Part shown: positions 1 to 64,000 of the stretch, piece after piece
How positions within the stretch are numbered: the first letter of the stretch is position 1
Layout of the letters: each line of letters opens with the position of its first letter
Assembly: GCA_947176505.1 (NCBI GenBank)
Contig: CAMWQW010000008.1
Coordinates: 110,429-174,428, forward strand
Direction of reading: 5' to 3'
Source: an uncultured Lachnospiraceae bacterium
Lineage (GTDB): Bacteria > Bacillota > Clostridia > Lachnospirales > Lachnospiraceae
DNA: 64,000 bases
Notes under the pieces: generated by a model
What the model was told of the DNA's origin: nothing
What the model saw: only the letters and a program-made list of their open reading frames with translations
Database searches by the model: none
Made by a program: the position numbers and the translations under genes

Positions 1-2
1 AT

Positions 3-863
3 GATCCGGAACATATCAGCTTGGATGGTTATCATGATAGGTTGACTGTTAAAGTGAATCATATTATAAATGAATTAGATAAATTATTGAGCTCTGCAGA
101 TAATGGTAAAATATTAAAAGAAGGTATTCATACTGTTATTGTAGGAAAACCGAATGCGGGTAAATCTTCGCTTTTAAATCTTTTGATTGGCGAAGAAAAA
201 GCGATTGTAACAGATATTGCCGGAACTACAAGAGATACACTGGAAGAATTTATTTCTTTGGATGGTATCATGTTAAATGTGATTGATACTGCGGGAATAA
301 GAAATACTGAGGATATAGTAGAAAAAATTGGTGTAGAGCGTGCAAGAAAGATTTCTTCCAATGCTGATTTAATTCTATATGTGGTAGATTCGTCTATACC
401 GCTTGATGAAAATGATGAAGATATTATTCGTATGGTTCAAGACAAAAAAGTAATAATACTTCTGAATAAATCTGATTTGAATGAAGTAGTAAGTGAAGAA
501 AGTATCTCTAATGAGATAAATAAGATTCTACACAATGATAGTATATATAGAATAATTAAAACTTCCATGAAAGAAGATAATGGAATAGAAACATTGACAG
601 ATGCTATTAAAGAGTTGTTTTTTCATGGAGAGATTTCTTATAATGATGAAGTATATATTACAAATATGAGACATAAAGAAGAAATCAGAAGTGCAAAAGA
701 AAGTATGATTCAAGTATGCAAAAGCTTAGAGATGGATATGCCGGAAGATTTTTATTCTATTGATTTAATGAGTGCTTATGTATCGCTCGGAATGATCATA
801 GGGGAAGAAATTGGGGATGATTTAGTAAATGAAATATTCTCTAAGTTTTGTATGGGTAAGTAA
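3..863 (+). CDS. mnmE: tRNA modification GTPase MnmE, C-terminal part (5' end outside window)
   Basis: GTPase that works with MnmG to put the carboxymethylaminomethyl group on U34 of certain tRNAs. The reading frame is open from base 3, so the N-terminal tetrahydrofolate-binding domain lies upstream of the window. Counting from the TTG at 21, the P-loop GKPNAGKSS is at about 42-50, the switch motif DTAGI at 89-93 and the base-recognition motif NKSD at 149-152. The protein ends in FCMGK; the C-terminal Cys of this FCxGK motif is the family hallmark. The stop lies 25 bp before mnmG, as in the conserved mnmE-mnmG-rsmG operon next to the origin of Firmicutes. Confidence 0.97.
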   Translation, partial: DPEHISLDGYHDRLTVKVNHIINELDKLLSSADNGKILKEGIHTVIVGKPNAGKSSLLNLLIGEEKAIVTDIAGTTRDTLEEFISLDGIMLNVIDTAGIRNTEDIVEKIGVERARKISSNADLILYVVDSSIPLDENDEDIIRMVQDKKVIILLNKSDLNEVVSEESISNEINKILHNDSIYRIIKTSMKEDNGIETLTDAIKELFFHGEISYNDEVYITNMRHKEEIRSAKESMIQVCKSLEMDMPEDFYSIDLMSAYVSLGMIIGEEIGDDLVNEIFSKFCMGK

Positions 864-888
864 AAGAATTAAAAATGAGGAATAAGAT

Positions 889-2808
889 ATGGCGGAAATC
901 AGAGAAAAAGTTGATGTATGTGTAGTAGGTGCGGGACATGCCGGATGTGAGGCAGCGCTTGCTTGTGCAAGACTGGGTTTGGAGACAGTAATCTTTACGG
1001 TTAGTGTGGACAGCATTGCATTGATGCCATGTAATCCTAATGTGGGAGGTACCTCTAAAGGACATCTCGTGCGTGAGATTGATGCGCTTGGCGGAGAGAT
1101 GGGCAAAAATATAGATAAAACTTTTATACAATCTAAAATGTTGAATAAATCTAAGGGTCCTGCTGTTCATTCTTTGCGTGCTCAGGCTGATAAAGCGGAT
1201 TATAGTCGTGCAATGCGTAAAGTTTTGGAAAATCAAGAGCATTTAACAATAAAACAGGCGGAAGTGTGTGAGCTCCTGTCAGAGTCATATGATAGTTCTT
1301 CAGAATCTGATTGCATTGCTACTAAGAAGGTGACAGGTGTTAAGACTTTTACAGGAGCTGTTTATGAATGTAAGGCAGTTATCTTATGTACAGGTACATA
1401 TTTGAAGGCAAGATGTCTGTGCGGTGAAGCAATTACATATACCGGTCCCAATGGATTACAGGCGGCTAATCACTTGACGGATTCTCTTATAAATCATGGT
1501 ATTGAGATACAGCGATTTAAGACTGGTACACCTGCCAGAATGGATGGTAATACAATTGATTACAGTAAAATGGAAGAACAGCTTGGTGATGAAAAAGTGA
1601 TTCCTTTTTCATTCTCAACAAACCCGGACGATGTGCAGATTGATCAAGTGTCTTGCTGGCTGACTTATACAAATGAGAAAACTCATGAGATTATTCGTGC
1701 TAATCTCGACCGTTCTCCGATTTATGCCGGAATTATAGAAGGAACAGGACCAAGATACTGTCCTTCGATTGAAGATAAAGTAGTGAAATTTGCGGATAAA
1801 GAAAGGCATCAGGTTTTTATCGAGCCTGAAGGTATTCATACAAATGAGATGTATGTAGGAGGAATGTCTTCTTCTCTTCCTGAGGATGTACAGCTTGCTA
1901 TGTATCGTACCGTACCGGGATTGGAACATTGTAAGATTGTCAGGAATGCTTATGCCATTGAATATGATTGTATTAATCCGAGACAATTGTATCCTACGTT
2001 AGAATTTAAAGATATTAAAGGTTTATTCAGCGGAGGACAGTTTAACGGAAGCAGTGGCTATGAAGAGGCGGCGGCACAAGGTTTGATTGCCGGAATGAAT
2101 GCTGCTCTGACTATTTTTGGTAAAGAACCAATTATTCTGGATCGTTCTCAGGCATATATTGGTGTATTGATTGATGATCTGGTAACAAAGGAAAATTTAG
2201 AACCTTATCGTATGATGACTTCCAGAGCAGAGTATCGTCTTTTACTACGTCAGGATAATGCTGATTTGAGGCTTCGTAAAATAGGATATGAAGCAGGTTT
2301 GGTTCCAGAAGAAGTATATAAAGCTACTGTTTATAAGAAGAAGTTGATTGACCGGGAAATTGAGAGATTAAAGAATACAATAATCGGAGCAGCAAAAGAT
2401 AATCAGGAGTTTCTTTTATCTCATGGGAGCGCTACTTTAAAAACAGCGGCAAGTCTTGCCGAATTGATGTGTCGTCCTGAACTAAATTATAAGGTGTTAT
2501 CTGAGATTGATTCAAATCGTGAACCTCTTCCTGAAGATGTGATCGAGCAGGTAGAGATTGAAATAAAGTATGAGGGATACATTGAGAGACAACATCGTCA
2601 AGTGGAGCAGTATAAGAAAATGGAAAAGAAACGCATTCCTTCTGATTTGGATTATAATGACGTCAGTTCACTTCGGTTGGAGGCAAGACAGAAGCTGATT
2701 GCATATAAACCAGTTTCCGTCGGACAAGCTTCAAGAATTTCCGGCGTATCACCGGCGGATATTTCCGTATTGCTCGTTTATTTGGAGCATTATAAAAGTA
2801 AGTCTTAG
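889..2808 (+). CDS. mnmG: tRNA uridine-5-carboxymethylaminomethyl synthesis enzyme MnmG
   Basis: FAD-dependent partner of MnmE in wobble-uridine modification. The Rossmann motif GAGHAGCEA sits at about residues 15-23, followed by the conserved block [14 protein letters not shown] (about 45-58) and the second signature [18 protein letters not shown] in the middle of the protein. At 639 residues it has the normal family length. ATG at 889 is preceded by GAGGAATAAGAT. It lies between mnmE and rsmG on the same strand, almost certainly cotranscribed with mnmE. Confidence 0.97.
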
Positions 2809-2906
2809 TAATCTGCATTATACGATTGAAATATTTTGCTAAACGATTTGTGAAGTGATGTTTATTAATAATATATAATTTGGGTATGTGAGGGATATTT
2901 TTTATA

Positions 2907-3668
2907 TTGAATAATATGATGAATAAATATAATTTTGACCAATTTTATAAGGATTTGCATGAACTTCATATTAGTTTGTCGGATTCTCAAATTGAACAGT
3001 TTATCTTGTATTATGAAATGTTGATTGAAAAAAATAAAGTCGTGAATCTGACTGCCATTACGGATTTCGACGAGGTGCTTAAGAAACATTTTGTAGATAG
3101 TTTGTCATTGGTGAAAGCATATGATCTGAATCAATCTGAAGGTGGGATTACTATGATTGATATCGGAACAGGCGCCGGTTTTCCGGGAATACCGCTAAAG
3201 ATTGCTTTCCCGAATCTTAATGTTACATTATTGGATTCGTTGAATAAGAGGGTTGACTTTCTAAATGAAGTAATAAGTGAATTGGGATTGGAAGGAATCG
3301 AAGCGATTCATGGCAGAGCGGAAGATTATGCTAAACCCGGTCAATTAAGAGAGAAATTTGATTTATGTGTGTCCAGAGCAGTATCCAATCTTTCTGTGCT
3401 TTTGGAATATTGTCTTCCGTATGTCAAAGTAGGAGGAAAATTTATTTCTTATAAATCAGAGAAAATTGTTGAAGAAATACGGGATGCTGAATATGCGTTA
3501 CGTTTGTTAGGCGGAAAAGTTGAAGAGCAGATTTCTTTTATTCTTCCGGATTCTGATTTGTGTCGTAACTTGTTTGTAGTGGTGAAAGAAAGTATAACGC
3601 CGGATAAATATCCGAGAAAAGCGGGAATGGCAAGTAAGAAACCGCTGAAAGCTAATAAATTAATATAG
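2907..3668 (+). CDS. rsmG: 16S rRNA (guanine-N7) methyltransferase RsmG
   Basis: SAM-dependent methyltransferase that modifies G527 of 16S rRNA (E. coli numbering). The SAM-binding loop DIGTGAGFPG is at about 85-94, and VVNLTAITD (about 45-53) is a typical family block. The TTG at 2907 is 11 nt after AGGGA; an in-frame ATG at 2916 is the alternative, so the exact N-terminus is uncertain by three residues. A gap of about 100 bp separates it from mnmG, so it may have its own promoter. Confidence 0.95.
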   Translation: MNNMMNKYNFDQFYKDLHELHISLSDSQIEQFILYYEMLIEKNKVVNLTAITDFDEVLKKHFVDSLSLVKAYDLNQSEGGITMIDIGTGAGFPGIPLKIAFPNLNVTLLDSLNKRVDFLNEVISELGLEGIEAIHGRAEDYAKPGQLREKFDLCVSRAVSNLSVLLEYCLPYVKVGGKFISYKSEKIVEEIRDAEYALRLLGGKVEEQISFILPDSDLCRNLFVVVKESITPDKYPRKAGMASKKPLKANKLI

Positions 3669-3684
3669 GGAGAAAATGTATTCG

Positions 3685-5406
3685 ATGAATATTTTACTTG
3701 TGGCAATCAATGCAAAATATATACATTCTAATCCTGCTGTTTTTTCTTTGAAGTCTTGTACAGGTAAATATGAGTCCTATGTTAATATAATGGAATTTAC
3801 GATTAATCAGCAGTCTTCTTATATTTTGAGTGAAATTTATAAGAAGAATCCTGATGTGATTGCATTCTCATGTTATATCTGGAATCGTAATATCATTGAG
3901 AATATTATTTATGATTTGCACAAAATTTTACCGGATACGGATATTTGGGCGGGTGGTCCTGAGGTTTCTTATAATGCTTCTGAAATAATTCAAAAATGGA
4001 AACTGAGAGGTGTTATGACGGGACCAGGAGAAGGTGTTTTTGCCCGTCTGGTATCTTCTTATGTAGAAGGTCATTCTGATAACCTGCCGGTTATTCTTGA
4101 CGGAAATATTATTTGTAGATTAGCATTAGATGAAATTCCTTTTTGGTATCAGGATTTAACTGATTTTGAACATCGTATTATATATTATGAGAGCAGCCGT
4201 GGATGCCCTTTTTCATGTAGTTATTGTCTTTCTTCTATTGATAAAAATATGGATTTCAGATCCGTTTGGCGTGTATGTCAGGAGCTGGATTTTTTTCTGA
4301 ATCAAAAAGTTCCTCAAGTAAAGTTTGTCGATCGTACTTTTAATTGCAGAAAAAGTCATGCGTTACCGATTTTACGGCATATATTAGAAAATGATAATAA
4401 AGTTACAAACTTTCATTTTGAGATTGCGGCAGATTTGTTAGATGATGATTATTTTGAACTTTTTGAACAATTTCGTCCCGGTGCAGTTCAATTAGAAATA
4501 GGTGTTCAATCGACATGTCCGGAGACTATCCGAGAAATAGACCGTGTAACAGATTTTAAAAAAATTTCTAATGCTGTTAAAAGAATTTCTTCTTATCAAA
4601 ATATTCATGTACATTTAGATTTAATAGCAGGTCTTCCATTTGAAGATTTGCTTACATTTCAGACATCTTTTAATGATGTCTATTCTTTGTATCCTGAGCA
4701 ATTGCAATTGGGATTCCTTAAAGTACTAAAAGGTTCTAATATGGAATTACGTTCTATAAAATACGAATTACAATATACATATTTGCCACCCTATGAAGTA
4801 CTCTCTACAAAGTGGCTTTCTTATGAAGATATATGCCGTTTGAAGCAGATAGAGGAAGTTCTGGAAATATATTATAATAGCGGTCAGTTTAGGAATACAC
4901 TTAATTATTTAAATTCTTTTTTTGATACTCCTTATTCTATGTATGAATGTTTAGCTTCTTGGTATGAAGAACATCATTTATTCGGAATACAATCTTCACG
5001 CGTTCGAAAGTATGAAATTCTGTTGGAGTTTGGTATACATCATATTGAAGCTGAAACAGAGATTTTTTATGGAGATTATTCTTTAGAGTTGTGTTCAAAG
5101 ATTTTATATGAATATATTACTTATGATTTATATTTGCGTGAAAATATGAAAAATCGTCCTTCCTTTATTCCGTCTTTGGAAAACAGGAAGAACGATATAC
5201 GTGATATCTTATATGGTGAATCGGAATCACATATTCTATTTCCGGAATTAGCAGATTGCAATTATCGCGAACTTACCAAAATTCTGCACGTAGAAATATT
5301 CGAAGCTATTTTTGATCAACCAGCTGCCGTAATATTCTATTATGAAATGCGTGACCCACTAACAAATAATTGCGTTGTTATGAATGTACCGTTGCATGGA
5401 GATTAA
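3685..5406 (+). CDS. B12-binding-domain radical SAM protein (DUF4080-like C-terminus)
   Basis: Radical SAM enzyme with an N-terminal cobalamin-binding-like domain (residues 1 to about 140). It then has the cluster motif in RGCPFSCSYCLS, with cysteines near 174, 178 and 181, and a long C-terminal region of the DUF4080 kind. The N-terminus MNILLVAINAKYIHSN and the strand FSCYIWN are typical of this group. I prefer ATG 3685 to 3676 because AGGGAG ends 12 nt before the former and only 3 nt before the latter, and relatives start with the same MNILLVAIN. The substrate is unknown for this subfamily. The coding sequence is notably AT-rich. It converges with the hydrolase gene on the other strand. Confidence 0.88.
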   Translation: MNILLVAINAKYIHSNPAVFSLKSCTGKYESYVNIMEFTINQQSSYILSEIYKKNPDVIAFSCYIWNRNIIENIIYDLHKILPDTDIWAGGPEVSYNASEIIQKWKLRGVMTGPGEGVFARLVSSYVEGHSDNLPVILDGNIICRLALDEIPFWYQDLTDFEHRIIYYESSRGCPFSCSYCLSSIDKNMDFRSVWRVCQELDFFLNQKVPQVKFVDRTFNCRKSHALPILRHILENDNKVTNFHFEIAADLLDDDYFELFEQFRPGAVQLEIGVQSTCPETIREIDRVTDFKKISNAVKRISSYQNIHVHLDLIAGLPFEDLLTFQTSFNDVYSLYPEQLQLGFLKVLKGSNMELRSIKYELQYTYLPPYEVLSTKWLSYEDICRLKQIEEVLEIYYNSGQFRNTLNYLNSFFDTPYSMYECLASWYEEHHLFGIQSSRVRKYEILLEFGIHHIEAETEIFYGDYSLELCSKILYEYITYDLYLRENMKNRPSFIPSLENRKNDIRDILYGESESHILFPELADCNYRELTKILHVEIFEAIFDQPAAVIFYYEMRDPLTNNCVVMNVPLHGD

Positions 5407-5445
5407 TATATAAAGTATTACAAAAATCTATGCTTGGCAAGCTAA

Positions 5446-6399
5446 TTATTTATCGCATAAGAAAATTGTAATTTGTTCTATGATTTCATCTGGTGCTTCT
5501 AACTGGGGAAGATGTTTTGTTGCGGGGATGTATACATCTTCAATTGCGGCATTGTAATATTTATAGTTTTCAATTGTTGTTTTGATATCTTGTTCTTTTT
5601 CACCGCCAATCATTAAGATACTGTTATTGATTTCTTTTAATTCATGAAGAATATTCATATTCATATATTTTCCGACATAGCTTGCAAAAGCATATTTGGA
5701 ATAGTATTTTCCGGTATATGCTGCCTCGAGATAATTTAAAATATATTTTTCCTTGATTTCATCAGAGTGACAGAAATATTCTTCTCTAAACATTTTTTCT
5801 AATGTATGTTTATTTGTTAATACATGATAAGTAAATGTTCCCAAAATCGGTGTTTCAAGAAAAAGTTTCATCAGTTTAGTCTGATTGGAGGGAATCTGAT
5901 TTTGCAGATAAAGATTCTGCGGGTTAATACAAATTAATTTGTTAATAATATCAGGATTATTATGGCAGGCGAGCATTACAAAAGGAACAGACTCACCGGA
6001 TACGATAACAGAAGTTTTCTTCTTGATTATATTTTTGATAAAATCACAGACTAATTGTTCATAGAGATTATTTGTATATGTTATAGGAGGTTTATCTGAT
6101 AATCCGTATCCCAATAAATCTATAGAATATATTTCATGATTCTCAGTAAGGTTATTAATTAATCTGTGATATTCATAATTTGAACTTCCTACTGTTAAGT
6201 CATGGATAAAAAGTAATGGACTTCCACTGCCTTTTTTCTGATATCTTATTTTACCGAAACGCCAATCATAATAATTGTTTTCGGAATTTGGTAATAAATT
6301 TTTCATCGTACATAGAGAAGTATGGATTCGATTGATTACATGAATCAATGAGATAGATGAAGCTGATAATAATATTCCAGTAGTAAGTTTTTTGTTCAT
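5446..6399 (-). CDS. alpha/beta-fold hydrolase with N-terminal hydrophobic segment
   Basis: A 317-residue protein of the alpha/beta hydrolase superfamily. A hydrophobic N-terminus (residues 5-24) suggests a membrane anchor or uncleaved signal. Visible fold motifs are LLFIHD (oxyanion-loop strand, about 62-67), DLLGYGLSDKP (about 94-104), the nucleophile elbow GESVP with Ser137, and a late His at 296 (TKHLPQ). The elbow ends in Pro rather than the usual Gly. The oxyanion motif has HD rather than HG. Substrate cannot be told. It is the only minus-strand gene in the first 17 kb and is divergent from the histidine kinase gene, with a 236-bp AT-rich gap that must hold both promoters. Confidence 0.8.
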   Translation of the reverse strand: MNKKLTTGILLSASSISLIHVINRIHTSLCTMKNLLPNSENNYYDWRFGKIRYQKKGSGSPLLFIHDLTVGSSNYEYHRLINNLTENHEIYSIDLLGYGLSDKPPITYTNNLYEQLVCDFIKNIIKKKTSVIVSGESVPFVMLACHNNPDIINKLICINPQNLYLQNQIPSNQTKLMKLFLETPILGTFTYHVLTNKHTLEKMFREEYFCHSDEIKEKYILNYLEAAYTGKYYSKYAFASYVGKYMNMNILHELKEINNSILMIGGEKEQDIKTTIENYKYYNAAIEDVYIPATKHLPQLEAPDEIIEQITIFLCDK

Positions 6400-6635
6400 A
6401 GTTGGCTCCTTTATGCTTTGTATATTAATAAATAATTTATATATTTCAATTGTATTGATTACTTATATGTTTATCTTATATTGATATTATACTTGATAAT
6501 TTAATTTCTTACAAATATCCATGTAAAATTATTTTCTATTACTTTTCATAATAATGGATTTAGTATATGATAAAAATAACGGAAAGGTTGTTTGACAGTG
6601 ATTATAGATTTAAATGTTTTGTGCGGAGATAATTT

Positions 6636-7625
6636 ATGGATACGGCAAATTTAGAAATTATTCAATCAATATATGATGAAATGAAGAAAGAAAAAATAAG
6701 GAAGTGCTCTGAGTTAGATGAAAGAAAAAATAGAATTTCTGAGATAGATGTATATCTTAATAGCCTTCTAAATAAAGATGAAAGCGATTTAAGAGTATTT
6801 CTTCCTCGAAAAGTGGAAGATGTATATCGTGATGTTATAGAACAGAATAATCAGCAAAAAGAGCAGTTAATTGCTGAATGTGATGAATTGGAAAAACAAA
6901 TTCATTTACAGGATAGTAGGATTGATCAACTTGAAAAAGTTATTGCTGATAAATCATCTATGTTGCACGTGAAACAACTTTCTATGCTGGATGTTCAGGA
7001 AAAGGAACGTCAAAGGATAGCAAGAGATTTGCATGATACTTCTTTACAAAATCTTACACATCTTATTCATAAAGTTGAATTAAGTTCTCTTTATATAGAT
7101 CAAGATCCTATTAAAGCTAAATTGGAATTAGCGACGGTTGAGAATGGAATCCGCAAAGTTATTGATGATATTAGAAATAGCATATTTGATTTACGTCCAA
7201 TGACAGTTGATGATCTTGGTTTGAAGGATACGATAGAAAAGTTACTCGTTGTTTTGAATCAGGACAAACAGTTTCATGTAATAACTGATATTGATCAAAT
7301 AGATAGAATATATTCTGATTCATATTTACAGGTATTATTTATTTCTATTTATAGAATTATCCAAGAGTGTGTACAGAATTCTATTAAACATTCTAAGGGA
7401 AATGAAATTATTGTAAAGTTGAAAGATTGTGGAAAAATATATCGTATCTTGGTGAAAGATAATGGTACAGGATTTGATGTGAATGAGGCGTCTAAGAAAG
7501 ATAAACATTTTGGTTTATCAGTTATTAAAGAAAGAGTCCTGTTCTTGGGTGGAAAAATTAATATTGATGCGAGCTGCGGGACCACTATCGAAATTGAAGT
7601 TCCTAAGTCGGAGCTTTCTGTATAA
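6636..7625 (+). CDS. cytoplasmic sensor histidine kinase, DegS/NarX type
   Basis: A 329-residue kinase with no membrane segment. Residues 1-115 are mostly charged helix, probably coiled coil. The HisKA_3 dimerisation box follows with RDLHDTSLQNL and phospho-acceptor His133, then the ATPase domain with N-box QECVQNSIKHSK (about 243-254) and DNGTGF (about 275-280). The architecture (soluble coiled coil plus HisKA_3) resembles B. subtilis DegS. The stop lies 17 bp before the response regulator gene, so the two form an operon. The signal is unknown. The ATG is preceded by GCGGAGATAATTT. Confidence 0.92.
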   Translation: MDTANLEIIQSIYDEMKKEKIRKCSELDERKNRISEIDVYLNSLLNKDESDLRVFLPRKVEDVYRDVIEQNNQQKEQLIAECDELEKQIHLQDSRIDQLEKVIADKSSMLHVKQLSMLDVQEKERQRIARDLHDTSLQNLTHLIHKVELSSLYIDQDPIKAKLELATVENGIRKVIDDIRNSIFDLRPMTVDDLGLKDTIEKLLVVLNQDKQFHVITDIDQIDRIYSDSYLQVLFISIYRIIQECVQNSIKHSKGNEIIVKLKDCGKIYRILVKDNGTGFDVNEASKKDKHFGLSVIKERVLFLGGKINIDASCGTTIEIEVPKSELSV

Positions 7626-7641
7626 AGAGTAGGAGAAAATT

Positions 7642-8286
7642 ATGAAAATAAAAGTAATGATAGCAGATGATCACAGTTTGATAAGAGAGGGAATTAAACA
7701 ATTATTAGAATTCGATGGAACAATTGAAGTGATGGCTGAAGCATCTAATGGAGTGGATTGTCTTAAACAATTGAAAAATATTCACCCTGATGTATTGCTA
7801 TTAGATGTTAATATGCCGGAGAAAAATGGCTTGGAAGTTTTAGAGGAGATAAAAAGGAAAAATTATGACATTAAAGTTTTAATTTTGACAGTTCATAATG
7901 AATTGGAATATTTATTAAAGGCTGTTGATATTGGTGTAAATGGGTACATATTGAAAGATTCCGAATCTTCAGAATTAAAGAAAGCAATTCAAGCTGTGTT
8001 ATCTGGCGAAAATTATATTCAAGCCAGTTTGATTCCTGCATTAAATAATCGATTAGCAAACAGAGATATTGATAGAGATAAAATTGAATCATTGACAAGT
8101 AGGGAATTAGAGGTATTGATTCAGGTAGCTAACGGAATGTTTAATAAAGAAATTGCTACTAGTTTAAATATTAGTGAAAGAACAGTCAAAAATCATATCT
8201 CAAATATTTTCAAGAAGATAGATGTTTCTGATAGAACTCAGGCAGCTGTTTTTGCGATTAAGAATAATATTATTACACTTTTTTAA
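7642..8286 (+). CDS. response regulator, NarL/DegU family
   Basis: A 214-residue regulator with an N-terminal receiver and a C-terminal LuxR-type helix-turn-helix. Acidic pocket D9-D10, phospho-acceptor D55 (LLLDVNMP) and K105 are present. The DNA-binding domain includes LTSRELEVL and SERTVKNHISNIFKK. Cognate partner of the kinase immediately upstream (17-bp gap, start after GTAGGAGAAAATT). The pair is DegS/DegU-like in architecture, but target genes cannot be read from the sequence; the HAD gene 50 bp downstream and the divergent hydrolase are candidates. Confidence 0.93.
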   Translation: MKIKVMIADDHSLIREGIKQLLEFDGTIEVMAEASNGVDCLKQLKNIHPDVLLLDVNMPEKNGLEVLEEIKRKNYDIKVLILTVHNELEYLLKAVDIGVNGYILKDSESSELKKAIQAVLSGENYIQASLIPALNNRLANRDIDRDKIESLTSRELEVLIQVANGMFNKEIATSLNISERTVKNHISNIFKKIDVSDRTQAAVFAIKNNIITLF

Positions 8287-8336
8287 TTCTTTTGTTATTG
8301 AATGATTGCTTTGATTAGGAATAAGGAGTTTGAACT

Positions 8337-9005
8337 ATGGTTCGTGCTGTGATATTTGATATGTTTGAAACTTTAATTACTTTATATAGCAGTCCAATAT
8401 ATTTTGGACGGGAGATTGCAGAGGATGTGGGAATACCTGTGGAAGAGTTTCTTTCATTATGGGAACCAACGGAATATGATCGTAGTATCGGAAAGTTAAC
8501 TTTTGAAGATACGATGGAAATGATTCTTTGTAAATATAATTGTTATTCTAAAGAGCTTATTGAAAATATTAAGCAGAAGCGTATCGATACAAAGAGGGTA
8601 GCTTTTAAGCAGTTACATTCTGAAATTCTTTCTATGCTTTCTGAATTGAAAGAAAAGAAAATACTAATTGGTTTGATTAGTAATACATTTTCAGAAGAAG
8701 AAATTGTGATTCGTGAAAGTATATTGTTTCCTTATTTTGATGCTGTTTTTCTGTCTTCAGAACAAGGAGTATGTAAACCGGACAAAATGATTTTTGATAG
8801 ATGTATGCAGACTCTTTCTGTGAAGCCGGAAGAGTGTCTTTATGTTGGTGATGGTGGAAGTTGTGAATTAGAAGCAGCACGAGAGCTGGGAATGGAGGCT
8901 GTTCAAGCTGTTTGGTATTTAAAAGAAAATACTATGCAGCCGGTGGGGAGAAAAGAGGAGTTTCTTGGACTTGATAATCCACTTGATGTGTTAAAATGGT
9001 GTTGA
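8337..9005 (+). CDS. HAD-superfamily hydrolase
   Basis: A 222-residue haloacid dehalogenase-like protein. Motif I is FDMFETL with nucleophile Asp8; the usual second Asp of the DxD motif is Phe, as in dehalogenase and YjjG-like branches. Motif II is LISNT, motif III includes the KPDKMIF lysine, and motif IV is GDGGSCEL, where the usual last Asp is Glu. A helical cap follows motif I. It probably hydrolyses a small phosphorylated or halogenated metabolite; the substrate is unknown. The ATG follows AATAAGGAGTTTGAACT. It is the last gene before the parS region. Confidence 0.85.
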   Translation: MVRAVIFDMFETLITLYSSPIYFGREIAEDVGIPVEEFLSLWEPTEYDRSIGKLTFEDTMEMILCKYNCYSKELIENIKQKRIDTKRVAFKQLHSEILSMLSELKEKKILIGLISNTFSEEEIVIRESILFPYFDAVFLSSEQGVCKPDKMIFDRCMQTLSVKPEECLYVGDGGSCELEAARELGMEAVQAVWYLKENTMQPVGRKEEFLGLDNPLDVLKWC

Positions 9006-9023
9006 AAATAACATAGTAGGACA

Positions 9024-9039
9024 TGTTTCACGTGAAACA
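9024..9039 (+). promoter_or_regulatory. parS: parS centromere site 1
   Basis: A 16-bp perfect palindrome TGTTTCACGTGAAACA, identical to the Bacillus parS consensus bound by ParB/Spo0J. It lies 345 bp upstream of parA. Confidence 0.97.
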
Positions 9040-9083
9040 TTTTAAAAATATTTACCTATATTTGGATTATGGACACAAGATAA

Positions 9084-9099
9084 TGTTTCACGTGAAACA
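9084..9099 (+). promoter_or_regulatory. parS: parS centromere site 2
   Basis: Second exact copy of the parS palindrome, 60 bp (centre to centre) from the first. Spaced pairs of parS next to parAB near the origin are the normal nucleation platform for ParB spreading and SMC loading. Confidence 0.97.
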
Positions 9100-9125
9100 A
9101 ATTCACCCAAGATATTGTGAATGAA

Positions 9126-9173
9126 AGCGTGAAACATTTTATATTTATACAACAAATAGAGCGTGAAACATTT
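9126..9173 (+). repeat. two parS half-sites in a 14-bp direct repeat
   Basis: AGCGTGAAACATTT occurs at 9126-9139 and again at 9160-9173. Each contains the right half of parS (GTGAAACA) without the left half. They lie just downstream of the two full sites, in the same orientation and 34 bp apart. The rest of the 9006-9368 gap shows a TATAAT at 9281-9286 that may be the parA -10 box, and no gene. Confidence 0.7.
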
Positions 9174-9368
9174 ATTTGTAAATGTATTTCAGATAAATTA
9201 ACTGTTTTCATGAATAATACAATTTAGAAAGTTATTTTTATCTGTAATAAATTCCTATAGATTATCCCATGATTTAGTGATATAATCGTAAACGGACAGA
9301 AAAAGAAACTATTTTGGAGAGAAACGTTTTGTCGAAATACAAAACGAAAGGTAGAGGAAGAAATAAGT

Positions 9369-10136
9369 ATGGGAAGAACGATTGCAATAGCAAATCAGAA
9401 GGGCGGAGTTGGTAAGACAACAACTTCAATTAATTTATCTGCGTCATTAGCAGAGAAAGGAAAGAAAGTATTAGTAATTGATACGGATCCACAGGGAAAT
9501 ACAACAAGTGGATTTGGTGTTGAAAAAAATGATTTAGAGAATACGATTTATGAGTTGATATTAGGAGAATGTTCTATTAATGAGTGTATTTTAAGTGATG
9601 TAATTCCGGGAGTATCAGTTATTCCTTCTAATGTTAATCTGGCAGCAGCGGAGATTGAATTGATTGGAGTTGATAAGAAGGAATACATATTGAAATCAGA
9701 AGTTGATTGGATTAAGGACAAGTATGATTTTATTATTATTGATTGTCCTCCGTCATTGAATTTGCTTACTATTAATTCTATGACTACAGCAGATTCCGTG
9801 CTTGTACCTATCCAATGTGAATATTATGCGTTGGAAGGTTTAAGCCAATTAATCCATACTGTTAATTTGGTAAAGGAGAGATTGAATCCTGATTTAGATA
9901 TGGAGGGCGTTGTCTTTACTATGTATGATTCCAGAACGAATCTGTCGATGCAGGTAGTGGAAAATGTCAAAAATCATTTTAAGCAGAATGTATATAATAC
10001 TGTAATACCTAGAAATATCAGATTAGCGGAAGCCCCCAGTTACGGAATGCCAATTAGCATGTATGATCCTAAGTCTGCGGGTGCAGAGGCGTATATGTTA
10101 CTGGCGGATGAAGTAATTAACAGAAAGGATGCATAG
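9369..10136 (+). CDS. parA: chromosome partitioning ATPase ParA (Soj)
   Basis: A 255-residue ParA/MinD-type ATPase. The deviant Walker A KGGVGKTT is at 11-18, IIDCPPS forms Walker B, and there is no N-terminal DNA-binding extension, so it is the short chromosomal Soj type. With ParB and parS it drives origin segregation and regulates DnaA in related bacteria. The ATG is preceded by GAGGAAGAAATAAGT. The 3' end abuts parB, giving a classic two-gene operon directly downstream of the parS cluster. Confidence 0.97.
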   Translation: MGRTIAIANQKGGVGKTTTSINLSASLAEKGKKVLVIDTDPQGNTTSGFGVEKNDLENTIYELILGECSINECILSDVIPGVSVIPSNVNLAAAEIELIGVDKKEYILKSEVDWIKDKYDFIIIDCPPSLNLLTINSMTTADSVLVPIQCEYYALEGLSQLIHTVNLVKERLNPDLDMEGVVFTMYDSRTNLSMQVVENVKNHFKQNVYNTVIPRNIRLAEAPSYGMPISMYDPKSAGAEAYMLLADEVINRKDA

Positions 10137-10140
10137 GAGT

Positions 10141-11031
10141 ATGGCAGTAAAAGTAAAAAGAGGTTTAGGTAAAGGGCTGGACGCAATGATTCCTGTTCCG
10201 GAAAGTTCATCACCTGAAAAAGTAGAAAGTAAGCCGGAAGACAAAGTGTCGGAAACCATTGTTAAGATTACACAGGTAGAGCCGAACAGAGAGCAGCCAA
10301 GAAAGAATTTTGATGAAGACGCTTTGCAGGAACTGGCTGACTCTATTAAACAATTCGGACTTTTACAGCCTATTCTGGTTCAGGATAGAAAGACGTATTA
10401 TGAGATTATCGCCGGTGAACGTCGATGGCGTGCTGCCAAGCTGGCAGGATTAAAAGAGGTTCCGGTTATCATTCGTGACTATACTGAGCAGGAAATTGTA
10501 GAAATATCTCTGATTGAAAATATTCAAAGAGAAGATTTAAATCCTATTGAAGAAGCACAAGCATACAAGAGACTTTTGACGGAGTTTAATTTAAAGCAGG
10601 ATGAAGTGGCAGAGAGAGTTTCTAAGAGTAGAACGGCAGTGACCAATTCTATGAGACTTCTTAAATTATGCGATGAAGTGCAGCAGATGATTATAGATGA
10701 TATGTTGTCTACCGGACATGCAAGAGCATTGATTTCTATTGAAGATCCGGAACAGCAGTACACAATTGCACAGAAAATATTTGATGAGAAGTTAAGTGTC
10801 CGTGATGTTGAGAAGCTTGTCAAGAATTTGAATAAGCCGGAAAAGCCTAAAAAAGAAATTGTAGAAGATAAGAGTCTGGAGATTATTTATCAAGATATAG
10901 AAGAAAAACTCAAGCAGTCTCTTGGCACAAAAGTTGAGATTTCTCCTAAGGGAAACGGAACCGGTAAAATCGAGATAGAATTTTACAATCATGATGATTT
11001 AGATAGGATTATTGAGTTGTTATCTAAATAG
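10141..11031 (+). CDS. parB: chromosome partitioning protein ParB (Spo0J)
   Basis: CTPase and parS-binding protein. The N-terminus KRGLGKGLDAMIP is the ParA-activating segment. The ParB/Srx box follows, with EPNREQPRKNF, then AGERRWRAAKLAGL. ENIQREDLNPIEEA leads into the helix-turn-helix (EVAERVSKSRTAVTN) and a C-terminal dimerisation domain. I place the start at ATG 10141 because relatives begin MAxKRGLGKGL; the upstream ATG 10129 overlaps the end of parA. Neither has a well-spaced ribosome site, so translation is probably coupled to parA. Confidence 0.96.
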   Translation: MAVKVKRGLGKGLDAMIPVPESSSPEKVESKPEDKVSETIVKITQVEPNREQPRKNFDEDALQELADSIKQFGLLQPILVQDRKTYYEIIAGERRWRAAKLAGLKEVPVIIRDYTEQEIVEISLIENIQREDLNPIEEAQAYKRLLTEFNLKQDEVAERVSKSRTAVTNSMRLLKLCDEVQQMIIDDMLSTGHARALISIEDPEQQYTIAQKIFDEKLSVRDVEKLVKNLNKPEKPKKEIVEDKSLEIIYQDIEEKLKQSLGTKVEISPKGNGTGKIEIEFYNHDDLDRIIELLSK

Positions 11032-11089
11032 AAATAATCAGCCTTATTGATACAGACGATAAGAAGCAGCATAGAAAGGTACGAAGTCG

Positions 11090-11611
11090 ATGAATTATAA
11101 TTTACTCCAACAGATAGGATTAGGCAATTTAGATTTGACATATTTATTTATTGCTTCATATGTATTGGTTCTTATTTTGATTATAATAACAATTGTTCAG
11201 ACAGTGAAAATTAATAAATTATCCAAACGATATAAGAAATTCATGTCGGGCAAAAATGCTAAAAGTCTGGAACAAGATATAGAAGGTATCTATGAAGACA
11301 ACAAATTTATTAAGACATCAACAGAGAAAAATCACAAAGATATTCAATCATTGTACAGAAAATTTGAGAGTGCTTTTCAGAAAGTCGGTATTGTGAAATA
11401 TGATGCTTATAATCAGATGGGAGGACAGCTTAGTTTTTCACTTGCACTTTTAGATGAAAACGATAATGGCTTTGTATTAAACTCTGTCCATGGCGCAGAA
11501 GGTTGTTATACTTATACGAAAGAAATTAAAAACGGAATGTGCGAAATCTCTTTAGGGGATGAAGAGAAAAGAGCATTAGATATTGCTATGGATATGATAA
11601 TAGAAGAATAA
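11090..11611 (+). CDS. DUF4446-like membrane-anchored protein
   Basis: A 173-residue protein with one N-terminal membrane helix (about 17-40) followed by a charged, probably coiled-coil stretch (about 45-105). A compact C-terminal domain contains VGIVKYDAYNQMGGQLSFSL and GFVLNSVHG. This arrangement and these motifs match the DUF4446 family, found next to parAB in many Clostridia; its function is unknown. It begins 58 bp after parB, with AGAAAGGTACGAAGTCG before the ATG, so it probably belongs to the par operon. A role near the origin or division site would be a guess. Confidence 0.85.
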   Translation: MNYNLLQQIGLGNLDLTYLFIASYVLVLILIIITIVQTVKINKLSKRYKKFMSGKNAKSLEQDIEGIYEDNKFIKTSTEKNHKDIQSLYRKFESAFQKVGIVKYDAYNQMGGQLSFSLALLDENDNGFVLNSVHGAEGCYTYTKEIKNGMCEISLGDEEKRALDIAMDMIIEE

Positions 11612-11644
11612 ATAGATATATAATTAGGGATGTGAGATTTGGGG

Positions 11645-11683
11645 TACAAATAGGGGATATAGAATTGATGATACAAATAAGGG
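11645..11683 (+). repeat. imperfect direct repeat upstream of the HD-GYP-like gene
   Basis: TACAAATAGGGG (11645-11656) and TACAAATAAGGG (11672-11683) are 27 bp apart, just ahead of the ATG at 11701. They might be a tandem regulator site, but could also be chance in purine-rich DNA. Confidence 0.3.
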
Positions 11684-11700
11684 TGTAGTGGGATAAAAAT

Positions 11701-12747
11701 ATGAAGGTATGCAATGTTGAAGAATTGGTAGGAGAGGAGATTTTGGCAAAAGATGTTTTTACGCCGGAATATCAGATACTCCTGTCTATGGGGACACAAT
11801 TAAAAAAAGAATATATTGAAAAACTTATTGAGCTTCAAGTCAAAGAAGTATGGATTGAAGAGAAAGAACCACATGCTAAGAGAGTTGTAATTCTTAAAGA
11901 GGAAGTTGAGGAGTCTTTTAAATCTAAAGTAAAGAGTATTTTGGAAAAACATACTTATAGTCATAACGAAGAATTGGAAGAGCTATGTCAAACGGCAGAT
12001 CGTATTATCACAAATATTCTTGAAGAGGATGAAGTAGTAGAACAAATATATGATATTAAAGGAAGAAGTTCTGATATTTATGAACACTCTATCAGTATAT
12101 GTAGTTTTGCTACAATCGTAGCATTAAAGATGAAGATTCCGAAACACATAATACATGACATAGGTGTCAGTTGTTTATTACATGATTTAGGGCTTCGCTA
12201 TCTGACAATTGACTATACGGATATTGATTTCTCTCAACTCCCGGAATCGGAATGTGCGGAATATAAAAAGCATCCGATTTATGGGTATACGGCTCTACGC
12301 GGTGAAAATTGGATTTCCAATGCAAGTAAAAATATGATATTATATCACCATGAGCGTTTGGACGGATCCGGATATCCCCTTAAGGCAACGGATATTTCTA
12401 AAGAGTGCAGGATTATACAAGTTTGTGATGCATTTGATGAAATGATATGCGGAATCGGATGTAAGCGCGTGAAAGTATATGAAGCGATAGAGTATTTGAA
12501 AAATTACAGGAACATTAAATTTGACGCTGAGATAGTCGATATCTTTTTAGAATTTACGGCAGTTTATCCCGCAGGAACTACTGTGCGGACAAGCGAGCGG
12601 GAAGTCGGGGTTGTTCTATATCAGAATAAAGAGTTTCCGGACAGACCGGTTTTGCGTATTATGAAAGATAAAGATGGTAATAGTGTTGATGTAGTTAAAG
12701 ATTTGATAGAAGTCAATAATGTATATATAGAAGAAGCTATTGATTAG
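11701..12747 (+). CDS. HD-GYP-like phosphohydrolase domain protein
   Basis: A 348-residue soluble protein. Residues 1-120 form an undefined N-terminal region. The catalytic domain shows the metal ligands in order: YEHSISIC, HDLGLRYL, HPIYGYTALR and HHERLDGSGYP, then the trailing ICDAFDEM-like VCDAFDEM. The signature is close to HD-GYP c-di-GMP phosphodiesterases, although the HDIGK lysine position is Leu-Arg, so catalytic activity on c-di-GMP is inferred, not shown. It lacks a receiver or membrane sensor. The ATG at 11701 has no strong ribosome site. It lies between the DUF4446-like gene and serS. Confidence 0.82.
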   Translation: MKVCNVEELVGEEILAKDVFTPEYQILLSMGTQLKKEYIEKLIELQVKEVWIEEKEPHAKRVVILKEEVEESFKSKVKSILEKHTYSHNEELEELCQTADRIITNILEEDEVVEQIYDIKGRSSDIYEHSISICSFATIVALKMKIPKHIIHDIGVSCLLHDLGLRYLTIDYTDIDFSQLPESECAEYKKHPIYGYTALRGENWISNASKNMILYHHERLDGSGYPLKATDISKECRIIQVCDAFDEMICGIGCKRVKVYEAIEYLKNYRNIKFDAEIVDIFLEFTAVYPAGTTVRTSEREVGVVLYQNKEFPDRPVLRIMKDKDGNSVDVVKDLIEVNNVYIEEAID

Positions 12748-12801
12748 CGTAAGAAAACTTTTAAAGTTTACACCAGAGCAATATGCAGGAGGAAGAATAT
12801 T

Positions 12802-14079
12802 ATGATAGACATTAAATTTTTAAGGGAAAATCCCGATATTGTTAAGGACAATATTAAGAAGAAGTTTCAGGATAGTAAACTTTCTTTAGTGGATGAAGTA
12901 ATTGAATTGGATGCGGAAGTCCGTAAAACACAACAGGAAGCCGATGATATCCGCGCCAACAGGAACAAAATCTCTAAAGAAATCGGCGCGCTTATGGGAC
13001 AGGGTAAGAAAGAGGAAGCCGAAGCAAAGAAAGCAGAAGTTGCTGCAAATGCTACCCGTCTTGCTGAATTGGAAGCAAAAGAGAGCGAGCTTCGTGAGAA
13101 GATCAGGAAAAATATGATGACGATTCCGAACATTATTGATCCTTCAGTGCCGATTGGTAAAGACGATTCGGAAAATGTCGAGATACAGAAATATGGAGAG
13201 CCAATTGTACCGGATTTCGAAATACCTTATCATACAGAAATCATGGAAAGATTTCAGGGGATTGATATGGACGCAGCAGGACGCGTGGCAGGTAACGGAT
13301 TCTATTATTTGATGGGAGACATTGCAAGATTACATTCGGCTGTTATTGCTTATGCGAGAGATTTTATGATTGGCAGAGGCTTTACTTACTGTGTACCGCC
13401 TTTTATGATCAGGAGTGCAGTTGTAGATGGCGTCATGAGTTTTGCTGAGATGGATGCTATGATGTACAAAATTGAAGGAGAAGATTTGTATCTGATTGGA
13501 ACTTCTGAGCATTCTATGATTGGTAAGTTTATCGATACGATTATTCAGGAGGAAGAACTTCCGCATACATTGACCAGTTATTCTCCATGTTTCCGTAAAG
13601 AAAAAGGTGCGCACGGTATTGAGGAAAGAGGCGTTTACCGTATTCATCAGTTTGAGAAACAGGAGATGATTGTTGTGTGCAAACCGGAAGAGTCTCCTAT
13701 GTGGTTTGAAAAATTGTGGCAGAATACAGTAGATTTATTCCGTTCTTTAGACATTCCGGTAAGAACAATTGAGTGTTGTTCCGGTGATTTGGCAGATTTG
13801 AAAGTAAAATCATATGACGTGGAAGCATGGTCTCCCAGACAGCAGAAATATTTTGAAGTCGGAAGCTGTTCTAATTTAGGGGATGCACAGGCAAGAAGGC
13901 TGCGTATTCGTGTAAACAGTAAAGACGGTAAATATTTTGCGCATACGCTCAATAATACAGTGGTTGCACCACCCAGAATGTTGATTGCATTCTTAGAAAA
14001 TAATTTGCAGGCTGACGGTTCTGTTCGTATTCCGGAAGTGCTTCGTCCTTATATGGGAGGCATGACAGAGATTCGATAA
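12802..14079 (+). CDS. serS: seryl-tRNA synthetase
   Basis: Class II aminoacyl-tRNA synthetase charging tRNA-Ser (and tRNA-Sec where present). The N-terminal helical arm (about 30-105) is the tRNA-binding coiled coil. The catalytic domain has GTSEHSMIG, class II motif 2 in FRKEKGAHG, and motif 3 in GDAQARRLRIR. At 425 residues it is full length. The start at 12802 follows CAGGAGGAAGAATATT. It sits 54 bp after the HD-GYP-like gene, probably cotranscribed with it or with the following gene. Confidence 0.98.
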   Translation: MIDIKFLRENPDIVKDNIKKKFQDSKLSLVDEVIELDAEVRKTQQEADDIRANRNKISKEIGALMGQGKKEEAEAKKAEVAANATRLAELEAKESELREKIRKNMMTIPNIIDPSVPIGKDDSENVEIQKYGEPIVPDFEIPYHTEIMERFQGIDMDAAGRVAGNGFYYLMGDIARLHSAVIAYARDFMIGRGFTYCVPPFMIRSAVVDGVMSFAEMDAMMYKIEGEDLYLIGTSEHSMIGKFIDTIIQEEELPHTLTSYSPCFRKEKGAHGIEERGVYRIHQFEKQEMIVVCKPEESPMWFEKLWQNTVDLFRSLDIPVRTIECCSGDLADLKVKSYDVEAWSPRQQKYFEVGSCSNLGDAQARRLRIRVNSKDGKYFAHTLNNTVVAPPRMLIAFLENNLQADGSVRIPEVLRPYMGGMTEIR

Positions 14080-14115
14080 ACTGTCTTGTATCATTTTGAA
14101 AAGGAGGTGGAATTT

Positions 14116-15000
14116 TTGCATAAATTTATGCGAGCTATTGGTTTTAGCAAATTAACTGATAGACGGGAACAGCAAAAGCTTGTTACGGATATTATTTTAA
14201 ATGCGTCGCATCGTTCTTATACGTCCAATGGTGAAGAAACCATACTTGCAGAATTTTGTGAAGATTTTGCCAAGGATATGGGTATTGCCGTTTGTGGTGA
14301 GTTTGATGAGAACGACAGATTTACTTATGATTACTTCTATCCTTATCTGCGTGGCACCGGGATTAGTTCGTGTGAAGATGTGTCCGTGGAACGACATGCA
14401 GATAAAGAATCTTATGCGGGAGTCTGTGATGATATTAAAGTTGGTGTAAGCCTGATTTTTTATCTGCAAAACATGGTGCCCTATGTTAAGGCACAGTATG
14501 AGAATACTTTGCCAATCAGGGGAACGACTCTCACGCTGTCGGGATTATCGTTGAAAGGCAGTATATTGCTGCCAATCAGCAAGAATGAAAAACAGAAGCA
14601 AAAGGTACAAAAAGCATCCATGAATAGAAACCAGTTGATTGATGCAGCCAGAAAAGGCGACGAGGATGCCATCGAGACTTTAACTTTGGAAGATATGGAC
14701 ACTTATACATCCATCTCTAGGAAAATACTGACAGAGGATGTGTTTAGTCTGGTAGATACGTATTTTATGCCATATGGTGTGGAGTGCGACCAATATTCTA
14801 TCATGGGAGAAATAATGGATATATCTCTTCGGACAAATAAGATTACCAAAGAAGAAATCTATGTGATGCATTTAAGTTGTAACGATCTGCAGTTTGATGT
14901 ATGTATCAACAAACAGGATTTGTACGGAGAGCCACAAGTAGGAAGAAGATTTAAAGGTGTTGTCTGGATGCAGGGATATATTAATTATCCTTCGGTTTAA
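14116..15000 (+). CDS. DUF3881-like protein of unknown function
   Basis: About 294 residues, soluble, without recognisable catalytic motifs. N-terminus HKFMRAIGFSKL and the middle sequence VKAQYENTLPIRG resemble the DUF3881 family of Lachnospiraceae. The frame is open from 14086, but AAGGAGGTGG at 14101-14110 points clearly to the TTG at 14116, which also fits the family N-terminus. The predicted product contains SLKGSILLPISKN and a basic linker (about 158-175), then an acidic C-terminal part. It follows serS by 36 bp. Function unknown. Confidence 0.72.
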   Translation: MHKFMRAIGFSKLTDRREQQKLVTDIILNASHRSYTSNGEETILAEFCEDFAKDMGIAVCGEFDENDRFTYDYFYPYLRGTGISSCEDVSVERHADKESYAGVCDDIKVGVSLIFYLQNMVPYVKAQYENTLPIRGTTLTLSGLSLKGSILLPISKNEKQKQKVQKASMNRNQLIDAARKGDEDAIETLTLEDMDTYTSISRKILTEDVFSLVDTYFMPYGVECDQYSIMGEIMDISLRTNKITKEEIYVMHLSCNDLQFDVCINKQDLYGEPQVGRRFKGVVWMQGYINYPSV

Positions 15001-15004
15001 TGTT

Positions 15005-15033
15005 TTGACATTCGGCGCAAAGTTCTTTATAAT
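15005..15033 (+). promoter_or_regulatory. perfect sigma-A-type promoter
   Basis: TTGACA (15005-15010), a 17-bp spacer, and TATAAT (15028-15033) match the consensus exactly. It starts 5 bp after the DUF3881-like stop codon and points at the tRNA-like sequence and tRNA-Arg, so it is probably the promoter of a stable RNA transcript. Confidence 0.85.
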
Positions 15034-15048
15034 AGGAATAGTTTATAA

Positions 15049-15080
15049 ATGAAAAATTTGTCTTTTGACAGATTTTTCAT
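15049..15080 (+). other. 14-bp stem, 4-nt loop hairpin in the tRNA leader
   Basis: The arm 15049-15062 pairs with 15067-15080 (one G-T wobble) around a TTTT loop. It lies just after the predicted transcription start and has no T-run after it, so it is unlikely to be a forward terminator; a processing signal or a 5'-protecting hairpin are possible. Confidence 0.6.
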
Positions 15081-15083
15081 ATA

Positions 15084-15180
15084 AGTTGGTGTAGCACAGT
15101 GGATAGTGCAGCCGCCTCCTAAGAAAGTGTTATAGCACCCGCCTTGGGAGGGAAAGAAAAATGTTACGAGTTCCACAATT
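15084..15180 (+). pseudogene. broken tRNA-Arg-like sequence
   Basis: The first 40 nt resemble the 5' half of a tRNA. There is a D stem GCAC/GTGC (15094-15097, 15106-15109) with loop AGTGGATA, then an anticodon stem strand GCCGC and loop CTCCTAA. After G15123 the match stops: the 3' anticodon strand, T arm and acceptor strand are missing. Instead, CTTGGGAGG (15143-15151) pairs with CCTCCTAAG (15115-15123) in a new hairpin. The sequence CCGCCTCCTAAG is shared with the intact tRNA-Arg downstream (15226-15237). It may be a decayed tRNA gene, a recombination scar or an unusual structured RNA. Confidence 0.55.
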
Positions 15181-15197
15181 TAATAGTTTTTATAAAT

Positions 15198-15274
15198 GTT
15201 TCCGTAGCTCAGTTGGATAGAGCGACCGCCTCCTAAGCGGTAGGTCGGGTGTTCGAGTCACCTCGGGAACGCCA
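15198..15274 (+). tRNA. tRNA-Arg, anticodon CCT
   Basis: Full cloverleaf: acceptor GTTTCCG with CGGGAAC, D arm GCTC/GAGC, and anticodon stem ACCGC/GCGGT around CTCCTAA. The T arm is GGGTG/CACCT with TTCGAGT; the discriminator is G at 15271 and CCA is encoded at 15272-15274. It reads AGG codons. A terminator follows 8 bp later. Confidence 0.97.
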
Positions 15275-15281
15275 AAAACCC

Positions 15282-15314
15282 CGCCGAAAACCTATAAAAT
15301 CAAGGTTTTCGGCG
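15282..15314 (+). terminator. rho-independent terminator after tRNA-Arg
   Basis: CGCCGAAAACC pairs with GGTTTTCGGCG across an 11-nt loop. The T-run is weak (TTTCATATTTTT). Confidence 0.85.
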
Positions 15315-15426
15315 TTTCATATTTTTAAAAAAATGTGTTATACTAATCTTACTAAAATTTCCGAGTAGGCAGGTCATAATCCTGCTGTCAGATAAATCGT
15401 TGCCAGAAAGGGGCAGATTTATATAT

Positions 15427-16308
15427 ATGGAAAACGATAAAATTCAATTATTTGAAAATAGAAAAATCCGTACCGCTTGGGACGAAGAACAAGAAGAATG
15501 GTATTTCTCGGTTGTAGATGTGGTCGCTGTATTAGCGGATAGCGTTGACCCCAAACAGTATATCAAAAAAATGAGAAGCCGTGACCCAGAGCTTAACAGC
15601 AAGTGGGGTACAATTTGTACCCCAGTTCAAATGATTGCGGCAGACGGAAAAAAACGAAAAATACAGGCAGCTACCATAGAGGGAATACTAAGGCTCGTTC
15701 AGTCAATCCCTTCACCGAAAGCAGAGCCATTTAAGGCATGGCTAGCCAGTGTCGGTGCGGAGCGAATCGAGGAAACTATTGACCCAGAGCTTACGATTGA
15801 CCGTGCCCTTACTACATACCTGCAGAAAGGCTATACACGAGAGTGGATAAATCAGCGTTTACAAGCTATCCAAGTCCGTAAGGAGCTGACTGATGAATGG
15901 CAGGACAGAGGTGTAACACAAGGCAAAGAATATGCAATCTTAACCAATGAGATTACACGGGCTTGGTCTGGCATGAACACGCAGCAGTATAAAAAGCTGA
16001 AAGGATTGAAAAAACAAAATCTGCGTGATAACATGAGTACGACAGAGCTTATTTTGAATATGCTTGCGGAGACTTCTACTACCGATATATCCAAAGAGGA
16101 AAAGCCGACAACATTTGAAGAAAATCAAAAAGTTGCCCGCCGTGGAGGGCGGGTAGCGGGAATTGCAAGACAGGCTCTGGAAGCAGAAACGGGAAAGCCC
16201 GTTATTACTTCCAAAAACGCCGTGGACTTTGTAAAGCTCATTGATGAGGTTGTGAAAGAAGTTGAACAGCCAAAAGAAGATAATGAGGATAAAAGCGAAG
16301 AAACATAA
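15427..16308 (+). CDS. Bro-N domain protein (phage antirepressor-like)
   Basis: About 293 residues. The N-terminal Bro-N domain spans roughly 5-100 (FENRKIRTAWDEEQ, YFSVVDVVAVL), then the conserved chromosomal-type extension with SIPSPKAEPFKAWLA, ERIEETIDPELTIDRAL and GYTREWINQRL. Bro-N proteins are DNA-binding domains of phage antirepressors, but this long form is widespread on chromosomes and its role is unknown. I choose ATG 15427 because the upstream TTG at 15400 adds residues not expected in the family; AGAAAGGGG lies 13 nt before. Its base composition looks less AT-rich than the genes around it, and it sits right after a tRNA, both consistent with transfer. Confidence 0.85.
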   Translation: MENDKIQLFENRKIRTAWDEEQEEWYFSVVDVVAVLADSVDPKQYIKKMRSRDPELNSKWGTICTPVQMIAADGKKRKIQAATIEGILRLVQSIPSPKAEPFKAWLASVGAERIEETIDPELTIDRALTTYLQKGYTREWINQRLQAIQVRKELTDEWQDRGVTQGKEYAILTNEITRAWSGMNTQQYKKLKGLKKQNLRDNMSTTELILNMLAETSTTDISKEEKPTTFEENQKVARRGGRVAGIARQALEAETGKPVITSKNAVDFVKLIDEVVKEVEQPKEDNEDKSEET

Positions 16309-16417
16309 TATTTAATTTACTACTTTGGCGATTCTAAAACTTTAAATTAAGAAGATCAAATATTTTTTGCATTAGCCCTTTTCTTGTTGAGCTTTATGAC
16401 GGCGACTTGTAGTAGAA

Positions 16418-16448
16418 TATAATTTGTGCTATGATTAAACAATCATGA
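16418..16448 (+). promoter_or_regulatory. -10 box and five-codon upstream ORF before the exonuclease
   Basis: TATAAT at 16418-16423 is only 21 bp ahead of the exonuclease ATG (16445), and no ribosome-binding sequence lies between. A five-codon frame (MIKQS, 16431-16448) ends in TGA overlapping that ATG as ATGA. The message may be nearly leaderless or use coupled restart. Confidence 0.4.
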
Positions 16449-17410
16449 ATTATATTATTTTAGATTTGGAATGGAATCAGAGCAGTACGGGTCTGGAGGA
16501 GGCGGTCAAAACTCTTCCTTTTGAGATTGTAGAGATTGGCGCCATCAAACTGAATAATGAGCGGAGTATGATTAGTGAATTCAGTGAGCTTGTGAAACCG
16601 CAAGTATATCACGAGATGCATCGTATTACCAGAAGGCTGATTCATTTACAGATGGAACAGCTTGAGAAAGGTCGCCCTTTTCCGGAAGTGATGGAGCAGT
16701 TTCGAGAATGGTGTGGGGAAGAGTATATCTTCTGCACATGGGGACCATTGGATTTGACGGAGCTTCAAAGGAATATTCGCTACTATGAGTTGGAGCCGCT
16801 TGGAGATAGACCAATCATATTTTTAGACGTACAGAAGCTGTTCAGCATTGCCTATGAAGACAAAAAGTCAAGAAGAGCCTTAGAGTATGCGATAGACTAT
16901 TTGTCTATTGAGAAAGACATTCCTTTTCATCGCGCGTTCAGCGATGCGTATTACACCGCGAAAATATTAGCGGGCATGGACAAAAAGGTTCTTGAGAATT
17001 ATTCTTTTGATGTATTCCATCTTCCGAAGAATAAAGAGTCTGAAATACATGTTATTTTTGATAATTATGCAAAATATATATCACGGGCTTTTGAAGACAA
17101 GATACAGGCACTGGAAGATAGGACGGTAATAGGAACAAAATGCTATCTGTGCCGTAAGAATCTCCGCAAAAAAATCCGTTGGTTTACTCCCAACGGAAAG
17201 CATTATTATAGTGTATCTTATTGCGATAAGCATGGTTATATGAAATCAAAGATTCGCATCCGCAAGGCGGAAGAAGGTAAGGTATATGTTGTAAAAACGG
17301 AGAAGTTTATTACGGAGACAGAAGTTGAAGGAATCCGTAATAAACAGGAAAAGAGTAAGAAACAGAAGAAAGATAAATCTGCTTCTAAAAATCGAAATCA
17401 TCAAAGCTAG
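16445..17410 (+). CDS. DEDDh 3'-5' exonuclease with C-terminal Cys-rich domain
   Basis: A 321-residue protein. The exonuclease domain (1 to about 180) shows motif I in DLEWN, motif II in WGPLDLTELQRN and motif III in HRAFSDAYYTAKIL, giving the DEDDh set of the KapD/RNase T/DnaQ-like superfamily. The C-terminal part has CYLCRKNLRKK and YCDKHGY, a possible zinc-binding pair, followed by a lysine-rich tail of about 30 residues. Nucleic acid trimming is likely; whether DNA or RNA is unclear. There is no ribosome-binding sequence before the ATG. Its 3' end overlaps the 3' end of the convergent carboxypeptidase gene by 26 bp. Confidence 0.85.
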   Translation: MNYIILDLEWNQSSTGLEEAVKTLPFEIVEIGAIKLNNERSMISEFSELVKPQVYHEMHRITRRLIHLQMEQLEKGRPFPEVMEQFREWCGEEYIFCTWGPLDLTELQRNIRYYELEPLGDRPIIFLDVQKLFSIAYEDKKSRRALEYAIDYLSIEKDIPFHRAFSDAYYTAKILAGMDKKVLENYSFDVFHLPKNKESEIHVIFDNYAKYISRAFEDKIQALEDRTVIGTKCYLCRKNLRKKIRWFTPNGKHYYSVSYCDKHGYMKSKIRIRKAEEGKVYVVKTEKFITETEVEGIRNKQEKSKKQKKDKSASKNRNHQS

Positions 17411-18881
17411 AGCGTATACGTTCCCGTCTTTTTTGTTTACGTTTTACTCGGTTTTTTCTGCGCCGGGCATTGTTGTTGTTCATGATAAGTGCACGGAGAA
17501 CGAATAATAATATAGCTATAACGGCAAATATAAGAATACCCATCAGAACCTTTTTCACGTTGATAAAGATTGTGTTATCCTGAGAAGGTTCTGTTTCTGT
17601 TTTCTCGACATTTACAGTGGTTGTTTCGATATATGTATCGAAATCATAAGTTGAGGTATTATCCGTTGCCAGTTCGAGATATGCACTTCCGACGTAAGTA
17701 TCATGATAAGAGTACTGAATTTTCGCAATGCAATTATCATTTGATACACTGTAATCAATAGAAGAATCCATATCTGAAAAATTAATTGTATTTGGAATTA
17801 TGACATAACTGTCAGAATCAATCGAAAGGATTGGCTTAGAGTTACCGAAAATGTCATTGCCGGTCTGAAGAAAACCAGAGACTTCCATCTGGTATTTGTT
17901 TTCATTTTCAGAGATATTCATTACTTGGAAATTATTGAATCCGTAATCAAATAATTCCACTGTATCAGTAAATTGGCTTGGAGATTCCTCCTTAAATACG
18001 ACACAAATCAGTTTCATACCGTTTTGCTCCACACAGGTTACCAGAGTCTGTCTTGCTTCGTCGGTGTAGCCGGTTTTACCGCCTAAAATTCCCTCATAAG
18101 GGATTTCTCCGTTTATGATTCTGTGTTTGTTAATTAAATAAAAATCATCGGGCTGCGTAGCAGTCGGTTCAAAATGATAACGAGCGGTGTTACCGATTTT
18201 ACAGAGCATTTCATTCTGGAAAAAGCTGCATGAAATCAGTGCAAGGTCATAAGCAGACGTATAGTGGTCTGGATCATGAAGTCCATTGGTATTCATAAAG
18301 TGACTGTCCGTACAGCCGAGTTCGACAGCACGTTCATTCATATCGGATACAAAATCGTCAATGGAACCGGAAATATATTCTCCGACTGCATTTGCCACTT
18401 CATTGGCAGATCCGACAAGAACGCCGTAGAGCGCTTCCTCTAAAGTAATGGACTCTCCTTCGTCCATACCCATATTAGAACCTCCTACAGGAACAGTGAA
18501 GACTGCTTCATGGGAAAAATTAACCATATCGTCAAGGTTACCGCGTTCCATTGCAATCAGGCAGGTAAGAAGTTTTGTTGTGCTGGCAGGATATAATTTC
18601 TTATGGATATTTTTGGCATACAAAATAACGCCGGTGTTGGCATCCATCAGTATGGCGGATTCTGCACTGACAGCCGGACCGACGGGCCAGTTTTCAATAT
18701 CATTTGACTGAATCGGGAGTGCTTTGCGTGCTTCTGCTTCTGCCTCTAATTCTTCCAATGTAGCATGAACAGTCATAGGGAAGCTAAAAAGGCTGCCCAA
18801 AAAGACAGAAAGTGCAAGCATGACACAGACTGCAGTATGTCTTTTGGTTTTTCGAGTTTGTATATTAGAAAAAAACAACAT
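17385..18881 (-). CDS. D-alanyl-D-alanine carboxypeptidase (DacA/DacF family)
   Basis: Penicillin-binding protein of the low-molecular-weight type that trims peptidoglycan pentapeptides outside the membrane. With the start at 18881 (498 residues) there is a basic N-terminus and a signal segment (about 16-40). Catalytic motifs are S100-T-T-K, S158-A-N and K269-T-G. A C-terminal extension ends in a membrane helix (about 450-472) and a very basic tail rich in Arg/Lys, unlike the amphipathic anchor of classical DacA. The frame runs upstream to 18971, but GGAAAGG precedes the ATG at 18881 and the signal peptide fits there. The coding end overlaps the exonuclease gene tail to tail. Confidence 0.93.
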   Translation of the reverse strand: MLFFSNIQTRKTKRHTAVCVMLALSVFLGSLFSFPMTVHATLEELEAEAEARKALPIQSNDIENWPVGPAVSAESAILMDANTGVILYAKNIHKKLYPASTTKLLTCLIAMERGNLDDMVNFSHEAVFTVPVGGSNMGMDEGESITLEEALYGVLVGSANEVANAVGEYISGSIDDFVSDMNERAVELGCTDSHFMNTNGLHDPDHYTSAYDLALISCSFFQNEMLCKIGNTARYHFEPTATQPDDFYLINKHRIINGEIPYEGILGGKTGYTDEARQTLVTCVEQNGMKLICVVFKEESPSQFTDTVELFDYGFNNFQVMNISENENKYQMEVSGFLQTGNDIFGNSKPILSIDSDSYVIIPNTINFSDMDSSIDYSVSNDNCIAKIQYSYHDTYVGSAYLELATDNTSTYDFDTYIETTTVNVEKTETEPSQDNTIFINVKKVLMGILIFAVIAILLFVLRALIMNNNNARRRKNRVKRKQKRRERIRSSFDDFDF

Positions 18882-19166
18882 AATTGTTTGACCTTTCCAT
18901 GATAGAGAAGTATATGTCAAAAAGCCGTATTTTATGACAGCGTAAAGTGTATTGTTACCATTTACCATCATACACTATTTTGTCAAAAAACTATAGTAAT
19001 TTCACAAAAAATACAAAATATAGGTTTAATGTGATATGATGGGAATTATAAAAGGTGTATTTTTCAATCTATCCGGAAGCGAAAAAGCGTGGTACAATAG
19101 GGGCAGAATAGGAAGAATAATTCGTATGGAAACATGATTTTCCACCAACGAAAGGATATAATTTAA

Positions 19167-19805
19167 ATGAGACTGCGAAACATAACAGGTTCCAGAGAAG
19201 TAATTGCCGCAAGCGATTATGTTGTACACGAACCGAATAATTATAGAGGAAAATGGAATGAGCTTTTCGGAAATAATCATCCTGTGCGCATAGAGATTGG
19301 TATGGGTAAAGGAAGATTTATTATGGATTTAGCAAGAATGAATCCGGGAATCAATTATGTAGGAATTGAAAAATATTCCAGTGTACTGCTTCGAGGGCTG
19401 CAGAAGATGGAACAGGATCCTCTATCGAATTTGTATTTTATACGCATGGATGCTGAGGAAATTACGGAAGTCTTCGGGCGGGAGGAAGTAGACAGGATTT
19501 ATTTGAATTTTTCCGATCCGTGGCCGAAAGACAGACATGCGAAGAGAAGATTGCCGTCCCGCGAATTTTTACACCGTTATGATGAGATACTAGCAAGAGA
19601 CGGTGTGATTGAATTTAAGACGGATAACCATGATTTGTTTCAATTTGCATTAGAGGAGCTGGAACCAGCCGGATGGCATTTAGAACAAGTGACAGAGGAT
19701 TTACATCACAATGAAGAGATGATGCAGGGTAATGTGATGACTGAATATGAAGAAAAGTTTTCATCAATAGGAAATCCGATTTATAAATATGTCATTTCAA
19801 GATAA
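19167..19805 (+). CDS. trmB: tRNA (guanine-N7-)-methyltransferase TrmB
   Basis: SAM-dependent enzyme making m7G46 in tRNA. The SAM loop is EIGMGKGRF and the family signature NFSDPWPKDRHAKRRL is complete, followed by EFKTDN. At 212 residues it has the normal length. ATG 19167 is preceded by AACGAAAGGATATAATTTAA. It is divergent from the carboxypeptidase gene with a 285-bp AT-rich gap containing both promoters. Confidence 0.97.
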   Translation: MRLRNITGSREVIAASDYVVHEPNNYRGKWNELFGNNHPVRIEIGMGKGRFIMDLARMNPGINYVGIEKYSSVLLRGLQKMEQDPLSNLYFIRMDAEEITEVFGREEVDRIYLNFSDPWPKDRHAKRRLPSREFLHRYDEILARDGVIEFKTDNHDLFQFALEELEPAGWHLEQVTEDLHHNEEMMQGNVMTEYEEKFSSIGNPIYKYVISR

Positions 19806-19853
19806 CGATTGTGGCAAAACTGTGACAATACCATACAAGGGAAAGGAGACATT

Positions 19854-20171
19854 ATGGAACACAAATTTACAACAGCGAATTTTGACAAGGAGGTTCTTGA
19901 AGCGGAAACGCCGGTACTCGTAGATTTCTATGCGGACTGGTGTGGACCCTGCAAGATGATGGCGCCTATTATAGCGCAGCTTGCGGAGGAGTATGACGGG
20001 AAAATCAAAGTAGGTAAGTGCAATATTGATGAAGAGGACGGACTTGCAAGAATGTATCGGGTTATGTCCATTCCTACGATGAAAGTGTTCGTGAAAGGTG
20101 AGACAGTTGCAACGATTGTCGGGGCAGTGTCGAAGGAAGAATTGGAAGCAGAGCTTAAAAAGGTACTATAA
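19854..20171 (+). CDS. trxA: thioredoxin
   Basis: A 105-residue cytosolic thiol-disulfide oxidoreductase with active site WCGPCK and the cis-Pro in SIPTMKVF. The frame extends upstream to 19809, but GGGAAAGGAGACATT sets the start at ATG 19854 (MEHKFTTANF). It follows trmB by 48 bp, probably in the same transcript, and ends at a strong terminator. Confidence 0.96.
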   Translation: MEHKFTTANFDKEVLEAETPVLVDFYADWCGPCKMMAPIIAQLAEEYDGKIKVGKCNIDEEDGLARMYRVMSIPTMKVFVKGETVATIVGAVSKEELEAELKKVL

Positions 20172-20175
20172 AAAA

Positions 20176-20197
20176 ACGGAGACAAATCTGTCTCCGT
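20176..20197 (+). terminator. terminator between trxA and tRNA-Pro
   Basis: ACGGAGACA pairs with TGTCTCCGT around AATC, with A-run before and T-run after, so it can work for both converging transcripts. Confidence 0.92.
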
Positions 20198-20204
20198 TTT
20201 ATCG

Positions 20205-20278
20205 TCGAAGCGACAGGATTTGAACCTGCGACCTCTGCGTCCCGAACGCAGCGCTCTACCAAACTGAGCCACGCTTCG
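20205..20278 (-). tRNA. tRNA-Pro, anticodon CGG
   Basis: On the minus strand: acceptor CGAAGCG with CGCTTCG, D arm GCTC/GAGC, and anticodon stem CTGCG/CGCAG around TTCGGGA (anticodon CGG). The T arm is GCAGG/CCTGT with TTCAAAT; the discriminator is A. CCA is not encoded (the DNA reads CGA), so the cca product must add it. Confidence 0.96.
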
Positions 20279-20296
20279 ATTTCGTAAGCACTTAAG

Positions 20297-20326
20297 ATAA
20301 TACAACATTTTAGGGACAGTTGTCAA
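20297..20326 (-). promoter_or_regulatory. promoter of tRNA-Pro
   Basis: On the minus strand, TTGACA (20326-20321), an 18-bp spacer and TATTAT (20302-20297) lie 19 bp ahead of the tRNA 5' end. Confidence 0.8.
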
Positions 20327-20434
20327 TGATTCTTGTGTGAAAAGTTGCAATAGATTATGGAAATTTTATGATTATAGAGTAAAATCGTAATTTTGCCTAC
20401 ATATTTTAGTAAAATGCTTCGACAGGAGGGAACA

Positions 20435-21292
20435 ATGAATAAACATTTTCTTAGAATACCGTGCAATGTAATGCCCTTTGTCTGTGAGGCGGATTACAGT
20501 ATCACATTGGGTTCCATGATTCATGCGGACCGCATTGCGCCTTTTCATGTAGCAATCTATTTATTGCAGGGTTCTATGGAGATTATAGAAGACGGCATTT
20601 CTTATCAGATTATGCCGCACCAGCTCTTTTTCTTAAAAAGCGGTGTTCACCATTGGGGTGAGAAACCGTTTGAGAAAGGATCTGCATGGTATTATGCGCA
20701 TTTTTTCTGTGAAGAGCCGGGAGAACAGATGGATGAGCTGCCGAAAAATATTTTTTACGATACGAAGGTTTGTCTTGATCGATCTGCGAACGAGAAATAT
20801 GTTACGGTTCCGAAGTTGACTGACTGTACTGAGACAGACCGTATCAGGCGTTTTTTTGAAAAATTGGTAGAAGCACATACACATGGGAACATTCCGCTTA
20901 CATCAGTAATGCTTTGGCAGATTTGTCTGGAAAGTGCGTGGAATATGCAGACAGGCGCTGTGGAAAGTGTTTATGTACGGCGGATACAGGAATACATTAG
21001 GAATCATTACGTCTCAGGATTTACGGCGCAGGAAATAGAAAAAACATGCGGACTGTCTTACAAATATGCCGGTACACTGTTCAAAAGTGCAACAGGGCAG
21101 ACAATTAAGGAGTATCAATGCAAGCTGCGTTTGCGCAAGGCGGAACAGCTTTTGGAAGAAACGGATAAGTCGATTACGGAGATTGCCAGTTTAACGGGAT
21201 TTACGGATGTATTTTATTTTAGCAAGGTGTTTCATAGGGAGAAAGGGTGTACACCAAGAGAATACCGGAAAGAATACATTCCGAGAATATAA
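20435..21292 (+). CDS. AraC family transcriptional regulator
   Basis: About 285 residues: an N-terminal cupin-like sugar-sensing domain (HVAIYLLQGSMEIIEDG, then LFFLKSGVHHWG) and a C-terminal double helix-turn-helix (about 185-282) with LRLRKAEQLLEETDKSI and IASLTGFTDVFYFSKVFHRE. GACAGGAGGGAACA fixes the start at ATG 20435, although the frame is open from 20393. It lies directly upstream of GH127 and GH3 genes on the same strand and is likely their activator. Confidence 0.93.
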   Translation: MNKHFLRIPCNVMPFVCEADYSITLGSMIHADRIAPFHVAIYLLQGSMEIIEDGISYQIMPHQLFFLKSGVHHWGEKPFEKGSAWYYAHFFCEEPGEQMDELPKNIFYDTKVCLDRSANEKYVTVPKLTDCTETDRIRRFFEKLVEAHTHGNIPLTSVMLWQICLESAWNMQTGAVESVYVRRIQEYIRNHYVSGFTAQEIEKTCGLSYKYAGTLFKSATGQTIKEYQCKLRLRKAEQLLEETDKSITEIASLTGFTDVFYFSKVFHREKGCTPREYRKEYIPRI

Positions 21293-21471
21293 ATCGGAAA
21301 AAAATACAAATATTACAGAATAATATCCATTTTATATGATATATAATAGGACTATAATACATATTATAGCATAATTTGATAGATGTAGAAGAAGTATACC
21401 GGCATTATTGTGTGCTTTAGAACGCATCAGCATTGTATACAATGCGCATATTAAAATGGAGGGAAAGCAAA

Positions 21472-23403
21472 ATGGGTGATTTAAAATTAGTCAAAAAATT
21501 TGATGTAACGGATGGGTTTTGGGGCAGATATGAGAAGCTGATTAAGGAAGTAGTGCTTCCGTATCAGGAAAATGCGTTGAATGACCGGATTGAGGGAGCG
21601 GAAAAAAGCCATTGTATTGAAAACTTCCGTATGGCGGCAGAGAAGCTGCGTACAGGAAAATGTGACGGTGAGTTTTACGGCATGGTATTTCAGGACAGCG
21701 ACGTGGCAAAATGGCTGGAAGGTGCGGCATATTCATTGGCGCAGCAACCGGATGCGGAACTGGAGAAAAGATGTGATGAGATTATAGAACTGATTGGAAA
21801 AGCGCAGCAGGACGACGGATATCTTAACACATATTTTACAGTTAAGGAACCGGATAAGAGATGGACAAATCTTCATGAGGCGCATGAATTATACTGTGCG
21901 GGACATATGATTGAAGCTGCGGTTGCCTATGCAGAGTGTACCGGTAAGTCAAGACTTTTGGAAATCATGTGCGGTATGGCGGATCATATCTATAAACATT
22001 TTATCGAGGAAGGTGCGGAAGGATATCCGGGACATCCTGAGATTGAACTGGCGCTTATGAGGTTATTCCGCTGTACGAAAGAAGAGAAATATAAAGAACT
22101 GGCACTCCATTTTATTAATGTGCGAGGGGTTAACAGCGATTATTATAAGCAGGAAAAGAGAAGAAATAATTGGACGGTATGGGGCAATAATGCCGATGAC
22201 AAAGAATATGCGCAGAACACGGCGCCGGTCAGAATGCAAAATAAGGCGGTGGGACATGCAGTCAGAGCGGTTTATTTGTATACCGGCATGGCGGATGCGG
22301 CTATGGAGACGGGTGATGTAAGTCTGACGGAAGCGTGTAAGACTCTCTGGAATAATATTACGCAGAACAGAATGTATGTAACGGGTGCAATCGGTTCCGC
22401 GTATGAGGGCGAGGCGTTTACAAAGGACTATCATCTGCCGAATGATACGGCATATGCAGAGACTTGTGCGGCAATCGGATTAATCTTTTTCTCTAATAAA
22501 ATGTTGTATCTCGACAGAGACGGTAAGTATGCAGATGTGATGGAACGCGCCTTATATAACTGTGTATTAGCGGGAATGCAGCTTGACGGCACCAGATTCT
22601 TTTACGTGAATCCATTGGAAGCGCTTCCGGGGATATCCGGTGAAGCACAGACACATAAACATGCGCTGCCCGTTAGACCGAAATGGTTTGCCTGTGCCTG
22701 CTGTCCGCCCAATGTAGCAAGATTATTGTCTTCCTTAGCGGAATATGCATGGCATGTGATTCCGGGTAAACTGTTCTCCAATTTATTTATAGAAGGAACG
22801 CTGGATGTAAGTGATACGTTCGGAGGCAAGATTACATTGCAGACGGCATATCCGTATGACAGTAAGATTGAATACCGTTTCCTTCCCAAGGGTGAGACAA
22901 TGGCGGTGCCGTTAGCAATCCGTATACCGGCATGGAGTGACAATACCGTAATCTGTGTCAACGGAAAGCCTATCGAGTATGAGCTCAAAGAAGGATATGC
23001 GCATCTCCATAGGGACTTTAAAGTGGAAGATGTATTAACTGTAGAATTTGATATGTCCGTTCGTAAGGTATATACGAGTAATAAAGTATCTGCCAATACG
23101 GGCAAGGCAGCGATAGAACGAGGACCGTTAATTTATTGCGCAGAAGGAGTCGACAATGAGAATGATGTGCTTTCTCTTTCCTTGAAGAAGGACGGTGCTG
23201 TTACGGTCAGTGAATATCTTCCGGATAAATTATACGGAATACAGGAAATATATGCGGAAGGATACAGGGAAACAGTCAGCGATAAGCTTTACAGTTATGA
23301 TGCGCCTGAAGAAAAAGAATGCAAGATTACGTTAGTCCCTTATTATACTTGGGGAAACCGTGGATTAAACCAGATGAGGGTATGGATTCCGGAGAAGAGA
23401 TAA
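21472..23403 (+). CDS. GH127 beta-L-arabinofuranosidase-like glycoside hydrolase
   Basis: About 643 residues, (alpha/alpha)6-barrel enzyme, no signal peptide, so cytoplasmic. The metal/catalytic set of GH127 is visible: E330-T-C332 (AYAETCAAIG) and C410-C411 in FACACCPPNVAR. The spacing matches the zinc-binding Glu, Cys, Cys, Cys of Bifidobacterium HypBA1, where one Cys is the nucleophile. It probably removes beta-L-arabinofuranose from oligosaccharides or glycoproteins. ATG 21472 follows AAATGGAGGGAAAGCAAA; the frame is open from 21433. A 179-bp gap after the AraC gene likely holds its promoter. Confidence 0.92.
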   Translation: MGDLKLVKKFDVTDGFWGRYEKLIKEVVLPYQENALNDRIEGAEKSHCIENFRMAAEKLRTGKCDGEFYGMVFQDSDVAKWLEGAAYSLAQQPDAELEKRCDEIIELIGKAQQDDGYLNTYFTVKEPDKRWTNLHEAHELYCAGHMIEAAVAYAECTGKSRLLEIMCGMADHIYKHFIEEGAEGYPGHPEIELALMRLFRCTKEEKYKELALHFINVRGVNSDYYKQEKRRNNWTVWGNNADDKEYAQNTAPVRMQNKAVGHAVRAVYLYTGMADAAMETGDVSLTEACKTLWNNITQNRMYVTGAIGSAYEGEAFTKDYHLPNDTAYAETCAAIGLIFFSNKMLYLDRDGKYADVMERALYNCVLAGMQLDGTRFFYVNPLEALPGISGEAQTHKHALPVRPKWFACACCPPNVARLLSSLAEYAWHVIPGKLFSNLFIEGTLDVSDTFGGKITLQTAYPYDSKIEYRFLPKGETMAVPLAIRIPAWSDNTVICVNGKPIEYELKEGYAHLHRDFKVEDVLTVEFDMSVRKVYTSNKVSANTGKAAIERGPLIYCAEGVDNENDVLSLSLKKDGAVTVSEYLPDKLYGIQEIYAEGYRETVSDKLYSYDAPEEKECKITLVPYYTWGNRGLNQMRVWIPEKR

Positions 23404-23572
23404 AGAGGATAAATTTGGTAATTTACATTAAAATTTGATTGTATATCAAGGATTTTCCCGATATACTGTAATTATTCAGAACAATTATTTAGGGGAGTGT
23501 GAAACAGTAGAAATCAGGCTGTTTCCGCTTCCCTAAAATGGAATAAGAATATCGGAAAGGAATTGTATAATT

Positions 23573-25807
23573 ATGAAGGCGGATGCAAAGAAGAATGGCA
23601 AGAAAATTGAGAAAGAGATTGAAAAGCTTCTTGGCAAAATGACATTGGATGAAAAAGTCTCCATGCTTCACGGAGCGTCACTTTTTCAGTCCGGCGGGGT
23701 GGAGCGTCTAGGGATTCCGGGAGTGATGACGTCTGACGGACCGATGGGCGTAAGAGCGGAATTTATGCGTGACAGATGGATTCCGGCAGGCAATAATGAC
23801 GACAATGTATCATATCTGCCAAGCAATAGTGCGCTGGCATCTACTTGGAATCCTTATAGAGCTTATGAGATGGGACATGTTCTGGGTGCGGAAGCGAGAG
23901 GACGCGGCAAGGACGTGATACTTGCGCCGGGCATTAATATTAAGAGAAGTCCTTTATGCGGCAGGAATTTTGAGTACATGAGTGAAGACCCGAAGCTGAC
24001 AGCGACGCTTGCAGTGCCGTTTGTCAAAGGTGTTCAGGAGAATGATGTGGCGGCATGTGTGAAACATTTTGCGGCGAACGTGCAAGAGACGGATCGCTTA
24101 ATGGTTGATGAGGAAATTGATGTCAGAACATTATATGAGATATACCTTCCGGCGTTTAAGGCAGCAGTACAGGAAGGAAATGCGTACTCTATTATGGGCG
24201 CGTACAACAAGATTAACGGATATCATTGTTGCGAGAATAAGAATCTGTTAGATTTGGTACTGCGTAATGAATGGGGATTTGACGGAACGGTAATCAGTGA
24301 TTGGGGCGGCGTGCACAAGACGAAAGAAGCGGCAGAATGTTCATTGGATATTGAGATGTCAGTGTTCCCGGATTTTGATGAGTATAAGCTTGCTAATCCG
24401 TTAAAAGAAGCAATTAAAAAAGGTGAGATATCAGAGGAAGCCGTGAATGCCAAAGTGCGTAACATTCTGCGTATGATGTTCCGACTTAAGATGATCGGCA
24501 AGCAGAAAGAAGAGCGGAAAGCCGGCTCTTACAATACACCTGAGCATAGAGAGATGGCTCTGCGTACCGCAGAAGAGTCTATGATCCTATTAAAAAATGA
24601 TAATCGTACGCTGCCACTCAATGCGGGCAAGATTAAGAAGCTTGTGGTAATCGGGCAAAATGCCGCGAAGATACATTCGGATGGCGGCGGTAGTGCAGAG
24701 ATTAAGGCATTGTATGAAATCTGTCCGCTGATGGGACTCAAGACATATCTGGGCGGCAATACGGAGATTCAATATCTGAAAGGATATTATGTACCTGAGA
24801 AACCGAAAACTTTTGACCATAACTGGCAGGCGGACAGTCTGGATGATTTGAAAGATACAGACATCGGAATGGCAGTCAGGGATGAAGCAAACGAGAATGA
24901 AATGCACCGTAAGGGAGAAGAAGAGCGGCTGGCACAGTTAGAGAAAGAGAAAGCTGAGATTCATGAGAAAAATAAAGCGCTCTTTGCACAGGCAGTCGAG
25001 GCGGCAAAAAATGCTGATGCAGTTATCTTTGTAGGTGGTTTAAATCATGACATCGACAGCGAAGGCTTTGACCGGTCTGACATGGAGCTGCCCTATGAGC
25101 AGGATTTGCTGATCGATGCGCTCTTAAATGTAAGGAAAGACATGATTGTCACACTGATTGGCGGTTCTCCGGTAGAAATGCCTTGGAGAAAAAAAGCATC
25201 GGCGATTTTGTGGAGTTATTATGCAGGTATGGAGACGGGCAATGCGTTTGCGAAAATTATTTTCGGGGATGTCAATCCTTCCGGTAAACTTGCAGAGACA
25301 TTTCCTGAGAAATATCAGGACTGTGTTACTGCCAAGAACGGACAGTTTGGTGTATGGGGCAAAATCAAATTGGAAGAAGGATTGTACATCGGATACCGCT
25401 ATTTTGACAGACAGCATATCGCTCCTGCTTTCTGCTTCGGACACGGATTGTCGTACACGGAATTTGCTTATAGCGGATTAACGTTAAAGACAGAGAAAGG
25501 CAGAGATGTTAAGCTGACTTTCACGGTTAAGAATACTGGCAAAAAGATTGGCTCGGAGATAGTGCAGGTCTATGTGGCTCCCATTGCGTCCAAGGTTGAC
25601 CGACCGGATAAAGAGTTGAAAACATATGCCAAGATTGAGCTGGCGCCGGGCAAATCCAGAAAAGTAGAATTGGTATTAAAACAGACAGACTTTGCATACT
25701 TTGACGAGCATTTGCACGAGTTCATTGCGAACGCCGGGGATTATGAGATTCTGGTAGGTGCGTCCAGTGAAGATATTCGTTTGCGAGGCATTGCGACGCT
25801 CGCCTAA
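23573..25807 (+). CDS. GH3 family beta-glycosidase
   Basis: A 744-residue retaining glycoside hydrolase without signal peptide. The N-terminal barrel contains TSDGPMGVR, GRNFEYMSEDP, VKHFAAN and the nucleophile Asp243 in TVISDWGG. The second alpha/beta domain has a region rich in Lys/Glu (about 450-475) that looks like an inserted helix. The C-terminus is a fibronectin III-like domain with VKNTGKKIGSEIVQVYV. Likely beta-glucosidase, beta-xylosidase or alpha-arabinosidase; the family cannot be split by eye. It follows GH127 by 169 bp and ends at a hairpin. Confidence 0.93.
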   Translation: MKADAKKNGKKIEKEIEKLLGKMTLDEKVSMLHGASLFQSGGVERLGIPGVMTSDGPMGVRAEFMRDRWIPAGNNDDNVSYLPSNSALASTWNPYRAYEMGHVLGAEARGRGKDVILAPGINIKRSPLCGRNFEYMSEDPKLTATLAVPFVKGVQENDVAACVKHFAANVQETDRLMVDEEIDVRTLYEIYLPAFKAAVQEGNAYSIMGAYNKINGYHCCENKNLLDLVLRNEWGFDGTVISDWGGVHKTKEAAECSLDIEMSVFPDFDEYKLANPLKEAIKKGEISEEAVNAKVRNILRMMFRLKMIGKQKEERKAGSYNTPEHREMALRTAEESMILLKNDNRTLPLNAGKIKKLVVIGQNAAKIHSDGGGSAEIKALYEICPLMGLKTYLGGNTEIQYLKGYYVPEKPKTFDHNWQADSLDDLKDTDIGMAVRDEANENEMHRKGEEERLAQLEKEKAEIHEKNKALFAQAVEAAKNADAVIFVGGLNHDIDSEGFDRSDMELPYEQDLLIDALLNVRKDMIVTLIGGSPVEMPWRKKASAILWSYYAGMETGNAFAKIIFGDVNPSGKLAETFPEKYQDCVTAKNGQFGVWGKIKLEEGLYIGYRYFDRQHIAPAFCFGHGLSYTEFAYSGLTLKTEKGRDVKLTFTVKNTGKKIGSEIVQVYVAPIASKVDRPDKELKTYAKIELAPGKSRKVELVLKQTDFAYFDEHLHEFIANAGDYEILVGASSEDIRLRGIATLA

Positions 25808-25822
25808 AATTATAACACTATA

Positions 25823-25850
25823 ATACATGGCTGTTTCTACAGCCATGTAT
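25823..25850 (+). terminator. terminator after GH3 gene
   Basis: ATACATGGCTGT and ACAGCCATGTAT form a perfect 12-bp stem with a TTCT loop. The following ATTTCTC is only a weak T-run. Confidence 0.8.
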
Positions 25851-25923
25851 ATTTCTCAAATATCCTGTACATGCTAAAAGTGAAACATAGTAAACGGGTA
25901 AGTACAGGAAGGATGGGAATAAA

Positions 25924-26163
25924 ATGGACTATAATGATTTACCGTTGAGTTTAGGGTTAGCAATTACAACGAACCGTGAAGCGATGGACCGTTTCGTAGA
26001 TATGACGGATGCTGAGAAAGAAGAATTTATTGGAAGAAGTCAGGATGTGATGTCCAAAAGTGAGATGGAGGAGCTGGTAAACTCATTGACAATAGATGAA
26101 GAGAAGCCGGATGTTCATCTCGAAGATGTAAATAATATCTTTAAGGGACCGAGTATCGGATAA
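25924..26163 (+). CDS. 79-residue protein of unknown function
   Basis: Small acidic soluble protein, MDYNDLPLSLGLAITTN at the start, with MTDAEKEEFIGRSQDVMSK and a C-terminal KGPSIG. No membrane segment or cysteine. GAAGGATGGGAATAAA before the ATG supports translation. The part AEKEEFIGR resembles the helix found at the ends of small YdeI-like proteins, but I do not recognise the family. It stands alone between two hairpins. Confidence 0.65.
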   Translation: MDYNDLPLSLGLAITTNREAMDRFVDMTDAEKEEFIGRSQDVMSKSEMEELVNSLTIDEEKPDVHLEDVNNIFKGPSIG

Positions 26164-26219
26164 AATGGGTTCTCCTTCAATGTTTCACGTTGTCGTAAAC
26201 TCGGAAGAATTTTATCAGA

Positions 26220-26251
26220 TTGCACTAAGCTGCTACATTGCCTTAGTGCAA
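26220..26251 (+). terminator. hairpin downstream of the 79-residue ORF
   Basis: TTGCACTAAG and CTTAGTGCAA pair across a 12-nt loop. It lacks a clean T-run (ACTTCTGTCTTACG follows), so termination is likely but not certain. Confidence 0.6.
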
Positions 26252-26341
26252 CTTCTGTCTTACGCTTTTCTCACGGCAGGATATATATAATCATGGAAGA
26301 GGAAGTGCATGTGGCAAGCATATGCAGTTATGAGGATTGAT

Positions 26342-27682
26342 ATGCAGATACAGTTACCGGATAAAGTGAGTGAGATTATCGACAGACTGGGGGCAGCAGG
26401 CTATGAAGCTTATGCGGTAGGCGGCTGCATACGGGATTCCGTGTTGGGGAGAGAGCCCAATGACTGGGATATCACGACATCGGCAAAGCCTGAAGAAGTA
26501 AAACAGCTTTTTCCAAGGACAATCGACACCGGAATTAAGCACGGTACAGTGACGATTATGTTTGACAGGGAAGGCTTCGAGGTTACTACATATCGAATAG
26601 ACGGTGACTATGAGGACGGCAGACATCCGAAAGAGGTTACATTTACGGCATGTCTTGAAGAAGATTTAAAGCGTCGGGATTTCACTATCAATGCAATGGC
26701 ATATAATGAACAGTCCGGTCTGGTGGATATATTTGGTGGTATGAAGGATATACAACAGAATGTAGTGAGATGTGTCGGAAATGCACAGGAACGCTTTGCG
26801 GAAGATGCGCTGCGAATGCTTCGTGCAGTCAGGTTTTCGGCTCAACTGGGTTATCAGATTGAAGAAGGCACGAAGGCGGCAATCCGTAAGATGGCGACGA
26901 ATCTGAAATTAATCAGTGCGGAACGGATTCAGTCGGAATTGGTTAAGCTTGTGACTTCACCTTATCCTGACTACCTGCGTATGGCTTATGAGACAGGTAT
27001 TACAAAGCAGATACTGCCGGAATTTGATTTGTGTATGGAGACAGCGCAGAACAATCCGCATCACTGCTACAGTGTTGGGGAGCATATTCTTCATTCCATG
27101 CAGGAGATAGAAGCAGATAAAGTGTTGCGGCTCGGCATGCTTTTTCATGATATCGGCAAGCCGCAGACATTGACAATAGACGAAGCAGGAGTTACCCACA
27201 ACAAAGGACATGCGGACGTGGGGGAGAAAATGACGAGGGATATCCTGCAGCGATTGAAATTTGACAATGATACTCAGGATAAGGTAATAAAGATTGTGCG
27301 TTATCATGATCAGGAAATAGGACTTACCGAAAGCGGCGTCAGACGTGCCGTGAGTCGTATGGGCGAGGATTTTTTTCCTCTGTTGTTTGCCGTAAGACGT
27401 GCTGATATTCAGGCGCAGAGTGACTATCTGAGAGAAGAGAAAATGCAAAAGCTTGCGCAGATGAAAGAGTTGTACGACGGAATCTGTCGGAGGAAAGAGT
27501 GTTTAAGCCTGAAAAGTCTGGCGGTGACGGGAAGTGACTTAATTGCGCTCGGCATGTCACCCGGCAGGGAAATCGGAGAGTTGCTTCAAGAGTTACTTGA
27601 TTTGGTATTAGATAATCCGGAATGCAATACCCGCGAAGAGTTGTTGCGGATTTCCGAGGAAAAGATACGGAGTGATAAATAA
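26342..27682 (+). CDS. cca: CCA-adding tRNA nucleotidyltransferase
   Basis: About 446 residues. Class II nucleotidyltransferase head with AVGGCIRDSVLG and the catalytic DWD of NDWDITT, then RRDFTINAMAYN and the neck ERFAEDALRMLRAVRFSA. A C-terminal HD domain (FHDIGKP, about 270) is present as in long bacterial forms. It completes CCA ends, needed here since tRNA-Pro and tRNA-Tyr in this window lack encoded CCA. ATGAGGATTGAT fixes the start at 26342, 5 nt after GAGGA; upstream in-frame codons at 26309 and 26330 lack such a site. Confidence 0.95.
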   Translation: MQIQLPDKVSEIIDRLGAAGYEAYAVGGCIRDSVLGREPNDWDITTSAKPEEVKQLFPRTIDTGIKHGTVTIMFDREGFEVTTYRIDGDYEDGRHPKEVTFTACLEEDLKRRDFTINAMAYNEQSGLVDIFGGMKDIQQNVVRCVGNAQERFAEDALRMLRAVRFSAQLGYQIEEGTKAAIRKMATNLKLISAERIQSELVKLVTSPYPDYLRMAYETGITKQILPEFDLCMETAQNNPHHCYSVGEHILHSMQEIEADKVLRLGMLFHDIGKPQTLTIDEAGVTHNKGHADVGEKMTRDILQRLKFDNDTQDKVIKIVRYHDQEIGLTESGVRRAVSRMGEDFFPLLFAVRRADIQAQSDYLREEKMQKLAQMKELYDGICRRKECLSLKSLAVTGSDLIALGMSPGREIGELLQELLDLVLDNPECNTREELLRISEEKIRSDK

Positions 27683-27771
27683 ACTCAAATAAATTATAAT
27701 GCGATGTTTTTTTCATACTTTTAAACCCCTTCTCATAAGATAGGATAGACGACAAAGCGGGGGGTATTCGT

Positions 27772-28749
27772 GTGAATGACAGAGCAGTCAGCTTATTGGA
27801 GCAATATGAGATAGAGGTAAACCGGACATGGAAGGGGAGGGGAGCGATATTATGCGACTCAGACCGCGGCTTGTTTATTTTAAAAGAATATTGCGGACCT
27901 GCCGACAAAGTGGAATTTCAGGATTTTCTGTTAAAACATATTAATGAAAGCGGCGTGGTGCAGGCAGAATCTATCCTGCGGACAAAAGAGGATGAGATGA
28001 TCGTGTATGATCAGGATAGAGTTGCTTATATTGTTAAGACCTATTATGAAGGCAGAGAGTGTAATCACAGAGATATAGAAGAGTGCCGACAGGCGGTTTC
28101 TCTTTTGGCAAAGCTACACAATGTATCTGATTTGTCGGAATGTGATATTTTGTCCGAACAGCCGGTTTATCGTGTTGATAAGGAATATGAAAAACATAAT
28201 CGGGAATTAAAAAAGGTCAGAAAGTTTTTGCGCGAGAAGAGCCAAAAAACGGATTTTGAAATATATTTAATGAAACATTATGATTATTTCATGAATAATG
28301 CCTTGCAAATTACTGATGAATTGCGTTATTATGCCTATGAGGAAGATTCATATGATTTTCCTATTGTGTGTCACGGCGATTATCAGTACCATAATATTAT
28401 GCAGACAGAGTCCGGAAACGTTCTGCTTAATTTTGAAAAGTGTGTGAGAGACTATCCGGTACGGGATTTGTATCTGTTTCTGCGAAAGCTTTTGGAAAAA
28501 AATAACTGGTCGCAGACACTTGGAGATATGCTGCTTGAGAGTTATAATAAAGAGAAGACTCTGACAGATAAGGATTATAAACAATTGTATTACAGATTGG
28601 CGTATCCTGAGAAATTCTGGAAGATTGTTAATTTCTATTACAACAGCGGCAAAGCATGGATACCCGGAAGAAATATGGAAAAGATAGAGAAATTATTTGC
28701 ACAGGAAAGAGAAAAGCAGCTCTTTTTGGAGAGCATATTTAAACTGTAA
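27772..28749 (+). CDS. CotS/YsxE-like spore coat protein with kinase-like fold
   Basis: A 325-residue protein of the aminoglycoside phosphotransferase/choline kinase fold. The catalytic-loop-like VCHGDYQYHNIM is near 200-211, and FEKCVRDYPVRDLYLFLRK takes the place of the usual metal-binding IDFD (here NFEKC). The lysine region near the N-terminus is LKEYCGP. The form is typical of CotS-like proteins of spore-formers; loss of the second metal Asp suggests weak or no kinase activity. GTG start at 27772 after GCGGGGGGTATTC. Next gene begins 68 bp later. Confidence 0.82.
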   Translation: MNDRAVSLLEQYEIEVNRTWKGRGAILCDSDRGLFILKEYCGPADKVEFQDFLLKHINESGVVQAESILRTKEDEMIVYDQDRVAYIVKTYYEGRECNHRDIEECRQAVSLLAKLHNVSDLSECDILSEQPVYRVDKEYEKHNRELKKVRKFLREKSQKTDFEIYLMKHYDYFMNNALQITDELRYYAYEEDSYDFPIVCHGDYQYHNIMQTESGNVLLNFEKCVRDYPVRDLYLFLRKLLEKNNWSQTLGDMLLESYNKEKTLTDKDYKQLYYRLAYPEKFWKIVNFYYNSGKAWIPGRNMEKIEKLFAQEREKQLFLESIFKL

Positions 28750-28817
28750 GCGGACGAATGATTCATACATCAGTACAAAAGTGGTTTTACAGTATTGAAG
28801 AAAGGATACGATATAAG

Positions 28818-30671
28818 ATGCACGGAAGAATTTCACAGGCAGCAGCAGTGATTGTCATGCTGGCATTATTGATTACCGGCTGTACGTCACAGGCGAGCAA
28901 TATAGGTATGGCGAAAGGCAGCGAGGGCAGCGCAGTGGATACAGGATTTACAGTTACCACTGTGGGCAGCTATGATTCTGCGGATACGGCGGTGGTCATG
29001 TCTTCAGACCTGCAGAATAAAAGCGTAACTTTTATGAATATGAGTACGGGTAAGCAGTATACGTTGTACTATGACGGTACTACTTATATTGAAGATAAGT
29101 ATGGCAGCCCTATGACGATTTCCCAGATCAGGGCAGGAGACGTGGTGGATGTAAATTTCTTGAAAGGAAGAAGGCAGATTGCCAGCATGCAGTTGTCTCC
29201 TGCGGCGTGGGTTTATGATAATGTAGTGAATTACGATTTAGGAGGCGTTAATAAGACGGCGAGTATCGGTTCGACAACTTATTCTCTGCCGGATGACGTC
29301 GTTGTGCTTTCAGAAGGCAGACGTGTGGAAGTAATGGATATCGTTATGCAGGATGTTGTGTCCGTACAGGGAATCGACCATAAGATTTACAGCATCAACG
29401 TCGAGAAAGGACATGGTTATCTGCGGCTCAGAAATGACCAGCCATTGATTGGCGGTTGGATAGAAGTAGGCAATGCCGTTATCCGAGAGATTACGGAGGA
29501 CATGCTTTTGGTGGTGCCGGAAGGAGAATATCAAGTATTTCTTTCAAATAACGGTGCAAGCTGTACAAAAAGTGTAATCATAGAACGCGACAAAGAAGTA
29601 GTGCTGGATGTGGGCGACCTTGAGATTCCGGAAGATAAAACAGGAAGGATTCTCATATCTGTTACGCCGGAGAATGCCAAAGTAACGATAGACCATAAGG
29701 AAGTCGATATCAGCAGAGCAATAGAGCTGCCGTACGGAATACATCAGATACATTTGGAGGCAAGAGGCTACGACTCTCTGACAAAATATATTCAGGTTGG
29801 TTCGGAGTATGCGAAAATCTCCTTTACATTGGAAGAGCAGAAAGAGGATGACAGTAATTATCCGACCATCAGCCAGAATGATATAGAAGAGGAAGAACCC
29901 GATCTACTCACTGACAAGGATAAACCTAAGTCAGGCAACAGTATTTCTTCCAATAACTTGTCGTCTGTCAGCGATAATACGGTAAGCGCCTCTAACGGCA
30001 ATAAAGTATATATTGATTCGCCCAAGGGTGTTGAAGTATATCTGGACAGTATCTATATGGGAGTCTCACCAGTCAGATTCAAGAAGGAAGTCGGCAGGCA
30101 TACCATTACACTGCGAAAGAGCGGGTATAAGACAAAGAGTTATACGATTTATCTGTACAATGACAAAGAAGATATCACCTATTCCTTCACCGATTTGGAG
30201 AAGGATGGGACGAATTCATCCATAAGTGATAATACGACATCCACCGGAAGCACCAGTGACAAGACCACATCGACAGATACGACCAGCAGCGGGACGACGG
30301 GTGGTGAGTGTGAACATAATTATATAAATGGAAAATGCACAAAATGCGGAGAAATAGACCCTGCGCATGAACATAAATATGAAAACGGTAAGTGTACAAT
30401 ATGTGGAGAAATAAATCCAGACCATGAACATAGTTATGAAAACGGTAAGTGTACAATATGTGGGGAAATAAATCCAGACCATGAACATAGCTATGAAAAT
30501 GGAAAGTGCAAAATATGCGGGGAAATAAATCCAAATCATGAACATAGCTATGATAACGGCAAGTGTACAGTATGTGGAGAAATAAATCCAGACCATAAAC
30601 ACAGTTATGAAAACGGGAAATGTACAATTTGCGGAGAAACACAGTCACAGACCAGCGGAAATACTACTTAG
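28818..30671 (+). CDS. PEGA-domain lipoprotein with six Cys-rich C-terminal repeats
   Basis: About 617 residues. Signal peptide with lipobox LITGC (Cys about 22), so anchored to the outer face of the membrane. The first part (about 45-250) is a beta-rich unknown domain. Two PEGA domains follow, one around VTPENAKVTIDHKEV and one around GVEVYLDSIYMGVSPVRF. A Ser/Thr-rich linker (about 470-500) leads to six repeats of about 19 residues with pattern H-x-H-x-Y-x-N-G-K-C-x-x-C-G-E. I place the start at 28818 since the signal peptide begins there; the frame is open from 28758. Likely a cell-surface binding or wall-associated protein. Confidence 0.85.
   Translation: MHGRISQAAAVIVMLALLITGCTSQASNIGMAKGSEGSAVDTGFTVTTVGSYDSADTAVVMSSDLQNKSVTFMNMSTGKQYTLYYDGTTYIEDKYGSPMTISQIRAGDVVDVNFLKGRRQIASMQLSPAAWVYDNVVNYDLGGVNKTASIGSTTYSLPDDVVVLSEGRRVEVMDIVMQDVVSVQGIDHKIYSINVEKGHGYLRLRNDQPLIGGWIEVGNAVIREITEDMLLVVPEGEYQVFLSNNGASCTKSVIIERDKEVVLDVGDLEIPEDKTGRILISVTPENAKVTIDHKEVDISRAIELPYGIHQIHLEARGYDSLTKYIQVGSEYAKISFTLEEQKEDDSNYPTISQNDIEEEEPDLLTDKDKPKSGNSISSNNLSSVSDNTVSASNGNKVYIDSPKGVEVYLDSIYMGVSPVRFKKEVGRHTITLRKSGYKTKSYTIYLYNDKEDITYSFTDLEKDGTNSSISDNTTSTGSTSDKTTSTDTTSSGTTGGECEHNYINGKCTKCGEIDPAHEHKYENGKCTICGEINPDHEHSYENGKCTICGEINPDHEHSYENGKCKICGEINPNHEHSYDNGKCTVCGEINPDHKHSYENGKCTICGETQSQTSGNTT
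30309..30650 (+). repeat. six tandem 57-bp coding repeats
   Basis: The 3' end of the lipoprotein gene holds six in-frame copies of a 57-bp unit. Inner copies are nearly identical at DNA level, so the number can change by slippage or recombination; outer copies are more diverged. Confidence 0.93.
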
Positions 30672-30701
30672 CCTACCGAATGGAAGGAAAACAGAGAATA
30701 A

Positions 30702-31424
30702 ATGAATAGCACAGATAAGAAATATACATACGAAGAGTTTCTGGATATTATTAAAACGCTTAGGAGCGAGAACGGTTGTCCATGGGATAAAGTGCAGACC
30801 CATGAAAGCCTCAAGCCCTGTATGATGGAGGAGGCAGCAGAGCTGCTTGCCTCCATTCGTATTTATAATCAGACCGGCAATGCCGAGAATATGCAGGAAG
30901 AATTAGGTGACGTATTGCTGCAGGTTGTAATGCACGCACAGATTGCTTCGGAAGAAGGGCTTTTTACGATGGCGGATGTAGTGGATGATGTCAGTCGTAA
31001 GATGGTGCGCAGGCATCCGCACGTATTCGGTACAGGCAGTGCAGATACGCCGGAAGAAGTGCTTACAAACTGGGAGGACATTAAGAAAGAAGAGAAGAAA
31101 GGTAAAGAATGGGTATCGTCGCCACTGCGGGAGATACCGCAGGAACTACCGGCACTTACCAGAGCAGCCAAAGTATTGAAGAAAGCGGATAAGTATTATG
31201 AGCCGGGATGTACCTATGCAGAGGATATAGAAGGGATTCAGAGCGCAGTAGATGCGCTTAGAACATGCAAAGCTGAGGCACATGGTAAAGAGTTGGAGCA
31301 GATTATGGCGGATATGCTTATGCGGATGTCAGACATTGCCAGATTGTATAAGCTTTCATCCGAGCAGATACTTACTGACAGGATAGAAGATTTCATCGAA
31401 AAATATGAAAAAACGCCGTCGTAA
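30702..31424 (+). CDS. mazG: MazG nucleoside triphosphate pyrophosphohydrolase
   Basis: A 240-residue all-alpha NTP pyrophosphohydrolase that hydrolyses (d)NTPs and aberrant nucleotides. It shows CPWDKVQTHESLKPCMMEEAAE split over the N-terminus and the metal-binding motif EELGDVLLQVVMHAQIA. The second MazG-like half begins near PALTRAAKVLKKADK. It lacks the N-terminal methylase domain of B. subtilis YabN. ATG 30702 is preceded by GGAAGGAAAACAGAGAATAA. It opens the mazG-HU-rqcP-yabPQ block. Confidence 0.95.
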   Translation: MNSTDKKYTYEEFLDIIKTLRSENGCPWDKVQTHESLKPCMMEEAAELLASIRIYNQTGNAENMQEELGDVLLQVVMHAQIASEEGLFTMADVVDDVSRKMVRRHPHVFGTGSADTPEEVLTNWEDIKKEEKKGKEWVSSPLREIPQELPALTRAAKVLKKADKYYEPGCTYAEDIEGIQSAVDALRTCKAEAHGKELEQIMADMLMRMSDIARLYKLSSEQILTDRIEDFIEKYEKTPS

Positions 31425-31534
31425 AATATGATGGTATAATTGCATAAATCGACAATGCGAATTTACATAACGTATATGTCCTGATATGATTTCTTAAAAT
31501 ACCGAAAAATGCCGTAAAAATGCCTTTTTTATGC

Positions 31535-31563
31535 TTGACAACGGTGGTAAAAACGTTTATAAA
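31535..31563 (+). promoter_or_regulatory. promoter of the HU gene
   Basis: TTGACA (31535-31540), 17-bp spacer, TATAAA (31558-31563). It lies about 70 bp before the HU start codon. No gene is seen in the 31425-31635 gap. Confidence 0.8.
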
Positions 31564-31635
31564 TGTATGTAGGCGTTTCAAAAGAGAAACATCTAAGTAA
31601 ATAATAGAAGACTCATTTAAGAGGAGGAGTTTAAG

Positions 31636-31911
31636 ATGAACAAGACAGAATTAGTTGCAGCTATGGCTGATCAGGCAGGCTTATCTAAAAAAGATGCAGA
31701 AAAGGCTTTAAAGGCATTTACAGATGTTGTTGCTGAGGAGCTGAAGAAAGATGGTAAAGTACAGTTAGTTGGTTTCGGTACTTTTGAAGTTTCTAAGAGA
31801 GCAGCAAGAGAAGGTAGAAATCCTCAGAGTGGCGCTGTTATGAAGATTGCTGCTTCTAAGGCACCCAAGTTCAAAGCTGGTAAGGCATTGAAGGACATGC
31901 TTAACGCATAG
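31636..31911 (+). CDS. hup: HU family DNA-binding protein
   Basis: A 91-residue histone-like protein. MNKTELVAAMADQ at the start, GFGTFEVSKRAAREGRNPQ in the DNA-binding arm and a C-terminal KAPKFKAGKALKD are all typical. GAGGAGGAGTTTAAG before the ATG is a very strong ribosome site, fitting high expression. It has its own promoter and terminator within the mazG-yabP block, as in many Clostridia. Confidence 0.97.
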   Translation: MNKTELVAAMADQAGLSKKDAEKALKAFTDVVAEELKKDGKVQLVGFGTFEVSKRAAREGRNPQSGAVMKIAASKAPKFKAGKALKDMLNA

Positions 31912-31931
31912 TTTTAATGATGAAGAGTGAT

Positions 31932-31962
31932 AAAAGCCTGTATGCATCGCATATAGGCTTTT
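31932..31962 (+). terminator. terminator after HU gene
   Basis: AAAAGCCTGTATG pairs with CATATAGGCTTTT (one wobble) across a 5-nt loop, followed by ATTTGTAT. Confidence 0.88.
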
Positions 31963-32025
31963 ATTTGTATAATAGTAATGGCTTTGCAAAAAAGAGAAGC
32001 AAGATGCTTCGATATGGAGGTAAAC

Positions 32026-32268
32026 ATGAGACTAGACAAATATTTAAAAGTGTCCCGTTTGATTAAGCGACGCACGATAGCGAATGAAGCATGTGATGCA
32101 GGCAGAGTACTCATTAATGATAAACCTGCAAAGGCATCCGCCAATGTTAAGGTTGGGGATATTATTGCAATTCAATTCGGAAATAAGGAAGTTAAAGTGG
32201 AAGTTCTGGACGTTCAGGAGACTGTTCGCAAGGAGGAAGCCAAAGAATTGTTCCGATATCTGACATAA
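32026..32268 (+). CDS. rqcP: S4-domain ribosome quality control protein RqcP (YabO)
   Basis: An 80-residue S4 RNA-binding protein: MRLDKYLKVSRLIKRR, then AGRVLINDKPAKAS and VKVGDIIAIQFG. In Bacillus it assists RqcH in C-terminal alanine tailing on stalled 50S subunits. GATATGGAGGTAAAC sets the start at 32026; the open frame from 31978 has no ribosome site. Position between HU and yabP matches the Firmicute order. Confidence 0.93.
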   Translation: MRLDKYLKVSRLIKRRTIANEACDAGRVLINDKPAKASANVKVGDIIAIQFGNKEVKVEVLDVQETVRKEEAKELFRYLT

Positions 32269-32366
32269 TGATACGAGACAGTCATATTTGAAGAGAATCC
32301 AGCATACATTTAACAAGTAGCAAAACTGACAGGCACATTATGCTTCGCGGTTTTGGGGAGGTATGT

Positions 32367-32657
32367 ATGGAAGATTTGAATCATGTAAATAAGAGACCTC
32401 ACAAACTGATGCTTACCGATAGAAGGACATGTACCATCAACGGAGTCAATGATGTACTGTCATTTGATGTCAATGAAATTTTGCTGGAGACAGAACAGGG
32501 TATGCTGATGATTAAAGGCAGTGAGCTGCATGTCAGCAGATTGTCTCTTGACAAGGGTGAAGTGGACGTAGACGGACGGATTGACAGTTTTACTTATTCG
32601 GAGAATGCAGGGTACGGTTCGAAAGGCGAATCGCTGATAGCCAGATTGTTCAAGTAA
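32367..32657 (+). CDS. yabP: sporulation protein YabP
   Basis: About 96 residues of the YabP/YqfC family: HKLMLTDRRTCTINGVNDVLSFD, split by a turn, then ETEQGMLMIKGSELHVSRL. Required for late sporulation in Bacillus, membrane or coat-associated. GGGGAGGTATGT precedes ATG 32367; the longer frame from 32340 is not supported. yabQ follows 22 bp later. Confidence 0.93.
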   Translation: MEDLNHVNKRPHKLMLTDRRTCTINGVNDVLSFDVNEILLETEQGMLMIKGSELHVSRLSLDKGEVDVDGRIDSFTYSENAGYGSKGESLIARLFK

Positions 32658-32679
32658 CTCTTGGGGGAAATAGCAGAAT

Positions 32680-33168
32680 ATGAGTCAAGGCATTGTACAG
32701 GAAGTCACTTTTTTTCTACACTCCATCCTAATGGGTTTGATTATTACGTTTGCCTATGACTGGATACTGATATTCAGGAGGCTGTTCAGACATGGGAAGT
32801 TCTGGATGTCTGTAGAAGATTTTATTTACTGGTTTGTATGCGGAATCAGTGTGTTCTATATGCTCTACAGAGAGAATAACGGTGTCCTAAGGTGGTTTGC
32901 GGTAGTAGGAGCCGCTGCCGGAATGCTATTTTACAAATTGACTGTAAAAAATAGATTTGTGAGTATTATGTCAACATATATACACAAGATAATGTGGTTT
33001 GTTTTTCGCGTCATACAATTTGTGCTGAGACCGCTAAAATGCCTATTTTACGCCGTTCGAAGGTGTGTTCGATTCCTTAATAAAAAATTTAAAAAAGTAA
33101 AAGAATTTATTAAAAAGCGGTTGACGGTTTTCATAAAAACCCTTAGAATGGTTTTATGTAAACAGTGA
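32680..33168 (+). CDS. yabQ: spore cortex biosynthesis protein YabQ
   Basis: A 162-residue membrane protein with hydrophobic segments near 10-30, 45-62 and 68-86, then a long, very basic C-terminal tail with repeated Lys/Arg/Phe (about 110-160). YabQ is needed for spore cortex formation in Bacillus. The order yabP-yabQ-divIC supports the call. The basic tail is longer than I expect for the core family, perhaps for nucleic acid or membrane contact. Confidence 0.88.
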   Translation: MSQGIVQEVTFFLHSILMGLIITFAYDWILIFRRLFRHGKFWMSVEDFIYWFVCGISVFYMLYRENNGVLRWFAVVGAAAGMLFYKLTVKNRFVSIMSTYIHKIMWFVFRVIQFVLRPLKCLFYAVRRCVRFLNKKFKKVKEFIKKRLTVFIKTLRMVLCKQ

Positions 33169-33195
33169 AAATGAAAGTGGGGTATCATTAACAAC

Positions 33196-33501
33196 ATGGC
33201 GAGAAAAGCAGCATATCGTAGGAAGCGCCATAATAAGATGGGCATGCTTTTAGTTACCACAGTTGTTTTAATGATGCTGATTGTGGTTACAGTCAAAAGT
33301 GTAGAACTTCGTGACAAACGTGCAACCTATGCAATGAGAGAAGAAGCTTTGATGCAGGAGATTGAAGCGGAAGAGTTAAGAACAGAACAAATCGCAGAAT
33401 ATGAGAAATACACACAGACCAAGAAGTATGTAGAAGAAATTGCAAAAGAGAAGCTGGGACTGGTGTATGAAGGCGAGATTATTTTTAAAGATGGGAATTA
33501 A
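33196..33501 (+). CDS. divIC: septum formation initiator DivIC (FtsB-like)
   Basis: A 101-residue bitopic division protein: basic N-terminus, one membrane helix (about 15-33), then a coiled coil (about 35-75) ending in KKYVEEIAKEKLGLVYEGEI, which is typical of DivIC/FtsB. Works with FtsL and DivIB at the septum. It follows yabQ by 27 bp in the conserved order. Confidence 0.92.
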   Translation: MARKAAYRRKRHNKMGMLLVTTVVLMMLIVVTVKSVELRDKRATYAMREEALMQEIEAEELRTEQIAEYEKYTQTKKYVEEIAKEKLGLVYEGEIIFKDGN

Positions 33502-33641
33502 GCGGGTTTTGGATAATGTTCCGGAATCTGCTTTTTACTTTTGGTAATAATTCGGACAACCTCCTCATATATTGAGTATTGACTAAAAATAATTGTTCAG
33601 AGAATGTAGTGCTGGATGATCAAGAATGAGGGAGGCATGTC

Positions 33642-34880
33642 ATGAAGAAACAGGCAGAGGTCAGAGATGATAATAGAATAACAATTATACCGGAGTATGG
33701 AAGGCAGAGACTTCTGGGCTACGCGGAATCTTTTAGGGATTTGGCGGATTTGTTTGAACAGGATGAAGAAAGCGTTGATGATCAAGAGCCGGGTAAGACT
33801 GATGACCGCCTTGGCTATTTATGGCAGCGTAAGTTCCAAGAAAATCAAGAGCTATTGGCAGGGCACCTCAAGGAGATGGCACATATAATGGCAGAGGTTG
33901 CAAAGGAGACATGTCGTTATCATCCTATGGGTGAGAGAAGATATCGACAGATGTCTAAGCTGCTGAAAGAATCCGGTATCCAGCTCAAGAATTTTTTTGA
34001 ACTGGAACATGAGGATGGACATGTTGAAATCAGCTTGACTATGAAGACTGCCAGCGATAAAATGATCAGGTTTGGAGAAAGAGAACATATATCTGTGGAA
34101 GATGTGGCAGATTTCATATCGGCGGCTATGGGGAGTAAGCTTCGAGTGGCAAAAAATGCACCCATGTATCTGACTCCGGAGTGGAATACATACTATTTTC
34201 TGGAGGAACCGGCTTATCATTTGCTGACCGGAGTGGCTAAGGCAGTCAAAGAGACAGAAAAGATTTCGGGAGACAATTATACTTTTTATGAGTCGGACGA
34301 TGGCAAGATGACAATTATCCTATCGGATGGTATGGGTTCCGGTGATAAGGCATGTAGCGATTCCGGACGAGTCATCGAGATGATGGAGAGACTGTTGGAA
34401 GCCGGATTTCGTAAGGAATCGGCAATTCAGATGATCAACGGGGCGCTAACGGCATCCGGTAAAGAAGATAATCTGTCTACTTTGGATATATGCGAAATGA
34501 ATTTATATACGGGCGAGTGTGAATTTATTAAAGTAGGCGCAGCATGCACATACATTAAACGCGGACGTCTGGTGGACAGGCTCTCGACGCAGAATTTTCC
34601 TTTGGGTGTTTTCGGACAAATAGACATGGAAGTATTATATCGGACACTGCAGAGCGGCGACTACGTGATTATGCTCTCTGATGGTATTTTAGACGCACTT
34701 TCACAGGGAATTGGTGAAGAGGTGCTTCCGGAAATCATCGGTAAGATGGACTACAGCAATCCGAATGAAATTGCAAACCAGATTTTGGCTTATTGTCTTA
34801 AACAGAGCAATGGGCAGATTAGAGACGATATGACAGTACTGGTAACCGGAGTCTGGAATCAAGCCGATCATTGCAGTTGA
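33642..34880 (+). CDS. spoIIE: SpoIIE-type PP2C phosphatase lacking the membrane domain
   Basis: A 412-residue protein. Residues 1-200 match the regulatory region preceding the phosphatase in SpoIIE. The PP2C domain has SDGMGSGDKA (Asp229), SDGILDAL (Asp347) and RDDMTVLV (about 394-401), all metal ligands. SpoIIE dephosphorylates SpoIIAA-P to release sigma-F in the forespore. The Bacillus protein is about twice as long, with some ten N-terminal membrane helices; here there are none. The start is firm: GGGAGGCATGTC before ATG, and only 140 non-coding bp separate it from divIC. The locus position (divIC-spoIIE-tilS) is canonical. Confidence 0.88.
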   Translation: MKKQAEVRDDNRITIIPEYGRQRLLGYAESFRDLADLFEQDEESVDDQEPGKTDDRLGYLWQRKFQENQELLAGHLKEMAHIMAEVAKETCRYHPMGERRYRQMSKLLKESGIQLKNFFELEHEDGHVEISLTMKTASDKMIRFGEREHISVEDVADFISAAMGSKLRVAKNAPMYLTPEWNTYYFLEEPAYHLLTGVAKAVKETEKISGDNYTFYESDDGKMTIILSDGMGSGDKACSDSGRVIEMMERLLEAGFRKESAIQMINGALTASGKEDNLSTLDICEMNLYTGECEFIKVGAACTYIKRGRLVDRLSTQNFPLGVFGQIDMEVLYRTLQSGDYVIMLSDGILDALSQGIGEEVLPEIIGKMDYSNPNEIANQILAYCLKQSNGQIRDDMTVLVTGVWNQADHCS

Positions 34881-34930
34881 CAAGAAGATACGGAAGTATA
34901 AGTTTTACGATGCATAAATGCGGAGTTATC

Positions 34931-36481
34931 ATGAAAGATACAGTGTATGATAAGGTCAAAAATTATATAGAAAAGCATCATATGATAGAGGCGGGTGACT
35001 TGATAGCCGTCGGAGTGTCAGGCGGAGCGGATTCTGTCTGTCTCCTACACCTTATGCATAGGCTGTCCGGGGAGATGTCATACAGGCTTATTGCGATGCA
35101 TGTAAATCATGGAGTCCGCGCAGAGGCAGCAGAGGATGCGGCGTACACAGAGTCGCTGTGTAAGAGTCTGGATATTCCTTTTTTTCTTCAGAAAGTGGAT
35201 ATGAACAAATATGCGGCAGAGAATAAGATGTCTCCGGAAGAAGCGGGAAGACAGTTGAGGTATCAAGTATTTGAAGAAGTATTGGAGCAGCAGAAGAAAA
35301 AGGGAGAAAGCTGTAAAATTGCGGTTGCTCATAACGCGGAAGACAGGGCAGAGACGATGCTGTTTCATCTTTTTAGGGGAAGCGGGATAAAAGGGCTTGG
35401 TTCTATTCAGCCTGTCCGGGAAAATGTCATCCGTCCGATTCTGTGTCTCGAACGGGCAGAGATAGAGGCATACCTTGCAAAACATCGGTTAAAATATTGT
35501 CAGGATAGTACGAATGAAACGGATGCATATACCCGCAATAAGATACGACATCATATCATCTCGTATGCAAGGCAGGAAATATGTTCAGGAGCGGTAGCCC
35601 ACATGGCTGAATTAGCGGACATGCTCTCTGAAACGGAGAGATATTTGACGAAACAGGCAAAAAAGTTATATGAAACATATGTGGAAGAGGTCGCACATGA
35701 AGCCGAAACTACGAATCCGGAAGAGCGGAGAAAAGCAGAAGAGACATTAAACGAGGCGGGGAATGCACGGCAGCAGATGTGTCTGCGGATTCAAGGAACA
35801 AAATTGCTGGCGCAGGATTCAGTTATGTATCAGAGAGTTCTGCTCTTATGTATGGAGAAACTAACGCCTCATAGGAAAGATATTACAGGACAGCACATAA
35901 CGGATTTAGTAAAATTAATTATGAGAGATGGCAGCAAAGAGTTATCACTGCCGTACAATATCAAGGCATACAAGGAATATGACTTGCTCATATTATATAG
36001 GGGTGCAAATGATTGCAGTACGCAGAATAAAGGGAATGAAAGGGCGGAGAAAGCATATGTGATTGAGCCGCCGATGGAAATTTCCGTGCCCGGTGAAGGA
36101 ACATATACGTTTACATTGTTAGCATGTGATGCGGGATTTAGTGAAAAACAGCAAAATATTCCGGAAAATAGATATACGAAATGGTTTGATTATGATAAAA
36201 TAACTACGGCTGTGCTGTTACGGACAAGGCAGACGGGAGATTATCTTACAATTGACAGCGCATGCCATACAAAGTCTGTCAAACAATACATGATCAATGA
36301 AAAGATTCCTAAGTTACAGCGCGACAGTATGCATCTGTTGACTGACGGAGCACATGTTATGTGGGTTCCCGGATATCGGATGAGTCAGCGCTATAAAGTG
36401 GAGGAAAGTACAAAGCGTATCTTACAGGTACAGCTAAGAGGAGGGCGTCATGGCAGAACGAATAGAGGTGTTATTGTCTGA
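34931..36481 (+). CDS. tilS: tRNA(Ile)-lysidine synthase
   Basis: About 516 residues. The PP-loop SGGADS is at 30-35, followed by AMHVNHGVR and VAHNAEDRAET. C-terminal TilS domains end with DSMHLLTDGAHVMWVPGYRMS. The enzyme makes lysidine at C34 of tRNA-Ile(CAU), an essential step. I place the start at ATG 34931 after GCGGAGTTATC; upstream in-frame codons at 34871 and 34910 overlap spoIIE or lack a site. The last 32 bp overlap hpt, a translational coupling known for tilS-hpt. Confidence 0.95.
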   Translation: MKDTVYDKVKNYIEKHHMIEAGDLIAVGVSGGADSVCLLHLMHRLSGEMSYRLIAMHVNHGVRAEAAEDAAYTESLCKSLDIPFFLQKVDMNKYAAENKMSPEEAGRQLRYQVFEEVLEQQKKKGESCKIAVAHNAEDRAETMLFHLFRGSGIKGLGSIQPVRENVIRPILCLERAEIEAYLAKHRLKYCQDSTNETDAYTRNKIRHHIISYARQEICSGAVAHMAELADMLSETERYLTKQAKKLYETYVEEVAHEAETTNPEERRKAEETLNEAGNARQQMCLRIQGTKLLAQDSVMYQRVLLLCMEKLTPHRKDITGQHITDLVKLIMRDGSKELSLPYNIKAYKEYDLLILYRGANDCSTQNKGNERAEKAYVIEPPMEISVPGEGTYTFTLLACDAGFSEKQQNIPENRYTKWFDYDKITTAVLLRTRQTGDYLTIDSACHTKSVKQYMINEKIPKLQRDSMHLLTDGAHVMWVPGYRMSQRYKVEESTKRILQVQLRGGRHGRTNRGVIV

Positions 36482-36974
36482 GGAGGAAGTTGACAAGAGG
36501 ATCCAAGAAATCGGCAATCAGATTTCCAAGGATTATGCCGGCAAGCAGGTGCACTTGGTCTGTGTACTTAAAGGAGGCAGTTTCTTTATGTGTGAGCTTG
36601 CGAAGAGGATTACCGTGCCGGTGTCTTTAGATTTTATGTCTGTATCCAGTTATGGCGGAGATACTAAGTCCAGCGGTGTTGTCAGAATTGTAAAGGACTT
36701 GGATGAACCGTTAGGCAATAAAAATGTGCTGGTGGTGGAAGATATTGTAGATTCGGGAAGAACATTAAGCTATCTTATGGAAATGCTAAAGGATAGAGGA
36801 CCTGCGGATGTGAAGTTATGCACGTTGCTTGATAAGCCGGAGAGAAGAGTGGTGGATGTCAAGGTAGATTACACCGGCTTTCAGATTCCCGATGAGTTTG
36901 TAGTTGGTTATGGATTGGATTATGATCAGAAATACCGCAATCTGCCTTATATCGGCGTTGTAAAATTTGATTGA
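36450..36974 (+). CDS. hpt: hypoxanthine phosphoribosyltransferase
   Basis: A 174-residue purine salvage enzyme making IMP/GMP from hypoxanthine or guanine and PRPP. The PRPP loop VVEDIVDSGRTL is at 95-106 and the base-binding DKPERRVVDVKVDYTGF block follows. GCTAAGAGGAGGGCGTC before the ATG lies inside the tilS coding region. In Bacillus, HprT and TilS also act with FtsH-linked regulation, and the same order is seen here. Confidence 0.97.
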   Translation: MAERIEVLLSEEEVDKRIQEIGNQISKDYAGKQVHLVCVLKGGSFFMCELAKRITVPVSLDFMSVSSYGGDTKSSGVVRIVKDLDEPLGNKNVLVVEDIVDSGRTLSYLMEMLKDRGPADVKLCTLLDKPERRVVDVKVDYTGFQIPDEFVVGYGLDYDQKYRNLPYIGVVKFD

Positions 36975-36989
36975 TGAAAGAGGTTTGCT

Positions 36990-38840
36990 TTGAGTAGGAA
37001 TAACAGAAGTTTTTATTTGTATTTTATCATTATCATAGGATTGTTACTGTTTACTGTCTGGATTGGTACGCTGAGGGTGCAGAATAACGGTTATACGCGA
37101 GGCGAGTTTGTAAGCCAGCTGGAGAAAAATGAGGTTGCATTTGTCAACATCTGCCCCAATAAAGATACACCTACAGGTTCGTTGGAGGTCACTTTAAAGA
37201 GCGGGCAAGAGCGTATCTTGTATGTAACGGATGTAACGGAGATGGAGACGTTAGTCAGAAGCTACGGACTTGACCCTACAGTGGAAAGTGTACCGGAGGA
37301 AAGCTGGTTTTTAAACAGTGTATTTCCGATTCTGCTCGTAGTGGTCGTATGCGTATTTTTCTTTGTGATGATGAATGCGCAGAATGCCAATGGCGGTGGC
37401 GGCGGAAAGATGATGAATTTCGGCAGGAGCCGTGCCAAATTGACATTAGGCGGAGAGAATAAGATTAAGCTGGACGGCGTAGCCGGTCTGAAAGAAGAGA
37501 AGGAAGAGCTGCAGGAAATAGTAGAATTTTTGAGAGACCCCGGTAAGTTTACGAAGGTGGGTGCGCGTATCCCGAAAGGTATTCTTTTGGAGGGAGCGCC
37601 GGGTACCGGTAAGACGCTTCTTGCGAAGGCGATTGCAGGCGAGGCAAATGTGCCGTTCTTTAGTATTTCCGGTTCGGACTTTGTGGAGATGTTTGTCGGT
37701 GTAGGAGCTTCCCGCGTGCGTGATATGTTTGCGGAGGCGAAGAGACATGCGCCGTGTATTATCTTTATTGATGAGATTGATGCCGTGGCAAGACGCCGTG
37801 GTACCGGTATGGGCGGCGGACACGATGAGCGTGAGCAGACGTTGAACCAATTGCTTGTCGAGATGGACGGATTCGGCGTGAATGAAGGAATTATCGTGAT
37901 GGCGGCTACAAATCGTGTGGATATATTGGATCCCGCAATCTTAAGACCGGGACGTTTTGACCGCAAAATTACAGTGGCGCCGCCGGATGTGAGAGGAAGA
38001 GAAGATATTCTAAAGGTACATGCGCAGAATAAGCCACTTGGTGATGACGTAGACCTTTCACAGATTGCGCAGACGACAGCAGGATTTACCGGAGCGGATT
38101 TGGAGAATCTTTTAAATGAGGCGGCAATCAATGCTGCCATGGACAAGAGAGTCTTCGTAAAGCAGGAAGACATCAAGAGAGCTTTCGTCAAGGTAGGTAT
38201 CGGTACGGAGAAGAAGAGCCGGATTATCTCCGATAAGGAGAAGAAGATTACGGCATATCACGAGGCGGGACATGCTATTCTATTCCATGTACTTCCGGAT
38301 GTCGGACCTGTGTATACGGTGTCTATCATTCCTACAGGAATCGGAGCGGCAGGTTACACGATGCCTCTTCCCGAGAAAGATGAAATGTTCCTGACTAAAG
38401 GTAAAATGATAGAGGATATCATGGTATCCCTCGGTGGGCGTATTGCGGAAGAGATAATTTTTGACGATATTACGACAGGAGCTTCAAGTGATATTAAGAA
38501 AGCGACGAAAGTTGCACGTCGGATGGTTACGCGGTATGGTATGTCGGAAAATATTGGCGTGATCAACTATGACGATGACGATGATGAGGTATTTATCGGA
38601 AGAGACCTTGCGCATGCGAAGAGTCACAGTGAGGCGGTTTCCGGCGAGATTGACAAAGAAGTGAAAGCGATTATCGACGACTGCTACAAGAAAGCCAAAG
38701 AGATTATCATGAAGCATGAAGATGTATTGCATAAATGTGCCGAACTGCTTTTGGAGAAAGAAAAAATCAGTCGTGCCGAATTTGAGGCATTATTTGATGT
38801 TAAGTATCCTCAGCCGGAAGATGTGACCGTGACGACGTAG
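36990..38840 (+). CDS. ftsH: ATP-dependent zinc metalloprotease FtsH
   Basis: A 616-residue membrane AAA+ protease. Membrane helices at about 9-26 and 110-128 flank a short outer domain. Walker A GAPGTGKT is at 202-209, Walker B IIFIDEID follows, then the second region of homology ([19 protein letters not shown] in two parts), and the zinc motif HEAGH at 424-428. It degrades misfolded membrane proteins and regulators. The start is TTG 36990 after GAAAGAGGTTTGCT. It closes the operon from spoIIE/tilS. Confidence 0.97.
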
Positions 38841-38904
38841 ATGGAATTATGCACATTGCACAAAAAAGCATATATGAAATTGTAATATTTGTGAATCCTT
38901 GGTA

Positions 38905-38979
38905 TTGTAGACAGATAGGGGGTATGCTATTATACTACTTGTAACCCCCAATACATTATATAGTTTTTTGCTATACCCC
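38905..38979 (+). promoter_or_regulatory. possible promoter with two competing hairpins
   Basis: GGGGGTATGC (38918-38927) can pair with ACCCCC (38944-38949) or with GCTATACCCC (38970-38979), but not both. A weak promoter (TTGTAG 38905-38910, 17 bp, TATTAT 38928-38933) overlaps the first arm. It may be an operator or an attenuator-like switch ahead of the terminator at 39002. No gene is seen in 38841-39186. Confidence 0.35.
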
Positions 38980-39001
38980 ATAAGAAAGAAATACCTTCTC
39001 T

Positions 39002-39033
39002 AAAAAAGACAGTTTATATAAGCTGTCTTTTTT
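39002..39033 (+). terminator. strong rho-independent terminator
   Basis: AAAAAAGACAG pairs with CTGTCTTTTTT across a 10-nt loop, ending in a T-run. It lies 161 bp after the ftsH stop and 154 bp before the GH13 start. Confidence 0.93.
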
Positions 39034-39186
39034 ACATTCAAGAAAGTCTGTGTTTTCAAGCTAAAAAAAGAATCTCGTAAACGAGCTTTGCTTGTTTTTT
39101 TAACCATAAGTTGCTTAAAATCCTTGAATATCCACAATATATAGTATAAAATAGCATATAAGCAGTTTATAGGAAGGCGTAATAAC

Positions 39187-41316
39187 ATGGATTTAAGTCA
39201 ATTTCAAAAAGCAGAAAAGAATCAACAATATTTTACATCCATGCGCCCGGTATTTAACAGGAAAGCATTATTTTCGGATATGACAGAAGATTATGTATAT
39301 CCGCCGGAACCAAGTGCGTATGGGGAAGTCAACATTCACTTTCGCTCTGCGATAAATAATATTGATCGTGTGTTTATCGTCTGTAAAGGTGAGAAACATC
39401 TTATGCTCAAAACTGAGTCAGATAATAACTTTGATTATTATTCTCATTCCATACAATTGGAGAACGAGACGCTGATATATTATTTCGAAGTACAAGTGGG
39501 GAAAATTACTTGCTATTATGATACAAGAGGGGTTTGCAAGGATATTAACGAATACTATCATTTCCGGTTGATTCCGGGCTTTAAAACGCCGGAGTGGGCA
39601 AAGGGAGCGGTATTCTATCAGATATATGTGGACCGCTTCTGTAACGGGGATCCTACGAATGATGTGTTGACCAACGAGTATCAGTATATAGGAGATAAGA
39701 CGGTTAAGGTAGATGACTGGAACAAATATCCGGCAGCAATGGGAGTCAGAGAGTTTTATGGCGGAGACTTGCAGGGAGTTCTGGATAAGATGGATTATCT
39801 ACAGGAGTTAGGTGTAGATGTCATTTATTTTAACCCTTTATTCGTGTCCCCGTCCAACCATAAATACGATATTCAGGACTATGACTATATTGATCCGCAT
39901 TTTGGCAGGATTGTTCATGATGAAGGTGAACTGCTCAGACCAGACCAGCAAGAAAACCGGTTTGCTACAAGATATATTGACCGTATCTCCAACAAGGAGA
40001 ATCTGGAAGCAAGCAACGCGCTTTTTGCCGAGGTAGTTAAGGAAGCACATTTAAGGGGAATGAAGGTCATTCTGGACGGCGTGTTTAATCACTGCGGTTC
40101 GTTCAACAAATGGATGGACAGAGAGCGCATTTATGAAAATGTGCCGGGATACGAGAAAGGCGCCTATATTTCGCAGGACAGTGCGTATCATGATTATTTC
40201 CAGTTCCATGACAATTATAAGTGGCCCTACAACGGGTCTTATGACGGCTGGTGGGGACATGACACACTTCCGAAGCTCAATTACGAGAATTCCAGACACC
40301 TGATGGATTACGTTTTGTATATTGCGAGGAAATGGCTTTCTCCGCCGTACAATGTGGATGGCTGGAGATTAGACGTGGCGGCGGATTTAGGACATTCACC
40401 AGAATTTAACCATAAGTTCTGGAAAGAGTTTCGCAAGACAGTCAAAATGGTGAATCCTGATGCTATTATTTTGGCGGAGCATTACGGCAGTCCTAAAGAC
40501 TGGCTACAGGGTGATGAATGGGATACCGTCATGAATTACGATGCCTTTATGGAGCCGGTAACATGGTTTTTGACAGGCATGCAGAAGCATAGTGATGACT
40601 ATAGAGAAGATTTACGCGGCAATGCCGACAGCTTCTGGGGAGCCATGATGCATCATGGAGCTAATTTCACGACACCATCCCTGCAGGTGGCAATGAATGA
40701 ATTGTCTAATCATGATCATTCTCGTTTTCTGACCAGAACCAACAGAAAAGTCGGCAGAACGAACACTCTGGGACCTGAGGCAGCGAATGCAGACGTAAAT
40801 AAGGCTATATTGCGGGAAGCGGTAGTGATTCAGATGACTTGGCCCGGTGCGCCGACAATATATTACGGTGATGAAGCAGGTGTGTGCGGATTTACGGATC
40901 CTGATAACAGACGTACCTATCCGTGGGGACATGAGGATCAGGAATTAATTGATTTTCACAAGGCGATTATCAAGATTCATAAAGAGCATAAAGAATTTTT
41001 GACAGGATCAATCAAATATATCGAGAGCGATTATAACGTAATCGGATATGGCAGATTTACAAGACAAGGACAGTCGGTAATCTTAGTCAACAATAATGAT
41101 CATGAGATTACAAAAGAGATGTCCGTATGGTATCTGGGAATTCCGAAAGAATGTACAATGAAACAGCTTATGCTCACTACGGCGGAGGGATATACGATAG
41201 AGGAGAAAGAATATCCGGTTGTTTCCGGTAAAGTGACGGTGACGCTTCCGGCAACTTCTGCAATCATCCTGCGTTATGAAGATCATACAATCAAAAATTT
41301 CTTGCAATTCATATAA
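39187..41316 (+). CDS. GH13 alpha-amylase family enzyme (neopullulanase/cyclomaltodextrinase-like)
   Basis: A 709-residue cytoplasmic enzyme. The N-terminal beta domain (about 1-130) resembles CBM34, as in maltogenic amylases and neopullulanases. The barrel has DGVFNHCG, the nucleophile Asp396 in GWRLDVA, the acid/base Glu431 in ILAEHYG and the third acid Asp510 in SNHDHSRFL; TIYYGDEAG is near the end of the barrel. It probably degrades maltodextrin, cyclodextrin or pullulan fragments inside the cell. No signal peptide. GGAAGGCGTAATAAC precedes the ATG. It is a single-gene unit between two terminators. Confidence 0.95.
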   Translation: MDLSQFQKAEKNQQYFTSMRPVFNRKALFSDMTEDYVYPPEPSAYGEVNIHFRSAINNIDRVFIVCKGEKHLMLKTESDNNFDYYSHSIQLENETLIYYFEVQVGKITCYYDTRGVCKDINEYYHFRLIPGFKTPEWAKGAVFYQIYVDRFCNGDPTNDVLTNEYQYIGDKTVKVDDWNKYPAAMGVREFYGGDLQGVLDKMDYLQELGVDVIYFNPLFVSPSNHKYDIQDYDYIDPHFGRIVHDEGELLRPDQQENRFATRYIDRISNKENLEASNALFAEVVKEAHLRGMKVILDGVFNHCGSFNKWMDRERIYENVPGYEKGAYISQDSAYHDYFQFHDNYKWPYNGSYDGWWGHDTLPKLNYENSRHLMDYVLYIARKWLSPPYNVDGWRLDVAADLGHSPEFNHKFWKEFRKTVKMVNPDAIILAEHYGSPKDWLQGDEWDTVMNYDAFMEPVTWFLTGMQKHSDDYREDLRGNADSFWGAMMHHGANFTTPSLQVAMNELSNHDHSRFLTRTNRKVGRTNTLGPEAANADVNKAILREAVVIQMTWPGAPTIYYGDEAGVCGFTDPDNRRTYPWGHEDQELIDFHKAIIKIHKEHKEFLTGSIKYIESDYNVIGYGRFTRQGQSVILVNNNDHEITKEMSVWYLGIPKECTMKQLMLTTAEGYTIEEKEYPVVSGKVTVTLPATSAIILRYEDHTIKNFLQFI

Positions 41317-41327
41317 TGATGTGATAT

Positions 41328-41359
41328 AAAAAGTGAGGAAGAATATTTTCTCACTTTTT
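41328..41359 (+). terminator. terminator after the GH13 gene
   Basis: AAAAAGTGAG pairs with CTCACTTTTT across a 12-nt loop; tRNA-Tyr begins 5 bp later, so that tRNA may depend on read-through or on a promoter inside the GH13 coding end. Confidence 0.88.
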
Positions 41360-41364
41360 ATTAT

Positions 41365-41446
41365 GGATGGATTCCCGAGTGGCCAAAGGGGACAGACTGT
41401 AAATCTGCTGCAAATTGCTTCGGTGGTTCGAATCCACCTCCATCCA
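41365..41446 (+). tRNA. tRNA-Tyr, anticodon GTA
   Basis: Class II tRNA with long variable arm: acceptor GGATGGA/TCCATCC, anticodon stem ACAGA/TCTGC region with loop CTGTAAA, variable stem GCAAATTGC region, and T arm GGTGG/CCACC with TTCGAAT. Discriminator A at 41446; CCA not encoded. Confidence 0.96.
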
Positions 41447-41464
41447 TTTAGATATGCGCAATAT

Positions 41465-41517
41465 AAAAGGGGCTGTCGCACTTAGTGATTTCATTCGTTA
41501 AAGCGACAGTCCCTTTT
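41465..41517 (+). terminator. long bidirectional terminator hairpin
   Basis: AAAAGGGGCTGTCGC pairs with GCGACAGTCCCTTTT (one wobble) across a 23-nt loop. It sits between tRNA-Tyr and the convergent ABC permease gene and could serve both. Confidence 0.88.
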
Positions 41518-41529
41518 AACTTTATATTC

Positions 41530-42321
41530 CTATTGTATATCTTTGCGAGTGTACTTCCAATATGCGAGTGCGATTCCAATTACGGTAAAAGCCATACCGA
41601 GCATAAGTTTGCCAATATCTAAGCTTATTTTGTCAAGAATATCTGCGCCTTCTGCATAGCCGAAAGGAGTAATGTACTTCAGAAATTCCGCGCTTTCTGA
41701 AATATTTGCAACAATGTTCAGAAAGTACATGACAATGGCGATTCCCAGACCAATACCGAGTCCGCCATGCTTAAGATGAGCAGAAATTCCGAAACAGATA
41801 CCAGAAAGTTCAATCTGTACGAAGAAATAGGATAAATGCAGCAGACATAATTCATTCCAGAGGATCTCTTCACCGATTGCGGCTATGGATGCAATTGATA
41901 GTATGAAAATAACAATATTCATAATAAGTATCTGAAGCATAACGGCAGCGAGCTTCTCTGTGATAATACGAACTCTGCTTATCGGATGAGTCAGCAGAAA
42001 TTCCGCAGTCCGTTCTTTCTCTTCTTTGGCAAGCGCACTGATTCCGAGAAGGGCTGCAAAAAAAGCTCCGCCGATGCCCAGTATATTGCCGCACTCGATG
42101 GCGTAAAAACCGATCAACGTGCCAAAGTTCAGTCTGTCCATGCCGAAGGCGGCGGTAAAGGATCCCATAGAGGAAAACATATCGTTTACACCTTCCATTT
42201 CGTTTCCCATCTCCGGATACATGAACACGCATATTGCCACAAAAAATCCGATAGAGATTGTCCAGATCATAAGGGATTTCCACCCTTGTCTTAGTTCGTG
42301 TTTGATTAGAGTCATAACCAT
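41530..42321 (-). CDS. ABC-2 type transporter permease
   Basis: A 263-residue membrane protein with six likely helices, beginning MVMTLIKHELRQGWKSL, the usual start of ABC-2 permeases that face the membrane with an amphipathic helix. Motif LLTHPISRVRIITEK (about 108-122) is typical of the family. AAAAGGAGCGCTTC precedes the ATG. It forms an exporter with the ATPase 65 bp upstream, under the TetR regulator. Substrate unknown; drug or peptide export is common for this set. Confidence 0.9.
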   Translation of the reverse strand: MVMTLIKHELRQGWKSLMIWTISIGFFVAICVFMYPEMGNEMEGVNDMFSSMGSFTAAFGMDRLNFGTLIGFYAIECGNILGIGGAFFAALLGISALAKEEKERTAEFLLTHPISRVRIITEKLAAVMLQILIMNIVIFILSIASIAAIGEEILWNELCLLHLSYFFVQIELSGICFGISAHLKHGGLGIGLGIAIVMYFLNIVANISESAEFLKYITPFGYAEGADILDKISLDIGKLMLGMAFTVIGIALAYWKYTRKDIQ

Positions 42322-42386
42322 GAAGCGCTCCTTTTATAGTAAATTTTCAAAGTATTTTTTGCTACCTTCTAAATGTCTTGTAAGTT

Positions 42387-43253
42387 CTAGCTTTCGTAAT
42401 AGTGCATAAAGATTTCTTCCAAGTCCGGTTCCGATATGATAAGGTCAGTGATATCCTGCTCGCTGAGTATTTTAAGCAGCGGTTTGATATCGCCGCTGTA
42501 GAGGAAGCTTACAGCACCGTTTAATTCTTCCATATTGCGGAGCATATCTGATTCATGTAATTGCACATTGCCATGAATAGTGACCCGTTTGGCATTTGTT
42601 TTCGATAGGGCGTCCACACTATCACAAGCAATCATTCTTCCTTCCCGTATGATGGCAGCCCGTGTGCAGTTGTGCTGAATCTCCGAGAGGATGTGACTCG
42701 AAAGAAATATTGTTGTCCCGCTGTTGTTTCTCTCTTTCAGGATGCTGAAAAATTCCCGTTGCATCAAAGGATCAAGCCCGCTGGTGGGCTCGTCTAAAAT
42801 CAACAGTTCAGGATTGTGCTGGAGTGCGCAGACGATTGCTACCTTCTTGCGATTACCAAAAGATAGTTCAGATACTTTGCGTGACAGGTTAAGCTGTAGT
42901 CGGTCGCATAAAACGGCGCCTTCTTCGGTACAATCCTTTTTATGCAGGTCGGCAGACAGTTTTAAGATTTCTCGAACCTTTGTGCCGGAATAAAATATAG
43001 CTTCTGAAGGGAGATAACCTATCTTAGATAAGATTTTCTCCCGATCCTTACGAATATCCATGCCAAGAATCTGCGCCGAGCCGGAACCGGGGGTAATCAG
43101 TCCCAGTAAGGTGCGGATAGTCGTAGATTTACCCGCGCCGTTCGGACCGATAAAGCCGAAAAATTCCCCTTCTTTTACGGTTAGGGTTAAGTCAATGATT
43201 CCCCTTGCTTTTCCGTAGTATTTGGTTAAATTTAAAGTCTGAATTGCATTCAT
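42387..43253 (-). CDS. ABC transporter ATP-binding protein
   Basis: A 288-residue nucleotide-binding subunit. Walker A GPNGAGKST is near 36-44, the signature is LSFGNRKK (LSFGN instead of LSGGQ, common in ABC-2 exporters), Walker B is LLILDEPTSGLD, and the switch His is in FLSSHIL. The C-terminal 70 residues form the small regulatory domain. Its start codon overlaps the end of tetR by 4 bp, so the three genes form a tight operon. Confidence 0.94.
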   Translation of the reverse strand: MNAIQTLNLTKYYGKARGIIDLTLTVKEGEFFGFIGPNGAGKSTTIRTLLGLITPGSGSAQILGMDIRKDREKILSKIGYLPSEAIFYSGTKVREILKLSADLHKKDCTEEGAVLCDRLQLNLSRKVSELSFGNRKKVAIVCALQHNPELLILDEPTSGLDPLMQREFFSILKERNNSGTTIFLSSHILSEIQHNCTRAAIIREGRMIACDSVDALSKTNAKRVTIHGNVQLHESDMLRNMEELNGAVSFLYSGDIKPLLKILSEQDITDLIISEPDLEEIFMHYYES

Positions 43254-43867
43254 GTTAATCCTCTTTTCGTATAGGCTTTTTTCCAGAAATCAATTATTTT
43301 GATAAAGTCTGCTTCCATTTCATCGGCGGTTAAACTGCCTTGCTGGACTTTTTCCCACAGATATCCCTCTGATGCCCAGTACATTGTCTGATACATCATC
43401 TGCAGGTCAAGTCCGGGGATGAATTGCTCAGAATCTAAGGAGGTAAAGAAAGCGATCTTATTAAAATTGGTATATTTGGCAATTAATTGCTGAATGTCTT
43501 CACATACGTCAGGATCTTTTTCATAGTATGATTTGACGACAAATGCTCCGAGGTCAGGATACTGACGCATAATATCTGCTTTTATTTTTAATCCTTTGAA
43601 CATCATCTCAAACAAGTCTTCCGGGACGAAAGAAAGATTTTCCTCAAGTGATTTGGTGGTAATCTCCATACAACGATCCCATAGGAAAAGATATAATTCT
43701 CTTTTGTTGTGGAAATAATGGAAGAGCAGTGATTTGCTGATTCCAGCGGCATCCGCGATTTCGCTCATAGGGCTTTTCTTGTAGGAGTTTTGCGAAAATA
43801 CATGAAAACCGGCGTTGATGATTGCTTCCTGTTTTGTTTTTGGCAAGGTGAAAAATTTATCGTTCAT
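43250..43867 (-). CDS. TetR/AcrR family transcriptional regulator
   Basis: About 205 residues. The N-terminal helix-turn-helix has ISKSLLFHYFHNKRELY; the C-terminal ligand domain is variable. GCAAAGGAGCCTT supports ATG 43867 rather than the frame start at 43882. It heads the operon with the ABC ATPase and permease and most likely represses it; a perfect palindrome in the promoter (43881-43899) fits autorepression. Confidence 0.93.
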   Translation of the reverse strand: MNDKFFTLPKTKQEAIINAGFHVFSQNSYKKSPMSEIADAAGISKSLLFHYFHNKRELYLFLWDRCMEITTKSLEENLSFVPEDLFEMMFKGLKIKADIMRQYPDLGAFVVKSYYEKDPDVCEDIQQLIAKYTNFNKIAFFTSLDSEQFIPGLDLQMMYQTMYWASEGYLWEKVQQGSLTADEMEADFIKIIDFWKKAYTKRGLT

Positions 43868-43880
43868 AAGGCTCCTTTGC

Positions 43881-43899
43881 ATTAACCGCTGCGGTTAAT
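43881..43899 (-). promoter_or_regulatory. TetR operator palindrome and -10 box
   Basis: ATTAACCGC-T-GCGGTTAAT is a perfect 9-bp inverted repeat with a 1-bp centre. It lies 13 bp ahead of the tetR start codon and directly downstream of TATAAT (minus strand, 43909-43904), where a bound repressor would block transcription. Confidence 0.8.
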
Positions 43900-44050
43900 T
43901 ATTATTATACGCCGTTGACCGTTTTTGAGAAGGGTGGTTTTAAGGTGCCGGAAAATAAAATTTTTTGAAGATTCTTTTTACTCCGATTCGTTACAGTAAA
44001 TAAGATCACTGATGTAGGCTGCGAATAACGTGACGGGATAGGAGGAAGAT

Positions 44051-44956
44051 ATGAGAAAAATTATTATTTTATCAATGATTGCATGTATGATTCTTTCGGG
44101 CTGTGGAGTCACAATATCAATGGCAAATGAAGATGCGGATATGGAATCGTCGGTAGGGATTTTTAATGTTTACACAAGTTATTTTGAACACTACAGTATG
44201 GATCAAGATGAAACGGGATGTAAAGTAATAGGAACGCTGTACCAAGCGGCAGGCGATGATAATACTGTCATCACGGATATAGCAGTATCAGAGGGAGGCG
44301 GCAGTGTAAACATCACCGGAAGTATAGATTGTACAAAAGGCAGCCTTCGACTGATATATACGGCATCGGATGGTACGGAGATTTTGATTGCGGAGGGCAT
44401 TAACAAGAAAATTGATGTACAGTTAGATGTGGCGGAAGGCGGGGGAAGTATCGAATTTGCCGGTGAGGAAGAGAGCGCCGTATGTGAGTTTCATATAAAA
44501 GTGGAAACGGATCAGAACGTGACGTTTACCGGTATCATGGGGCACGACAGTGTGGAAGACATAGAAAATATAGAAAATTTGGAAAGCATAGGGGAACTGG
44601 AAAGTATAGGAGAATCTATAGAAGATGTCGGGCTGGATGAAATAGAAAATAACTGGTCTGAAAGTGAACGTATTCGCTATCGTGGTAATGGTGTGTCTGC
44701 GAACCCGATGAGCACTGAATTTCAGGTTGATGAACCAATGACATTGTCGGTTTCTTGCGCAACGGGAGAGGGAAAACTTAGATTAAAGATTGTCAGAAAT
44801 AATATTTTAGGGGATTTAGGGGAGACTGTTTACTTTGATGAGACAAATCCCGATGGAGTATATACAGTTTGGCTTGATAAGAAAGGGACATACAAAGTAC
44901 AGTTTTATGCGAAGGCACATGTGGGGAGTGTTGAGATTATGCCTGCTGATAACTAG
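44051..44956 (+). CDS. lipoprotein of unknown function
   Basis: A 301-residue predicted lipoprotein: signal peptide with lipobox LSGCG (Cys17). Two similar beta-type segments with the words EGGGSVNI and EGGGSIEF are followed by a short low-complexity acidic stretch built from IEN, LES, IGE units (about 172-195). A C-terminal beta domain contains GKLRLKIVRN and YTVWLDKKGTYKVQFYAKA. I do not recognise the family. GATAGGAGGAAGAT precedes the ATG. The next gene is 46 bp downstream, so the CPBP protease is probably cotranscribed. It is divergent from the TetR operon. Confidence 0.75.
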   Translation: MRKIIILSMIACMILSGCGVTISMANEDADMESSVGIFNVYTSYFEHYSMDQDETGCKVIGTLYQAAGDDNTVITDIAVSEGGGSVNITGSIDCTKGSLRLIYTASDGTEILIAEGINKKIDVQLDVAEGGGSIEFAGEEESAVCEFHIKVETDQNVTFTGIMGHDSVEDIENIENLESIGELESIGESIEDVGLDEIENNWSESERIRYRGNGVSANPMSTEFQVDEPMTLSVSCATGEGKLRLKIVRNNILGDLGETVYFDETNPDGVYTVWLDKKGTYKVQFYAKAHVGSVEIMPADN

Positions 44957-45002
44957 CTTGTATTTATGAAATGCAGGAGAGAGTACAAATAGGAGGAACA
45001 AA

Positions 45003-45857
45003 ATGAAGCAAATTAAAACCTCAAAAGTGGTGTTGGGAATTGTCGGCTCGTTAGTCATCTTGGTTATTGCGCAGCTTGCGGCGCAAGTTTTGGCAAACAT
45101 ATTTTCAATTATTCGGTTGCCAGTATTTGTGTGTAATGCTGTGGCGGGAGTTTTATATGTTGTGTTTGCGTATCTATTACTAAAGGTTTATGCAGAGAGG
45201 GTATTAAAACTGCAGCTATCAGATTTGAGAATACCCAAGATAAAGATAAAAACTAAATGGCTGTTGATTGCCTTTATATTGCCATTGGTGGTGGTCGGGA
45301 TTTATTTGCTTTTTCCAGGAGAATTGCAAAAGGGAACGATGGGAAGTCTGGAGGCTGCAGCGGTTATTTGCGCGGGAATATTTTTTACGGGAATTGCGGC
45401 TGGTGTTGTCGAAGAAATGGTTTTTAGGGGCTTTATCATGAGCCTGCTCGACTACAAGATTGGAAGAATGGCAGCAGTACTCATTCCGTCACTTCTTTTT
45501 GGACTGGTTCATATTATCGGGATGAATTTTAGTATAATAAGTTGTCTGCAAGTGTTAGCAGCAGGCACCTTTGTCGGAATCATGTTTTCCTTTATCACGT
45601 TGGAATCGCGTTCTGTTTGGAGCAGTGTGATGGTGCATGGATTGTGGAACATAATCGTTTTGGGAGGTGTTCTTTCCATAGGGGAAGGGTTGGATGAGTA
45701 TTCTGTTTTCTCTTATATTCTGGAAACAAAGTCGTTTGCGATTACAGGTGGGGAATTCGGAATTGAATCGTCTGTGATTGCAATAGCAGGATATATTGTT
45801 GTAACATTGATTGCATATGCAGGGATGCGGAAAAGTTCTGGCGGTGAAGATAAATAG
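45003..45857 (+). CDS. CPBP family intramembrane glutamic protease
   Basis: A 284-residue membrane protein with about eight helices. Family motifs are EEMVFRGF (about 137-144), FGLVHIIG and MVHGLWN, carrying the catalytic Glu, Arg and His residues of the Rce1/CAAX-like group. Such proteins act in bacteriocin maturation or immunity, or have unknown roles. ATAGGAGGAACAAA precedes the ATG. Follows the lipoprotein gene and may act on it or on a membrane peptide; no small peptide gene is visible nearby. Confidence 0.88.
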   Translation: MKQIKTSKVVLGIVGSLVILVIAQLAAQVLANIFSIIRLPVFVCNAVAGVLYVVFAYLLLKVYAERVLKLQLSDLRIPKIKIKTKWLLIAFILPLVVVGIYLLFPGELQKGTMGSLEAAAVICAGIFFTGIAAGVVEEMVFRGFIMSLLDYKIGRMAAVLIPSLLFGLVHIIGMNFSIISCLQVLAAGTFVGIMFSFITLESRSVWSSVMVHGLWNIIVLGGVLSIGEGLDEYSVFSYILETKSFAITGGEFGIESSVIAIAGYIVVTLIAYAGMRKSSGGEDK

Positions 45858-45893
45858 GTGTTTAGTTTCTTGCTTCTTTACCGTGCATGAGCT

Positions 45894-46316
45894 TTACCGC
45901 AGTAAAGCCATGCTTCCAGTCAATTTATTGACTTTCTTTTTTGCACCACAAATCGCAATTCCAAAATAATTTAAGTCAATTTCTGATACTTCTTTCATCT
46001 TCTCTATAAATTCATCATAAGCCTTGCATCCCTGCGCTAAATCTGAAAAATCAACGACAGTCAAATCCGAAAAGCCCGGCTCATACAATTTTTCACGAAT
46101 AGTTTTTATTATATCTGCGTTGCCTTTCAAAATGGGTACGGGAAATTCAATAATTCCTAAATGTTCATTCCCGGTTCTGTCGTATACATCAGTACCAACG
46201 ACTTCCGGCATTTTCTTTCCTAAAGTGATACCCATGATAGCCGCCGTATTTGCGATTATTCCCAACGGCAGATTTTCATCAATTACCATAACACACTTTT
46301 CATTTTGTAAATCCAT
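45894..46316 (-). CDS. DUF2000-like protein
   Basis: A 140-residue soluble protein. MVIDENLPLGIIANTAAI near the start and VVGTDVYDRTG, then GIIEFPVPILKG, match the DUF2000 family (peptidyl-tRNA hydrolase-like fold, function unknown). AAAAGGAGGGCTAAAAA gives a strong start at 46316. It is the last gene of a minus-strand set AraC-EamA-DUF2000. Confidence 0.8.
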   Translation of the reverse strand: MDLQNEKCVMVIDENLPLGIIANTAAIMGITLGKKMPEVVGTDVYDRTGNEHLGIIEFPVPILKGNADIIKTIREKLYEPGFSDLTVVDFSDLAQGCKAYDEFIEKMKEVSEIDLNYFGIAICGAKKKVNKLTGSMALLR

Positions 46317-46319
46317 TTT

Positions 46320-46436
46320 TTAGCCCTCCTTTTGATAACAACGGTAAAGATACGCTTTATGAAATCCTGATTCTCTGTAATGCGCTAATAGCTTTTCATT
46401 CTCTGCTGTATTCAGAAAGAAACAGCCCGACAACGG
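46320..46436 (-). pseudogene. possible 3' gene remnant overlapping the EamA gene
   Basis: A minus-strand frame, open from 46436 to a TAA at 46320, reads FLNTAENEKLLAHYRESGF and ends in YLYRCYQKEG. This looks like a natural protein end, perhaps of an acetyltransferase, but has no start. It overlaps the last 41 bp of the EamA gene and carries the DUF2000 ribosome site. Weakly supported. Confidence 0.3.
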
Positions 46437-47277
46437 CTAATATTGTTCCTGTTATAGAAAGAAATGTAACCGTTTCTTTCAGTATCAGCATAGACGTTAT
46501 AAGGGTTATGACAGGAACCATGTATATGTAAATGCTTGTTTTAACTGCCCCTAATATTTTTACAGCATAATTCCATGTTACAAAGCAGAGGGCAGACGCT
46601 CCGATTCCCAAATATAAAATATTGAGCAGATTTGTCATATCCATAAAACGCAACGCATCTAACTGAAAGTCAAACAGGAATAGTGTAGGTATCATAAACA
46701 AAATGCCATAGAAAAATGTCCTGCGTGTTGTAAGGATAACAGGGAGCCCAAAACTACCAATCTTTTTTGTCAAGATAGAATAGCAAGCCCATACAAAAGC
46801 GGCGGCAAATGCTAAAATATCTCCAGCAGGATTTAATTTTAGCTGTGAGCCATTGAAGCTAATCAATATAATTCCTGCCATTGCAACAATAAAGCCAATA
46901 AAAAAATTTATTTGTAACTTTTCTTCTGACTTCATAAACAGGTGCGCCAATATTGCGGTAATAAACGGAGCTACGGATATAATCACACCTACATTGGAAG
47001 CCATTGTATAAGTCAATGCAACATTTTCCAGCAAATAGTATAGACATACTCCACAAAAGCCCGCAGCGGCAAAGGTTATTTCCTGTTTCTGGTTTAATCT
47101 CTTTATGCGGTGCGGATATGCTATCAGTAAAACCAAATAGCCCATAATAAAACGGAAAAATAAGATTTCCACGGGCTGAAAGTCTGCAAGCAAGATTTTT
47201 GTGGAAATAAAGGTAGTTCCCCATATAAGGATTGTAATCAGAGCAGCCAAATGCCCTGTGCGTTTTTCTGTCACCAT
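46396..47277 (-). CDS. EamA/DMT family transporter
   Basis: About 293 residues with ten membrane helices in two EamA repeats. The first half has ILIWGTTFISTKIL and LFFRFIMGYLVLL; the second has FAAAFVWACYSILTKK and YLGIGASALCFVTWNYAV. Likely exports a metabolite or amino acid. The frame is open far upstream into the AraC gene, but the start ATG 47277 directly follows the araC stop (one base between), with AGGGCGG ahead of it, giving coupled translation. Confidence 0.9.
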   Translation of the reverse strand: MVTEKRTGHLAALITILIWGTTFISTKILLADFQPVEILFFRFIMGYLVLLIAYPHRIKRLNQKQEITFAAAGFCGVCLYYLLENVALTYTMASNVGVIISVAPFITAILAHLFMKSEEKLQINFFIGFIVAMAGIILISFNGSQLKLNPAGDILAFAAAFVWACYSILTKKIGSFGLPVILTTRRTFFYGILFMIPTLFLFDFQLDALRFMDMTNLLNILYLGIGASALCFVTWNYAVKILGAVKTSIYIYMVPVITLITSMLILKETVTFLSITGTILAVVGLFLSEYSRE

Positions 47278-47278
47278 T

Positions 47279-48109
47279 TTATTCACCGCCCTTATCTTTT
47301 TCAAAAAAGATTTCACGGTACACTCCCGGCGCAAGCCCGATAAAACTGGTAAAATAATTTGTAAAGTGGCTTTGGTCGGAAAAACCTGTCCATATTGCTG
47401 CGTCAAGGGGAGATACACCGTTTGACAACAGTTTCTTTGCTTCATTGATACGGATTGTTTCTAAATAACGGTATGGGGTAATCCCCTTTGATTTCGTAAA
47501 TGCCCTAAGAAGCGTTGACTTGCTTAGTCCTGCTTGGCGACAAATCTGGTCTAAATAAATACGCTCCGTAAAGTGCTGTTCCATAAACATACAGGCTTTT
47601 TCAATTTCCTGTCTACACTCTGGAATACAGCTTTCAAAAGGCTGACCATAATTCTGAATCAAACTGGACAACAGGAGCAACAAATTTTCTTCTTTTCCGA
47701 AGTCGCTGTTTCCATTCATCACCATTTCATGTAGTGGGCGCAGATAGCAGATTACTTCATCATCACAAATCACATTCTCTGAAAATCCCGGAAGTTCTCG
47801 TTTCCCTGTCACTTCCTCTGCCAAATCAAGCATAATTTCTTTGCTGATATTAAAGCCACGGTAGTCCAATGTACCATTATCAGACTGTACGCAAGCATGG
47901 TTATCGCCCGGATTAAATAAAACAACATTTCCCTGTCCAATCGTGTAGTCTATGTTCCTGCAAGACAGACAGCGTTCACCGTTCTCTACAAAACCAATCA
48001 CATAATGCTCATGAAAATGGTTTGGAAACGGCTGAACGATTCCCTCAAAACGGTAGGCTTCAATCCGCAATGATTCATCATAAACAACGGTTCTGATTTC
48101 TTTCTTCAT
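47279..48109 (-). CDS. AraC family transcriptional regulator
   Basis: A 276-residue regulator: N-terminal cupin domain with FPNHFHEHYVIGFVENGER and VVLFNPGDNHAC, and C-terminal double helix-turn-helix (about 170-270) with GLSKSTLLRAFTKSKGITPYRYL split at the turn, and GFSDQSHFTNYF. It is immediately upstream of the EamA transporter and probably controls it. Start at 48109 after GCAAGGAGGAAATTTGA. Confidence 0.92.
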   Translation of the reverse strand: MKKEIRTVVYDESLRIEAYRFEGIVQPFPNHFHEHYVIGFVENGERCLSCRNIDYTIGQGNVVLFNPGDNHACVQSDNGTLDYRGFNISKEIMLDLAEEVTGKRELPGFSENVICDDEVICYLRPLHEMVMNGNSDFGKEENLLLLLSSLIQNYGQPFESCIPECRQEIEKACMFMEQHFTERIYLDQICRQAGLSKSTLLRAFTKSKGITPYRYLETIRINEAKKLLSNGVSPLDAAIWTGFSDQSHFTNYFTSFIGLAPGVYREIFFEKDKGGE

Positions 48110-48334
48110 TCAAATTTCCTCCTTGCCAAAAACCATTGTAAATCAAAGATTTTCAAAAGTCTTGTAAAATATCTTCATTTTTTGGATCCATATCTTCGGG
48201 TTCTAATCAGACTTGTTTGAGCGCTTCTAAAGGTTCATTAAATGTAATATATGGTTTTTATGCTAAAAGGTGATTTTCATATTGTTTTCTTTTAATCTGT
48301 GGTGATAAAATAGCTTTATATAAGGATTTAAATT

Positions 48335-48506
48335 ATGAAAATTTTAAAAGAATTTGCAATTATATCGCTCAGCCGGAGGGACAAGTGACGAGGTGATTGA
48401 GGATATGTACGCAGTGGAGATTGATACGGGAAAAGTAGTAGCGTCGGGCAAGAAGGCGTGGAGTGATGTCGGGACGAAGGAGTATCGGGAGCTGACAGGC
48501 GAATAG
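48335..48506 (+). pseudogene. degraded gene with intact start and end, middle lost
   Basis: AAGGATTTAAATT precedes an ATG at 48335 that reads MKILKEFAIISLS, then stops after 16 codons. From about 48369 another frame reads GGTSDEVIEDMYAVEID and runs through SDVGTKEYRELTGE to a TAG at 48504-48506. The two pieces look like the N- and C-termini of one protein joined by an internal deletion with a frame change. The family is not recognised. The rest of the 48110-48552 gap is AT-rich and holds the araC promoter. Confidence 0.6.
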
Positions 48507-48552
48507 TGAAAGAGCATTGGGAGAAGAACAATGTGAAGGGACAGAGGACATC

Positions 48553-49197
48553 ATGACAGATAAAGAGATGAAAATTACACGTTACAGGGAAGAAAACAAA
48601 TTGGCGAAGCAGGGAGAAATTGTCTTTGCAGGTTCTTCACTTATGGAAATGTTTCCTATTAACAAACTGCTTGATGAAAAAGGTGATGCCACGATTATCT
48701 ATAATCGTGGCATAAGCGGTTTTGTATCGGAGGAATTGTTGGGTGCGCTTGACGCTTGCGTTTTAGACTTAAAACCACGCAGGATGTTTATTAATATCGG
48801 AACCAACGATTTGAGTAATCCACAGATTCAGATATCGGAATTAATGTGGAGGTATGACCGCATTCTTACGATGATAGAGGAGAATCTTCCGGAAGTGGAA
48901 ATCTATCTGATGGCATATTACCCGATTAATTATGAAGCGGCGACGGAAGAGATGAAAGAATGTCTTAAGATTCGTACCAATGAGAAAATTAACAGGGCTA
49001 ATGCAGAAGTGGAGAAATTAGCACAGCGGCACGGGCAGAAGTACATTGATGTAAACCGCAATTTGAAAGATGAGCAGGGCAGATTGAAAGCCGAATATAC
49101 GATAGAAGGTATGCACATCAAGGAGGATGGCTATCGGGCAATTTATGACGATGTAATGCGGTATGTTAAAGAGCCAAGATGGAAAAATAGGGAGTAA
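48553..49197 (+). CDS. SGNH/GDSL-type esterase
   Basis: A 214-residue hydrolase. Block I is FAGSSLMEMF with nucleophile Ser29 (GSS in place of GDS), block III is NIGTNDLSNP, and the C-terminal catalytic His is in GMHIKEDGY. Such proteins often deacetylate sugars or cleave small esters. GACAGAGGACATC precedes ATG 48553; the frame from 48517 lacks a site. An acetyltransferase gene follows 38 bp downstream. Confidence 0.88.
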   Translation: MTDKEMKITRYREENKLAKQGEIVFAGSSLMEMFPINKLLDEKGDATIIYNRGISGFVSEELLGALDACVLDLKPRRMFINIGTNDLSNPQIQISELMWRYDRILTMIEENLPEVEIYLMAYYPINYEAATEEMKECLKIRTNEKINRANAEVEKLAQRHGQKYIDVNRNLKDEQGRLKAEYTIEGMHIKEDGYRAIYDDVMRYVKEPRWKNRE

Positions 49198-49235
49198 CTA
49201 TTGGAAGCGATAGTTGAAGTTAGAGGAGGCGCAGG

Positions 49236-49778
49236 ATGGCAGAGCAGTATAATAAAATATATTACACGGACGATAAAATAACAATTCGGGATATGCGGCA
49301 GGAAGATGCGGCAATTATCACGCAGGAAGAGATTGCACAGGGTTGGGATGCAACCATTGATAAATATATGGCACGCCTAAGGGACAGACAGGAGAAGAAC
49401 GCTGTCGTTCTTGTAGCGGAGTATCAGGGGAATGTGGCAGGATATATCAATGTTTACCCTGAATCCGAGTGGGGAGCATATGCAGATAAAGGATATCCGG
49501 AAATCGTGGATTTCGGTGTCCTTGAAAAATACAGACGTCACGGGATTGGCAGTAAGATGATGGATGTGGCAGAGCAGATTGCCGGAGAATACTGCGATAA
49601 GGTATGTCTGGGCGTGGGATTACACAGCGGTTACGGCAGCGCCCAGAGAATGTATGTGAAACGTGGCTATATTCCAGATGGCAGCGGTGTGTGGTATTGC
49701 GACAAAGTATGTGAACCATATGCAGCGTGCTGTAATGATGATGATTTGGTGTTGTATTTTTTGAAGGAGCTGCGATAG
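49236..49778 (+). CDS. GNAT family N-acetyltransferase
   Basis: A 180-residue enzyme with ITIRDMRQEDAAII at the start, a core beta strand VVLVAEYQGNVAGYINVYP, and the acetyl-CoA loop in RRHGIGSKMMD, followed by GYGSAQRMYVKRGYIPDGSG. Substrate unknown. TTAGAGGAGGCGCAGG precedes the ATG. It is probably cotranscribed with the esterase gene. Confidence 0.93.
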   Translation: MAEQYNKIYYTDDKITIRDMRQEDAAIITQEEIAQGWDATIDKYMARLRDRQEKNAVVLVAEYQGNVAGYINVYPESEWGAYADKGYPEIVDFGVLEKYRRHGIGSKMMDVAEQIAGEYCDKVCLGVGLHSGYGSAQRMYVKRGYIPDGSGVWYCDKVCEPYAACCNDDDLVLYFLKELR

Positions 49779-49835
49779 GAGACCGCAAAGAGATTTCGAC
49801 TAGAGTATATGCGGTCTGAATATAATTCTTTGTAT

Positions 49836-49905
49836 AAAAAATCCATGTTTATTGATACAGTTTTTATTTTTATCAAAATCTGCAACGATAAACGCGGATT
49901 TTTTT
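49836..49905 (+). terminator. three-tier terminator hairpin
   Basis: Nested pairings AAAAAATCC with GGATTTTTT, GTTTAT (49847) with ATAAAC (49888), and TGATA with TATCA form one long stem ending in seven T. A second hairpin, AGACCGCA with TGCGGTCT, lies just upstream (about 49781-49817). No gene in 49779-50064. Confidence 0.85.
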
Positions 49906-50064
49906 ATGTTATATCGGAAGTGCCGTACAGAACAATATTATCTCCGTAAAAACACATCATCTTCATCTGAAATTCATACTACTGTGCTACAATAAGCAAT
50001 GTAAGGTATATGACGCGCGCATAAAACCATAAAAAAGAAACCGGACGGGAGCGTAATAAGAGAC

Positions 50065-50718
50065 ATGAACATTTTATTTTTGGAAGACGAACCGACCATA
50101 CGGGAAGTCCTGACTGAATATATGAAAATGCAGAACTATCATGTTACCTGCGCTGAAGACGGCGAGCAGGCGCTGGAATTTCTCACGAGTCAGCAATTTG
50201 ATATGGCGGTACTGGACATTATGGTGCCGAAAGTGAGCGGGCTGGAAATTCTGCAATATATTAAGGAACACAGACCGGAGATGGCGACGATTATGCTGAC
50301 GGCGCTGGATGATGAGAAGACGCAGGTGCAGGCATTTAACTCCTATGCGGATGACTATGTAATCAAGCCGGTTTCTCCCATTATTTTGTTAAAAAGAATG
50401 GAAACAATTCTGCGCCGTGTAAAGAGAACCGAACTGCAGCAGGAAAAAGGGCTTACCATTCACGATGATTCTTATCAGGCATTTTACGACGGAAAGTCTC
50501 TGGAACTTACGCTGAGTGAGTTTCTGTTATTACAGGTTCTTATGAGAGAACCAAAGCGGGCGTTTACAAGAGAACAATTGATTTTAAGAATTTTCAACGA
50601 GGATTATGTAGGTAACGACAGAATCATTGATGCGCATGTTAAAAATCTGAGAAAGAAGCTGCCGGAGGATTGTATCAAAACGGTAATCGGCGTGGGATAT
50701 CAGTTTCGGGAGGGGTAA
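50065..50718 (+). CDS. response regulator, OmpR/PhoB family
   Basis: A 217-residue regulator with receiver (phospho-acceptor Asp51 in MAVLDIMVPK, acidic E7-D8) and C-terminal winged helix with LTLSEFLLLQVLM and NDRIIDAHVKNLRKKL. It heads an operon with the kinase, whose start lies 2 bp after its stop, and a following ABC transporter. Confidence 0.95.
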   Translation: MNILFLEDEPTIREVLTEYMKMQNYHVTCAEDGEQALEFLTSQQFDMAVLDIMVPKVSGLEILQYIKEHRPEMATIMLTALDDEKTQVQAFNSYADDYVIKPVSPIILLKRMETILRRVKRTELQQEKGLTIHDDSYQAFYDGKSLELTLSEFLLLQVLMREPKRAFTREQLILRIFNEDYVGNDRIIDAHVKNLRKKLPEDCIKTVIGVGYQFREG

Positions 50719-50720
50719 GT

Positions 50721-52364
50721 ATGGGGCTTAGGAAGAAAACGTTTCTGTACAGTGTGGCGCTGGCAGTTATTATGATTGCTTTTGTCATAGGGTATTTTGT
50801 ATTAATGCTGCCATCCCTGTATGTGGATTATGTGATGAATAGCAATTTGGAATCTGCAGCTAAGATTCAGAAGGGCTACATGGAAGAGAGAAGTTACGAT
50901 AATCTGACGGTTAAGAATCCGTCGTCCGTCTACACAATGGAGGTTCCGAATACAGGGGACGAGGTTTATATAGCAGGGAAATTCTTTAAGCTGACGATTA
51001 CCATACAGGATGAGGAGCTTCAGAACCTTCTGGACTGCGCCAGAATGATGATGGGCGAAGCAGAGAGCTTGGAACAGTTGGAGAATATGATCGATTCGCA
51101 GACTGCGGATAGGGAAGATATGTCTTACGGATTAAAGCAGAAAGACTTCACGAACTATTTCAGTGAATGGCAGGACAGATTTAAGGATATATTTGCAGGT
51201 CAGAATCTGATTTCCGAGGACGCGCCAATTACAATTAAACTGGATCAAAAGGGGCAGAGTGGCGAACAGGTTTATCAGGGAGAATATTCTAAGCTGCATA
51301 CGATGCCCGGCGGTATTATGGTGTATGAGGTGGGGGTATCTGACGGCAATTACAGCTACATCACATATATTGCTATGGGACAGATGCAGGATGCTTTTAT
51401 CATTACGGTTTTACCGACGATGACGCCGCAGATGGAGGAAATTACGCCAATCGTTATGGGAAGCCTGCCGATGATTATCGCAGTTATTTTTCTGGTAGTG
51501 TTGATTTCTTCCGGATTCTTTTCAGGAAGAATTGTCAACCCCATAATCAGACTTGCCAATCATGCAGAGAGTGCGGGTCTGGCAGAGCATTTTGAACCTG
51601 ATGAGTTTGCATTCTTGTCAGACAATAAGGATGAGATTGGCATTTTAGGACGGAATCTGCATGAGCTGTACGGAAAGCTGCGGGACAATTACGAAGAGCT
51701 GGAACGTAAGAACTGTTTGCTGGAAGAAGAAAACGAGCGGCAGGAGGTATTCCTGCGAGCGTCATCTCATCAGCTAAAGACACCTATTACAGCGGCGCTT
51801 CTTCTGGTTGAGGGTATGATGAATGAGGTCGGAAAGTATAAGGACACAAAAACATATCTGCCGGAGGTGAAAAAGCAGCTTCTATCCATGAGAAAGATAG
51901 TGGAGGATATTTTGTACTTAAATTATCATGCGGAGAATATGCAGCAGGAGAAAACGGTAGTCGAGACGGTAGTGCAGGAACTTGCGGGAGAATATGCAGT
52001 ACAGACGGAAGATAAGGGACTGCGGGTAACGATTACGGGGAGCGGAGTTGTTTATACGGACCGAAAAATTCTGAAAAAAATTGTGGACAATTTATTGTCT
52101 AATGCCGTCTCATATACGCCGAAAGGGCAGCAGATTACTATTGAGATTAGTAACGAGGCAATATGTATTGTCAATTATGGTGTCATGATAGATGAGAAGC
52201 TACTCCCGAGTGTTCTTAAACCTTTTGTCAGTAGTGACGGAAGCGGGAAGGGAAAAGGATTGGGGCTGTATGTGGCAGCCTATTACAGTAAGCTTATGGG
52301 ATATGAGCTGAAAATAACAAATATTGATAATGGTGTACGGGCGAACTTGTCTTTTATAAAGTGA
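50721..52364 (+). CDS. membrane sensor histidine kinase with large extracellular domain
   Basis: About 547 residues. Membrane helices at about 9-30 and 245-268 enclose an outer sensor domain of roughly 215 residues. A HAMP-like segment leads to the HisKA box SSHQLKTPI with His350, then the ATPase domain with N-box DNLLSNAVSY and GKGKGLGLYVA. CGGGAGGGGTAAGT gives ATG 50721; the frame is open from 50670 inside the regulator gene. The large sensor differs from the short-loop kinases of Bce-type resistance systems. Confidence 0.94.
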   Translation: MGLRKKTFLYSVALAVIMIAFVIGYFVLMLPSLYVDYVMNSNLESAAKIQKGYMEERSYDNLTVKNPSSVYTMEVPNTGDEVYIAGKFFKLTITIQDEELQNLLDCARMMMGEAESLEQLENMIDSQTADREDMSYGLKQKDFTNYFSEWQDRFKDIFAGQNLISEDAPITIKLDQKGQSGEQVYQGEYSKLHTMPGGIMVYEVGVSDGNYSYITYIAMGQMQDAFIITVLPTMTPQMEEITPIVMGSLPMIIAVIFLVVLISSGFFSGRIVNPIIRLANHAESAGLAEHFEPDEFAFLSDNKDEIGILGRNLHELYGKLRDNYEELERKNCLLEEENERQEVFLRASSHQLKTPITAALLLVEGMMNEVGKYKDTKTYLPEVKKQLLSMRKIVEDILYLNYHAENMQQEKTVVETVVQELAGEYAVQTEDKGLRVTITGSGVVYTDRKILKKIVDNLLSNAVSYTPKGQQITIEISNEAICIVNYGVMIDEKLLPSVLKPFVSSDGSGKGKGLGLYVAAYYSKLMGYELKITNIDNGVRANLSFIK

Positions 52365-52447
52365 TAATTTATCAAAAGACGGAACTAAAAGCGTCAGGTC
52401 CATGAACAGAACAGCAACAGTAAATGCAGAATATAAAGAGGTGAGAT

Positions 52448-53317
52448 ATGTTACTTGCAATTAAACAGCTACAGGTAAAATACGGAAACCAAACCGCGTT
52501 ACAGATTAACAGTCCGCTCTGTATTGAGGAAGGCGAGCGCATCGGGGTAATCGGTTCTAACGGTGCCGGAAAAAGTACTTTGGTGAAAGCGCTCCTTGGA
52601 CTTATAAATTATGAGGGTAAAATTATAACACAGTTAAAGCCAGAGCAGATGGCAGCTCATATGCAAAGTAATGCGTATGTGACGACTATGCCTGTCAAGC
52701 GGATTATGGAGATGATTCTGAATACGAAAATCAAAGAGAACAAGGAATTACAGGAGTTGATTGATTTTTTTGAATTTGGGCAATGTCTGCCGAAAAGGTA
52801 CAATGCGCTTTCGGGTGGACAGAAACAGAAATTTACAATTATTATGATTATGATGCAGAAGGCGGAGTTGACATTTTATGATGAAGTCACATCGGGTTTG
52901 GATTTTGAGACAAGGCAGAAGCTGATGGAGAAATTGGTGGATTGGTATCAGGATAAAAAAGATTCTCTGATAATTGTATCCCACTATTATGAGGAGCTGG
53001 AACAGCTTGCAGATAAGATATTGTTGTTAGATCGGGGGAAAGTTATCGCTTACGGAAGAACAGAAGAGTTATTCAAGACGTACTGTGGCGATGCAATTTT
53101 TATTCTGGATAATAATCGGAAGAATCAGGAGTTGACGAAAGAGTTCAGCGCATTAAAATCGCCTAATCATTTGATTGCATTATCCTGCCGTGATGCGGAA
53201 GAGGAAAAAGGGCTGCTGTCGATTTTGGTGGAACATAATGTGAATTTTAAACGGAGCAATTCGGATATTGAAATTATGTCCATTAACGCCAGAGAACAGT
53301 TTTATGCAAAGGCATAA
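52448..53317 (+). CDS. ABC transporter ATP-binding protein
   Basis: A 289-residue ATPase with Walker A GSNGAGKST, signature LSGGQKQKF, Walker B LTFYDEVTSGLD (Val replaces the usual Pro after DE) and switch His in IIVSHYYEE. The C-terminal 80 residues are extra. Likely partner of the permease 15 bp downstream, in the operon started by the OmpR-type regulator. Probable substrate: an antimicrobial peptide or lipid, by analogy only. Confidence 0.92.
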   Translation: MLLAIKQLQVKYGNQTALQINSPLCIEEGERIGVIGSNGAGKSTLVKALLGLINYEGKIITQLKPEQMAAHMQSNAYVTTMPVKRIMEMILNTKIKENKELQELIDFFEFGQCLPKRYNALSGGQKQKFTIIMIMMQKAELTFYDEVTSGLDFETRQKLMEKLVDWYQDKKDSLIIVSHYYEELEQLADKILLLDRGKVIAYGRTEELFKTYCGDAIFILDNNRKNQELTKEFSALKSPNHLIALSCRDAEEEKGLLSILVEHNVNFKRSNSDIEIMSINAREQFYAKA

Positions 53318-53332
53318 TATGGGAGGATAAAG

Positions 53333-54103
53333 ATGAAACAGAAAAAATGCAATATAAATATGGTTTTATATGAGCTTCGTAATATCAACGGTAATTTTAT
53401 GCCACATTTCTTCGGAATCGTATTTCCAAATATGATGACAATAATTTTCTCAAGAGTAATCGACAGTCAGATTCCACAAGCGGCGAGAGATAACGCTATG
53501 GTATCTATTATGCTCAGCATGATACTTGTCATTCCGATGTCAATTATGTTTATCGGGTATGGCGCGCTGTATTCTCAGGAAGTGGAGCATGAAGTGCCTA
53601 TAAGAATGCACCTGTTCGGTTTTCACGAGAGGAGTCTTCTGACGGCAAAGATTATTGCACACATGATTTTTATGACGATTGCCTTTGTAATCTTTGCTGT
53701 ATTTCAGATGTTCACAATGGATATTCCGAAGCCGGCAGTATCGTCTGTAATCTGTCTGTTAGTATCGCTGTATTTGATTGGAATCATACTCTTAGTGATT
53801 GCCCATTCAGTTGCAAATATTTTTCGAAAGTTCGGTATTACATTTGGGATAACGATGTTTGTTTATTTTACGTTGATGATGTTGACAGGTATGATGGGAA
53901 TCTCCACGGAACAGCTTCCGAAAGCATTGCAGAAGGTAGCTAACACTTTGCCCATGACTTATATCAGCAATGATTTTGCCGATTTCTGGACGGGCGGCAC
54001 CTATAACTTTATGCCTTATATTCAATCTTTCATTTTTTTCGGTGCAGTATCGGGGATTCTGTTGATGTATGCGCAGTACCGGAATAGGAGGGTAATCAAG
54101 TAG
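53333..54103 (+). CDS. ABC-2 type permease
   Basis: A 256-residue protein with six likely membrane helices, NINMVLYELRNINGNF at the start, and an export-type architecture. The loop EVEHEVPIRMHLFGFHERSLLTAK matches the conserved region after helix 2 of ABC-2 permeases in part. It pairs with the ATPase upstream and ends before a strong terminator. Confidence 0.88.
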   Translation: MKQKKCNINMVLYELRNINGNFMPHFFGIVFPNMMTIIFSRVIDSQIPQAARDNAMVSIMLSMILVIPMSIMFIGYGALYSQEVEHEVPIRMHLFGFHERSLLTAKIIAHMIFMTIAFVIFAVFQMFTMDIPKPAVSSVICLLVSLYLIGIILLVIAHSVANIFRKFGITFGITMFVYFTLMMLTGMMGISTEQLPKALQKVANTLPMTYISNDFADFWTGGTYNFMPYIQSFIFFGAVSGILLMYAQYRNRRVIK

Positions 54104-54151
54104 TAAAGCATATGCTTTAAAAGAAAAATGACTAATTTCATAAAGTTTTTT

Positions 54152-54196
54152 ATAAATGAGTAATTCAGGAAAAATATGCCGGATTTACTCATTTAT
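54152..54196 (+). terminator. terminator between the two ABC operons
   Basis: ATAAATGAGTAA pairs with TTACTCATTTAT (12 bp) across a 21-nt loop, followed by TTTTATACTG. It separates the OmpR-type module from the following FtsX-type module. Confidence 0.9.
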
Positions 54197-54251
54197 TTTA
54201 TACTGTATGCTCATACAATGGGATTATCAAAAAAATAAGGAGAGAAGAAGA

Positions 54252-55001
54252 ATGAATACATTGTTAGAAGCGCATGAAGTGACAAAAACTTATGAAAAAG
54301 CACAGCGACCAAGTCTAAAGAAGGTTTCGTTCTCTGTCGCAGCCGGTGAATTTATCGGTATTATGGGAGCGTCCGGTTCCGGCAAGACAACATTATTGAA
54401 TGTCCTTTCTACCATAGATGTTCCTTCGGGCGGAGACATCCTGATTAACGGAATCAACTTGAGGAGATTGACTGGCAAAAGTGCGGCTGATTTTCGGCGA
54501 GACAATTTGGGTTTTATTTTCCAAGAATATTTTTTGCTTGACAGCCTTACGATTCGCGAAAATATATCGGTTCCGCTTACGCTCCAGAAGCTGTTGCCTA
54601 AAAAAATCGAAGGTATGGTGCTTACTCTGGCTGAGAGATTTGGTATTGCGCCGCAGCTGGACAAATATCCATCGGAACTGTCAGGCGGGCAGCGACAGAG
54701 AGCTTCCGCAGCAAGAGCAATTATTAAAAAGCCGAGTATATTATTTGCAGACGAACCGACCGGTGCTCTGGATTCCGGTTCAGCTACCGAATTACTGAAT
54801 ACGCTGCTGGAAGCAAATCAGGAACTTGATACAACGATCTTGATGGTTACTCACGATGCCTATGCCGCAAGCTTTACTAACCGTATCCTGATTTTCAAAG
54901 ATGGTCAAATTGTGAAGGAACTTTCTAAACAGGATGGCAGTAGACATGATTTTTATGAGTCTATCGCTGCGGAAGTCGCACGATTGGATACGGAAAGGTA
55001 G
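54252..55001 (+). CDS. ABC ATPase of the BceA/LolD/MacB class
   Basis: About 249 residues. Walker A GASGSGKTT, FQEYFLLDSLTIREN, signature LSGGQRQRASAARAI and Walker B LFADEPTGALDS are typical of ATPases that work with FtsX-fold permeases. AATAAGGAGAGAAGAAGA precedes ATG 54252; the frame from 54156 starts inside the terminator region. Its partner permease begins 9 bp after the stop. Confidence 0.95.
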   Translation: MNTLLEAHEVTKTYEKAQRPSLKKVSFSVAAGEFIGIMGASGSGKTTLLNVLSTIDVPSGGDILINGINLRRLTGKSAADFRRDNLGFIFQEYFLLDSLTIRENISVPLTLQKLLPKKIEGMVLTLAERFGIAPQLDKYPSELSGGQRQRASAARAIIKKPSILFADEPTGALDSGSATELLNTLLEANQELDTTILMVTHDAYAASFTNRILIFKDGQIVKELSKQDGSRHDFYESIAAEVARLDTER

Positions 55002-55010
55002 GGTGAAGCA

Positions 55011-57020
55011 ATGAGCACTTTGACAATGGCATTTAAAAACCTGCGTAAAAATTTTTCTTATTATAAACTCTACCTGACTTCCGTTTCACTTATTATCACT
55101 ACTTTTTTTGCGTTTACATCTTTTTCAATGAATCGGATAATGCTTGACAAGATTTCCGAAAACGGACGGGTGGAGTCTATGTGTAATACTATTTCTATAT
55201 TTTTGATGGCATTTGTAATCTTTTTTATGGCGTATTCCAATCGATTCTTTTTGAAACGCCGTACGAAGGAACTTGGCATTTATGCACTGTTGGGATATCA
55301 GAAGATTACGATTTTATCTTTGCTTACTTTTGAAAATATTTTCATTTGCTTCGGCGCTCTGGGAATCGGATTAGTGACAGGCGCCATTGCGCATAAGGGT
55401 ATTGTAGCGGGAATTACTGCTCTTTTAAGGTTATCGGTGGATAATGCACTGATACCGCTTTTTAATGTGAATGCCTTAAAGAAAACGGTAGGCTTTATTA
55501 TGGTTGTAATCTTTGCTCTATGTATTTCCAACAGCAGATTTCTCTTTAAGGCTTCTCTTATGAGCCTGATTCGATTTGAAAAAAAGGCGGAAAAGGGTAT
55601 GGCGTTTCACTATTGTCCGGCGATATTGGGCTTTGTAATGATTTTATGCGGATATGGGCTGGCACTGGATATTTTCAGGGGCAGAAAGTCTGTCTGGTTT
55701 TCCATCGGATTCTATCCGGTTGGTATGTTGACGGCAATATTCATTTTATTTGGTACAATATTTTTTATATCGGCATTTCTGCCTTATGTGATGGAGATTA
55801 GTAAGGAAAGGAAACGGACATTTTATACACAAATAAAAATTATTACCATACCTAATTTTATTTATCGCATTCGCTCGAACGCAAAAACATTGATTATGCT
55901 CACGCTGTTTTCAGCGGCAACATTAACGATTTCAAGCGTTATGGCATTATCTCTCTATTATCCGATTGCGGCGGTCTCTCGTATGGCGCCTTCTGAACTA
56001 GAGTGCAGGATTGAAAAGGGGGATCAGGTCGAAAAGGTGAAGCAGTTGGTCAGCGAATATGCGCCTGAAAATACGGTTACTTATACACAGACGGATATTT
56101 ATAAGGTGACATCAAAATCCTTGAATCTTCCTATGGAATATAGTGTGGGAACATCGAAAGGCGATTCGGATAATCAGGCGCTGTTAAGGGAGAAAGGTTT
56201 CGAATGTATTTCATATTCACAGTATCTTTCGCTTCTACAGGCACAGAAAAGAGAAGATGTGATAAAGGATTTATGTGGGTTAAAAGATGATGAGTGTATT
56301 CTGGTAAAGTATCAACCCAATACTGATGGCAGTGATGAAACAGGAAAAACATATTTATTATCCGTTAACCGGAATGACATATTGGTTACCGTAAAAGAAG
56401 TCACGCTCAATAATCCCATTTCATTTGCAAACAGTGTGGGGACATTGATCGTCAGCGATGCCACTTATGAACGGATTCAATTGGGAGGAATGCCCAAAAC
56501 CAGTATTTTGAGTATAAACGGAGAAACAATTGAAAATCAGGAAAGTTTATTCGATGAACTTAAAGATTTGCTGGAGAATAGTCCTTACTTACAGGGGCAT
56601 ACCCATAGAATAAATGAAATTTTTTCTTTAAGCAGTTCCACATTTTTACTTATTGGTTTTCTGGTTGTTCTGTTCTTTATTGCAACGGGGAGTATATTAT
56701 ATTTTAACAATTTGTCATCCTTGACCGATTCCAAAGAGGACTATGAGATTCTGGGTAAAATGGGATATACAGAGACGGCGATCAGGAGAATTGTGAAAAA
56801 GCAGATTGCAGTTTTTTTCTGTATTCCGTTCTTATTTGGATTAATAGACTGCTTTTTTGCTACAATTGTATATAAAACCGGTCTTATGCAGAACATATTG
56901 AAAAATTCTCTTTCTCTGTATGTTCCCACACTGGCGGCTATCGCGCTGACAGCGATTATATACTTAATTTATTATTGGCTGACTGTCCGTTCTTGCTGTA
57001 AAATAATACTGAAATCATAA
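55011..57020 (+). CDS. FtsX-domain ABC permease, BceB-like
   Basis: A 669-residue membrane protein with about ten helices. FtsX-like blocks lie near residues 55-140 (RRTKELGIYALLGYQK) and at the end (SLTDSKEDYEILGKMGYTE). A large outer domain of roughly 200 residues (about 320-535) lies between helices seven and eight, as in BceB/VraE peptide-sensing permeases. With the ATPase it probably removes or senses a cell-wall-active peptide. Confidence 0.92.
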   Translation: MSTLTMAFKNLRKNFSYYKLYLTSVSLIITTFFAFTSFSMNRIMLDKISENGRVESMCNTISIFLMAFVIFFMAYSNRFFLKRRTKELGIYALLGYQKITILSLLTFENIFICFGALGIGLVTGAIAHKGIVAGITALLRLSVDNALIPLFNVNALKKTVGFIMVVIFALCISNSRFLFKASLMSLIRFEKKAEKGMAFHYCPAILGFVMILCGYGLALDIFRGRKSVWFSIGFYPVGMLTAIFILFGTIFFISAFLPYVMEISKERKRTFYTQIKIITIPNFIYRIRSNAKTLIMLTLFSAATLTISSVMALSLYYPIAAVSRMAPSELECRIEKGDQVEKVKQLVSEYAPENTVTYTQTDIYKVTSKSLNLPMEYSVGTSKGDSDNQALLREKGFECISYSQYLSLLQAQKREDVIKDLCGLKDDECILVKYQPNTDGSDETGKTYLLSVNRNDILVTVKEVTLNNPISFANSVGTLIVSDATYERIQLGGMPKTSILSINGETIENQESLFDELKDLLENSPYLQGHTHRINEIFSLSSSTFLLIGFLVVLFFIATGSILYFNNLSSLTDSKEDYEILGKMGYTETAIRRIVKKQIAVFFCIPFLFGLIDCFFATIVYKTGLMQNILKNSLSLYVPTLAAIALTAIIYLIYYWLTVRSCCKIILKS

Positions 57021-57044
57021 CTGAAATCCAGATGAGGGAAAGAT

Positions 57045-58619
57045 ATGCATATAAAAACGAGGTATCAGACATTAAGTTTATTATTTTGGTTGAATCATAT
57101 TCTGAGCATCCTTTATATGAGCCGGATTTTCAGTCATAATACGCCGATGACGATTGAAAATATCGTTCCGCTGATACTTGTTACATTCATGCTGATTGAT
57201 ATTACTTATATCAGTGCATGTAATGTAAGAGAGAACAAAATTGTTTCCCTGTTTTGCGGGCTGTTGGTTTTAGACTGCTGGTATATGCTTCTGCTGTCAG
57301 ATACACGACCAGCGGCGCAGCTTGTCTTTGCTGCCTTAAGTCCATTGATTTGGTATGTATCTATTCAGTTTATTTTAATGTTTCTTTTTCAGGGAGGCGG
57401 ATATAAATTCCGCAAGGCGGTGAACACAGTGCTTTATGCAGTCTGCGTTGCAGCGCTTGTCGGCATCGGTTTATCTGACAAAATATATGCTCTTTTATAT
57501 GTAATACAGTTTTTCATAAGCTGGACTTGTTTTTTGTTTGTTATGGTCTATCATTGGAGGAGAATTGCATTTGTTTTAAAGAGCGAATGGAAGAGCATTT
57601 CATTTTCTGCATTGGCGACAATGATGGTATTTTGCGTTTACTATTTTACCACAATAGGGATTCCGTATCATATTTCTAATTTCGGAATCTATATAACCAT
57701 TCTGCTGTTTGGTTTAAGTGTGCACGGTATTGTCATAAAAGGGCATAACAGTTCACCGTTATCTGATATATTCAGCAAACAGCAGTCCGTGGCTATCGTT
57801 GGACTGTCGCTTATGGTTCTCGGGCTGACATATCTGATTGCAGGATACCCGTTGAATGAACTGTTCGTGGCAATCAATTTACTGTTCTCTTTTATTTATC
57901 TGTGTAACATCATTTTAGGACAGTGCTTCAAAGAGGGTAAAGGCAGTCTGATGAAAGAGAGTGGGTATTACATTGCCATACAGCAGTTGCAAAAAGAAGA
58001 AGGGCTGAAAACAGAATTTGCAAATTTTCTTCACGATGAAATTTTGCAAGACATTCTGTCCGTCAAAAATATGATAACAAAAATACACCGACCGCTGATA
58101 CGGGACACTGTCATGGATACGCTAGAAGTTCTGAATAAAAAGATCCGTGAGCAGATGCAGGACTATCATCCTGTTATATTGAAGAAGTTAACTCTAAAAG
58201 AAAACTACCGGAATTTGATAAATGTTGTTTCACAGAATTTTCCCATGCGGGATTTGCAAGTATCTTTTGAATGCGCAGAAACGCTTTTTCTGGTTGAACC
58301 ATACAATGTGCTTGTTTACCGGTTGATAAAAGAACTGCTGACCAATATTTATAAACATTCCGATGGCAGTAAGGCATGGGTGACTCTTACACTGAAAGAC
58401 GACAGGATTCATTTGTGTGTCGCTGACAATGGAACGGCGGAACTGTCCGGACTGCTTTTAACGGATCAGACAAACCATAAAGGGCTCAGTTCTATTTCCG
58501 AACAGATAGGAGCTTTAGATGGCACTATGGAAATATCTGATTACGAGCCACATGGAGTTTGCATACAAATTTATATTCCGATGAAAGGGGATGTTTCCTA
58601 TCAATATTTTGTTAGTTGA
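57045..58619 (+). CDS. polytopic membrane sensor histidine kinase, HisKA_3 type
   Basis: A 524-residue kinase with about eight membrane helices in residues 10-295. The dimerisation box is FLHDEILQDIL with His330, then an ATPase domain with ELLTNIYKHSDGS and a shortened G-box ADNGTAELSGLL. It begins 24 bp after the BceB-like gene and overlaps the regulator gene by 29 bp, so it belongs to the same operon. The kinase type (NarL-family partner) is unlike the small two-helix kinases usual for Bce systems. Confidence 0.9.
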   Translation: MHIKTRYQTLSLLFWLNHILSILYMSRIFSHNTPMTIENIVPLILVTFMLIDITYISACNVRENKIVSLFCGLLVLDCWYMLLLSDTRPAAQLVFAALSPLIWYVSIQFILMFLFQGGGYKFRKAVNTVLYAVCVAALVGIGLSDKIYALLYVIQFFISWTCFLFVMVYHWRRIAFVLKSEWKSISFSALATMMVFCVYYFTTIGIPYHISNFGIYITILLFGLSVHGIVIKGHNSSPLSDIFSKQQSVAIVGLSLMVLGLTYLIAGYPLNELFVAINLLFSFIYLCNIILGQCFKEGKGSLMKESGYYIAIQQLQKEEGLKTEFANFLHDEILQDILSVKNMITKIHRPLIRDTVMDTLEVLNKKIREQMQDYHPVILKKLTLKENYRNLINVVSQNFPMRDLQVSFECAETLFLVEPYNVLVYRLIKELLTNIYKHSDGSKAWVTLTLKDDRIHLCVADNGTAELSGLLLTDQTNHKGLSSISEQIGALDGTMEISDYEPHGVCIQIYIPMKGDVSYQYFVS

Positions 58620-59208
58620 CGACCATAAACTTTTTGCGAAAAGTCTTGCCATAGTTCTGGATGAATATCCGGAAATTGAGAAATTATATATCGTGCAAAA
58701 CCTGCAGGATTTAGATCGACTGCTTTGTGAAGAAAAGATAGATATTATTCTAATGGACATTAATCTCGGTAATCTTGGCAGCGAGGACGGATTAGAAATA
58801 GCAGCTGATTTGCTGCAGTCCTATCCTTTGATTAAAATAGTCATTCTGACAGGGTATGATTTGCCTGTATATCGGTACGAAGCCAAAAAAATCGGTGCCA
58901 GCGGCTTTCTCAATAAGAGCATAAGCCCCGGTGAGTTGGCAGATTCGTTAATCCGTATTTTCCACGGCAGCAGTTGTTTTCCGCCTGAAAACAAAGAAGT
59001 GATTATTGAAGAGTTGACGGAAACCGAGCGAAAAATTCTGCAGTTAATTAGTACAGGGAAAAAACGCAAAAGCATCGCGGATGAGTTATACATGAGTGAA
59101 AGGACTTTATCAAATCATTTACAGCACATCTTTGAAAAGCTGGATGTTTCGTCAGCGGTTGAAGCTGTTACGAAAGCGCTTCGGTTGGGATATATTTCGC
59201 CATTGTAG
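58591..59208 (+). CDS. response regulator, NarL/LuxR family
   Basis: A 205-residue regulator: receiver with D10-D11 and phospho-acceptor Asp56 (IILMDINLG), and C-terminal LuxR helix-turn-helix with LTETERKILQLI and SERTLSNHLQHIFEK. It starts inside the kinase gene (29-bp overlap) after GATGAAAGGGG. It completes the operon ATPase-permease-kinase-regulator. Confidence 0.94.
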   Translation: MFPINILLVDDHKLFAKSLAIVLDEYPEIEKLYIVQNLQDLDRLLCEEKIDIILMDINLGNLGSEDGLEIAADLLQSYPLIKIVILTGYDLPVYRYEAKKIGASGFLNKSISPGELADSLIRIFHGSSCFPPENKEVIIEELTETERKILQLISTGKKRKSIADELYMSERTLSNHLQHIFEKLDVSSAVEAVTKALRLGYISPL

Positions 59209-59251
59209 TGAAAATGCTTCGTGACACAATTCCGGGAGAATAATTTCCTGT

Positions 59252-60355
59252 TTATTTTTTGCCGCCTAATTCCATTAACTGTAAATAATGAGGAATGTCC
59301 TCTTTTGTTGGATGTATTTTAAACGGTGCGCCACAACATCCGCAATGCCACCTTTCTTTCTGTTCAAACACGTATTTTACTCCGGATCTGCAGGTTCCGT
59401 TTATGCGGTTTTGGCACCCGGTGTCACTATAGCGGAATATTTCTAATATTCTTTCGGGGCATTCACTTAAATACTCTAAACATTTCTCTGCATTGCGGAT
59501 TCTCAGTTCCAGATACAGAGTTCCCATATCGGAAGTCAGTGCGTAATCATATACAGATGATTTCCTACAATAATACCGAACAGAAGGACCTTCGTTCGAA
59601 TCCCCTTTTTTCTTTGTATATCCATATTCCGTGAGAATGTTATCAATTGTGGATATCACTTCCTTATCCGATTCATCATGCATCTTATCCGCAACATAAT
59701 CACAGCCGTCTGCCAAACTGCAGGTATGCAAATCCTCAGTCAATATTTTATAGTTCCATCCGATAAATGCATTGCTGAATGCGATAACATTTGAGTAATA
59801 ATTTTTTACATCCTTTATTTGCGTACTTTTTACTTTTTTGGCAACAACAGAAAGGACCTCTAATATGTTTCGATTATCCGGATAATCAATTTCCAGATAG
59901 TCTCCTGATGATAAGCTGCATTTTTTGATTCCCTCAAATACAAAGCCATAATCACGCAATGCTTCTAATAATAAATTTGTCTTCTTAGCCTTATTTATTT
60001 TTTTGATTTCAGCTGTTTCTGCAACCAGTACATTTTCCTTAAAATTGCCGCAGGCAAACATGCAGAACATGAAATAGAACAGATTCCACGGCGCGGTTCT
60101 TGCTTCTCTTGCCTGACTAGAAAAATAATCATACTCGTCAATTTTATATAATGGTAATCCGAATCTTTGAGGAGAGTCCGCCATATCAGAATACATCTGG
60201 AGAAACATTTCCCCAATATCTCTGAATGCACTTTCAAACTCCTCATGAGAAAGCCGTTGTAAAAAATCAGAATGTATTTCTAATTTCTCAGGAATATCTA
60301 CCAACTCATTACGGCGTATCAAAGCCCATTTAGTGACTAAATAAACATCGCTCAT
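59252..60355 (-). CDS. unrecognised 367-residue protein under MerR control
   Basis: Soluble protein, no signal peptide. FLQRLSHEEFESAFRDIGEM near the N-terminus, mixed helix and sheet throughout, and a Cys-rich C-terminus: CQNRINGTCRSG and CGCCGAPFKIHP (about 340-352), which could bind a metal. A segment APWNLFYFMFCMFACGNF (about 88-105) is hydrophobic but has the look of a buried helix. I cannot name a family. It is 37 bp downstream of the MerR/GyrI gene and probably its target, so the likely trigger is a small molecule bound by the GyrI domain. Confidence 0.7.
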   Translation of the reverse strand: MSDVYLVTKWALIRRNELVDIPEKLEIHSDFLQRLSHEEFESAFRDIGEMFLQMYSDMADSPQRFGLPLYKIDEYDYFSSQAREARTAPWNLFYFMFCMFACGNFKENVLVAETAEIKKINKAKKTNLLLEALRDYGFVFEGIKKCSLSSGDYLEIDYPDNRNILEVLSVVAKKVKSTQIKDVKNYYSNVIAFSNAFIGWNYKILTEDLHTCSLADGCDYVADKMHDESDKEVISTIDNILTEYGYTKKKGDSNEGPSVRYYCRKSSVYDYALTSDMGTLYLELRIRNAEKCLEYLSECPERILEIFRYSDTGCQNRINGTCRSGVKYVFEQKERWHCGCCGAPFKIHPTKEDIPHYLQLMELGGKK

Positions 60356-60392
60356 AATACTATGCTCTCCTCTCTGTAGTGAGTCCGTCGGA

Positions 60393-61352
60393 TTATTGCT
60401 GTTTACCGCGGATTTTTATGGGTACGTATATATCCATTTGATCGTACCCTAAAGCATTCTTAATCGCATCTGACGGGTTGACCATATGTCCCATCGTTCT
60501 GTGCCCCGGACGCTCATCAAGTTCGAACCCGCTATCTTCCAGCCATTTTATAATTCCCGAATACACCCGGTTGCCCATATCGTCATCCCCGTCTATCGAC
60601 ATGGCGGCAGCATATAATCCACCCTCAAATTCGATTAATTCATAAGGAGCCGTATCTTTTTGTGTAACCCATTCCTCAACCGCCCAAATCCAGACAGCTT
60701 GCATATTTTCTTCAAACCAAAGGAAATCCGGAGCGCCATATATCATCTTCTTGACTAAATGGTTGTGTTCTTCCTGCCATTGCTGAAAAGTTCCCAGAAC
60801 ATTTTCAATCGTATCTGCACCGGATGAAAAAGCTCTGAATGGATTGATTTGGATAATCCGCACTTCAGGGGCTTTTTTTAGTTTGTCTGCAACATCCAGC
60901 AGACGATTTATTTTGGATGCGTTTCCGTCATAAGAAATATTCGCAATTTGGTTTTCTGCTTTTGCCGCTTTTTCATACAATTTCTTCACATCAGCGTCTC
61001 TGCTAAAATCTGACAGTTTAATCTGCTCGATAAATTCTAAAATAATATCTTTTAAATCTTGGAGCAGTGTAATCTCACCATTGATATCTTTCACCTTTCT
61101 TCCTAGAACATCCAGAAGAATTTCTGAGCCGGAGGTCTGAAATACTAACTGAATATCTTTAATACTAATATTCAACTTGCGTAATATTAAAATTTGTTCC
61201 AGCCGCTTAATTGCCTGATCATCATACAACCGATAGGCATAATCGGCGCTTCTCGTACTTTGCAGCAGTCCCATATCTTCATAATAGCGTAATGCGCGCG
61301 CAGATATATTATATTTTGCTGAGACTTCTCTTATTTTAATCAGCTCTGTCAT
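60393..61352 (-). CDS. MerR regulator with GyrI-like effector domain
   Basis: A 319-residue regulator. Winged helix with IREVSAKYNISARALRYYED, then a coiled coil (about 80-145) and a C-terminal GyrI/AraC-E-like ligand domain with FLWFEENMQAVWIWA and ELDERPGHRTMGHM. This architecture resembles BltR/BmrR-type multidrug sensors. It has its own 19-bp-spacer promoter and heads an operon with the unrecognised gene downstream. Confidence 0.92.
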   Translation of the reverse strand: MTELIKIREVSAKYNISARALRYYEDMGLLQSTRSADYAYRLYDDQAIKRLEQILILRKLNISIKDIQLVFQTSGSEILLDVLGRKVKDINGEITLLQDLKDIILEFIEQIKLSDFSRDADVKKLYEKAAKAENQIANISYDGNASKINRLLDVADKLKKAPEVRIIQINPFRAFSSGADTIENVLGTFQQWQEEHNHLVKKMIYGAPDFLWFEENMQAVWIWAVEEWVTQKDTAPYELIEFEGGLYAAAMSIDGDDDMGNRVYSGIIKWLEDSGFELDERPGHRTMGHMVNPSDAIKNALGYDQMDIYVPIKIRGKQQ

Positions 61353-61382
61353 AGTAAATTTCCTTTTTATTATTTTATATTT

Positions 61383-61413
61383 ATTATAAACGCTTCCCTA
61401 ACGGAAGAGTCAA
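61383..61413 (-). promoter_or_regulatory. MerR-type promoter with dyad in a 19-bp spacer
   Basis: On the minus strand: TTGACT (61413-61408), a 19-bp spacer, TATAAT (61388-61383). The spacer contains CTTCC-GTTAG-GGAAG. Over-long spacers with a central dyad are the hallmark of MerR-activated promoters, which the regulator remodels by DNA distortion. Confidence 0.88.
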
Positions 61414-61583
61414 CCGTAATTATTTCATGACACAAACGCCATCTTTTATGACATAATCCTGCAAAAACAGCTTGCTTTTGGATCTTTTGCGGGGATTTTC
61501 ATTTTTGCAATGAAACTTTTTCATAGAGTCATTCGTATTATTGATAAAGGATATTGCGTGCTAAACGGAAGGAGATGGTCGGT

Positions 61584-61709
61584 ATGAAATTTGACCGGGC
61601 GGTCTTGAACGACAGATGGACCGCAGTATCAAAAACAATGGAGGATTTGAAAGATGAGCATAAGTGGAATAGGACAAAATTACTATCAGAACAATGTACT
61701 AACGAATAA
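61584..61709 (+). CDS. possible 41-residue overlapping small ORF
   Basis: GGAAGGAG lies 9 nt before ATG 61584. The frame reads MKFDRAVLNDRWTAVSKTM and ends 56 bp inside the next gene, in another frame. It could be a leader peptide or a coupling ORF; coding is unproven. Confidence 0.3.
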   Translation: MKFDRAVLNDRWTAVSKTMEDLKDEHKWNRTKLLSEQCTNE

Positions 61710-62226
61710 GTATAACAAAAGTATAGCCGGACAATTTTGCCCTCAGAAGCAGGCAGCAGAGGCATCTGCTCCCGGAGGCACAAGGCAGAATGCCAACGTG
61801 CAGGATATTTATGGGGCGCTTAAAGCAACAAATCCGTTAACGGAGCAAGAGGAAAGCACCATATCAGAGGATAGCGGTCTGCAGACATGGTATGGTGATA
61901 AGACATTGGAGGAATGGGCGACAACTGACCCGAAATATACGGACAAAGAAACAGGTTTTTCATGGTATGTCAGGGATGGAAAGCATCCCTATATAATAGG
62001 GGAAGATGCGGCAAAGTTTAAGGAAATGTGCAAAGAAACGGGTGAGTCGTGGCTGAAAAAATTTGCAGAAATGGTAGGAACGATACAGCATCTTGATGAT
62101 AACACAACTGCTTTTGTAGGAACAAATGGCACGGTAATTAAATCAAAAGATGGGAAGGAGCTGTCTATTGACACGTCATCCATGACCTATGATATGATTA
62201 TGAATATGTTTAAGAATTTACCATAA
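61654..62226 (+). CDS. unknown 190-residue protein, M-x-I-S-G-x-G family
   Basis: Begins MSISGIGQNYYQNN after ATGGAGGATTTGAAAG. Residues 1-60 are low in hydrophobics and rich in Asn, Gln, Ser, Thr, so probably flexible. A folded domain follows with TWYGDKTLEEWATTDP and FSWYVRDGKHPYIIGED. The C-terminus is KDGKELSIDTSSMTYDM and MIMNMFKNLP. There is no signal peptide or membrane helix. It opens a same-strand array of five short genes. I do not know the function; the N-terminal motif recurs in two neighbours. Confidence 0.72.
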   Translation: MSISGIGQNYYQNNVLTNKYNKSIAGQFCPQKQAAEASAPGGTRQNANVQDIYGALKATNPLTEQEESTISEDSGLQTWYGDKTLEEWATTDPKYTDKETGFSWYVRDGKHPYIIGEDAAKFKEMCKETGESWLKKFAEMVGTIQHLDDNTTAFVGTNGTVIKSKDGKELSIDTSSMTYDMIMNMFKNLP

Positions 62227-62236
62227 GGAGGGGACT

Positions 62237-62641
62237 ATTTTAACAGAGGTAAGTATCGCGGTTTATAAACCTAAGGATTTCGACGCGGCAAATCCGGTCT
62301 ATCATGTGAAGACATGGGATGCGGACGGTGATATGACAGAACGAATGGTGGACATTTCAAAGATTGATCCGAAAAACTGTGATGAGGTAGAAATGTCGGC
62401 ATACTCTTGGTATTTGAGTAACAGTGGACAGTGTCCGAATGCTTTTCTGGGTTTTGCCGTCGCACGCAGGCACAATCAAAGCAAACAACTGAAGTATGAT
62501 GCCGGCAGTGTGTTTGATAAAGTTAACTGGATAGATATCATCAGAGATTTTATGCAGATGCAGTATGATGCGCATAACATGAACGGATATCTGGATTATA
62601 AGAAGCTGTTGGGATTCATGGAAATAAAGAGTCAGCAATAG
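62237..62641 (+). CDS. unknown protein with apparent ATT start, array member 2
   Basis: About 134 residues. The frame is open upstream of the only normal start (GTG 62306), and the extra part reads VSIAVYKPKDFDAANPVYH, natural for this domain. AAGGAGGGG at 62225-62233 is well spaced for ATT 62237; no ATG, GTG or TTG is available there. The core MVDISKIDPKNCDEVEM aligns with HINKINPKCATVVEM in the gene at 63278, so the two are paralogues. The M-x-I-S-G start motif is absent here. Either a rare ATT start or a gene that lost its 5' end. Confidence 0.55.
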   Translation: MLTEVSIAVYKPKDFDAANPVYHVKTWDADGDMTERMVDISKIDPKNCDEVEMSAYSWYLSNSGQCPNAFLGFAVARRHNQSKQLKYDAGSVFDKVNWIDIIRDFMQMQYDAHNMNGYLDYKKLLGFMEIKSQQ

Positions 62642-62674
62642 AGTCGATAGAAGATAGCAGGGAGGAGAATGACA

Positions 62675-63208
62675 ATGGGATTAGGAGCATTATCACCGAA
62701 TCAACGGAATAATTGGAGTTACGGGGAACAACATACAGATTATAACCGCAAGGGTGGAGACATTCAAGGAACATTTGCGGATGCTGTTTCCAAGGCGGGC
62801 ATCGAAGGGAAAGAGTTCGGTACGGAGGCAGATGGTGGTACGAAGAAAACTGCAAGACAGTATCGGGAACAGATTTTTGACCAAATTGCACCTAATGCGC
62901 CACAGAAGGTAAGGCAGGCGTGGCTGGATGCGGCAGATGTGGCGGGAGTGGACGGTATGGGTGTTTCCAATTCAGGGAAGCTCAGCCACATTTCTCAGCT
63001 CATGGTGCGGAGTTTGGAGAAAGGATATCGAGATAACGGTGTATGTGATTTGTTAGGAAACTCTGTGCAGTCTGCTATCTGTGCAGCTAAAGAAGCATTG
63101 TATTCATTGGAACATCCTTTGGGACCGAGCCAAGGCAGGACGGCTGAGCAGATTGAAAACAGGATGAAGGAGAAGTTATTTTATCAGGAATTTCTTAAGC
63201 GGCTTTAA
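62675..63208 (+). CDS. unknown 177-residue protein, array member 3
   Basis: Starts MGLGALSPNQRNNWSYG (an in-frame ATG 6 bp upstream at 62669 is possible). GCAGGGAGGAGAATGACA precedes it. A flexible N-terminal third is followed by a helical C-terminal part with VRQAWLDAADVAGVDGMGV, then LSHISQLMVRSLEKGY and LLGNSVQSAICAAKEALYSL. The C-terminal pattern is one I associate with hypothetical proteins of Lachnospiraceae, without a known role. No signal peptide. Confidence 0.68.
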   Translation: MGLGALSPNQRNNWSYGEQHTDYNRKGGDIQGTFADAVSKAGIEGKEFGTEADGGTKKTARQYREQIFDQIAPNAPQKVRQAWLDAADVAGVDGMGVSNSGKLSHISQLMVRSLEKGYRDNGVCDLLGNSVQSAICAAKEALYSLEHPLGPSQGRTAEQIENRMKEKLFYQEFLKRL

Positions 63209-63277
63209 GAGAATAGTTACTAATCATAAAGCATTGACATCATACAGTGAAAACTTTAGAAAGGGAGCAATGGGAAG

Positions 63278-63823
63278 ATGTATATTAACGGAATAGGAAA
63301 AACAGGTTATCCGATGGCAGGGTTTGGAGCAGGAAGGACACAGCAGAATACGACAGAAAAAAGTTTTGCCAAGCAGTTAAACCATGCGGCAAATATACCA
63401 AAAACCTATCAGATTTATATGCCGGAGGAAGATATGCTGTATTCCGGCGGAAATGGAACAGGTCTATCCTTTTATCTCAAATATGCGGAAAATTCAACGG
63501 AAGATGACCCGACAGTCATCGCGAAGGGTGTTGATGAGAATGGAGATGAATTTGAAAAGACCATACATATCAACAAGATAAACCCTAAGTGTGCAACTGT
63601 TGTAGAGATGCGGGCGTTGGAGGCGCATTTGGGTGTAAGCAAACTGGGAGGCTTCACTTCCCTTCCGTTGGAAACCGGGGCTATGGGATTAAATGACCGG
63701 ATGGATTTTATGGATATGTTCCAAAAGCAGATTAGTGATATGCGGCTGTTAAGTCAAAAGAGGGCTGAGGCATATTACCGGTACAGTATGCAGGCGTATT
63801 GGGATTTCATGCATAGGAAATAA
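63278..63823 (+). CDS. unknown 181-residue protein, M-x-I-N-G-x-G family, array member 4
   Basis: Starts MYINGIGKTGYPMAGFG after AAAGGGAGCAATGGGAAG. Residues 1-50 look flexible, with KSFAKQLNHAA, a short amphipathic helix. The central part (VDENGDEFEKTIHINKINP) is paralogous to array member 2. The C-terminus is helical and charged, MFQKQISDMRLLSQKRAEAY. No signal peptide or membrane helix. Function unknown. Confidence 0.7.
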   Translation: MYINGIGKTGYPMAGFGAGRTQQNTTEKSFAKQLNHAANIPKTYQIYMPEEDMLYSGGNGTGLSFYLKYAENSTEDDPTVIAKGVDENGDEFEKTIHINKINPKCATVVEMRALEAHLGVSKLGGFTSLPLETGAMGLNDRMDFMDMFQKQISDMRLLSQKRAEAYYRYSMQAYWDFMHRK

Positions 63824-63866
63824 AGTTGGCTTTAAGTAAGTGGAATTAAGGAAGGGCAACTTGAAA

Positions 63867-64000
63867 ATGGCAATCAGCGGACTTGGAAATGAAGACGGTG
63901 GGAAGCTGGGACAGTTATATGTGGTATGATAAGTGGATTAGTGATATAATTCTTAAGGAAAGTATCAGATTCAGAGCGGCAACAAAAAAAGAACAGTTTA
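63867..64000 (+). pseudogene. fifth array member, broken or cut by window end
   Basis: AAGGAAGGGCAACTTGAAA precedes ATG 63867, which reads MAISGLGNEDGGKLGQLYVV and then stops at 63927. In another frame, open to the window end, the sequence continues SYMWYDKWISDIILKES. The family start motif followed by a frame break suggests a frameshifted copy; alternatively the real gene starts at ATG 63889 in the second frame. Confidence 0.45.

Follow-up and report, generated by a model that had tools for sequence, protein, structure and literature searches.

A partly decayed array of small-protein genes in a Lachnospiraceae genome, putatively linked to the flagellum by an RNA leader also found at the hook gene flgE

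What are the short same-strand genes crowded at the end of this Lachnospiraceae contig, and what ties them together? The window, meaning the whole 64,000-nucleotide stretch that was analysed, ends at position 64000, where the contig stops. The array consists of four same-strand open reading frames, p1 to p4, and a 20-codon stub near the contig end (Table 1). The initial annotation had described five adjacent units; the four reading frames are confirmed, but the fifth is merely this stub.

Table 1. Features of the array and its leader in the window.
Feature	Position	Strand	Description
Two-hairpin 5' leader RNA of p1	61571..61627	+	R3 and R1 covariance-model matches
p1	61654..62226	+	190 aa; start MSISGIG, tag MSISGIGQNYYQNN; full-length tagged relatives 213-214 aa
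p2	62237..62641	+	134 aa; p4-family member, N-terminus truncated, tag absent, ATT at frame start
p3	62669..63208	+	179 aa; start MTMGLG, not the full motif; TFADAV (F36-V40) resembles an export motif
p3 FxxxPhi element, F36-A-D-A-V40	62774..62788	+	Read in sequence
p4	63278..63823	+	181 aa; tag MYINGIG; residues 1-44 disordered, body folded from about residue 50 (AlphaFold2)
p4 FxxxPhi element, F30-A-K-Q-L34	63365..63379	+	Short predicted helix 30-36 in a low-confidence region of the AlphaFold2 model
Fifth unit	63867..63929	+	20-codon stub MAISGLG...stop, ATG...TGA

The array is genuine, though part of it has decayed. The p2 frame opens at 62237 without a normal start codon, the tagged N-terminus seen in its paralogues is missing, and covariance model R1 (see below) finds no leader directly upstream. 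At 190 residues against 213-214, p1 falls short of its full-length tagged relatives, which makes the p1/p2 junction resemble a deletion scar. The p3 protein has a single match within its own genome, and positions 63824-64000, compared by BLAST with the fetched loci, match their own contig alone among the 60 best matches listed. A shared M-x-I-(S/N)-G-x-G start had been proposed: p1, p4 and the stub have it, but p3 departs from it and p2 is untagged. The domain said to be common to the second and fourth members is confirmed by alignment of p2, p4 and three paralogues elsewhere in the genome as one family, although p2 against p4 directly gives only E=0.17. The predicted flexible N-terminus also stands, with pLDDT below 50 throughout the disordered stretch of p4.

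As originally supposed, p1-p4 match no curated family: searches of Pfam, NCBIfam and PHROGs return nothing better than E=0.058, with no match to DUF6033 (PF19498) or, in NCBIfam, to TIGR02530. The p4 model has a best Foldseek match of E=0.29 in the PDB, and a p4-family profile run against PDB sequences gives two matches (E 0.4 and 0.55). Among ten further array proteins, DUF6033 and DUF4885 alone exceed the Pfam cut-off. A phage origin of the array was dropped on the absence of a PHROG match. The p4 family occurs in 36 of 299 sampled family genomes, which represent 298 genera. A relative is encoded by 196 of 276 pattern-matching stretches of public genomes, and 80 loci were kept. In 104 loci chosen for holding a p4 relative, 274 of 1574 called proteins start with M.[IV].[GN], 242 of them distinct. 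The 103 fetched loci overlap partly (22 pairs have an identical 300-mer in common), and protein counts were therefore repeated on distinct sequences. The array families have several copies per genome and numerous, diverse bodies, DUF6033 being a frequent member. The non-pathogenic commensal Eubacterium plexicaudatum ASF492 is among the bacteria that have arrays. The start motif thus does recur outside the locus, as M-x-[IV]-x-[GN] on different bodies across Lachnospiraceae arrays, and the modular, duplicating system first suggested is upheld by this common tag and by arrays with duplicated and truncated members. Genes for a LytTR and GHKL two-component pair are both found in 42 of the 80 loci.

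Array genes with many different bodies have one predicted structured leader just 5' of the start codon, as comparison of the loci shows; the initial annotation did not mention this element. The leader is predicted to fold into two hairpins: the loop of H1 is GGAC, and UGAnYGACAGA forms the core of H2. The p1 leader fits this type. Its H1 has the stem GGUC/GACC and loop GGUAUGAAAUUU, with GGU in place of GGA, and its H2 stem GCGGUC/GACCGC encloses the core UGAACGACAGA. Model R3, which includes neither the window nor any flgE leader, detects it at E=9.9e-7 over 64 kb; R1, whose 59 sequences include the window itself, gives E=7.6e-9. Altogether 77 of 91 leader matches end 7-66 nt ahead of a called start, four of these being flgE. 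Across 68 non-redundant leaders, 89.2% of cells are paired, against 81.6% in shuffled alignments (0/500) and 33-59% in slid ones, and 73 cells are changed on both sides against 31.8, i.e. compensatory changes. Nine of the 68, whose predicted fold lacks the two hairpins, were left out of A4, R1 and R3; pairing is 91.9% without them. Conservation of the H2 loop is built in, because the leaders were selected by a pattern for its core. Rfam release 15 has no match up to E=10 in window positions 61400-64000, and elsewhere it yields sub-gathering matches only, none at a leader: five array loci were scanned up to E=5 and four flagellar loci up to E=2. A role as transcription terminator was dropped, as no U-run is visible by eye after H2.

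The covariance-model matches show the same predicted leader at the hook gene flgE. R3 (58 array leaders, no flgE) was applied to 167 kb of flagellar sequence from seven genomes, and its top seven matches are the flgE leaders, with E from 1.5e-6 to 0.11; the eighth match lies at 0.82. Three of these operons were fetched blind: that of the own genome (E 0.11), G193 (0.0064) and G264 (0.00056). Those of G122 and G171 were chosen after whole-genome matches to R1, likewise without flgE, and those of G235 and G099 after matches to R2, which includes flgE leaders. The own flgE leader is weak, also with R1 (E 0.047). With R2, 46 genomes have a match 9.8-12.1 kb upstream of flhA on the flhA strand, an association partly built in because R2 detects flgE itself.

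By gene content, the array families occur almost exclusively where flagellar genes are present. The gene flhA is present in 154 of the 299 genomes overall; it occurs in 35/36 genomes with the p4 family versus 119/263 others, and in 97/98 with DUF6033 versus 57/201 others, all raw genome counts that ignore kinship. The export idea discussed below was written down before the result of this search was known. The own genome has flhA (G000:C6:18538-20490) and a flagellar operon. The exceptions are few: G159 has the p4 family and no flhA, and G235 has DUF6033 and no flhA, along with flgE and a flgD-like gene, so that DUF6033 among the 299 genomes is found only where flagellar genes are present (in G235 by flgE). 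Outside the family, G606 has DUF6033 genes and no flhA; its DUF6033 contig is possibly a contaminant.

The N-terminal tag had been taken as the signal of the system. It is, rather, half of a probable signal, and the strongest common element is the RNA leader. In many array proteins the small hydrophobic tag is followed, about 25-35 residues on and within a disordered stretch, by an FxxxPhi element, which we take to be a form of the gate recognition motif; in the own flagellar operon, FliK and the TIGR02530 protein share this layout. In 35 p4 relatives, positions 1, 3, 5-7, 11 and 12 have less than 1 bit of entropy, and F30 has 0.71 bit, versus 1.51-2.98 for residues 31-46 and 0.92-2.69 for residues 13-29. 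FxxxPhi occurs in 153 of the 242 distinct tagged proteins against 22.9+-4.1 after shuffling, and in 171 of 1219 untagged ones against 167.3 expected. Whole-protein clustering merged nearly all tagged families into 12 tagged clusters, seven with FxxxPhi (shuffled 3.2+-1.6) and three with a stricter form (1.4+-1.2). Later clustering, on residues 56 onward, gives a rate per body family of 0.41 versus 0.105+-0.059. The element is found in 0.85 of tagged p4-family members, in 0.59 of the DUF6033-like family and in p3, and is absent at the expected range from several other families and from the p1 family (residues 18-50). In Salmonella, early rod and hook substrates combine a small hydrophobic extreme N-terminus with a gate recognition motif, according to PMC8983047, which for FlgD reports at least 26 residues between the two and places the motif at residues 36-40, the very numbering of the p3 element. 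The position of F36 in p3 fits this spacing; in p4, about 23 residues separate the tag (to residue 7) from F30.

On the best explanation, an array of flagellum-linked proteins is widespread in Lachnospiraceae, and the copy in the window has partly decayed. Judging from leader and N-terminus, the flagellar export machine probably carries the array proteins as cargo, and their translation is probably coordinated with that of the hook. The leader would link their translation to the hook-building stage, perhaps via CsrA; the proteins would dock at FlhB through FxxxPhi, the tag would feed them through the export gate, and they would then be released or placed outside the cell. The adjacent LytTR/GHKL pair may switch many arrays. 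Of the original proposal of a tag for non-classical secretion, the link to secretion is thus probably right, but the route is likely to be the flagellar type III apparatus. More tentatively, and with the balance just short of even, the flagellum of flagellated gut Lachnospiraceae could be an export organ for a large, fast-changing small-protein repertoire, the RNA element shared with the hook timing synthesis to the stage of rod and hook cargo.

Known early substrates offer the closest comparison. Array proteins resemble FlgD, FliK and FliE in their hydrophobic start, in many cases an FxxxPhi at about residues 30-40, and a flexible N-terminus, but their bodies match no rod, hook, cap or ruler protein, their genes are multicopy and away from the flagellar operon, the p4 spacing is shorter and the p1 family has no FxxxPhi. 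The protein encoded immediately before flgE, TIGR02530 (own-genome copy above the NCBIfam cut-off), has at this position in seven flagellar loci SFxx[IV]L around residues 35-45 by eye, like the array element; unlike the arrays, it is present once per flagellar operon examined. DUF6033 shares with p1-p4 its place in arrays and in flagellar genomes, although they do not match it.

Instead, the proteins may remain inside the cell and mimic the docking motif, acting on hook building as checkpoints, gate plugs, decoys or regulators. This reading, unlikely yet the strongest of the rivals, is in keeping with the leader in common with flgE and the co-occurrence with flhA; no fold or enzyme domain is recognised in the array proteins, and PMC8983047 states that subunits dock at FlhB through the gate motif alone. 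In our judgement, the number and diversity of bodies and the copies per genome fit released effectors better. Less probable still are selfish cassettes without any part in flagellar biology, which recombine between leaders and have acquired a flagellar N-terminus along with the flgE leader, co-occurrence then reflecting lineage. Many arrays are fragmentary or run into contig ends, some adjoin genes that look transposase-like, the p1/p2 junction resembles a scar and the flhA counts ignore kinship; against this, with nearly every sampled genome from a different genus, just one of the 145 genomes without flhA has the p4 family and one has DUF6033, and F30 is kept within a variable stretch of p4 relatives. 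An unspecified non-classical route such as a type VII-like system, suggested by the flexible tagged N-terminus and by the lack of a signal peptide visible by eye, is very improbable given the specific tie to the flgE leader and flhA, and the type VII-like form was dropped since a secretion ATPase, which had been suggested as a conserved neighbour to look for, is not recognised by eye beside arrays in the maps examined. What often adjoins other arrays is the LytTR/GHKL pair.

Returning to export as flagellar cargo, CsrA is perhaps the regulator of the leader. Of 59 aligned leaders, 55 have GGA at the H1 loop; a GGA lies no more than 25 nt from the start in 111/111, and a CsrA gene is present in all 30 leader-bearing genomes examined. 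For the CsrA-controlled flaA leader of Campylobacter jejuni, PMC4894983 describes two adjacent hairpins with GGA in a loop; a GGA at the ribosome-binding site and compensatory changes are further likenesses. The array leader differs in its H2 loop UGAnYGACAGA, in the CGGA of H1 (ANGGA in flaA) and in the genes downstream, namely flgE and array genes, and here CsrA binding is a prediction.

Flagellar type III export carries flagellar parts, plus a few effectors in some Gram-negative bacteria; Campylobacter (Cia/Fsp) and Yersinia secrete non-flagellar proteins through the flagellar apparatus. The arrays differ from these in belonging to Gram-positive gut commensals, in their size and shared leader, and in the two-component genes beside many of them. 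In the open-licence literature, searches found nothing on non-flagellar cargo of this export in Lachnospiraceae or on a conserved RNA motif at flgE, and no mention of DUF6033, DUF3879 or DUF4885. Those for a flgE leader RNA returned only the Campylobacter CsrA work (PMC4894983) and an S. aureus transcript map of no relevance here, and those for flgE mRNA a Campylobacter sRNA study and a Pseudomonas review; the papers listed by looser searches included nothing on the array system. The leader, for which Rfam offers no match, ties many uncharacterised proteins to flgE and would be a concrete lead on DUF6033 and others in gut commensals. If the export reading is true, flagellar export would be a route for contact with host or community.

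A position weight matrix of the FxxxPhi element, derived from array proteins, was set aside as a detector of flagellar substrates, being too weak for clean separation: own FliK scores 3.6 against a control 90% quantile of 4.1, and own FlgD is missing among the 28 rows listed. High scores go to FlgB of three genomes and to TIGR02530 of G193.

The array that runs to the end of the contig at base 64000 had been annotated as five adjacent units. Four ORFs, p1 to p4, are found at the positions assigned, while the fifth is a stub, and the proposed N-terminal motif holds for p1 and p4 but fails in p3 and in p2. That the four resemble no known family is borne out in Pfam, NCBIfam and PHROGs (best match no better than E=0.058), as is the domain common to members 2 and 4: p2 begins within it, and p4 matches its neighbour at E=0.17 in a search of its own genome. 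The same search returns three tagged paralogues of p4 (two on contig C2, one on C24) and a C9 fragment (E=0.006); p1 and p3 find nothing but themselves. With 190 residues against 213-214 in full-length tagged relatives, p1 is short, so the p1/p2 junction looks, from its sequence, like the scar of a deletion.

ORFs and leader of the window array
Feature	Position	N-terminus or remark	Status
p1 leader	61571..61627	hairpins H1 and H2	RNA leader
p1	61654	MSISGIG	ORF read in sequence
p2	62237	no usual start codon; begins inside domain carried by p4	ORF read in sequence
p3	62669	MTMGLG	ORF read in sequence
p4	63278	MYINGIG	ORF read in sequence
fifth unit	63867	20 codons, then stop	stub

A five-row profile of p4 and its relatives (A1) matches 36 of 299 same-family genomes, standing for 298 genera. 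A 14-row profile (A2), scanned against species genomes, gives 276 pattern matches, 196 of them encoding a relative; the 80 loci kept belong by name to Lachnospiraceae or other Clostridia, several names suggesting mouse gut isolates. The gene maps display arrays whose short proteins begin alike and differ in body. Across 104 loci, window included, 274 of 1574 called proteins start with M.[IV].[GN], and clustering these tagged proteins on residues 56 onward yields 25 families in which a quarter or more of the proteins bear the tag; a few evidently belong there by chance, for instance a nucleoside-phosphorylase-like protein. The motif thus recurs with varied C-termini, the check that the initial annotation had proposed; the bodies include DUF6033 (PF19498) and DUF4885 (PF16226).

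By BLAST, a LytTR regulator and a GHKL kinase both occur in 42 of the 80 loci, and about 47 of 53 same-strand genes at most 400 nt after a kinase are array-type by eye. No such pair lies directly upstream of the window array, where the nearest gene is a MerR-like regulator (named by appearance) on the opposite strand. Members of 580-800 residues starting MSIAGL (L057-L063, from G193, G171, G122 and G004) contain parts matching the p4-family profile, some of them two such stretches. By inspection, C-terminal ends are alike (FDIKA, LDIQI, FDVKA) across several array families (L051, L053, L105, L107 and others). Tagged or DUF6033-matching genes sit within RiPP-like clusters in L224 (G000:C9:88000-104000, 4661-11603) and L217 (G462, 5020-15367), together with genes named by appearance: a short Cys-rich precursor and protease-like, ABC-transporter-like and 470-480 aa enzyme-like genes. 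The C24 array is preceded by two copies of a short-chain dehydrogenase-like gene (L014, 1844-2611 and 3353-4120), which encode identical proteins and start about 1.5 kb apart.

Unexpectedly, the sequence before p1 matched stretches upstream of many array genes by BLAST. These leaders consist of two hairpins, H1 (loop GGAC) and H2 around UGAnYGACAGA, followed by a ribosome-binding site, which reads AAUGGAGGA in 66 of 111 leaders. Leaders were chosen upstream of tagged genes by the later H2-loop pattern, so conservation of that loop is built in; the pattern occurs in 111 of 233 distinct upstream regions, or 68 once near-identical ones are removed. Over 6 and 7 base pairs, all 68 have 89.2% of cells paired, against 81.6% when shuffled and 33-59% when slid, and both sides changed in 73 cells against 31.8 shuffled. 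Nine of the 68 fold without the full hairpin pair and were excluded from the models; the remaining 59 (alignment A4) reach 91.9% paired, with 60 such cells against 22.5. GGA stands at the H1 loop in 55 of the 59. Rfam gave no match at any leader position searched. The covariance-type search with R1, built from the 59 array leaders, returns 98 matches in 41 sources (E up to 0.5). Seven with E from 0.03 to 0.36, including the own flgE leader, were set aside; of the 91 placed, 77 end 7-66 nt upstream of a called start codon and 14 lie elsewhere. The p1 leader, with GGU in its H1 loop, scores E=9.9e-7 with R3, a model of 58 array leaders built without window sequence, and is the sole credible leader in the 64-kb window.

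The leader also precedes flgE, the hook protein gene. In whole-genome searches R1, which contains no flgE leader, gives weak matches just upstream of flgE in three other genera (G264, G122, G171; E 8e-4 to 7e-3). R3, likewise free of flgE leaders, was run on flagellar sequence totalling 167 kb in seven genomes: the own, G193 and G264 operons (about 150 kb), fetched when no leader was yet known, short loci round R1 matches (G122, G171) and loci round R2 matches (G235, G099). The flgE leaders of all seven occupy its top seven ranks (E 1.5e-6 to 0.11; the own is the weakest), and the eighth match falls to 0.82. FlgE was identified by NCBIfam in four genomes and by the start MMRS[LM][FY]SxV in the rest. 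R2, which includes five flgE leaders so that the association is partly built in, matches 89 of 299 genomes, 88 with flhA and the remaining one G235. Among the 50 R2 matches listed, 47 are on the same contig and strand as flhA, 46 at 9.8-12.1 kb upstream of that gene, the spacing that flgE has in the operons read. Twelve leaders reach E=0.001 or lower in the own genome: flgE and p1 are each preceded by one, and ten are on C2, C24 and C9, mostly upstream of array-type genes. In a first test of 18 genomes, matches arose in all nine chosen p4-family genomes, not in G060 (flhA present, no p4-family match), and in one of eight lacking flhA (E=0.003, within a long ORF).

The flagellar prediction was written down before the flhA search result was seen. 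This marker is found in 154 of 299 genomes, in 35 of 36 with the p4 family (Fisher p 2e-10) and in 97 of 98 with DUF6033 (2e-36), kinship being ignored in both values. The DUF6033 exception, G235, has flgE and, on one contig, flgD-like and TIGR02530-like genes, so an assembly gap probably explains its lack of flhA; G159 (p4 family) is the remaining exception. Outside the family, flhA occurs in 4 of 5 DUF6033 genomes versus 17 of 49 others. In the one without it, G606, an array (L218, G606:C11) carries two-component genes and has neighbours that resemble genes at window 45894-47445; this likeness makes contamination or transfer possible.

The flexible N-terminus initially proposed agrees with the AlphaFold2 model of p4, in which residues 1-44, including a short helix at 30-36, have pLDDT below 50; the body is confident (mean 72.6), with no credible PDB match by Foldseek. 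Across 35 p4 relatives, F30 is conspicuous (0.71 bit) amid a variable stretch. The gate recognition motif has the form FxxxPhi. For Salmonella FlgD, PMC8983047 places the motif at residues 36-40 and a hydrophobic signal at 2-5, at least 26 residues being required between them. The tag and second element of array proteins resemble this layout of early flagellar type III substrates. With proteins picked by tag alone, [STGND]FxxxPhi/A beginning at residues 18-50 and 200 shuffles, the element occurs in 153 of 242 distinct tagged proteins (22.9+-4.1 shuffled) and 171 of 1219 untagged (167.3+-11.8), or 174 of 274 and 183 of 1300 with duplicates kept. Most tagged proteins come from the p4 and DUF6033-like families; averaged by family, the 25 tagged ones give 0.41 against 0.105+-0.059, the 555 untagged ones 0.156 against 0.163. 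The element is missing from several families, that of p1 included. In the own flagellar operon, TIGR02530, FliE and FlgB each pass the NCBIfam cut-off; the matches to the FliK, FlgD and FlgE models fall short of theirs, FlgE exceeding that of the FlgEFG subfamily. MTVNNVN opens the FliK-like protein, with SFDKVM further on, and MKIQGNQ the TIGR02530 protein, with SFQDIL further on. A second-element weight matrix ranks some flagellar substrates high, namely FlgB (three genomes) and TIGR02530 (G193), and others not.

Through the common leader, array proteins would share post-transcriptional control with the hook protein; translation at the hook stage, a hydrophobic start and FxxxPhi would together be in keeping with export at the rod/hook stage. 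Sequence gives good support to the shared flgE leader and the flagellar linkage; export itself we infer as the most economical reading. Observation and interpretation in the initial annotation were each partly right. CsrA is a candidate binder of the leader because all 30 leader-bearing genomes tested encode it, GGA lies near the start in 111 of 111 leaders and at the majority of H1 loops, and the flaA leader of C. jejuni, described in PMC4894983 as a two-hairpin CsrA target, has a comparable layout. There flaA has ANGGA, whereas array H1 has CGGA; since the H2 loop is also unexplained, another binder is as likely as CsrA. In 8 of the 30 genomes a second CsrA match above cut-off lies in a longer frame of 93-132 aa (e.g. 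G000:C5:97773-97922).
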